Source: a virus
DNA: 25,723 nucleotides
IMG/VR virus record: IMGVR_UViG_3300028392_000267
Span: 1-25,723 of that record
Strand: one strand, 5' to 3'
Shown here: one piece after another, positions 1 through 25,723 of the stretch
Layout: the number at the start of each line of letters is the position of its first letter
Position numbering within the stretch: position 1 is the first letter of the stretch
The notes under the pieces: generated by a model
Databases searched by the model: none
Told to the model about the DNA's origin: nothing
Seen by the model: only the letters and a program-made list of their open reading frames with translations
Position numbers and translations under genes: made by a program

Positions 1-1935
1 TTATATGGTACGGATAGTTATGTTTACTACGCCACCAAAGCCGCTGAATCGCTTATCTGGTGGGGTCATGCGTGTGAATGTTATTTCTTCAATAACTGCT
101 TGACGTGTTTCGCCAGTAGTTAAATCTTGCCAAGTGAGGATATCTCCACCTTGTTCAACTTCTTCAAGTGCCGTTAACTTGTCAAAGGCTTTGCCGTCGT
201 AGCCAATCATTGAATTGTATCTATCTGTTTCTAGGTCGTAGCAATAAACAGGAAATTGAATAATGCGCTGGCGGGGTGTAGCAATAGTAGCCTTGGCTTG
301 ATAGCCCTTAAAGATTGGCCCCTGGGTATTATCTGTTGCATCACGATAGAGGATGAACTTGTAGGCTACGTACTCTTGTGCTGTTGCAGGAGAAGATGTA
401 GCAACCTCAATAGATGGAACTGTCACATCGTATGAGATGTGGTCATACTCAACGCCGTTCTTATCCACTGTTTCAAGAGTCATAGAACCATAGGTAAAGT
501 CTCCACGACCAAGAAGGCGCTTGAAGTTCTTGGGCTCTAGCGTTCCATAGCGGATGTTACCGCTGGTTAGGTATCCGCTAGGGGCTAAGATTGTTGTAGA
601 CTGTACGGCAATGCCATTGCTACCTGATGTTGTAAATGCGATTTGGTTTGTGTTGCCGATAAAATCAACGCTTGTGGCATAGCCAGTAACACCATCGAGG
701 AATGTATCTGTTGCGTAAGCAAACCTAGTATCAGCAACCTCATTAGCCAAATCAAGTCTGTATAGACCAGCAAAGCCACCAATGCTTCCAGCAATCCAAA
801 CGTATGTATCTCTAAATGCAAAATCAGCACCAGTATTATCTGCTTCAATAATCAATGGGCCATACGTTAAGTCGCCAGTTACATCTGAGATTTTTGCAAC
901 TCGAATACCCTTGTTAGTACCAATCATTAGGTAGCCCAAATAAGATTCAATTTTCTTGATGTACTCACCAATAGGCATTTGCAGAGCAATTACACCTGAT
1001 GTTAGTACTGGCATAGAACCATTAGATGTTAAAGTAAACTTATAAATTGCAGATGTTGTTCCTGCATAACCAGCAGCATAGATGGCCGAGCCACCTTCTG
1101 TGATAGATGTCCAAGTCCAAGAGGAATTAGGGTGTGTATACACTGGGGTTGGAAGTGCAGCGTATACACCAGCAGCAGAAGTAAGTTCATAAATAGAGTT
1201 AGTAATACCAGCAACTAAACGTTGCTTGACCCAAGCAAGTGTAGTGCGACCACCTGTTGGGTAGTACTCAGACCAACCAGTAGATGCAGCATTAAGTGGG
1301 CCTTGATAGATGTGGTCGGAGTCTGCTGCAAACAAACGTGTTCCATCAGTAACTACGCTGCCATCAAGGATATTGCCTAGACCTGTTGGTGCGTAAGTGG
1401 TAACTACTGTACCATCAGCCTGAAAAGATTTCATTGTTGTAGTTCCAGGGATATAACCCACCACTACATCAGTGCTTGTAGACACTCCAGATATCAACTT
1501 ATATACGCCAGTTGTTACACCAGCCATGTTATCTGTATTCTTTAAAAGAGTTACTTGTCCTTCTGTTGCAAATACATCTACGTTTCTGCTGTCTGCAAAA
1601 CGAGTATACTTTGAATCTGCAGCAGCAAAAGAACGGAAGGTTTCATAAAACTTAATGCCTGTGCCAGAATGGAATGATGACTGTGAGCGAACCCACCAAC
1701 CAGTGAGTGATTGTTCACCAGGTTCTGATGAGTTATCAAACTGGTCTTTTTTAAATGGTGCAGTTTGTCGCGTATATGGTCGTGCATCATTGATAGCATA
1801 GAAGAATGGGAGTCCACCTATGGCTACGTCGTAAGACATATCAGTGTTCTGCCAGATTGCTGTAGATGAAACTACACCAACGTCAACTGCGATAGAGCGA
1901 TTGGCTCTACCTTCGGTTATGTCGCGACCAGCCAC
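1..1935 (-). CDS. Large beta-rich tail protein, possible nozzle or tail-hub protein
   Basis: This 644-aa protein starts at GTG (1935-1933), chosen because AAGGAG lies four bases upstream; the stop is the first three bases of the window. It is rich in Thr, Gly, Ser and aromatic residues and poor in Lys. The middle (about residues 130-420) has irregular repeats of short strands, such as AIYAAGYAGTTSAIYKFTL and DTYVWIAGSIGGFAGLYRLD, which look like beta-propeller blades. The C-terminal part contains YDLETDRYNSMIGYDGKAF and a TWQDLTTGETRQA stretch resembling a small beta-barrel. No signal peptide or membrane segment is seen. It is the last gene of the tail-fibre block. Length, beta content and position suggest a tail nozzle (T7 gp12-like role) or minor tail protein. 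That function is inference; the coding call is firm. Confidence 0.6.
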   Translation of the reverse strand: MAGRDITEGRANRSIAVDVGVVSSTAIWQNTDMSYDVAIGGLPFFYAINDARPYTRQTAPFKKDQFDNSSEPGEQSLTGWWVRSQSSFHSGTGIKFYETFRSFAAADSKYTRFADSRNVDVFATEGQVTLLKNTDNMAGVTTGVYKLISGVSTSTDVVVGYIPGTTTMKSFQADGTVVTTYAPTGLGNILDGSVVTDGTRLFAADSDHIYQGPLNAASTGWSEYYPTGGRTTLAWVKQRLVAGITNSIYELTSAAGVYAALPTPVYTHPNSSWTWTSITEGGSAIYAAGYAGTTSAIYKFTLTSNGSMPVLTSGVIALQMPIGEYIKKIESYLGYLMIGTNKGIRVAKISDVTGDLTYGPLIIEADNTGADFAFRDTYVWIAGSIGGFAGLYRLDLANEVADTRFAYATDTFLDGVTGYATSVDFIGNTNQIAFTTSGSNGIAVQSTTILAPSGYLTSGNIRYGTLEPKNFKRLLGRGDFTYGSMTLETVDKNGVEYDHISYDVTVPSIEVATSSPATAQEYVAYKFILYRDATDNTQGPIFKGYQAKATIATPRQRIIQFPVYCYDLETDRYNSMIGYDGKAFDKLTALEEVEQGGDILTWQDLTTGETRQAVIEEITFTRMTPPDKRFSGFGGVVNITIRTI

Positions 1936-1960
1936 GTTACTCCTTAGATAGAAAGATTAA

Positions 1961-2197
1961 TTAGTTTGTAATTGCAGCGATTTCATCGCCAGTCAAACCT
2001 AGTGCTTGCAACTTAGCCTGTGCTGCTAACTTATTATCAGCCTTAGCAGCATCTGCTGCTTCACGCTCTGCACGCTCAATTGCTGCAGCCTGTGCATCTA
2101 CTGCACGCTGTTCAATCTCTTCTGCAGTAAGGTCTACATATGTCTGTGTGCCAGTAGCAAGGTTAACTACTAACTTTTTAGGTGTCTCTTCTGTCAT
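1961..2197 (-). CDS. Small Ala/Glu-rich helical protein of a marine-phage type
   Basis: A 78-aa protein starting at ATG 2197 behind AGGAGAAT. The N-terminal 20 residues (KKLVVNLATGTQTYVDLT) look like a beta hairpin. They are followed by a long Ala/Glu/Arg helix (about residues 23-62) with coiled-coil character and a short C-terminal motif, LQALGLTGDEIAAITN. This layout of a short strand segment, TAEEIEQR, an alanine-rich helix and LGLT.(D/E)EI resembles small proteins I recall near tail-fibre genes of cyanophages and other marine phages. Their function is not known to me. It sits two bases downstream of the 102-aa gene and upstream of the 644-aa tail gene, so a role as a tail accessory or fibre chaperone is possible but unproven. 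Confidence 0.6.
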   Translation of the reverse strand: MTEETPKKLVVNLATGTQTYVDLTAEEIEQRAVDAQAAAIERAEREAADAAKADNKLAAQAKLQALGLTGDEIAAITN

Positions 2198-2198
2198 T

Positions 2199-2507
2199 TT
2201 ATTCTCCTATGATAATTACGTGTGAAGCATCTGGACAAGACCAAGTGCAGGTTTCTTCATCAAAGTTAACTGCAAGTGGGTGACAATCAGGGCGTGGTGC
2301 AATAAACGCATCACGTGCTGAGTCATATGTATATCCAATACCTGCATAGTTCTTGCGGATATTTCCGTTGTAACTTGTCTGTACCCAAGTACCACCGAGT
2401 CCTAACTCGTTAGCCAAGAAGTCCTGACCGCGATGTTCTTGTTCATCAGGTACTACAAGTACGCGTGTAACAATGTTGTTTTCGTCAATCTCTGCAAAGT
2501 GTGCCAT
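2199..2507 (-). CDS. Conserved phage protein of the MAHFAEIDENNIV type
   Basis: A 102-aa protein starting at ATG 2507 behind a strong site (AAGGAG). I recognise the sequence pattern: the start MAHFAEIDENNIVTRVLVV, the central GGTWVQTSYNGNIRKNYAG with GIGYTYD, and the end CTWSCPDA are typical of a small protein found widely in cyanophages and other aquatic phages among tail and structural genes. Cysteines in the last third (PDCHPL, ETCTWSCP) may form disulfides or bind metal. No enzymatic motif is visible and I know of no established function. It lies between the second glycine-rich adhesin and the 78-aa gene, which points to a tail-fibre accessory role (inference). The family recognition is from memory rather than a search. 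Confidence 0.72.
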   Translation of the reverse strand: MAHFAEIDENNIVTRVLVVPDEQEHRGQDFLANELGLGGTWVQTSYNGNIRKNYAGIGYTYDSARDAFIAPRPDCHPLAVNFDEETCTWSCPDASHVIIIGE

Positions 2508-2517
2508 TTATTTCTCC

Positions 2518-3861
2518 TTATGCAATCGTGTATCTAATAATAACAATGCCTGAACCACCAGCACCACCACTATATCCAGTGCCAGCGTTCCATCCACCAC
2601 CACCTCCACCTGAGCCAGTGTTAATAGTTGCTGCTCCACCATTTGCATTGGTCGCACCACCAGCGCCTGCACCGCCTGCTCCTGCACCGCCAGCGGATTC
2701 TGCTGGAGATGCACTGGCACCACCACCGCCACCACCAGCGTAATAATTACTTACACCAGTATTGGTTGCTGTTGCCCAAGATGAATATGTATTTAATCCC
2801 GCTCCACCAGTTCCGCTTGCGCTACCTGAACCAGTTCCTCCTACAGCGCCAGAGCCTCCTCCACCACCACCAAAACCTGACCCAGAAGATGAGCCTCCTG
2901 CAAAACCTTGCCCTGATGTTGCAGTACCGCCTGCACTTCCTGAAGAACCTCCACCACCTGAACCACCATTAGACCCAAGGGTTGAACCATAACCACCACC
3001 ACCGCCACCACCAACTGCTGCAGTTAATGAACCAATTTGTGAATTTGTTCCATTTGAACCAAGTGATGTAACTCCAGATGAGTTAATTCCTCCTGCACCA
3101 CCAGCGCCTACTGTGATTGTATAAGAAGATGTTATTAAAGAATTAGATGTTGAGTAATAAAGTCCACCTGCACCACCACCACCTGTATAAGCATAACCAC
3201 CACCACCGCCACCACCAGCAATGACAAGAGCATCACAAGCCAAAGTTGTTGCAGGTGTAAATGTTCCTGAAGTAAGGAACGTGTGATACCAGTAAGTACC
3301 ATCAGTAGTGATGTTTCCACCGCTAGCCTTTGGAGCGATAGCAGGTGTAGTGCCTACTGCTGCTAGGGCGTAGAGTGAGAAGGTGCTGTACTGGGCTAGG
3401 CTTGCTGATGCAGAATAATCTTGAAATGTAATAGAAGTGATTGCCGCACTTGATGACCACAATCCAGCCTCTAACATAGCATAAGCGGTTGTTGCGTTGT
3501 TCTCCATAACATTATCTATCGAAACAGATTTGTTGTTAGAAGATGTGTAATTTGGAACATATAGTTCAAAATTGCTAAATGTATTTGCTGTGGCATTTGC
3601 CGCATCTGTATCACCATAAATTGTTGTGTCGGTAAATGATGATGCCGATGCTCCGTTGCCTTGAATAAATCGTGCAGATTGATTAGTACCTACACCGTTA
3701 AATCTAACAGCCAAACCTGTAGATGTTGAGGCATTTGTGAATCTTGCCGATGCAACAACCTTCAAATCGGTATAGCCCGATTGTGGAATGTTGCTGAATG
3801 TGACAGATGCCGCTGATGCGTTAAGTTCGATGCGTTCTAAGAGTACATAATTCTGTGCCAT
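2518..3861 (-). CDS. Glycine-rich tail adhesin, second copy
   Basis: A 447-aa protein starting at ATG 3861, five bases after the upstream stop, with CAGGGG upstream. Residues 1-170 are a beta-rich domain (ITF-type strands, a FSNIP turn, ending STFSLYAL). Residues 181-215 are a linker with the pattern WYHTFLTSGTFTPATTLACD. From about 216 to 440 the chain is dominated by glycine runs broken by Ser, Ala, Thr and Tyr, and it closes with GGSGIVIIRYTIA. Glycine-rich C-terminal domains of this kind, packed as polyglycine II helices, form receptor-binding tips in phages such as Salmonella phage S16 (gp38). Host-surface binding is therefore the likely role. It is a paralogue of the gene just upstream (3866-5251), with all three parts at matching residue positions. 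The glycine tract cannot be compared reliably by eye, so specificity is unknown. Confidence 0.75.
   Translation of the reverse strand: MAQNYVLLERIELNASAASVTFSNIPQSGYTDLKVVASARFTNASTSTGLAVRFNGVGTNQSARFIQGNGASASSFTDTTIYGDTDAANATANTFSNFELYVPNYTSSNNKSVSIDNVMENNATTAYAMLEAGLWSSSAAITSITFQDYSASASLAQYSTFSLYALAAVGTTPAIAPKASGGNITTDGTYWYHTFLTSGTFTPATTLACDALVIAGGGGGGGYAYTGGGGAGGLYYSTSNSLITSSYTITVGAGGAGGINSSGVTSLGSNGTNSQIGSLTAAVGGGGGGGYGSTLGSNGGSGGGGSSGSAGGTATSGQGFAGGSSSGSGFGGGGGGSGAVGGTGSGSASGTGGAGLNTYSSWATATNTGVSNYYAGGGGGGASASPAESAGGAGAGGAGAGGATNANGGAATINTGSGGGGGGWNAGTGYSGGAGGSGIVIIRYTIA
2542..3219 (-). repeat. Low-complexity glycine-codon tract in adhesin copy 2
   Basis: On the plus strand this stretch is built of degenerate CCA/ACC/GCC triplets, read as Gly codons on the minus strand. 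Runs such as ccaccaccgccaccacca recur several times here and in the matching tract at 3887-4609. It encodes residues of about 215-440 of the 447-aa adhesin. Repeats shared with the upstream paralogue could allow recombination or slippage. Confidence 0.65.
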
Positions 3862-3865
3862 TTAA

Positions 3866-5251
3866 TTACCCCTGATATCTAATGATAACAATACCTGAAC
3901 CACCATTACCGCCAGCCTTGTTGTCTGTTCCTGAAGTTGCTGGACCACCACCGCCTCCGCCTCCGCCTGTGTTGGCAGTTGCGTTGTTACCTGCAGTTGA
4001 CACTGTTCCTGATGCAGCAGTTGAGCCTGCTCCACCACCAGCAGATGCTGTTCCACCTGTTGCTCCGCTTCGCAGACCACCACCACCACCGCCAGCAATC
4101 TTGCCGCTTACGCCAGAACTTGTAGTAGATAACCAACCGCTAAAGTCAATAGAGTTATATGTGCTTGCACCAGCACCACCATTACCACCAGTAGTGTCTG
4201 TTCCATCTGTGGCTGCGCCTCCAGCGCCACCACCACCACCGCCTGCAACTCTGTTAGCACCACCTAAGAATCCTGCACTACCCGCGTAACCTTCAACTGG
4301 TGAGTAAGAGCCAGCATTACCAGCACCGCCTGCAGAGCCTGCTCCACCACCAGAACCTGAACCACCTGATGCGCCAGCATTGAATCCACTGGTATATCCG
4401 CCACCAGTAACGCTTGTAGAATTAAAACTTGAATTTACCCCAGCAGTTCCTGCGCTTCCAGAAGAAGTCATTGCAGAACCACCTGCGCCCACAGTTGCTG
4501 TAAGAGCAGAAGAAATAGTTTGATTTGTGAATGCTCTAAGTCCACCCGCACCACCACCTGTGCCAGCATAGTTTTGTGCTAGACCTGCTCCACCGCCACC
4601 GCCACCTGCAACTATTAGATAGTCACAAGTTACTGGGACAGATGGAGTAAATGTTCCCGTTGATGTAAAGGTATGGTAAACATAACCAAAAGCATCGTAA
4701 CTAATAGTTCCACCAGTTGCCTTGGCTGTTCCAGGTACTGTCTGTGCCGTGATGCCATACAACGAAAATGTGGAGCCTGCAATATAATTATAAGATGGAC
4801 AAGTTAAAGTAATAGAAGTAATTGCTTGGGTGGCTGAACCAGTTGAGCCACGCCATAATCCTACTGTTGCTTGTGCAAAATAATCTGCGGCATTTGAGCG
4901 TGAAATTATAGTTTTATATGTTGTTGTATTTGCATAATTTTGAACTTGTATAATTGAATTTGTGGTATTTCCGCTTGTTGCGGTTGCAGAAGAACCATTG
5001 TAAATACGATTATCTGAAGAACCTCTACTGCTAGACGCAGCAGTTCCATTACCTAAAAGATAAGTCCAAGAATAATCAGAACCCGTATCACCATTAAAAG
5101 TTATATTTGTAGATTGATTTCCAGTAGCCGTATTAAAATTAGCAACAATAATTAAATCAGTATAAGTAGCAGGAATACTACTAAAAGTAATTGACGGTGT
5201 AGCGGTTCCGACTGTGACTTTATCTAGCGCAACATAAGTATTAGTAGCCAT
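3866..5251 (-). CDS. Glycine-rich tail adhesin, first copy
   Basis: A 461-aa protein starting at ATG 5251 behind GGGGTGA, two bases after the upstream stop. Residues 1-168 form a beta-rich domain (PSITFSSIPATYTDLIIVAN near residues 19-38, ending STFSLYGIT). The linker VYHTFTSTGTFTPSVPVTCD occupies residues 191-210, and the glycine-rich domain begins DYLIVAGGGGGG at about 210 and runs to residue 455. It ends GGSGIVIIRYQG. The N-terminal domain is shared with the 182-aa and 447-aa neighbours. The family context (glycine-rich phage tip adhesins) suggests receptor recognition, with the N-terminal domain probably docking to the fibre or tail. Having two complete adhesins side by side is notable. 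Which one acts, or whether both do, cannot be told from the sequence. Confidence 0.75.
   Translation of the reverse strand: MATNTYVALDKVTVGTATPSITFSSIPATYTDLIIVANFNTATGNQSTNITFNGDTGSDYSWTYLLGNGTAASSSRGSSDNRIYNGSSATATSGNTTNSIIQVQNYANTTTYKTIISRSNAADYFAQATVGLWRGSTGSATQAITSITLTCPSYNYIAGSTFSLYGITAQTVPGTAKATGGTISYDAFGYVYHTFTSTGTFTPSVPVTCDYLIVAGGGGGGAGLAQNYAGTGGGAGGLRAFTNQTISSALTATVGAGGSAMTSSGSAGTAGVNSSFNSTSVTGGGYTSGFNAGASGGSGSGGGAGSAGGAGNAGSYSPVEGYAGSAGFLGGANRVAGGGGGGAGGAATDGTDTTGGNGGAGASTYNSIDFSGWLSTTSSGVSGKIAGGGGGGLRSGATGGTASAGGGAGSTAASGTVSTAGNNATANTGGGGGGGGPATSGTDNKAGGNGGSGIVIIRYQG
3887..4609 (-). repeat. Low-complexity glycine-codon tract in adhesin copy 1
   Basis: This stretch has the same composition as the tract at 2542-3219: clustered CCA/CCG/GCC triplets on the plus strand, encoding the glycine-rich domain (about residues 215-455) of the 461-aa adhesin. 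The repeats are irregular in length and spacing, so this is coding low complexity and not a CRISPR or satellite array. Confidence 0.65.
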
Positions 5252-5252
5252 A

Positions 5253-5801
5253 TTATTTCACCCCGTATAGTGCAAAAGAAGTATAAGTATTAAAATTAGT
5301 GCTTCCTGTATTTGTAAATTCAATAGATGTAATTGCACTGGTATTAAGCCATAACCCTGATGTTAAACTTGAATAACCAGAACCATTTTGGTCAATGCCA
5401 AATGCTGAACGTACAGTTTTGTATTTATTAGTACTTGCATAATCTAAAATATCCATAACGAATACCCCTGGGTTTGCGGTTCCACCAGTATAGGCAATAT
5501 TATTGCCAGTAATTCCTGTTGCTTGTTCTGCATAAGCAGAAGTTCCTCCACCTTCTAGCAAATGGCGGGTATAATTTGCACCAGAATCTCCATTATAACG
5601 AACTCGAATTGCGTTAATTGCAGTTGGTGTTAATGTAAAACCACGAATCTGTAAATGTTTATATCCACTAGGAATACCAGCAAAAGTAATTGTTGATGTT
5701 GCAGAAGATAGCGTTACAGCAGCCAAAGAATCATAAGCACCAAAAGGTCCATCATAGAGATGCCCACTTATCTGTGAAGCCATAATTCCTAAGTTTGTCA
5801 T
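5253..5801 (-). CDS. Short tail protein carrying only the adhesin N-terminal domain
   Basis: A 182-aa protein. I chose ATG 5801 because it overlaps the upstream stop (TAATG), has GGAG ten bases upstream, and gives the start MTNLGIMASQISGHLYDG, which resembles the start of many phage fibre-associated proteins. A TTG nine codons earlier and an ATG at 5783 are alternatives. Residues from about 25 to the end match the N-terminal domain of the two glycine-rich adhesins: strand TITFAGIPSGY, an RYNGDSG turn, an ITSIEF strand and the end SFALYGVK. It lacks the glycine-rich part entirely. It may be a capping or attachment subunit, a truncated paralogue, or the ancestral single-domain form. There is no frameshift evidence downstream, since the next gene has its own start and ribosome site. 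Confidence 0.68.
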   Translation of the reverse strand: MTNLGIMASQISGHLYDGPFGAYDSLAAVTLSSATSTITFAGIPSGYKHLQIRGFTLTPTAINAIRVRYNGDSGANYTRHLLEGGGTSAYAEQATGITGNNIAYTGGTANPGVFVMDILDYASTNKYKTVRSAFGIDQNGSGYSSLTSGLWLNTSAITSIEFTNTGSTNFNTYTSFALYGVK

Positions 5802-7765
5802 TAAGCAAGGTCTCCAAAAATAATCCAAGAGTTGGCTGCAATTTTCTTACAGGTTGCACCAGAGTTGGCTACACGCAACTTAGGAGTTGCGCTGGTAGCA
5901 CCAGTCGAAATAACGGTTGTAGTTCCAGGAGTTACTGCACCAATGGTTGGTTGACCAGCACCAGTAATCCAGAAGACTGTAAACTCTGTACCAATTGCAA
6001 AGTTAAATGTAGCATCAGTAGGGATGTTGAACTGTACGCTTGCAGCGTTATTCATTGAGAACATATTGCCTTCATCACCAGATGCAAATGTGTATGCAGC
6101 GGTTTTGGCTGTGTATGTACAACCAATCTTAGGTGCTGTAATAACTGCACCTGTTGGGATTGTGACTGTACCTGTAAATGTAGGTGAGGCTAGTGGAGCC
6201 TTAGTTGCATCACTTGGCACAGCAGTAGCGTTAGTTAAGTTAATAGCAGACGGTGTGCCAAGGTTAGGTGTCACCAGCGTAGGGCTAGTAGCAAAGACTA
6301 ATGAACCTGAGCCAGTCTCATCAGAGATTACGCCAGCAAGTTCTGCAGATGTTGTAGCAGCAAGAGTAGATAACTTATCTGTTGTTACTACTAAAGTTTT
6401 AGTTGACGGAATAGATGTTCCATTGATAGATGTAGCAGTAGCCACACCAAGCACAGGGGTAACAAGGGTTGGGCTTGTATCTACTACAAACTTAGTTCCA
6501 GTACCTGTCTGAGAGGCTATAGTGGTTGCTGAGCCAACAGATGTGATAGGACCAGTAAGGTTGCTAGGAGCAATTGTTACACCGTCTACATAGCCCTTAG
6601 TGGCTGCATCTGTAGATGCTGTAGGGGTTCCCATACCAGTAATCTTGTTAGTGCCCATTGCAAGAGCACCGCTCATTGTTGAACCAGTTTTAAGGACTAC
6701 AGTATCTGAGAAATTTGCTGTGTTATTAAGAGCAGTTGCAATCTCAGCAAGAGTATCAAGTGTTGTGGGTGCGCCATTAACAAGGTTAGAAATTGCTGTA
6801 CCAACATATGCTGTAGTTGCAACTTGAGTAGTACTAGTACCAGCAGTAGCAGTTGGAGCAGTAGGTGTACCAGTAAGGGCTGGGCTAGCCAAAGGTGCAT
6901 ATGTGCTTGATGCTGTGGCTGTAGCCAATTTAGAATCAATTTGAGTCTGGATAGCGGAAGTAACTCCATCAAGGTATCCAAGTTCTGTAGCAGACACTGT
7001 TGACGATGGAGCAATTTTTGTCCAAGCAATTGCTGCAGCGGTGTTAATGTCACCATCTACAATTGTATCGTTGGCAATATCAGATGATGTAATAGTACCA
7101 GTCAAAGCCAATTTACTATAAGCAATGGCTGCAGATGCGGATATATCTCCATTAACTATAGTACCATCTGTAATCATAGCACTAGTAATAGAACTTGTTG
7201 CTCCAGTTAAAACAACTGATGTTCCGCCTTGTTGCAATGTGGTAGGATTGACTATACCACCTGTTATTGTAGCAGTACTAGTAACGGTGCCACTCAAAGT
7301 GGCGTTGTTAACTGTAGGAGTAGTCAGAGTTTTAAGAGTTAATGTTTGCGCTTTATCAGTAGCAACAATGTCACCTTCACCTGATGCAATACCGTGAAGC
7401 GTATGAACACTAGTTCCATCGTTGTAAGCAGTAGTAGCCTCAATGTGAAGGTTAGATTCACGAAGGTCACGACCAATAATCATATGTCGAATTACTGCAC
7501 CAGCAGAATGGTCTTGTGCTGCAGCACCAGCCATGTCAACGTCACGGGTTACTGTTAGATTGTTACCACTAACAACCGTAATATCTACAATTTCTTCAAG
7601 GGCTGTATCTGGGTCAATAACAACCGTAAAGGTTTGACCAGTGCTAACAGTTGCACCACCAAGCAATGTAGTTGCATTAGCAACTGGAATAATAGTTGCA
7701 CCAGAAGTTACCGCTGATGTCAAGGTTGTTTGCTGGGAACGTGAGGAGTATTTACGAGTTGTCAT
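5801..7765 (-). CDS. Repeat-built tail fibre protein
   Basis: A 654-aa protein starting at ATG 7765 behind AGGT. Residues about 12-94 are a compact beta domain (ATIIPVANATTLL, EEIVDITVVSGNNLTVTRD, QDHSAGAVIRH), probably the virion attachment end. Residues 150-560 are fibre repeats. Two ~30-residue copies (about 193-222 and 226-255) carry ITDGTIVNGDIS / IANDTIVDGDIN and AAIAYSKL / AAIAWTKI. Then come ELGYLDGVTSAIQTQIDSKL, a STDAATKGYVDG motif, and two copies of a TSPTLVTP.LG.....N motif. Residues 560-654 form a different globular end (YTFASGDEGNMFSMN, ending NSWIIFGDLA). These are standard motifs of trimeric phage fibres. Host contact may be made by the C-terminal domain or through the downstream adhesins. 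Confidence 0.85.
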   Translation of the reverse strand: MTTRKYSSRSQQTTLTSAVTSGATIIPVANATTLLGGATVSTGQTFTVVIDPDTALEEIVDITVVSGNNLTVTRDVDMAGAAAQDHSAGAVIRHMIIGRDLRESNLHIEATTAYNDGTSVHTLHGIASGEGDIVATDKAQTLTLKTLTTPTVNNATLSGTVTSTATITGGIVNPTTLQQGGTSVVLTGATSSITSAMITDGTIVNGDISASAAIAYSKLALTGTITSSDIANDTIVDGDINTAAAIAWTKIAPSSTVSATELGYLDGVTSAIQTQIDSKLATATASSTYAPLASPALTGTPTAPTATAGTSTTQVATTAYVGTAISNLVNGAPTTLDTLAEIATALNNTANFSDTVVLKTGSTMSGALAMGTNKITGMGTPTASTDAATKGYVDGVTIAPSNLTGPITSVGSATTIASQTGTGTKFVVDTSPTLVTPVLGVATATSINGTSIPSTKTLVVTTDKLSTLAATTSAELAGVISDETGSGSLVFATSPTLVTPNLGTPSAINLTNATAVPSDATKAPLASPTFTGTVTIPTGAVITAPKIGCTYTAKTAAYTFASGDEGNMFSMNNAASVQFNIPTDATFNFAIGTEFTVFWITGAGQPTIGAVTPGTTTVISTGATSATPKLRVANSGATCKKIAANSWIIFGDLA

Positions 7766-7773
7766 CTATGTAC

Positions 7774-8667
7774 CTATCGGCTGTAGTGGACGCGGGTTGG
7801 GTATTGAATCTTCTGCTTAAGCGATTCTTCTTCAAGACGATTTGTATAGAGTGCTTGCAGTTGCTTTGTTACGTTTGTTCCTGTGCCGTATGGACGTTTA
7901 GTGTCCAGTTCGTCTGCACCAGGAGCAGTGATAGAAATACGTGCAGGGTCTACATAAGATGACAGACGCCATGCTGCACCGTAAACAATTACGTCTTTCA
8001 TAGATGTAGGTAAACCTGTAGTTGTTTCAAAATCATCTGTATTGTTAGTCATGTTAGTAGGCAGGTGTGCATACACAATGTTAATGGTACGTCCAGGAAG
8101 GACGTTATCATAAATAGATACTGTGCGACCAGTAGAAAATGCAGGTGCATAAGCAATAGGGTCCCAACGCCATTGGCGAATAGGTAGCCATTCTTTAGTT
8201 GGTCCAACTGACTGCCATGCCATAGATAGAATCTGAATAGCATCTGCAGGTACTGAGTATGTGGTACGGCTAGCAAGGAATGATACGGCTGTTGAGCCAG
8301 TAGCAAATACCTTTGGGTATACCGCATTGACTGTATCGTTGATTGCACGCTTAACTGCAGCACGTGGATAGGTAGGAGTAATAACTACCTTTGCGTTAGC
8401 AGCATGAGAAGTAGCAGTAGTGCCATTGTATCCGCGCCCAAAAGGAGCAATAGTAACAGTGTTTGCTTGACGGTCATAGGAATCCACCCACATCATTTCA
8501 TCATCAATTTCAATAATGCTCTTACCAATGTTATCGGTAGATGCTACGTTAAGTACTAGGTCAGAACTAGTAGCAGCAGTAAGAAGATAAGTAACACGGT
8601 CTTGACGGTAAGTAAAACCAGACAAGTCAAGTTGTACATCATCTACTAGCGAATTAAGTGTTGTCAT
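7774..8667 (-). CDS. Putative head-tail adaptor or tail tubular protein
   Basis: A 297-aa protein starting at ATG 8667, which overlaps the upstream stop (TAATG) and has AGGTGG upstream; an in-frame TTG at 8733 is less likely. Residues 1-22 (LNSLVDDVQLDLSGFTYRQD) are followed by an inserted beta domain (about 25-98) with IIEIDDEMMWVDSYD and FGRGYNGTTATSHA. Residues 100-297 hold a mixed domain: a helix AVKRAINDTVNAVYPKVF, strands TTYSVPADAIQILSMAW, a helix MKDVIVYGAAWRLSSYVD and a charged C-terminal helix LYTNRLEEESLKQKIQY. The two helical segments around a beta core resemble phage adaptor or gp11-like tail tubular proteins. Its place just before the fibre genes fits. The assignment is by layout, not by a diagnostic motif. 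Confidence 0.55.
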   Translation of the reverse strand: MTTLNSLVDDVQLDLSGFTYRQDRVTYLLTAATSSDLVLNVASTDNIGKSIIEIDDEMMWVDSYDRQANTVTIAPFGRGYNGTTATSHAANAKVVITPTYPRAAVKRAINDTVNAVYPKVFATGSTAVSFLASRTTYSVPADAIQILSMAWQSVGPTKEWLPIRQWRWDPIAYAPAFSTGRTVSIYDNVLPGRTINIVYAHLPTNMTNNTDDFETTTGLPTSMKDVIVYGAAWRLSSYVDPARISITAPGADELDTKRPYGTGTNVTKQLQALYTNRLEEESLKQKIQYPTRVHYSR

Positions 8668-8948
8668 TAGGAAGCCACCTGTCGTAGTGCGGTAACCGCA
8701 TCTAATCCTGTTGTACCTGCAAGTGCATTGCAAACTCCATTAATACCTAGATATAACTTAGGGTCTGTTATGCCGTACTTTTTATTAAGTGCACCCTGTA
8801 CTGCCATGGCTGGGGATACACCAGCCCATGCACTAGCAGCACCTTGGTCTGCAAGGTATGCAGTCTTGGCTGGGTAAGACCCACCGCCATTAGCAAGGCG
8901 ATTTAGTTCATCAGTAAGTGTTGAACCTGCGCGACCATATATTGCCAT
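8667..8948 (-). CDS. Small unknown virion-region protein
   Basis: A 93-aa protein coupled at both ends by TAATG overlaps. It begins MAIYGRAGSTLTDELNRLAN and has an Ala/Gly-rich helical middle (AYLADQGAASAWAGVSPAM, then ALNKKYGI). The end (LGINGVCNALAGTTGLDAVT) includes a single cysteine. I do not recognise the family. The segment NGVCNALAGTTGLDA looks like a packed helix-turn-helix of the non-DNA-binding kind. It is immediately upstream of the probable adaptor, so a head-completion or connector role is possible. Confidence 0.6.
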   Translation of the reverse strand: MAIYGRAGSTLTDELNRLANGGGSYPAKTAYLADQGAASAWAGVSPAMAVQGALNKKYGITDPKLYLGINGVCNALAGTTGLDAVTALRQVAS

Positions 8949-9940
8949 TATTGACCTGCCTTTTCTGCGCGCTTGGCTGCTTCTGTAATTTCACGTTGAC
9001 GCAATACTTTGCGTTGATTGCGGATAGCACCCTTGAGTGCAGCAGTTTTAGAACCTGGCTTACTGCCAACAGTACGAAGAAGCACAGTTGTTTTAGTAGG
9101 TTTGCCTGGTTTAACTGTAGCCTTAAGGCGTGATTTAGGATTTAATGCTTCATCAACACTACGGTCTGCTGTGTTTTGCTCAGGGTCACGTTCATATGAT
9201 TTAGATTTGCTTGATGCTTTTTCTACGCCTTGTTCAACACGTGCATCAATTGACTTTAATAGACGAGCATCTTTATCAATAACATCTGCTTCATTAACTT
9301 TAAGTTCTAAGCCACCACGTTTAGATTTAATTTTAGGACGAGCAGGATTTACTTTAACAGTAAGCGCTTCTCTAAGCCTATCACGTTGTGCTTTTAATCT
9401 ATCTGATACAACATCAAATGATTTTTTAGGTGTTGTTCTTGTAACAGTAACAGCACTACGTTTGTTAAGTGTTTTTTTAACTGGTCTAGTAACTGTATCT
9501 TTTGCTGGAGTACCAGTCTTAGTTGTTACGCGAACATCTGGTTTAGGCGCACTACCACGTAATGCTTTGTTTCCACCTTCACGGCGAGCCTTTGGTCCCG
9601 CTGATTCTTCTGCTACACGACGAGCAGCAACTCTGGAAACTTTGTTTTCAGCGGTAACCTTCTCCGCTACAATCTGTGCGCCTTTGCGGTCAGCAATAAT
9701 GCGAGCGCCAGTGCGCTTTGCAAAGTTTACTACAGCAGGAGCAATTTTTTCTGCACCTTCTGCTGCAACCTTAACACCTCTAGCCTTTGGTCCACCAATG
9801 CCTTCAACAATAGATGACCCTACAATTCCAGGAACAGCAACTGCAAGTTTTTTTAACTTAGAACTAAATGATGGCTTAGCGTTTTCTTTACCACTAAGAC
9901 CACTGGTACGAGTACTACCACCATCTGTTGTTGGTTTCAT
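8948..9940 (-). CDS. Large Lys/Arg-rich basic protein
   Basis: A 330-aa protein starting at ATG 9940 with a TAATG overlap. By my count it has 45 Lys and 32 Arg (23 percent) and few aromatic residues, and much of it looks disordered. One hydrophobic stretch (KLAVAVPGIVGSSIVEGIGG, about residues 31-50) could be a short helix or membrane-contacting segment. The rest is a string of basic Ala/Thr/Pro segments with two helix-prone parts (RLKAQRDRLREALTVKV near 181-197 and RNQRKVLRQREITEAAKRAE near 307-326). The composition resembles nucleic-acid-binding, histone-H1-like tails. It is the largest member of a cluster of basic proteins between the capsid and tail genes. DNA condensation inside the head is one possible role, and I see no catalytic motif. 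Confidence 0.68.
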   Translation of the reverse strand: MKPTTDGGSTRTSGLSGKENAKPSFSSKLKKLAVAVPGIVGSSIVEGIGGPKARGVKVAAEGAEKIAPAVVNFAKRTGARIIADRKGAQIVAEKVTAENKVSRVAARRVAEESAGPKARREGGNKALRGSAPKPDVRVTTKTGTPAKDTVTRPVKKTLNKRSAVTVTRTTPKKSFDVVSDRLKAQRDRLREALTVKVNPARPKIKSKRGGLELKVNEADVIDKDARLLKSIDARVEQGVEKASSKSKSYERDPEQNTADRSVDEALNPKSRLKATVKPGKPTKTTVLLRTVGSKPGSKTAALKGAIRNQRKVLRQREITEAAKRAEKAGQ

Positions 9941-10104
9941 TACTTGCCTTTCTTTTGTGCGGCTCTCATATTGTCTACAAGATTGGGATACTTTCTGCCA
10001 GCCTTTTTAGCAGCAGCCTTGGCTGATGCTTTAGCAGCAGGTGTTAATGGTGTTGACTTCTTCTTTGGGTTAGGTGTTTCCCAAACTTTCTTATGTACTA
10101 CCAC
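9940..10104 (-). CDS. 54-aa lysine-rich miniprotein
   Basis: This is a short reading frame starting at GTG (10104-10102). An in-frame stop at 10113-10111 leaves GTG as the only good start, and GCGGA lies about 12 bases upstream. It overlaps the end of the 85-aa gene by seven bases and is coupled to the 330-aa gene by TAATG. Thirteen of its 54 residues are Lys. It starts VVVHKKVWETPNPKKK, has an Ala/Lys helix (AAKASAKAAAKKAGRKYPN) and ends RAAQKKGK. The composition, full use of the gap and coupled ends argue that it is real. It belongs with the other small basic proteins here. Function unknown; a DNA-binding or packaging-associated role is only inferred from charge. Confidence 0.62.
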   Translation of the reverse strand: MVVHKKVWETPNPKKKSTPLTPAAKASAKAAAKKAGRKYPNLVDNMRAAQKKGK

Positions 10105-10355
10105 TTGACTTTATCCGCCCAGTAAGCAGCAGACATCTTGCCTTTAGCAATGTTTTTAGCATGACGGGCTTTGAATGAAGCCTGACGTGCAGTAGGCTTG
10201 TGGTCCCCTGTTACTCCCTGTTGACCAAAACGGATAGTCTTGACCGCGCTACCTTCTTTAGCAACAACAACGTGTGATTTAGTTGGATGGCTTGGTGTAC
10301 GCTTAGGCTTATTAAAACCTGATACTCCTGCCCGCTTTAGTCTAGGGTCTAACAT
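10098..10355 (-). CDS. Small basic protein with C-terminal RHAKNIAKGK...AYWADKVKW motif
   Basis: An 85-aa protein starting at ATG 10355 directly after the upstream stop (TAAATG). It contains 13 Lys, 6 Arg and several His. The N-terminal half is Pro/Lys-rich and probably disordered. The C-terminal 26 residues (SFKARHAKNIAKGKMSAAYW, then ADKVKW) look folded, with two Trp and a basic helix. I recall similar endings on small proteins of environmental phages, without a known role. It overlaps the 54-aa gene by seven bases. The tail motif could bind DNA or a capsid protein. Confidence 0.65.
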   Translation of the reverse strand: MLDPRLKRAGVSGFNKPKRTPSHPTKSHVVVAKEGSAVKTIRFGQQGVTGDHKPTARQASFKARHAKNIAKGKMSAAYWADKVKW

Positions 10356-10517
10356 TTACTTACCTTTAACCTTCTTAAGATTTGGATTTGCTTTCTTTGC
10401 TGCTAGGCTTGCTTTGCGTGTAGATGATGCAAGGATTGCTCCAGCAGACTTCATTGATACACCTGACTTTTTAGCAATTGATTTTTGTGCTTTCTTAAAA
10501 CCCATATGCTCTGTCAT
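10356..10517 (-). CDS. 53-aa lysine-rich miniprotein
   Basis: I chose ATG 10517, which overlaps the upstream stop (TAATG), over an in-frame TTG at 10541. The protein has 13 Lys in 53 residues. It starts MTEHMGFKKAQKSIAKKSG, has a central helix (VSMKSAGAILASSTRKASLA) and ends AKKANPNLKKVKGK. The pattern FKKAQKSIAKKSG..KSAGAILASSTRKAS is reminiscent of short helical DNA-binding proteins, but there is no recognised domain. It is one of a run of tiny basic genes after the capsid gene. Function unknown. Confidence 0.62.
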   Translation of the reverse strand: MTEHMGFKKAQKSIAKKSGVSMKSAGAILASSTRKASLAAKKANPNLKKVKGK

Positions 10518-10708
10518 TAGTTTGTGTATCCGTTGTTCCAAGATTTGTTGCCATACTTCTTAGCAAAAGCCTTGTCATTGCCAACCATTGGACGCTTAGC
10601 GCCCTGTGGTGGTAGTGGTGTAGCCTTTGGTGTAGCAGCAGGTTGTGCACCTGATGACTTACGTACGGCTGGTGTTGGGATTCCCGCTGTAGGTAGACGA
10701 TGCGGCAT
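10517..10708 (-). CDS. Small Pro/Lys-rich protein
   Basis: A 63-aa protein starting at ATG 10708. The first 40 residues are Pro/Ala/Lys-rich (MPHRLPTAGIPTPAVRKSSG, then a PKATPLPPQGAKRP segment) and probably disordered. The end (DKAFAKKYGNKSWNNGYTN) has aromatic and Asn residues and may be a short binding element. It is coupled to the 53-aa gene through TAATG and follows the 79-aa gene by two bases. The upstream ribosome site is weak, which suggests translation depends on the gene before it. I do not recognise the family. Confidence 0.58.
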   Translation of the reverse strand: MPHRLPTAGIPTPAVRKSSGAQPAATPKATPLPPQGAKRPMVGNDKAFAKKYGNKSWNNGYTN

Positions 10709-10710
10709 AA

Positions 10711-10950
10711 TTAAATCTTACGTCCGCCGCCAGTTGGCTGGGTGTAGATACCCTGGATTAGTTGTGATGGACCATTTGCAGTTGAACCCTGTGCTGAGCG
10801 TGGTGGAACCACGTTAGCAGTTGCAGGTGCAACTCCGCCCATAAAGTCTGCCTTGTTAACAGATGATACATCTGTTGCTGCCTTGCGTACCTTTGCTGGA
10901 ATAACTAATCCAGCAGCGGTGTCATTTGATGTCATGTATTCGTTAGCCAT
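10711..10950 (-). CDS. Small Ala/Ser/Thr-rich protein
   Basis: A 79-aa protein starting at ATG 10950, immediately after the stop of the 50-aa gene. The first half (AAGLVIPAKVRKAATDVSSV) may fold as a strand and helix. The second half is Pro/Gly/Thr-rich (ATANVVPPRSAQGSTANGPS) and ends QGIYTQPTGGGRKI. It is less basic than its neighbours. No known domain is seen. The tight packing and intact frame support it as a gene. Confidence 0.58.
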   Translation of the reverse strand: MANEYMTSNDTAAGLVIPAKVRKAATDVSSVNKADFMGGVAPATANVVPPRSAQGSTANGPSQLIQGIYTQPTGGGRKI

Positions 10951-11103
10951 TTACATTACCTTGTTTCTTTCTGATGGTGGTGGTGGTACGTCAAAGCCCT
11001 TGATAATATCTGCGCTCTGACCTTCGGCAACGCGTACGCCTGCCGTAATTACTGTTCTCATTTGATTGCCATTGGCATCTGTGCAGCCACATTCAACGCA
11101 CAT
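10951..11103 (-). CDS. 50-aa cysteine miniprotein starting MCVECGC
   Basis: This reading frame starts at ATG 11103, two bases after the upstream stop (11106), and ends exactly where the 79-aa gene begins. It fills the gap completely. The N-terminus MCVECGCTDANGN places three cysteines at residues 2, 5 and 7 (CxxCxC). A short strand segment (MRTVITAGVRVAEGQ) follows, and then four prolines at residues 40-43 and the end SERNKVM. Three closely spaced cysteines suggest a metal site completed by another chain or by dimerisation. I recall short phage proteins beginning MC.(E)CGC, with no known function. It was found by reading the 153-base gap. Confidence 0.6.
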   Translation of the reverse strand: MCVECGCTDANGNQMRTVITAGVRVAEGQSADIIKGFDVPPPPSERNKVM

Positions 11104-11105
11104 AA

Positions 11106-11306
11106 TTATTTGCCCTTCTTCATTTTCATAACCTTGTTACGAAGGGACTTATCCATGCGAGCATCAGACTTAGCAGATGGCTTTTTAGCATCCATTGCCT
11201 TATCAGCCTTCTTAAACGCAGACTTCTGCGCTGGCTTCATGCCCTTCATCATCTTTGCATCTTGCTTCATGTCCGCCTTCTTGGACATAGGTAACATTGC
11301 TGCCAT
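11106..11306 (-). CDS. 66-aa Lys/Met-rich basic protein
   Basis: A 66-aa protein starting at ATG 11306 by TAATG overlap. By my count 19 residues are Lys (29 percent) and 11 are Met, with no Cys, Trp, Tyr or His. It reads as one amphipathic chain of Lys/Ala/Met/Asp blocks (SKKADMKQDAKMMKGMKPAQ, then KKADKAMDAKKPSAKSD) ending NKVMKMKKGK. This composition is extreme and resembles histone-like or nucleic-acid-compacting peptides. It is the most basic gene of the cluster at 8948-11306. A role in neutralising packaged DNA or in scaffolding is inference. Confidence 0.65.
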   Translation of the reverse strand: MAAMLPMSKKADMKQDAKMMKGMKPAQKSAFKKADKAMDAKKPSAKSDARMDKSLRNKVMKMKKGK

Positions 11307-11749
11307 TATATTGCTCCCACTTCTTTCATTACTTCGATTGTTTGTTTAGTGATGTGTTCTGTTGCTGGCATCTTGCTAGCGTTGTAAGGCTTGTTAAGAG
11401 TCTCACTTGCTTCAAGAGCACTTCTGATTGCCTTGGTAGATGTACCCGCTGGCTGAACTCCCTGTGACTTTGCATCTCTGTAAAGTTGAAGTTCTTTGTC
11501 CCACTTCTTCTGTGTTGTACCACTAGCCACAATGTTGCCTGCGGCATCACCAGTTGCTAGTTGTAATCCTTTGGCTTTGCAACCAAAACAATCATCATCA
11601 CACGCAGTGTGGTCAATCTCAATATCTTCATACTCAAATGGTTTATCTGATGATGCATTACATAATACGCAGCCATACTTACTGGCTATGAAGTTATGGT
11701 CTGCGCTAAATCCCCATTCAAGCACCTTACTAATATGTTGGTGCTCCAT
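11306..11749 (-). CDS. Cysteine-cluster protein, likely zinc-binding, actinophage-like
   Basis: A 147-aa protein starting at ATG 11749 by TAATG overlap. Within residues 20-65 there are two cysteine pairs: YGCVLCNAS and, after an IEIDHTACDDDCFGCKAKGL stretch, CDDDCFGC. An added His makes a zinc-knuckle-like site likely. The spacing resembles HNH-associated treble clefs, but I see no catalytic HNH triad, so nuclease activity is not claimed. The C-terminal half is a charged helical segment (TTQKKWDKELQLYRDAKSQG, then VQPAGTSTKAI). The CFGCK plus LYR.A.SQG.QPAGT pattern matches small genes I recall downstream of capsid genes in actinobacteriophages. Function unknown. Confidence 0.68.
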   Translation of the reverse strand: MEHQHISKVLEWGFSADHNFIASKYGCVLCNASSDKPFEYEDIEIDHTACDDDCFGCKAKGLQLATGDAAGNIVASGTTQKKWDKELQLYRDAKSQGVQPAGTSTKAIRSALEASETLNKPYNASKMPATEHITKQTIEVMKEVGAI

Positions 11750-12009
11750 TAAACCGCCCTTACGTTTGCCCCGTATCCTGCATTGGTTAACTCTGTGTAA
11801 GTACCTTGACTGATTTCATATTCATGTCCACCAAGATAAAACAACTCTGCTGCTTTTATTACATCCTCAGTTGGGAATGTAGTTGTAGTCCAAACACCGT
11901 TATTACGCATAAGACTGATGCCGCGTTCCAAACGATAACGGATAAACAAACGTCCACCGCCTGCTGGACCGTACTCCTCAGTAGGAGGAGTTAAGTAGTA
12001 CTTAGTCAT
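11749..12009 (-). CDS. Small protein downstream of capsid (MTKYYLTPP type)
   Basis: An 86-aa protein starting at ATG 12009 with AAGGAG six bases upstream, so it is independently translated, unlike most of its neighbours. It begins MTKYYLTPPTEEYGPAGGGR and continues with strands LFIRYRLERGISLMRN and GVWTTTTFPTEDVIKAAELF, then YLGGHEYEIS and an end NAGYGANVRAV. It looks like a small beta-rich fold. Comparable proteins occur near capsid genes of actinophages in my recollection. A capsid-decoration or head-completion role is possible but unproven. Confidence 0.65.
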   Translation of the reverse strand: MTKYYLTPPTEEYGPAGGGRLFIRYRLERGISLMRNNGVWTTTTFPTEDVIKAAELFYLGGHEYEISQGTYTELTNAGYGANVRAV

Positions 12010-12034
12010 TAGTCTCCTTAGTTGACTTACTGTA

Positions 12035-12060
12035 GTGCAGGGATATTGCTACCCCTGCAC
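12035..12060 (-). terminator. Hairpin after the capsid gene, possible weak terminator or processing site
   Basis: GTGCAGGG (12035-12042) and CCCTGCAC (12053-12060) form a perfect 8-bp stem with a 10-base loop, in the 67-base gap between the capsid stop and the 86-aa start. An outer pair TTGAC/GTCAA (12022-12026 and 12065-12069) could extend it. No T-run follows on the transcribed strand, so a classical intrinsic terminator is doubtful. It may lower downstream expression or stabilise the capsid transcript's 3' end. Confidence 0.5.
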
Positions 12061-12076
12061 CACCGTCAATTAACTA

Positions 12077-13243
12077 TTAGTAGTTGATTGAAGAAGATGT
12101 CTCTACACGGTAGAGTGCTTCTTGACGGTAAATAGCGTGACCAAGTACGCCGTACCATCCGAGTGGACGGTGACGCATCAACTTGTCAACAACTGGTCCG
12201 ATAACAACGTGTGGTTCTTCAGCCACTGCTTCAGCAAGTGCTTGCTGTCCAGCAAAGTAGGTGTTGAATACATTTGTTTCGTGTGTGAAAGTGATAGATG
12301 CACCTGATGTAACCTGTGTGGTGATAGCAATATCAATTGTTACTGTTCCAGTTCCAATTGCTGTTACGTTTGCACCTGTTGGTACGTTAGTACCAGCAAC
12401 AAGGTCACCAATAACAATGCCTGATGTAGAAGTAAGAGACAATGATGTTGCTCCTACGTTACCTGAAGCAGTTGTTGTTGTTGTAGATGTTGTCTTACCA
12501 GCACCCTTTAGGTCGTTGTAGATACGTGGTGATTCAACATAGAATGCACCTTCGTATGTACCAATTTCGCCAGCCCAGATTGCATCATTAGCCTGGTATT
12601 CGTGTGGCTGACGCCATGAACCTACACCAGTCTCAGCACGAAGGTCGTGTGATACTTCAGGGTGGATACCAGCCCAGTAAAGTGAACCCTTACGTGGGAT
12701 AGCCTTGTTAGCACGCAACTTAGCAGTTGTCTTACGAGCAAGTGCTGAAGTGAATGTGTCTGATGATGTAAGTGTTGCTGTAGATGTACGTGTTCCACCG
12801 TAAAGAACGTTGTCTCCAACGCGTAGTACGTTCTGAGCAACGTCATCAATAGAATCTGCCATGTTGAACGCAATGATGTTAGCAACTGCAGGGTCTACGT
12901 CAGCAAGGCTGAAGAGTTCCAATGCACGTGTAACGAGTACTGCGTTACCATACTCAGCAAGAGTAATGGTTGTGTATGTTGGTGTAGCAAGTGCTACAGC
13001 ATCTGGGTCAGTCTGCTCTGTAAGAGTAGTAATCTGCTTTGTAAGGTCTACATAACGCTGCAAGACAACAGATGAACCAGGGATGCTTTGACGCGCAGGA
13101 GTCTTATCGGCTACTGAGCGAATGAGTGGTTGAGCACGTAGTGCGAACTCGATGAGGCGGTCATACGCCTTCTGTACGAGACCAGCACCACCAACTGTAC
13201 CGCCTAGAGAAGCGGAACCTGTGGTTGTATATGCATTAGCCAT
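12077..13243 (-). CDS. Major capsid protein, N4-gp56 family, with an inserted beta domain
   Basis: A 388-aa protein starting at ATG 13243 behind a near-consensus Shine-Dalgarno site. Residues 1-250 follow the N4-gp56 capsid pattern (HK97-type fold): VQKAYDRLIEFALRAQPLIR, TTITLAEYGNAVLVTRALEL, then VAQNVLRVGDNVLYGG, KLRANKAIPRKGSLYWAGIH and EIGTYEGAFYVESPR. Residues 251-321 are a Thr/Ser/Gly-rich insertion (STTTTTASGNVGATSLSLTS, then GDLVAGTNVPTGANVTAIG), and the fold resumes at ETNVFNTYFAGQQALAEAVA with a GPVVDKLMRHRPLGWYGVLG ending. The insert resembles beta-sandwich domains known on other phage capsids and would be surface exposed. It follows the scaffold-like gene, the usual order. Confidence 0.9.
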   Translation of the reverse strand: MANAYTTTGSASLGGTVGGAGLVQKAYDRLIEFALRAQPLIRSVADKTPARQSIPGSSVVLQRYVDLTKQITTLTEQTDPDAVALATPTYTTITLAEYGNAVLVTRALELFSLADVDPAVANIIAFNMADSIDDVAQNVLRVGDNVLYGGTRTSTATLTSSDTFTSALARKTTAKLRANKAIPRKGSLYWAGIHPEVSHDLRAETGVGSWRQPHEYQANDAIWAGEIGTYEGAFYVESPRIYNDLKGAGKTTSTTTTTASGNVGATSLSLTSTSGIVIGDLVAGTNVPTGANVTAIGTGTVTIDIAITTQVTSGASITFTHETNVFNTYFAGQQALAEAVAEEPHVVIGPVVDKLMRHRPLGWYGVLGHAIYRQEALYRVETSSSINY

Positions 13244-13249
13244 TTATTG

Positions 13250-13258
13250 CACCTCCTT
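13250..13258 (-). promoter_or_regulatory. Consensus ribosome binding site of the capsid gene
   Basis: On the minus strand AAGGAGGTG ends six bases before the capsid ATG (13243). It matches the complement of the 16S rRNA 3' end almost completely. It is the strongest site I see in the window, in keeping with the need for many capsid copies, and it fixes the capsid start. Confidence 0.85.
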
Positions 13259-13283
13259 ATGAGGATGTTAGATTTCGGTTGAG

Positions 13284-13769
13284 TTAGTTAAAATCGCCCG
13301 ACTGAATCATTGAAATAATTTCTTCTGCCGAAGCAGCGTTATTAAGTTTTAACAATGTATCAGCCGCACGGTCAGGCGTCATCGCCTGCTGCGTGACAAT
13401 GTCCTGCTGGCGTAGTGCCGCACGGTCAACTGTCTGCTCAGGCGCGTCGTTATACTGAACTTCTAATCCAAAGACCTCGGCGTTTTCAGTTAAGTAGTCA
13501 ACGACTGACTCTTCTGTAACATCTCCATCTAGTTCTCTTGCGATTAGACGTGCAGCCTTTACGCTTACGCCATTATTTTCTAGAACTTTCTTGATGACTG
13601 ACTCACGTTGTGCTTTGCTGAACGTCTCCAGTTGCTCTGTTAGTTCTTTGATACGCTTCTCATCAGACCGCTTTGCTTTACGCAATTGCTTCATGACATC
13701 GCTATCATTCATCGGCTGTGTAGGAGTTGTATCCTCGTCATCTTCTTCGTCCCAGTAGTTGTTGCTCAT
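13284..13769 (-). CDS. Putative scaffolding protein
   Basis: A 161-aa protein. I chose ATG 13769 because GGGAGGA stands seven bases upstream; an in-frame ATG at 13793 lacks such a site. The N-terminus is acidic (MSNNYWDEEDDEDTTPTQP). Residues about 22-55 form a charged coiled coil (VMKQLRKAKRSDEKRIKELT), then a helical region (KKVLENNGVSVKAARLIARE) and a C-terminal helical part (SAEEIISMIQSGDFN). Small size, acidic start, coiled coil and place right before the capsid gene are typical of phage scaffolds, which are expelled or cleaved after shell assembly. No protease is visible nearby. The structured gap at 13800-13896 lies before it. Confidence 0.75.
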   Translation of the reverse strand: MSNNYWDEEDDEDTTPTQPMNDSDVMKQLRKAKRSDEKRIKELTEQLETFSKAQRESVIKKVLENNGVSVKAARLIARELDGDVTEESVVDYLTENAEVFGLEVQYNDAPEQTVDRAALRQQDIVTQQAMTPDRAADTLLKLNNAASAEEIISMIQSGDFN

Positions 13770-13799
13770 AGCAACCGTCCTCCCATATTTCATTAGTTG

Positions 13800-13896
13800 A
13801 ATCGCAGACCACAGTTCTAGGTTGGGGAACCTAGGCTGGCTTCTACTCCCAGTCTTTACGCCGCACGGGGCTGGTGGGTCCGTGTCGGGATATTAG
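13800..13896 (-). other. Structured noncoding gap before the scaffold gene
   Basis: This is the only gap near 100 bases in an otherwise gap-free gene array. It is about 58 percent G+C by my count. It holds a perfect 7-bp inverted repeat with a four-base loop (CTAGGTT 13817-13823, AACCTAG 13828-13834), a CACGG/CCGTG pair around 13864-13884 with a long loop, and a CTGG/CCAG pair near 13836-13852. No open frame or tRNA-like cloverleaf is evident, and no clear promoter hexamers are visible. It may be a terminator, a 5' leader controlling scaffold and capsid, or a small RNA. Confidence 0.6.
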
Positions 13897-15120
13897 TTAG
13901 TACTTGCCTTGTATTGATTTGCCAAGGCTAGAGAACTGACTGCTTAAGCCAGAGTCTCCACCAAACATTGCTCGTTCTTTTGATGCCAAGCGGTTACGTT
14001 TTAACTTAGCCGCTGCATCGTTCTTAATAAACTCATCTTCAGCAGTTGCTTGGTTATAGGCAATGCCTTCTTCACCATAGATGCTGCTTAACTTTTGTCC
14101 AGTAGGTAACACATCAGCAACCTTCATATAATCTATTTGTGCTTGACCATATGTTTCACCCATTTTGGCAAATTCTTCTGCACGATTTTTGTTAATACCA
14201 AGTCCTTGCGAAGCAGCAACAGAACCAATCTCAGATGCTGTTACCTTTGTTTTAAGCAATGGCAGAGTTTCATCTGGTGCAAGGAAGTAACTAATAAGGT
14301 CTGACTTGCTAACCTCTGGGTAGTACTCCATAAAGTTCTTTTGAATTGCTGGGTCCATATTAAGCACACGGGTAGAAGCCAAATCAATACGGTCTTTGAA
14401 CTCCAAGGGCGATAAATCGCTACCAATATATGTAGCAAACTTTGCTTCATTAGCAGCACGGTCTGTGCTAAGCATATTGTTTAATCCATATGCTCTAAGA
14501 GTTTCAGCATATGAGTTTTCATTTGCAATGTACTGACCTTCAGTTAAAGCATTTAAACCTTTATCAATGCGAGCCTGATTGCCAGCAAAACGAAGTGTGT
14601 AGTCTGCATTCCAAGCCTTACCAGTTGCAGGGTTGGTAGTCTTGTCAAACTTAATTTTGTTTAATGCTTCATTGGGTGTCATGCCTGATTTTGCAAGACT
14701 AATAAAAGAATCGGCTAATGTGCCTAATCCCCATTGACGCAACTGTTCAGACAAGATAGCAAATGCATCTGTGTAATCAGGTCCAGATGACACTGGATTA
14801 GTAACTTGTGGAACAAATACAGGACCTGTAAAGTTAGTACTACCTGGCTTTGCTGTTTGTGTTGGGTACTGAACTTCTGGTGTAAATCCAGGTACAGGAG
14901 TACCATAAGGAATTGGACCATAGTCAGGTGTCTGTGGGACAACAGGTACTGGACCTACAAATCCTGCATCTCCTGGAAGGGTAGCAGGTTCTGGCATTTT
15001 AACTGTTGGCTTAAAGTTTGGTACTACACCAGATGTGGGTGCAGCCGCAGCAGCGGCTTTCTTTTTATTTGCAGCAGCAACCTGAGCGGCTGTTACTGAG
15101 TAGTCTTCTGGACCAGCCAT
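13897..15120 (-). CDS. Putative internal virion protein, third gene of the giant cassette
   Basis: A 407-aa protein. I chose ATG 15120, which overlaps the upstream stop (TAATG); an ATG at 15135 lies inside the upstream gene. Residues 1-125 are Pro/Ala/Thr/Val-rich and look extended (TAAQVAAANKKKAAAAAAPT, then several TP/VP stretches ending SSGPDYTDAF). The rest is helical: LSEQLRQWGLGTLADSFISL, RFAGNQARIDKGLNALTEGQ, YAETLRAYGLNNMLSTDRAA, ATYIGSDLSPLEFKDRIDLA, and a Lys/Arg-rich end. The repeated LRxYGL/WGL pattern and N-rich turns resemble helical proteins I recall between portal and capsid in environmental actinophages. A linear structural or ejected role is inferred; there is no catalytic motif. 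Confidence 0.62.
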   Translation of the reverse strand: MAGPEDYSVTAAQVAAANKKKAAAAAAPTSGVVPNFKPTVKMPEPATLPGDAGFVGPVPVVPQTPDYGPIPYGTPVPGFTPEVQYPTQTAKPGSTNFTGPVFVPQVTNPVSSGPDYTDAFAILSEQLRQWGLGTLADSFISLAKSGMTPNEALNKIKFDKTTNPATGKAWNADYTLRFAGNQARIDKGLNALTEGQYIANENSYAETLRAYGLNNMLSTDRAANEAKFATYIGSDLSPLEFKDRIDLASTRVLNMDPAIQKNFMEYYPEVSKSDLISYFLAPDETLPLLKTKVTASEIGSVAASQGLGINKNRAEEFAKMGETYGQAQIDYMKVADVLPTGQKLSSIYGEEGIAYNQATAEDEFIKNDAAAKLKRNRLASKERAMFGGDSGLSSQFSSLGKSIQGKY

Positions 15121-16655
15121 TAACCAAGCCCCCATGTCTGCGCTATATTACTAATAAAGTCTGCAACTGTTTGATGTGCTTCTGGACTTTTACCAAAGTC
15201 AGGGTGAGACTGCAATGCACGGTTAAAATCTGTAATAGATTTACCACTAGCAATTGCATCTGAAATATCTTTATCTTTAAGTGAATCAGTTACAACAACA
15301 CCAAGTTTATTTTGTTTGGTATACTTGTACTGGTCAGCAATATCTTTGTATGTTCCACCTGCTTGGAAGTGGTCTTTAAGTTGTGGGTGCAAGGTAATAG
15401 CGGTTTGACGAATACGCTCTTCTTGCTTTTTAAGATAATCTTGCTGTCCTAAGCCACTGGCTACATACTTAAGTGCATCAGCAGATGACATCTCTACGCC
15501 ATATGAAGCAGCATACTGCTGCAAGGTAGCAATATCTGTAGCCGCACGGCTACCAGAAGTAAGCAACTTCTCTACATCTGTACCAGCCAAAGACTTCTTT
15601 GCTACGTTGGCAGCAAGAAGTACATGGTCATTTGTACCAAGTTCACTACCAGTAGTAGTACCACTAGATACTGTACGTATAGCCTTTTGCTCTAATGCAT
15701 GCAACTGTGTGTAGTAGGCTTCTTCGTCTTGTGGTGTAGATGGACGACCAATAAGGTCGGTCAAATAGTTGTCAAGTTCTTTCTTAGCATCACCACGTGT
15801 GGTAATTGTTTTGTACTGTGTAGGTGTACCTGCTCCACCGAGTGAAGAGGTAGATGCTAGGTATTGGTTTGTATCAACAGACTTAGTTCCTGGTGAGTAA
15901 AGAGCATCAGATACAAGTTTGGTTGTGTACTTTGTAAGTAATGTGTCAAGACCACCAACCCAAGTACCATCTGCTATTTGACTTGATTTAATGTAATGTT
16001 TATTAACAAGTGTATTTTGAAGTGATGCTAATGCTTGTGGTGTTGAGTAGTTCTTAAGAAAAGCAGCGCGTGCCTCAGACATGCTCTTATATTCAACTGG
16101 CTGTACATTGCCTTTGCCATCTGAAGTAGATACAAATACAGGAGCAACATTACCGTGGGTAACACGACCTGTTGCATCTATTGCATATTCAGACCAGTTA
16201 ATTCCTGGTGCTGCTTTATCTACAACCTTGCCTGAGGCGTCCACCGTTTTAGCACCAAGGTCTTTATTACCAGTAAGAGTAGCCACATCAGCACCAGGTG
16301 CTGCATTAAAAATCTTTACTACACTATCATTAGTTTTTGTATAGGTATCTGAAAGAGATTTATATTGAGCAACTGTTCTATCAAACTCAGCCTGCTCTGT
16401 GCTTGTTGGTACATCACCGCGTGATACGCGTGTAGCATATGCACGTAGCGTACCCTCAAGTGTAAGCATTTCGCTTTCAAGAGACTTAGCATAGTTTATC
16501 TGTGGCTCAGCCTGAAGGCGAGCCTTGTTAATAGTATCTTTGTTTTTCTTAGCAAGAGCAGCAGCCTTTGCTGCAGCATCAGCGTCAGCAATTGCTTTTG
16601 CACGTGCTGCTTTAGCATCGGCAATTAAGGTATCAACATTAAACTTATCAGCCAT
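15120..16655 (-). CDS. Putative internal virion protein, second gene of the giant cassette
   Basis: A 511-aa protein, coupled at both ends by TAATG. The N-terminal 90 residues are a highly Ala/Lys/Asp-rich coiled coil (IADAKAARAKAIADADAAAK), typical of rod-like virion proteins. The middle (about 130-330) is mixed. The C-terminal third has the motif LQQYAASYGVEMSSADALKY, followed by an RIRQTAITLHPQLKDHFQAG segment and GTYKDIADQYKYTKQNKLGV. I recall an A..YG.....A / hP.l...hq.G.t..dia..Y pattern in uncharacterised actinophage structural proteins. There is no peptidoglycan-hydrolase motif. It ends FISNIAQTWGLG, close to a WGLG in the next protein. I suggest a helical internal or ejection protein. 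Confidence 0.62.
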   Translation of the reverse strand: MADKFNVDTLIADAKAARAKAIADADAAAKAAALAKKNKDTINKARLQAEPQINYAKSLESEMLTLEGTLRAYATRVSRGDVPTSTEQAEFDRTVAQYKSLSDTYTKTNDSVVKIFNAAPGADVATLTGNKDLGAKTVDASGKVVDKAAPGINWSEYAIDATGRVTHGNVAPVFVSTSDGKGNVQPVEYKSMSEARAAFLKNYSTPQALASLQNTLVNKHYIKSSQIADGTWVGGLDTLLTKYTTKLVSDALYSPGTKSVDTNQYLASTSSLGGAGTPTQYKTITTRGDAKKELDNYLTDLIGRPSTPQDEEAYYTQLHALEQKAIRTVSSGTTTGSELGTNDHVLLAANVAKKSLAGTDVEKLLTSGSRAATDIATLQQYAASYGVEMSSADALKYVASGLGQQDYLKKQEERIRQTAITLHPQLKDHFQAGGTYKDIADQYKYTKQNKLGVVVTDSLKDKDISDAIASGKSITDFNRALQSHPDFGKSPEAHQTVADFISNIAQTWGLG

Positions 16656-19600
16656 TATTTAATCGCCTTAAATGTATAGTAGGAATCACGTGAATAAAAT
16701 GAAAGCATTGACTTAAAGATGGCACGATTTGCCTCAGTAACATATAAGTCACCAAGTGATAAGTCTTTCAATGCTGCCTCAATCTGTTGTCTACGCTCTG
16801 CTTTAATACTTACGCCACCATCACTAAGGTTCTTTAGTGCTGGGTCTGTTGACATTGATACAAAGTCGCGTATCAATTTAACTGCAATAGCCATACGCTT
16901 GCGTGTTTCTGGTGCAACTGGTGTACTAGGGTCATTGATAATTTGCTCAACACTGTTAAGCATTATGCCTTCTTTGCCAATGTTATTACCCTGCCCAATA
17001 AGGGCTGGTTTTAACAATGGGTTGGCAGCCACAAGAGATGCTCTAGCAGAAGTAGCCTCATTGATAATGTTGGCTCTAGCCATCTGGTCAGATACTGTAT
17101 TGAGTTGTTCTTTTTCAATACGTGCAATGTCATAGTATGATTGCTTATCCTGTGCAACCATTAAGTCGTTATAGTAACTTTCAAGGCTCTTACTCTTAAC
17201 TAGTCCTGCTGCTTGAATAAAGTTATATGTAGCAGCATTAAACTTACCTGCCTGCGGCGCAAAGATATAGGCTGCTTCACCATAGGTATTGATAAGTTTT
17301 TCATTACCTAATGCCCAACCCTTAAGTGCATCTGTGTTCTTAATAAGAACTCTAGTCTGTTTATCCTCACGGGATACAGTGTAGATAAGTTTACCTGGGT
17401 GCTTGCCTGTATAAGTTGCTAGTGCTAACTCATATGGGTCTTGAATATCCCCATTGTTTTTAGCGGTAATACCATTAAGAATGTCAAAGAACTCACTACG
17501 CATACTAGTAATACCAGTATCTTTAACGTAGTTAGGTACACCCTTAGACTCCATAGTAGTAGGAGTTACAGGGGATATAAGCCCTAGAAAATTGCGGAGT
17601 GCAATAACATTGTGCGCAGTAATGCGAATGTTCTTGAGATAGTCAGACTTCTCTTGGTCAGTAGCATTAGGGTTAAGGTGTATACCCTGTGATGCGTTAT
17701 AAGCAATAGCCTGTTGTGCAGCAGTAGCCTCTTGACGAGACTTTTCTGTTGGGTCAATAATTGCCCACAAACGTTGTAGTGATGCAGGCACTGTAGCCTT
17801 AACAACGTCTACGTTATCGCCAACGTTTCCTAGTGCAAAGGTATCAATACCTTCTGCTAGTTGTTTAGAAGGACCACCTATATACTTGCCAATGAATGGT
17901 ATATTGCCAGGAACTGTACCTAGAATATCCTTAAATGCTACTACGCTAAGCCCAGCAATAGGACCAGAAAGTGTAGGAAGTCCAGCATCCTGCTGGAATG
18001 ATGGGTTCATCATACGCAACTTAAGAGTAAAATCATTAAATAACGGTTGACCGTATCCACCCTTACCAGTAATGGTACGCATTGCACTATCAGTTGCACG
18101 GAATAAAACATTATCCATAGGCATAACCAAATATGGTTCACCGTTCTGGTCTTTATGGAACATACCGCTAGCATCTAGCCCTACGTGGGCTAGTCGAATA
18201 CGGTATAGCGCACGTGGTGTTACTTCTTTCATGCGATAAATACGACGGTAAAAATCTTCTGTTGCACGGTAGTAACGACCTACAGTACGTCCGCTAAATG
18301 CAAAGTTAGAGCGAATAGATGGGTTATCTGCAAACTTAAGTACTGTATCTGCAGCCTCACGGGTAGCCAATTCAGTAAATCGTTTCTCAGCAACTGCCTT
18401 ACACTCTGCCATAACCTTCTCATTGCTAAAGCGAGCAGTTGGAAGTTCCCATTTACCAGCACGTTCCATATATAAGTTGTTTGCAAACTCACGTTCAAAG
18501 CCTGCATATTCTTTACGCAACTTAACATAGGTAATCATGACTGCTGGTTGACGGAAGATACCAGTAACCTGGCGGTCCATCATGTTCATTGCGTCTTGAC
18601 CAAAGCGTGCAATTACATTCTCAGCATCAAAGTCACCAAATGCAATTTCAGTATTAATCTTACCAGCAATACGGTAACCAGAGGATGCATCAGTAAATAC
18701 GTCTAATGGAATCATAGCAATAGCCTGATTGTAAGTAGGATAGAAGTTCTGGTAATCAGATGACCTACGTAGTTTGCTCATATTAGACTCAACAAGATTA
18801 AACAATGTTTCATTGAACTTGTTAGAATCGCCGTGGAATGTTTCATACATGTCAACTAATTGACGAGCAATTTGCTGTTCAGCAATGTCAGCCCTAATAG
18901 CGCCTTGCTGTACCTTGCGAGCATTAAATGATGATTGTTCTAAAAATCTATTAACGGTAATTGGGTTGTCAATTACCCACATACCAGTAGCAGAGTTCTT
19001 TTTAAACCCAATTTTTTCCATACCATAGTTAATAGCACCACGCATAGTAGAAGTTGTGCCGTCTAGCATCTTCTCACCTGGGCGTAGCCCACCATACTTA
19101 AAAAATATTTCTGCTGGGTTAAGGATAGTTTCTCCATCAACTTTAAACTTATTACCAACAAACTGTTTGTATAGTTTTTCGTATTGAGCAAGAGCAATTT
19201 CTTGATTAGTAAGACTATCTGTACTAATAATACGTTTACCGTTACGCATCTTGACACCAATAGACTCAAGTGCACGGTCAAGCATAGATGGGTCAATCAT
19301 TGAGGCAGCAACTTCTTCGCCCCACTTACCTGATATGGCAGAGTGAGCAACAAGAGAAGCAGCCATTGAGTTCAATGCATCTGGGCTGTGCTTCCAAGCC
19401 TGCATAAGTAAGACTGCATCTTTTTCATTGACGTATCCACCGTAAAGTTTTTGAATATGGTCAGCAACTGCTTCACGTTTTTGCAAACTAGATAGCAAAC
19501 CAACGTCTGTTCCTAGTTCTTTTGCTTTATCTTGCAATAATTCTTCACGCTTGACTAAACTAAGTGCATCTTCAGGTGAAATAACAATACGTTTACCACC

Positions 19601-21811
19601 AAAGGAAACTTCTGTGCGTTCTTTATTACCAATCTGGAATAACTTTTGAACAACTTGTTTAACTGGACCAGTAGATTCTATAGAACCTGTAAAGGCTCTA
19701 GACATATTGCCAAATTTATTACCTTGACGTGTAACAAATGCCATTACGTCTCTTGCTGGAGCAGTAAGAACGTACATTGTTGCTTCATCAATTGAAGAAC
19801 GAATACCTAAACGTGGTAGAAGCGTAAGCATAGACCAAGCATTAACTACTTGTTTAGCAAATGCTCCCTGTGTAGCACCGCCAACCATGCCAATAGCATT
19901 CTTCTTAGACTTAATATCCCATACCATCTCGCCAATGCGAGTATATGGCAATGAACCTACAGCACGTGTAGCCTGATAAGAGTGAATTGGACCTTCTGAG
20001 TCCGCAATAATACCTGTTTCAGTATCTTTAATTAAACCTGCTGGCATATCTTTAGCATGTTCTGGGTTTACAGCAAGTTCAACTTTAGTTGCAAAGCCTG
20101 CTTTATCGCCATACTTTTCTTCAAGAATAACTCTAATTAAATCTTCACCACGTTCAGAACCACCAAGACCCATTGAGTACATAGTTGCAGCATCAAGGTT
20201 ACGAAGAATAAGAAACTGCTCATCAGCAGTTGCATCTACAAACTTATAAGTAAGGGCTTCAGCCATATCACGTGGAAGCAACTGGCGAGCGCGTGCAGTA
20301 AAGTTACCAGCAGTCTTAATGGCATCTTCACCAGTGCGTACTTCAAGACCAGCAGGAGAACGTGAAGCCATCTGCCCAATAAACTTAGGGTTAAACTTTC
20401 CGTCTTTCCACATTTTAATCTGAGCATTAGCATCTGTGATAGCAGGGCTTAAGCCGTTCTTAAGTGTTTGAACCATGTCTTCAGACTTAAGCAAGTCTTC
20501 ATAGATAGGAGCAATAGCAGCGGCGCGTTCAGCGCCTGTAGATTCTACTGCGTTAAATGTGCGGTCAAGAAAACGAACAAAACCATCACTCATTAAACGG
20601 CTAGTACGTGCAATGGCTACGCCATTACGCATGTAAGAGATACCATCAACACGACCTGATAAAAGCAAATGAAGATTTGTCCCCTGCTCAAAATACTTTT
20701 TAGCAGACTCTGCATCAACTACACCATCAGGCAGGTGCACTGACTTGGCAGTAAGAGATTTAATAGCCTCTGGGTTATTGTACCCAGGAAAATCTCTAGC
20801 AATCTTTGACATAACTGAAGACTTCTCTTCAGCCTGTGAGTATTCTTTAAGAACAGGACCAAGTTGTTTTTCCCATAGGTTATACAACTTTGGGTCTTTG
20901 AATGCATCACCAATAGCAACGCGCATATCTGCGCCATTGTTCATTGCTTGTTTAATACTGTTAGCAAGGCGCTCGCCCTTAGAGGCTCCGCCAGACAATC
21001 CACCAGTCATCCATGTAAGTGGGTCAATTGCTAACTGGTAAGCAAAGTCAACTGCACCTGACATAAACTTAGTAAAGCCGTTTACGTGGTCACCCAGCGG
21101 TCCACCATTTGCAGTGCGTCCACGGTCAAGTATACGAACCAAGTCACGACCTGGAGAAATCTGTGCCATCTTTACGTTTTGAAGAATAGAGTTAAACTCT
21201 TCTGGCTTGTCAAGTGCTCTTGTAAGAGACTTAAGCATACCTTCATCTACTTTACCGTAACCCTGAATAATCTCACCAGGAGTTTTACCTTCAAGTAAAC
21301 CTTGTGCTACAACTACGTCATACTTACCATATGCATCAGTGGCTTCTTTAAGAGCCTTGTTGTCATACAGGTTCTTGCCGTCCCAAGCATCAGTCCATGT
21401 ATGTGTAGAAAATAAGTTTGCACCCTGTTGCACTTCACGAAACACTTTGTAAGGTTCGTTAATAATTTTATTGTATGCACCAGCAACCTTAAAGAGTCCA
21501 ATAAGCGGACTAGCAATTGCTGTGCCAACAGTTTTAAGTACACCAGTTACTGCATCTGTAGCAGTCTTAGGTGGCTGAAGGTAGTCAGCATTCTTAAACA
21601 TAAACTTAAGTTGTCCCTGTATATTAGGGTCAAGTGAGTCGTAACGTTGACGTGCTTTTTCAGGGTCTAACTTAGTTAACTGGCGATGCTGGTCAATTGT
21701 GTATGACATCTGTTCAACCTGTGTAGATTCAGCAGATGACAAACCAGCACCTTTGACAGCAGAATAAAGGTTAGGAGAAACTTTAGCAACAATAGGATTC
21801 AAATATGGCAT
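16655..21811 (-). CDS. Giant 1718-aa virion-associated protein
   Basis: One uninterrupted frame of 5.2 kb, the largest gene here, starting at ATG 21811 by TAATG overlap. Most of it is charged and helical. Hydrophobic helices occur near residues 83-115 (LKTVGTAIASPLIGLFKVAG), 250-275 (AVDFAYQLAIDPLTWMTGG), 650-700 (a VVNAWSMLTLLPRLGIRSSI segment) and 1275-1310 (LPTLSGPIAGLSVVAFKDIL). No protease, glycosidase or kinase motif was found. Giant proteins between portal and scaffold occur in uncultured actinophages as I recall, without a proven role. Size and membrane-interacting stretches suggest an internal core protein ejected with DNA (like T7 gp15/gp16) or a minor capsid protein. Tape measure is less likely, given its location and the lack of repeats. 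It makes a three-gene cassette with the next two genes. Confidence 0.7.
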   Translation of the reverse strand: MPYLNPIVAKVSPNLYSAVKGAGLSSAESTQVEQMSYTIDQHRQLTKLDPEKARQRYDSLDPNIQGQLKFMFKNADYLQPPKTATDAVTGVLKTVGTAIASPLIGLFKVAGAYNKIINEPYKVFREVQQGANLFSTHTWTDAWDGKNLYDNKALKEATDAYGKYDVVVAQGLLEGKTPGEIIQGYGKVDEGMLKSLTRALDKPEEFNSILQNVKMAQISPGRDLVRILDRGRTANGGPLGDHVNGFTKFMSGAVDFAYQLAIDPLTWMTGGLSGGASKGERLANSIKQAMNNGADMRVAIGDAFKDPKLYNLWEKQLGPVLKEYSQAEEKSSVMSKIARDFPGYNNPEAIKSLTAKSVHLPDGVVDAESAKKYFEQGTNLHLLLSGRVDGISYMRNGVAIARTSRLMSDGFVRFLDRTFNAVESTGAERAAAIAPIYEDLLKSEDMVQTLKNGLSPAITDANAQIKMWKDGKFNPKFIGQMASRSPAGLEVRTGEDAIKTAGNFTARARQLLPRDMAEALTYKFVDATADEQFLILRNLDAATMYSMGLGGSERGEDLIRVILEEKYGDKAGFATKVELAVNPEHAKDMPAGLIKDTETGIIADSEGPIHSYQATRAVGSLPYTRIGEMVWDIKSKKNAIGMVGGATQGAFAKQVVNAWSMLTLLPRLGIRSSIDEATMYVLTAPARDVMAFVTRQGNKFGNMSRAFTGSIESTGPVKQVVQKLFQIGNKERTEVSFGGKRIVISPEDALSLVKREELLQDKAKELGTDVGLLSSLQKREAVADHIQKLYGGYVNEKDAVLLMQAWKHSPDALNSMAASLVAHSAISGKWGEEVAASMIDPSMLDRALESIGVKMRNGKRIISTDSLTNQEIALAQYEKLYKQFVGNKFKVDGETILNPAEIFFKYGGLRPGEKMLDGTTSTMRGAINYGMEKIGFKKNSATGMWVIDNPITVNRFLEQSSFNARKVQQGAIRADIAEQQIARQLVDMYETFHGDSNKFNETLFNLVESNMSKLRRSSDYQNFYPTYNQAIAMIPLDVFTDASSGYRIAGKINTEIAFGDFDAENVIARFGQDAMNMMDRQVTGIFRQPAVMITYVKLRKEYAGFEREFANNLYMERAGKWELPTARFSNEKVMAECKAVAEKRFTELATREAADTVLKFADNPSIRSNFAFSGRTVGRYYRATEDFYRRIYRMKEVTPRALYRIRLAHVGLDASGMFHKDQNGEPYLVMPMDNVLFRATDSAMRTITGKGGYGQPLFNDFTLKLRMMNPSFQQDAGLPTLSGPIAGLSVVAFKDILGTVPGNIPFIGKYIGGPSKQLAEGIDTFALGNVGDNVDVVKATVPASLQRLWAIIDPTEKSRQEATAAQQAIAYNASQGIHLNPNATDQEKSDYLKNIRITAHNVIALRNFLGLISPVTPTTMESKGVPNYVKDTGITSMRSEFFDILNGITAKNNGDIQDPYELALATYTGKHPGKLIYTVSREDKQTRVLIKNTDALKGWALGNEKLINTYGEAAYIFAPQAGKFNAATYNFIQAAGLVKSKSLESYYNDLMVAQDKQSYYDIARIEKEQLNTVSDQMARANIINEATSARASLVAANPLLKPALIGQGNNIGKEGIMLNSVEQIINDPSTPVAPETRKRMAIAVKLIRDFVSMSTDPALKNLSDGGVSIKAERRQQIEAALKDLSLGDLYVTEANRAIFKSMLSFYSRDSYYTFKAIK

Positions 21812-22236
21812 TAGTATCCTTGGTCAGTAAGTTGTCTGTAAATTAACTCTGCATCTCCTGATGGGTCAAACTGTGTTAAATGTTTAATAGTGTCAATAAG
21901 TGATGGTCCCATGTTAGGCATACCGCGCATTGCTTCTGTACCAGCACCAGGACCAGAGTTAATACCAGTAGTTACTGGTTCTTCTGGACGTTGTGTTGGT
22001 GCAGACAAAGGCGTAATCTCTGCCATTGGAAATGGATTACCAGCCATTGCAGCACCTGATTGTTGCTGTTGAATTTCTTGGTTCTTACCATATTCAAATC
22101 CTGTGTATGCCTGCTGTGGCTGTGTCATGCCATCAATAGCACCACCATCTGTGCGCTGTGAAAGCGCACCAGGTGCAGATACAGGTGCAGGATTCATAGG
22201 CTGACGATAGCCTCCGCTGTTTTCATTACCAGCCAT
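21811..22236 (-). CDS. Pro/Gly/Gln-rich disordered protein
   Basis: A 141-aa protein with TAATG overlaps at both ends. Residues 1-110 are low complexity, rich in Gly, Pro, Gln, Asn and Met (MAGNENSGGYRQPMNPAPVS, later KNQEIQQQQSGAAMAGNPFP). The last 30 residues form a likely folded helix (SLIDTIKHLTQFDPSGDAEL, then IYRQLTDQGY). The composition suggests a flexible linker or adaptor. A short terminal helix could dock on the portal or the giant protein, between which the gene lies. No similar domain is known to me. Confidence 0.6.
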   Translation of the reverse strand: MAGNENSGGYRQPMNPAPVSAPGALSQRTDGGAIDGMTQPQQAYTGFEYGKNQEIQQQQSGAAMAGNPFPMAEITPLSAPTQRPEEPVTTGINSGPGAGTEAMRGMPNMGPSLIDTIKHLTQFDPSGDAELIYRQLTDQGY

Positions 22237-22466
22237 TACTCGTCCTCCTCGTCCTCAATGTGATTTCTAATATCATTTAATGTTGGCTCTTGTACCCAGT
22301 CAGGGAAAGATTCTTTTGTTGCTACTAGCCATAAAGCATTATCATTACTAAATCCAGCGCGGCGTAATGAGCGATGGTATTCATGTAACCAAATTGCATA
22401 CTCATCTAATTTAGAGTATCCCTCATCAACAACAGTACGCGTTTTACGTTTGCGTGGTGTTGCCAT
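22236..22466 (-). CDS. Small protein, basic start and acidic end
   Basis: A 76-aa protein starting at ATG 22466 behind AAGGAGTA. It begins MATPRKRKTRTVVDEGYSKL, has an aromatic helical core (YAIWLHEYHRSLRRAGFSND, then NALWLVATKESFPDWV) and ends RNHIEDEEDE. The core has the look of a small helical bundle. It lies right after the portal gene. Function unknown; a portal or packaging accessory is possible. Confidence 0.65.
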   Translation of the reverse strand: MATPRKRKTRTVVDEGYSKLDEYAIWLHEYHRSLRRAGFSNDNALWLVATKESFPDWVQEPTLNDIRNHIEDEEDE

Positions 22467-22475
22467 GATTACTCC

Positions 22476-24248
22476 TTAGATTCTACGTTGTTGGCTTAGA
22501 CGTACTGAACTTTTTGTTGCACCTGCTCCAGTCATGCCGCTAAGAAGCGTCTGTAGTTCTGGGCGTTGTGGTGCTTGTGGAGGCATAACGGGTTGAGCGC
22601 CTCCTGCTGGTTCTGCTCCAGGAGCAGCGGGGACAGGTTGCTCAGACTGTTGTGCAGCGCCAGCAGGAGGATTCTCTGGTTTAAACACTTCCTGAACAGC
22701 AGCCTCAATAGTCTTACCTTGCTTACGCATGTTAATGATTTCAGCCATTTGATTAATAAGTTTGGTAGGGTCTTGTCCCTGAGTTGCCATCTGTGGAATT
22801 GCTTGTGCCATGGATGCCATAGAGCCTACAAGCGCATCGCGCATCTTTTCAATTTCAATCTTCTCTTGTTCAAGAGTTACGTTGACACCGAACGGTAGTT
22901 CTCGCATAGCCATGTCCTTGGAGATGAGTCCACCACCAAGTGCCTGCAGCATAAAGATAAGTCCCTGTGCTGGGTTAAGCCCAGCCAACATTCCATATCT
23001 TACATCTGAAGAATAGTCTTGCTTGATATCCTTTGAAGGCTGATAGATAACTTGGTAAGGTGAACCAGCATCTACGCCACGGATTGTTTTCTTTTCATCA
23101 AATAATTTTTCATCAACTTCAAAACAGTACGAAATAACTTGTCGTAGTGCTGTAGTAAAGATTGCTTGTGCTGATTTGATTTGAGTATCAAATGCACCTA
23201 GGAGCGCTTGTACACCCTGTCCAGTGACAACGCTTGCGTTCATGTTACCTGTACGAGATTCAGGATAACGAGCGCCTACGCGAAGTTCATCATTGAGCAA
23301 CTGCTGCTCAGTAAATGCACCCTGCGGTAATGTAAGTTCAACACGGCGTACACCTGCTGGGTTAGCAGTACGAATGACTGCATCTCCACCGAGTTGAAGT
23401 TCTTGCACATCTTGTGGCAAGACAATTGGAGCCTGTACTGACTTCTCTGCTGCTTCCATTGCAAGTAATGCAAATCGGTTGCGAAGCAACTGAATACCAA
23501 GTACGTCATCAAACTGTCCACGTAGTTCGCCATCCACTGATGGACGACGAGCAATAATAACATTCATCTTACCAATTGGGTTAGCCGCTTGTGATAGAAG
23601 CATGTTATTACGTGATGGAAGGTAAAGCACAGACTGGTCTTTGTCATAGTAGCGAATCATCTCTACCATGCCATTGAGGTCTTGCTTGTATCCCAACTTA
23701 CCAAGCAACGCATACTCTTGTTCTGGGAACATAGCCACTAGTTCACCTAGTGTCATTGAGTAGCGTTTAGCGAAAGCAACACAGCGTCCATAGCGGTCAA
23801 ACTCTGGGTAAGCACCTACGGGGTTTTCTAAGCGGATGCGTGGTAACTTTGCTTCTTCATCCAGTTCAATTACGAACGGGAGGAATCCATATGTGATGTA
23901 CATGTCTGCGCCGTTGTACATCTGTACTTGTAAATCTGAGTGAAAGAAATAGTTGTTAGCAATACGAGTACGGTTGTCTGCAAACGTACGAGCCTTTTCA
24001 TTCTGCTGGTTAACCGCAGAGCAGTTAACTGCTGGCAGTGGTGCCATAACTTCTGCAAGGTCGCGTGCAACAATATCAATAAAGTTTGCTACTACGTTCT
24101 GGTCAATGCCATCTGGAAAGAAGTTAGGATATACCTGACTAATCTTTCCTTGGCGCACCATCTGTACGTCACCGTTGCGCTGGTCACGACCATGCGCACG
24201 GTAGCGCAGAGTCTGGACTCTTGCGCCAATCTGGTCAATTGATAACAT
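22476..24248 (-). CDS. Portal protein
   Basis: A 590-aa protein starting at ATG 24248 behind TTAGGAC. Portal proteins form the 12-fold ring through which the terminase packages DNA. N-terminal features are MLSIDQIGARVQTLRYRAHG and the FIDIVARDLAEVMAPLPAV helix. The clip and stem region (about residues 300-385) has LPQGAFTEQQLLNDELRVGA, then ASVVTGQGVQALLGAFDTQI and KSAQAIFTTALRQVISYCFE, a pattern common in actinophage and environmental portals. Residues 420-590 are a long C-terminal region: a helical part (MLQALGGGLISKDMAMRELP) and a Pro/Ala/Gln-rich tail. Gene order after terminase and length are as expected. Confidence 0.82.
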   Translation of the reverse strand: MLSIDQIGARVQTLRYRAHGRDQRNGDVQMVRQGKISQVYPNFFPDGIDQNVVANFIDIVARDLAEVMAPLPAVNCSAVNQQNEKARTFADNRTRIANNYFFHSDLQVQMYNGADMYITYGFLPFVIELDEEAKLPRIRLENPVGAYPEFDRYGRCVAFAKRYSMTLGELVAMFPEQEYALLGKLGYKQDLNGMVEMIRYYDKDQSVLYLPSRNNMLLSQAANPIGKMNVIIARRPSVDGELRGQFDDVLGIQLLRNRFALLAMEAAEKSVQAPIVLPQDVQELQLGGDAVIRTANPAGVRRVELTLPQGAFTEQQLLNDELRVGARYPESRTGNMNASVVTGQGVQALLGAFDTQIKSAQAIFTTALRQVISYCFEVDEKLFDEKKTIRGVDAGSPYQVIYQPSKDIKQDYSSDVRYGMLAGLNPAQGLIFMLQALGGGLISKDMAMRELPFGVNVTLEQEKIEIEKMRDALVGSMASMAQAIPQMATQGQDPTKLINQMAEIINMRKQGKTIEAAVQEVFKPENPPAGAAQQSEQPVPAAPGAEPAGGAQPVMPPQAPQRPELQTLLSGMTGAGATKSSVRLSQQRRI

Positions 24249-24271
24249 TACTGTCCTAACTAAAAGTTAAA

Positions 24272-24442
24272 TTACTTCTTTGGCTTAGCCATGCTTGTAA
24301 ACTTTGTTTCAATGGCTGCAACATCTGTATGTCCACCCATATGAACTCCATGTAATACGCCAGCCTTACCATCAAGGTTTGCAACTTTAGTAGCATTAGG
24401 CTTCATTGTGTTACGTGGTGTAGCGTCATTTCTCCAAGGCAT
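24272..24442 (-). CDS. Small unknown protein between terminase and portal
   Basis: A 56-aa protein. I chose ATG 24442 because AGGAAA stands five bases upstream, just after the terminase stop; an in-frame ATG at 24472 would overlap the terminase by 22 bases. It begins MPWRNDATPRNTMKPNATKV, has a Gly/His middle (GVLHGVHMGGHTDVAAIET) and ends FTSMAKPKK. The sequence is not recognised. A role linked to packaging is suggested only by position. Confidence 0.55.
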   Translation of the reverse strand: MPWRNDATPRNTMKPNATKVANLDGKAGVLHGVHMGGHTDVAAIETKFTSMAKPKK

Positions 24443-24450
24443 TTGTTTTC

Positions 24451-25723
24451 CTATCCGTAAGTCTCTTGCCATTGCTCAGCGAATGCTTCGTCAAGGTTAA
24501 GGGAGTATCTGTTTTCCATTTGTGCTCTAGTAGCCCAACGATTGTTGGCATACATAGAAGTCCTACTACCAGCCTGCATAAGTTCGCGGATGCGAATGAC
24601 TGCAAACCATAGAGCCATGACGGTATCCGTCTTGCCCTTAGTCTCAGGCTTCCACGTCAGCAACTGCTGAGTCAAAGCCTTAATACCTTCACTACCTTCT
24701 GATGAAGGCAGTTCTATAATGTTGTTCTTTTGGAACTTCTCTTCACGCACTGTGCCAAATAAGTTAGACATTGACGCAACGCCGAAGGATGTGTCCCACT
24801 TGTTCTTGCCTGTAAAGTGAGCATCAAGTCGTACGCCGTGTGCAGCGAGCCAGTTTCGTAAGTCGTCATCGAGTGAGTACGCTTTCTGGTGCGCGTTGAT
24901 TTCAACTCTAAACTCCTGTGGTCTGTATCTAGTTGTAAGTTCTTCAATGGTTGCCCGAATCTTTTGTGGAGTAGGTTCAGACATGTTGATGCAATCAACT
25001 ACATAGATACGTCCATCTGCACGGTTATAGGTAGCCACAACAAATGCAGCATTGCCTGCCATAGCAGGGTCAAAGCCAATTACAGTATGTGGTTCTACTT
25101 GTGGTGGATGTCCTGTAGCGCCAGCCTTTAGTGGACCTCGTCGCCGCATCCCGTTAGTTGACCCTTGCACCAGCATGGGTGGGAAGATGGAGTCTTCTTG
25201 TATATCTTCCTGTTGGTATACAAGTGCCCAGGTTGAGGGTGTAACTTCCGAGCGTCGCTTAAATAAGGCTTGACCATCCCACTTGGGGAAGTAGCCGTTC
25301 TCTTGAGGAGTGTCAGTGTCGCCATCCCATGGTACATCTGATTCTTTCCAGAGCGTAACCCAATCTTCAGGTTTCTCTCTGTACTCAAGTACCGCAGGCA
25401 TTCCCATATAAGTAAAGGGGGTGCGACCACCAGACCAATGCTTAGGATTGCGCAGTTCTTTATAAAGGTCGTTAGCCGCAATTCGTGTCCCTACTACTAG
25501 CAACTTACCGTTCTTACCTAGACGGGTAATAACTTCTTTCTGTAGCCAATCCATCTGCTTCTCCCATTCGTGGGCGTTAGCAGTGGTGATACAGTCGTCA
25601 AGAATAATCAAGTCAGCACGGGCACCGTAAATCTGACCGCCCATACCTAGCGCCTGAAGGGTTGGGTCCTTCTCGCTAGAGTTACGCGCATCGCCCCCAA
25701 GGTAGACAGTATCGGTACGCCAA
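24451..25723 (-). CDS. terL: Terminase large subunit, N-terminus cut by the window edge
   Basis: The open frame continues past 25723, so 423 residues are visible and the ATPase Walker A lies outside. Visible near the edge is a Walker B-like ADLIILDDC. The nuclease half has the metal-binding acidic residues expected: VIGFDPAMAGNAAFVVATYN, REFRVEIN-type VEINAHQK, and DTVMALWFAVIRIRELM. An ATP-driven motor and RNase H-like nuclease, it cuts and pumps DNA into the prohead through the portal. The Met at 25644 is internal, not the start, because 26 codons upstream of it continue the frame without a stop. It ends at 24451 and is followed by the 56-aa gene and the portal gene. Confidence 0.88.
   Translation of the reverse strand, partial: WRTDTVYLGGDARNSSEKDPTLQALGMGGQIYGARADLIILDDCITTANAHEWEKQMDWLQKEVITRLGKNGKLLVVGTRIAANDLYKELRNPKHWSGGRTPFTYMGMPAVLEYREKPEDWVTLWKESDVPWDGDTDTPQENGYFPKWDGQALFKRRSEVTPSTWALVYQQEDIQEDSIFPPMLVQGSTNGMRRRGPLKAGATGHPPQVEPHTVIGFDPAMAGNAAFVVATYNRADGRIYVVDCINMSEPTPQKIRATIEELTTRYRPQEFRVEINAHQKAYSLDDDLRNWLAAHGVRLDAHFTGKNKWDTSFGVASMSNLFGTVREEKFQKNNIIELPSSEGSEGIKALTQQLLTWKPETKGKTDTVMALWFAVIRIRELMQAGSRTSMYANNRWATRAQMENRYSLNLDEAFAEQWQETYG

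Follow-up and report, generated by a model that had tools for sequence, protein, structure and literature searches.

The window analysed here, 25,723 nucleotides of DNA from a lake-water virus infecting bacteria, carries beyond its capsid gene six genes for basic proteins (8948-11306, minus strand; net charge +9 to +43). We tentatively read this array as encoding late DNA-binding proteins that may be packaged with the genome as internal or core-like proteins. The order is the major capsid protein (MCP) gene, two small genes and then the array, in which genes abut and overlap. That an extremely charged cluster follows the capsid genes had been put forward in a sequence-only reading, whose account of the charge, sizes and position of the six proteins is borne out; its gene list was right for the six basic genes but left out two non-basic ones, c50 and g79, within the same stretch. 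The genes are as follows.

12077..13243, minus strand: MCP, phrog_1357 (E 1e-76); synteny anchor, outside the array
11106..11306, minus strand: k66, 66 aa, Lys/Met/Ala-rich, 29% Lys, net +15; found in nearly all capsid relatives
10951..11103, minus strand: c50, 50 aa, Cys-containing (MCVECGC...), net -1; non-basic, within the array
10711..10950, minus strand: g79, 79 aa, net +3; near neutral, within the array
10517..10708, minus strand: p63, 63 aa, Pro/Lys-rich, net +9; fast-evolving, with other basic proteins in its place in many relatives
10356..10517, minus strand: k53, 53 aa, 25% Lys, net +13; conserved core AGAILAS-TRKAS, just before the exchange slot
10098..10355, minus strand: b85 (slot 1), 85 aa, net +15; phrog_7595, Tlr6F/DUF5754-like
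9940..10104, minus strand: k54 (slot 2), 54 aa, 24% Lys, net +13; phrog_34011
8948..9940, minus strand: b330 (slot 3), 330 aa, 23% Lys+Arg, net +43
8667..8948, minus strand: g93, conserved gene, phrog_27452; 3′ border of the array

The TTG start listed for k53 is unnecessary; an ATG start gives MTEHMGF.... Antisense open reading frames of matching length (e.g. 9018-10010, plus strand) were set aside as frame mirrors. A 169-aa scaffold-like protein with a net charge of -13 is an acidic neighbour.

The net charge of each of the six proteins was reached by none of about 2,900-6,600 length-matched segments from the other 20 window proteins, and the remainder of the window has a mean net charge of -1.1 per 100 aa. 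One explanation would be that A-rich coding, together with Shine-Dalgarno sequences in overlapping gene ends, gives rise to the lysine richness incidentally, with no function shared. The coding strand is indeed A-rich at the array, the C-terminal -KGK coincides with AAGG motifs ahead of the next start codon, and GK-type C-terminal tails occur in 103 of 208 unique basic cluster proteins compared with 17 of 90 non-basic ones; a common C-terminal KGK "signal" was rejected, being largely accounted for by the Shine-Dalgarno sequence of the overlapping downstream gene. However, such an origin accounts for the last few residues only, and unrelated gene families carry the same charge. As the share of AAG among Lys codons and the third positions of non-Lys codons in the array are close to those of the rest of the window, and as dN/dS (0.05-0.16 for k66, k53, b85 and k54) reveals selection at the protein level, the lysine richness is not an effect of codon composition, and a by-product devoid of shared function is hardly credible.

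Most of about 60 capsid relatives have these four genes in synteny, with dN/dS values of 0.155 for k66, 0.134 for k53, 0.074 for b85 and 0.052 for k54; they are real genes under purifying selection. The sequence-only reading had named absence from close relatives and lack of purifying selection as grounds for abandoning its proposal, and for these genes the opposite was found. Selection on b85, k54 and the DUF6321 protein that takes the place of b85 in some relatives (dN/dS 0.05-0.09) is stronger than on MCP (0.17), while p63 gave a value of about 0.5, from eight pairs only. The 330-aa protein, which had been counted in the series, does not belong to its conserved part: only one relative (L008, 58%) keeps b330 clearly, and slot 3 in other relatives holds different basic proteins of 232-411 aa, or nothing. 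The Streptomyces Beephvirinae, the nearest isolated-phage lineage, have no such array.

The array is modular, with gene-for-gene exchange of basic proteins. Slot 1, following k53, is occupied by b85 in 39 of 57 relatives and by a DUF6321 protein in 16; none has both and two have neither. These swaps amount to at least seven changes on the tree of MCP and g297, and the breakpoints of exchange fall at gene ends. Slot 2 holds k54 or, instead, a phrog_17747 and phrog_14910 pair. What is conserved is thus a bundle of positive charge, one slot-1 protein and often one slot-2 element. Across 59 relatives the net charge of the interval has a median of +67 (range +32 to +154) while the genes within it are swapped, and this persistence of strongly positive charge fits a bulk electrostatic role.

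The swaps could also reflect an arms race, if the proteins were effectors carried in the head and ejected to act on the nucleic acids or defences of a new host, like T4 IPI. Gene content is variable and modular and its exchange precise, and the T-even internal proteins form a diverse, co-evolving set aimed at restriction enzymes (PMC3012670). Yet arms-race proteins usually evolve fast, whereas b85, k54 and DUF6321 belong to the slowest-evolving genes here; phages of different bacterial phyla share b85 at 55-93% identity, which speaks against a host-specific target, and effectors would not need the extreme charge. We regard such a role as unlikely.

Profile searches placed two of the proteins in families over nearly their full length: b85 in phrog_7595 (E 8e-37, residues 3-85 on 6-96 of 96) and k54 in phrog_34011 (E 3e-20, residues 4-52 on 4-52 of 55). 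k66 has no family in Pfam, PHROG or NCBIfam, and an NCBIfam search returned no match. Residues 30-65 of b85 align to positions 15-49 of 49 of PF19058 (DUF5754/Tlr6F) with 19.8 bits (E 8.5e-4), under the gathering cut-off of 27.4 bits. None of 18 scanned records exceeded this cut-off, the best match (2.9e-4) being the b85 gene of ct2KA10; six weak matches fall on b85-like genes, and three control genomes also match below cut-off. Tlr6F, a small protein described in 2015 without a known role, is conserved across giant viruses, virophages, polinton-like viruses and certain phages (PMC4642659, PMC12220804). b85 resembles this small, widespread viral protein, and in several phages that carry b85 its gene is the one matched by PF19058, but since b85-type scores remain under the Pfam cut-off, membership in Tlr6F/DUF5754 is not established.

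The alternative slot-1 protein, found outside the window, is a clear DUF6321 protein (PF19846; 66 and 76 bits against a gathering cut-off of 28.5; phrog_4689, e.g. T4-GC119 of cyanophages). It shares the slot, charge, size class and selection strength of b85 but shows no significant profile similarity to it, and T4-like cyanophages usually have it as the tail of a longer protein. Profile comparison did not support homology of the two, with an hhalign probability of 2.5-3.7% and an alignment limited to an RRxSFxAR stretch; three b85 proteins give sub-threshold matches to the DUF6321 profile. An AlphaFold2 model of DUF6321, from a shallow alignment, is mostly helical (pLDDT 86), and a matching PDB fold was not found for it; the b85 model (54-row alignment, pLDDT 55) was discarded. 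Sequence searches of solved structures gave insignificant matches only (plastid ribosomal uL24 and the putative baseplate component ORF59).

It had been stated that no described phage system has this exact series. The series itself is new with respect to the papers searched, but the b85 and k54 families are already known from other aquatic phages, their stand-ins in related loci are DUF6321, phrog_17747 and phrog_14910, and comparable runs exist in pelagiphages and roseophages. Unrelated phages infecting Pelagibacter, Roseobacter, Methylophilales and cyanobacteria also carry array families, there too as strings of tiny basic genes. k53 and k54 have few matches among isolated phages. In the annotated phages examined the families lie on the late strand, often next to head genes, namely between the genes for minor head protein and MCP, between scaffold and capsid, and, in T4-like cyanophages, between gp16 and gp17. 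In P12053L, CRP-9, HTVC033P, HTVC034P, Lederberg, MinM2 and S-EIV1, they adjoin spanin, endolysin, amidase, peptidase, holin or lysozyme genes, as might be expected if cationic proteins acted on anionic envelope polymers in late lysis or envelope disruption. Against such a role, which we consider quite improbable, the neighbours are head genes in the window lineage, T4-like cyanophages and T7-like pelagiphages, and inspection by eye showed neither a hydrophobic membrane segment nor a signal peptide.

Virion data come from a cyanophage: S-CREM2 gp137 was detected in purified virions by four unique peptides (PMC10665884, Table 3), and its C-terminal end is DUF6321 (E 3.5e-10), though the peptides cover 4.1% of 490 aa and may all lie outside that domain. 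The literature searched yielded neither virion proteomics for the window lineage or any b85-type protein nor a functional study of these families. On the phrog_220 profile (minor head protein and DNA pilot), positions 513-615 correspond to b85-like proteins and positions 983-1065 to a head morphogenesis protein of the Mu F type, which suggests a fusion. There are precedents for basic proteins on packaged DNA. In T4 heads, lysines of the internal proteins contact DNA phosphates (PMC3012670), and in the chlorovirus PBCV-1, basic proteins on the packaged DNA were proposed to neutralise it (PMC3281028). T4 IPI-IPIII are likewise a variable set, but the five small basic proteins here lack a shared N-terminal targeting sequence; gp21-type prohead-protease sites, (L/I)xE, number zero in k66, p63, k53, b85 and k54 and three in b330, and no search made revealed homology to the T4 proteins. 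The named PBCV-1 proteins are basic like those of the array but larger and from a eukaryotic virus.

The proteins could instead bind DNA or RNA late in the cell and stay unpackaged, compacting or protecting phage DNA pools, aiding terminase or ribosome, or acting as assembly cofactors of acidic partners like the 169-aa neighbour. The late, head-proximal position, the overlapping genes and the acidic neighbour would suit this, as would a profile link between a b85-like protein and phrog_1530, a DNA methyltransferase family; the presence of a DUF6321-tailed protein in S-CREM2 virions speaks against it, and we consider it rather unlikely.

Packaging with the genome is favoured by the extreme charge, absent elsewhere in the window and kept over the interval while genes change; by slot-1 exchange, selection stronger than on MCP and the late, often head-adjacent position; and by S-CREM2 gp137, the phrog_220 link and the T4 and PBCV-1 precedents. 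Against it count the very low dN/dS of b85, k54 and DUF6321, which suggests specific contacts beyond a need for bulk charge, the lysis-gene neighbours in several phages, the established view that tailed phages neutralise DNA by cations and polyamines, not proteins (PMC3281028), the lack of a fold match, the unusable b85 model and the Beephvirinae. In the packaged reading, a small cationic set would be expressed late from abutting or overlapping genes, bind DNA and most likely enter the head together with the genome, where lysines would neutralise phosphates, making packaging easier or keeping the DNA ordered until release. DNA condensation, suggested earlier from sequence, is a plausible proposal. 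A wider proposal, possible but doubtful, is that many aquatic tailed phages package their genome together with a set of exchangeable tiny cationic proteins that forms a protein-based nucleoid, in which Tlr6F-like and DUF6321 proteins would be alternative organisers. If true, it would contradict the general view of neutralisation by small cations and polyamines only and would for the first time assign a function to the Tlr6F family common to giant viruses and virophages. The array challenges the assumption that tailed-phage heads are without basic DNA-binding proteins.

Since a Tlr6F-like protein in a capsid-adjacent slot is repeatedly replaced by DUF6321, the two orphan families become testable as functional equivalents, and the shared slot links both with functions that are late or belong to the virion. 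DUF6321 is present in about 490 phage records, and no scanned record was seen with both DUF6321 and a Tlr6F-like gene. In MinM2 and Pag-Yong1, k54 directly adjoins DUF6321.

All six basic proteins that the sequence-only reading had placed after the capsid gene were borne out on the window sequence, in position as well as in composition. Their genes (k66, p63, k53, b85, k54 and b330, named by length in amino acids) form an array on the minus strand (8948-11306), with two non-basic genes of 50 and 79 aa between them. The net charge of each of the six was reached by none of about 2,900-6,600 equal-length segments of other window proteins, and the synonymous positions of the array were ordinary. 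The genes overlap or abut (TAATG), and -KGK ends recur because the last codons of several genes contain the Shine-Dalgarno of the next; this overlap explains the ends and not the remaining sequence of the basic proteins.

When each array protein was compared by blastp with the ORFs of capsid relatives, k66 and k53 were present in nearly all loci covering that position, b85 was found in roughly two thirds and k54 in roughly half, and b330 had a clear match in one relative, L008 (58%). Pairwise Nei-Gojobori dN/dS (pairs at pS 0.2-0.6) was 0.052 for k54, 0.074 for b85 and about 0.09 for the DUF6321 proteins that take the place of b85 in other loci, and 0.134 for k53 and 0.155 for k66. The comparison genes gave 0.168 (capsid), 0.150 (g297), 0.201 (scaffold-like) and 0.263 (g79, the 79-aa gene), and p63 about 0.5, from 8 pairs only. 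The array genes are therefore real, and some evolve more slowly than the capsid protein. Absence from relatives and lack of purifying selection, named in the sequence-only reading as arguments against the cluster, were not what we found, k66 and k53 being near-universal and dN/dS lying at 0.052-0.155 for k54, b85, k53 and k66.

Gene-by-gene reading of the interval revealed b85 and a DUF6321 protein as alternatives in the place between k53 and k54 (slot 1). Capsid similarity was used to sample 57 loci: 39 had b85, 16 had DUF6321, two had neither and none had both (Fisher p 3e-12, a test that ignores relatedness). The state of slot 1 changed at least seven times on the capsid + g297 tree, where well supported branches force 4-5 changes. 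The sister loci L018 and L023, which differ in slot 1, align through k53 and pick up again where g93, the conserved gene bounding the array on its 3′ side, begins, and L011 and L014 show a similar break at the first edge. The window and L014 are aligned through b85 and again from g93, so that k54 and b330 represent a clean insertion or loss. The next place (slot 2) is held by k54 or by the pair phrog_17747 + phrog_14910, which were together in 0/57 loci, both being missing in 26, with 14 changes. Summed interval charge in 59 relatives ranged from +32 to +154 (median +67). In whole-record scans, with many records being fragments, DUF6321 exceeded the cut-off in none of 44 phage records chosen by b85, and b85 was found in none of 45 chosen by DUF6321; two Roseobacter records matching DUF6321 remained unplaced in these counts.

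Phages of Roseobacter, Puniceispirillum, cyanobacteria and Vibrio carry b85 relatives at about 55-80% identity, weaker relatives occur in Pelagibacter phages and others, and b85 relatives lie on at least 595 viral-contig stretches. The uncultured phage ct2KA10 keeps b85 at 93%, its other small basic genes being different ones, and the array was not found in Streptomyces phage WRightOn. DUF6321 occurs in 480-494 phage records, chiefly of cyanophages and pelagiphages. The same families lie within runs of small basic genes in the pelagiphages HTVC033P (seven consecutive genes, net +15 to +22 apiece) and HTVC034P, the Methylophilales phage MEP402 and the roseophage CRP-9, and the window thus carries one version of a recurrent kit. 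In MinM2, k54 directly adjoins DUF6321. b85 is a member of phrog_7595; it resembles Tlr6F/DUF5754, yet scores under the Pfam cut-off and is therefore not filed there, and sequence comparison did not establish homology between b85 and DUF6321. The earlier statement that no described phage system has this exact series holds for the kit, for its recurrence and for the two exclusive slots within it, of which we found no description in the literature searched, but not for the families themselves, which are known orphans.

Several side observations concern these families. Proteins of 34-49 aa with 35-47% Lys+Arg adjoin the DUF6321 gene in pelagiphages and a Methylophilales phage (L406-L410, L257) and matched no family. 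Roseophage SIO1 has an open b85-like gene (NC_002519.1, 24065-24277) that is unannotated in the record. Contigs of Dependentiae/Babeliales MAGs (L401-L403) encode b85-like proteins (48-52% identity) and are possibly phages of these bacteria. The GenBank label 'RecA-like recombination protein' on DUF6321 proteins of MinM2 (5001-5246) and Pelagibacter phage Greip looks like a misannotation.

In the annotated phages examined that have a clear late strand, the kit genes are on it. They adjoin head genes in KBS-S-2A, MED4-184, HTVC142P, S-RIP2, Syn19, P-TIM40 and S-CREM2, and lysis genes in P12053L, CRP-9, HTVC033P, HTVC034P, MinM2 and S-EIV1; they may act as lysis helpers. The sole experimental link to a virion role comes from the literature: in the virion proteome published for S-CREM2 (PMC10665884), ORF137, whose C-terminal end is DUF6321, is represented by four unique peptides (4.1% coverage). 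Since the phrog_220 profile is matched by b85-like proteins at 513-615 and, in a separate part, by a Mu-F-type head morphogenesis protein at 983-1065, its alignment suggests a b85-like protein fused with a minor head protein.

Most likely, the kit proteins would be packaged and would bind DNA via lysine-rich, probably flexible chains. Precedents are the internal-protein lysines of T4 that contact DNA (PMC3012670) and the basic proteins on packaged PBCV-1 DNA (PMC3281028); for phages, the latter paper takes the contrary view, DNA neutralisation without proteins. The six proteins at one copy each sum to +108, and by arithmetic only, a 40-kb genome would be 10% neutralised with about 74 copies of each, which amounts to 5.3 MDa of protein against 26 MDa of DNA. 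The proteins may instead bind DNA or RNA late without being packaged, or be ejected as effectors. The kit proteins share no targeting sequence of the T4 IP kind, and the five small basic ones lack the cleavage site, so that they do not qualify as members of that group; they could conceivably still work in a like manner. That b85, k54 and DUF6321 are so strongly conserved points to specific partners in addition to charge.

The window is a virus-record fragment of 25,723 bases with nearly all long genes on the minus strand, among them those for a portal, a phrog_1357 capsid protein and tail-fibre-like proteins. Other features are:

2518-5251, minus strand: tandem pair of 447 and 461 aa with long poly-Gly/Ala stretches and similar N-terminal domains, probably fibre tips
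10951-11103, minus strand: 50-aa protein beginning MCVECGC, next to the basic array
11306-11749, minus strand: 147-aa protein containing the paired-Cys motifs CVLC and CFGC, adjoining the array; like the 50-aa protein, possibly a small zinc-binding protein
16655-21811, minus strand: protein of 1718 aa, encoded between the portal and the capsid genes, that matches nothing in Pfam and nothing significant in PHROG; its place makes it a candidate internal or ejection protein
right edge of the window, minus strand: terminase, cut off

The capsid protein shares 66% identity with that of ct2KA10 and about 51-56% with the best Streptomyces phages, and matches 80 IMG/VR loci at 72-100%. As a MAG labelled Actinomycetota includes a contig with a 94% b85, a putative actinobacterial, freshwater host is plausible. 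In WRightOn, classed in Beephvirinae, over 20 annotated tRNA genes lie directly upstream of the capsid genes (9349-11369 of L002).

Follow-up and report, generated by a model that had tools for sequence, protein, structure and literature searches.

The window analysed here comprises 25,723 nt of the virus record IMGVR_UViG_3300028392_000267, and coordinates are counted from its first letter. All features described lie on the minus strand. A portal protein of 590 aa (22476..24248; phrog_104, E 2.1e-26) forms the left conserved flank of a cassette that begins with a 141-aa gene (21811..22236; phrog_8200), continues with a 1718-aa giant protein of type A (16655..21811), a probable inner-core or ejection protein, and a 511-aa protein (15120..16655; phrog_6654, E 2.9e-9 at residues 370–510), and ends with a 407-aa protein (13897..15120; phrog_8424). 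The right conserved flank is a scaffold-like protein of 169 aa (13284..13793; phrog_7813, E 7.7e-30), beyond which lie the major capsid protein (MCP) of 388 aa (12077..13243; phrog_1357, E 1.1e-76) and a 319-aa SU10-type adaptor (7774..8733; Pfam PF24175, 29.4 bits at a cut-off of 27 bits). The portal and MCP calls are solid, while the scaffold call, made from position and a weak phrog_648 scaffolding match (E 0.0057), is weak.

The three large reading frames of 1718, 511 and 407 aa were confirmed where a preliminary description had put them, as were the TAATG overlaps that join them at 16655 and 15120, and further overlaps were found upstream at 21811 and 22236. The last of these couples the 141-aa gene to a 76-aa ORF (22236..22466) located between it and the portal; in many relatives a proteasome-like ORF of ~180 aa separates the portal from the 141-type gene. 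Both small ORFs between portal and giant were absent from the earlier account, and the 141-aa gene belongs to the unit. For the last gene of the cassette a mechanical ORF list gave 412 aa from 15135, whereas the ATG at 15120 gives 407 aa; the latter start was preferred because its methionine falls in columns that are at least 90% conserved (38-row alignment A8). The length of the frames, their conserved order and an omega of 0.06–0.12 for the giant show them to be genuine genes. No tRNA was found in the window by a tRNA scan and no match by an Rfam scan. Hairpins before the scaffold gene were unremarkable (z -1.53).

On sequence, the window falls within a family of freshwater actinophages represented in culture by the Planktophila phages LanE43-AprE7 (OX376640) and LanE43-AprF5 (OX376641), hereafter E7 and F5, and its gene order is the same as theirs. 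Identity to E7 is 67% for TerL, 70% for the portal, 66% for the MCP and 58% for the scaffold-like protein; in a separate comparison with E7 and F5 the portal was 71–75% identical. The placement in this freshwater Nanopelagicales phage family (PMC10202952) was made by close TerL, portal and MCP together with gene order, not by whole-genome classification. The cassette described here is the 8 kb E7/F5 island that was already published as hypothetical proteins, with no role given in that report's account of it (PMC10202952); the probable identity of the island, its limits and its generality are what the present analysis contributes. The cassette of E7 is also of type A, though only distantly related to that in the window (27% over giant residues 1056–1683), while that of F5 is of type B.

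More distant relatives were found in the Streptomyces cluster BF podoviruses (Beephvirinae), of which Immanuel3 (NC_048686) is 47% identical to the window in TerL, 41% in the portal (gp3), 49% in the MCP and 32% in the 407-type protein. Immanuel3 likewise encodes a giant, of 1648 aa, between portal and scaffold. Unlike the window, it has four genes after the giant, two of them with NlpC/P60 and SLT domains, as well as a tRNA cluster before the scaffold gene and an endolysin gene before the portal. Given its lack of tRNA, its other cassette layout and its solely distant homology, the window was not assigned to the Beephvirinae. TEM shows the BF phages to be podoviruses whose tail measures 16 nm, and they are described as lacking an identifiable tape measure. 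An SU10-type adaptor was present in all 12 of the ~40 kb relatives searched, which points to a short-tailed virion. The suggestion of a little-studied virion type therefore needs qualifying, since the relation to the BF podoviruses means that it is not wholly unknown.

The order of portal, giant, helical pair, scaffold and capsid, which the preliminary description proposed to check in related contigs, proved to be conserved. Of the loci recovered by the portal scan, 42 extended for 7 kb or more downstream; 41 of them contained an intact giant and the other a split one. A giant of similar length was found in every lineage with room for it. The 407-type protein is homologous across all seven groups compared. 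No link was found between the other giants and that of type E (cluster 7). A portal scan of genome contigs returned no relative and accordingly gave no prophage or host link.

Profile searches were then considered protein by protein. The giant of the window had no Pfam or PHROG match. Among 28 giants, seven matched phrog_10618, whose function is not known, and one each gave single weak Pfam matches to DUF6468, Phage_Gp17 and SdiA-regulated or single PHROG matches (DprA-like at 2.7e-11, ParB-like and others); these isolated matches may mark inserted domains. A model of giant residues 600–1718 (mean pLDDT 60.6) had no significant fold match in the PDB. Its best VIA match, at Z 6.9 over 80 residues, was one of several scattered over unrelated helical proteins, and three BFVD matches at E <=0.001 were to proteins with no named function; at this pLDDT the fold searches say little. 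Searches of PDB sequences with alignments of the three proteins gave nothing below E 0.2. Clear homology of the giant to a tape measure or a cytoplasmic enzyme, named beforehand as evidence against an ejection or inner-core system, was looked for and not found. An enzyme was rejected as a candidate on the lack of a Pfam match in the window giant.

The C-terminal ~150 aa of the 511-aa protein are common to Immanuel3 gp11 (NlpC/P60) and gp12 (SLT), with hhalign P of 98.5–99.3. Pfam recognised the wall hydrolase domains in these two Immanuel3 proteins and none in the proteins of the window. In the 407-aa protein a disordered N-terminal third is followed by a helical core, and in an AlphaFold2 model residues 114–387 are almost all helix, in agreement with the helicity proposed earlier. 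The model had no PDB fold match at E <=0.001 and no convincing VIA match (best Z 4.1). The description of the 511- and 407-aa proteins as alanine-rich holds only mildly, at 13.3% and 12.6% compared with 11.1% in portal plus MCP. That of several hydrophobic helices in the giant did not hold, as no 19-residue window reached 1.6 on the Kyte-Doolittle scale, the best being 1.42 at residues 88–106.

The 141-, 1718-, 511- and 407-aa genes form a cassette that near-identical phages exchange. E7 and F5, which grow on the same host strain, are 99–100% identical in TerL, scaffold and capsid and 23% identical in the giant; their structural region outside the cassette is about 96–98% identical, and the DNA on the adaptor side is unchanged by the exchange. 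In 7 of 9 pairs the left junction lay inside the 141-aa gene. Right junctions mostly fell within the 407-aa gene or at its end. The module is exchanged for the most part as a block, probably by homologous recombination in the flanks. Partial Mantel tests given the portal showed that the cassette genes co-vary with one another (0.62–0.80, 0/999) and not with the scaffold. A cluster of co-evolving genes that includes a very large one, which is one mark of ejection proteins, was thereby found. Working from a single sequence, the preliminary description could not detect the exchangeable cassette.

We conclude that the four genes probably constitute one virion module encoding inner-core or DNA-ejection proteins of a short-tailed actinophage. 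The conserved order, the giant in BF podoviruses, the common C-terminal domain, the SU10-type adaptor, the homologous and helical 407-type protein and the co-variation of the cassette together make ejection the likely role. As their genes lie beside those of portal and scaffold, the products would be incorporated around the portal when the procapsid is assembled. From this location in the capsid they would leave through the short tail and, by forming a channel, lengthen the route of the DNA through the cell wall and membrane of the actinobacterium. The Streptomyces relatives have two module proteins that carry cell-wall hydrolases on the common C-terminal domain; the freshwater type retains this domain on the 511-aa protein, in which no hydrolase was recognised. 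The earlier proposal of an ejection or inner-core system thus gains from the conserved order and from the lack of contrary homology, while it loses the argument from hydrophobic helices and acquires no profile or fold link to known core proteins. Another mark of ejection proteins is that two of the set have predicted membrane-spanning helices; here the Kyte-Doolittle scan gave no clear one in the giant, and no stretch of the 511-aa or the 412-aa protein reached 1.0.

Comparison with known systems showed both likeness and difference. T7 has three internal virion proteins (gp14, gp15 and gp16), one of them very large and bearing a wall hydrolase, but their genes follow those of the tail tube and run from small to large. 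P22 gp7, gp20 and gp16 are likewise encoded after tail genes, in phages of Gram-negative hosts, and neither set has detectable homology to the window proteins. In hhalign comparisons with the T7 and P22 proteins, which have low power as single sequences were used, P was at most 2 in all cases but one, the comparison of T7 gp14 with type C giants, where it was 32 across 45 residues. The likeness to P22 lies in a co-acting ejection set with highly diverse alleles that functions when exchanged as a set (PMC10883804). Podovirus ejection proteins are reported to diverge faster than portals and to swap hydrolase domains (PMC8954989).

It is unlikely, though worth weighing, that the giant and the 511- and 407-aa proteins are instead parts of the short tail or tail tip, such as lysin-bearing minor tail proteins. 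The equivalents of gp11 and gp12 are annotated as minor tail proteins in Streptomyces phage Treat, and Immanuel3 gp11 and gp12 match tail-protein PHROGs among others (single members). The genes, however, precede those of scaffold and capsid and are separate from those of adaptor and fibre, a tail of 16 nm is small for a protein of 1569–1953 aa, and the E7/F5 exchange left the adaptor side untouched.

Phages can inject proteins, and the module could in principle supply host-takeover effectors carried in the capsid, the diversity of which mirrors host targets and not DNA passage. The great diversity of the cassette and the unrelated domains matched by single giants, such as the DprA-like PHROG in 1 of 28, fit such a role, yet it is improbable given that similar-length giants recur in every lineage with room, that omega is low and that the module is linked to hydrolase-bearing relatives.

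That no exchange takes place and the cassette simply diverges at a higher rate, because selection on it is relaxed or positive, is very improbable. The omega of the last gene and of the 141-type gene was somewhat above that of the portal in most pairs, but that of the giant remained at 0.06–0.12, indicating purifying selection, even where its dS far exceeded that of the portal. In the locus pair L061/L088, dS was 1.115 for the giant and 0.116 for the portal, a roughly 10-fold difference. High dS at low omega points to the exchange of old alleles, and in pairs L078/L091 and L086/L091 a sharp DNA edge lies at the last gene's stop codon. A tape measure of a long tail, to which the size and helicity of the giant and weak, non-significant BFVD fold similarity to several tape measures (best E 3.3e-3) might point, was rejected as scarcely credible, since the relatives are short-tailed podoviruses without an identifiable tape measure, an SU10-type adaptor is present and the TMP_3 profile, one of several tape-measure families, matched none of 12 relatives.

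If the module indeed serves ejection, its polymorphism could let a phage evade either exclusion imposed by a resident phage or recognition of its ejected proteins by a host factor, an explanation we favour because E7 and F5, from one host strain, have near-identical tail-side DNA and very different cassettes. Tentatively, the cassette might be a recognition-type virion locus, in which negative frequency-dependent selection maintains deeply divergent ejection machines that can replace one another; where a resident phage or a host factor blocks one type, another would get past it. This podovirus lineage would then cross the envelope of actinobacteria with a giant protein set that has no sequence relation to the T7 and P22 sets. 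A literature search of a limited collection, covering the main text of PMC10202952, returned no earlier account of the module as an actinophage ejection system. The podovirus ejection systems reviewed in PMC8954989 are mostly from Gram-negative hosts, and such systems are reported there as missing in phi29-like phages; a giant ejection set in actinobacterial podoviruses would consequently widen the known range of DNA delivery. Some very abundant freshwater bacteria are actinobacteria. Internal virion proteins have also been reported from metaviromic islands in marine phages, for reasons that the authors call obscure (PMC3909814). In the present case the position of such an island is resolved to the individual gene, and the cause of its diversity is testable because the cultured E7 and F5 differ in the island against an otherwise near-identical structural region on one host strain.

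The late region of this 25.7 kb virus record lies on the minus strand and reads, in order, TerL (truncated by the window edge), portal, ORFs of 76, 141, 1718, 511 and 407 aa, a scaffold-like protein, MCP, small genes, an adaptor, and fibre and other tail-side genes. The 1718-, 511- and 407-aa ORFs were all found at 13897-21811, where the preliminary description had placed them. The TAATG overlaps said to join them are present at the 1718/511 and 511/407 junctions, with further ones at 76/141 and 141/1718, and the run may therefore be translated in a coupled manner. As the start Met of the 407-aa ORF is at least 90% conserved in a 38-row alignment, this start is preferable to the 412-aa one. 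The hydrophobic helices attributed to the giant 1718-aa protein did not hold up, its stretches being only moderately hydrophobic (Kyte-Doolittle maximum 1.42), and the Ala-rich character of the other two amounts to an Ala content that is raised, but only slightly. The gap before the scaffold-like gene (13794-13896) allows hairpins that are not remarkable (z -1.53); the Streptomyces relatives differ in having a tRNA cluster at the matching position.

Portal and MCP searches gave OX376640 and OX376641 as top records (portal 71-75%, MCP 66%). Going by their names, these are the Planktophila phages LanE43-AprE7 and LanE43-AprF5 (E7 and F5), which were the first phages to be isolated on Ca. Nanopelagicales (PMC10202952). 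Next by portal search came Streptomyces phages of cluster BF / Beephvirinae at about 42%. PMC11536984, PMC13097060 and PMC9753666 describe cluster BF phages as podoviruses by electron microscopy, and one of these phages is described as having a tail of 16 nm and lacking an identifiable tape measure. A portal-profile scan identified at least 574 relatives in 600 matched stretches. The 80 best were retained, and in 42 of these loci the sequence continues for 7 kb or more downstream of the portal. The proposed gene order was borne out in that an intact giant follows the portal in 41 of these 42 loci. In the remaining locus, L066, the giant is split into ORFs of 768 and 827 aa that both match other giants, reflecting either a frameshift, misassembly or a genuine split of the gene. 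The two ORFs (L066:3113-7874) overlap and show roughly 60-69% identity to other giants. Where scaffold or MCP is visible, two genes of at least 200 aa lie between giant and scaffold in 24/34 loci and three in 10/34. Complete freshwater-type giants span 1569-1953 aa (n=52, some fetched via the giant itself). In the Streptomyces podovirus Immanuel3, the run from portal to scaffold consists of a 1648-aa protein, gp10, gp11 (NlpC/P60), gp12 (SLT) and gp13 (407-type), and this run recurs in the 48 loci of a gp13 scan, as far as each contig reaches.

The exchange of this cassette as a block was evident between E7 and F5. Over the 5.5 kb that end at E7 base 8372 their DNA is 96.3% identical, and from base 16922 it is 97.7% identical, with zero match between these bases, in agreement with a published 8 kb island of three (E7) or four (F5) hypothetical proteins to which no role was given (PMC10202952). 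F5 carries an additional 67-aa ORF before the giant. Protein identity is 100% for TerL, 96% for portal, 99% for scaffold and 99% for MCP, and 23%, 26% and 29% for the giant, second and last genes. Likewise, L069/L092 share 99% in the portal and 37% in the giant, and L078/L091 92% in the portal, 99% in the scaffold and 23% in the giant. Giant identity fell below 60% in 6/19 pairs with portal at least 95%, in 0/7 with portal at least 99%, and in 11/28 with portal at least 92% and scaffold seen in both, counts that are non-independent because pairs share members. Medians in those 11 pairs were TerL 95 (n 10), portal 94, scaffold 92 and MCP 93 (n 9), some TerL and MCP ORFs being fragments, and 141-type 54, giant 37, second gene 32 (the second genes of L081/L093 not being equivalent) and last gene 53. 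The ~40 kb records of L039 and L042 align over most of their DNA at 81-97%, the cassette and a stretch on the fibre side leaving the largest gaps.

The left edge of DNA similarity fell inside the 141-type gene in 7/9 pairs examined; the right edge fell in the last gene or where that gene ends. For L062/L063 the left edge is in the 5' portion of the giant gene, and for the window and L003 where the second gene begins, which indicates that parts of the cassette are also exchanged separately. Omega for the giant was 0.06-0.12 in 8 close pairs selected for this analysis, and its dS exceeded that of the portal in 7/8 (exception L005/L006), by at most about tenfold (L061/L088); old alleles are thus being exchanged, as opposed to quick selection of new ones. 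Across 36 loci (41 minus 5 near-duplicates, L002 standing for the window), co-variation with the giant given the portal was 0.80 for the 511-type C-terminal part, 0.67 for the 407-type core and 0.62 for the 141-type protein (0/999 permutations each). The giant and scaffold did not co-vary given the portal (-0.03, 687/999 permutations).

The 63 giants of at least 900 aa fell into 18 clusters (40% identity, 70% coverage). In profile comparison, types A (window, E7), B (F5), C and D and that of Immanuel3 formed one distant superfamily linked mainly via C (P: A-C 98.0; B-C 99.9; C-Immanuel3 100; A-D 91-95); A against B directly gave 0.6, reversed-profile controls at most 1.0, and cluster 7 (type E) had zero links with other giant types. 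Homology of the 407-type protein extends to every one of the seven groups (P at least 91.7). Over its C-terminal ~150 aa, the 511-type protein matches the C-termini of Immanuel3 proteins and of the proteins encoded by the middle gene in three-gene cassettes (P 98.5-99.3), those of gp11 and gp12 by blastp too; its middle part matches gp10 more weakly (P 92), which suggests a possible fusion of two proteins that are separate elsewhere. NlpC/P60 and SLT were each detected in a single one of the 52 scanned second or middle proteins, namely Immanuel3 gp11 and gp12. One giant in the 28-member alignment A2 matches the DprA-like phrog_768 (2.7e-11), possibly an inserted domain.

Profile comparison gave no link of T7 and P22 ejection proteins to those of the cassette, a weak negative; T7 gp14 against type C giants came highest, with P 32 over 45 residues. 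The model of the 407-aa protein has good confidence (mean pLDDT 80) and shows a disordered N-terminal part followed by a helical domain, and residues 600-1718 of the giant were predicted at low confidence as mostly helical, with a better-scoring mixed stretch at ~840-1060. Neither a convincing match for the former nor a significant one for the latter was obtained against PDB, again weak negatives.

Matching of the cassette to the host envelope is, by itself, an unlikely cause of its diversity, since one strain is lysed by E7 as well as by F5 (PMC10202952) and their tail-side DNA is ~97.7% identical, so that a single envelope accepts both cassettes. The favoured reading, escape from exclusion by a resident phage or from a host factor recognising ejected proteins, would follow the case of P22, for which PMC10883804 reports that ejection-protein changes overcome SieA exclusion and that ejection sets from relatives work if exchanged together, and a foreign gp16 or gp20 on its own fails to. 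Diversity and mosaicism of ejection proteins are already treated in PMC8954989, and the E7/F5 island is published (PMC10202952). Within reach of our literature searches, the new elements are the assignment of that island to a probable ejection module, the cassette limits with the 141-type gene included, exchange across many lineages, a domain common to cassette and hydrolase-bearing proteins, and the position of the module between portal and scaffold.

In E7 (L014:7500-8036), F5, L069, L078 and many relatives, an ORF of 178-192 aa starting M-TTIIG lies between the portal and 141-type genes; the window has the 76-aa ORF in its place. The E7 ORF matches Pfam Proteasome over the cut-off (25.5 bits), and those of L069 and L078 score below it. 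Such a hydrolase of the N-terminal-nucleophile type, encoded among the head genes, is possibly a maturation protease; PMC8665760 already describes homologues of the proteasome in phages (PPH, AAH). Elsewhere in the window, a 330-aa ORF at 8948-9940 (-) overlaps a 330-aa open frame at 9018-10010 (+) and had zero matches in PHROG and Pfam searches. Three adjoining related ORFs of 191, 461 and 447 aa at 2518-5828, the first sharing 33-34% identity with the N-terminal ~170 aa of both others, probably form a host-recognition island, and their E7 counterparts are short (169-191 aa).
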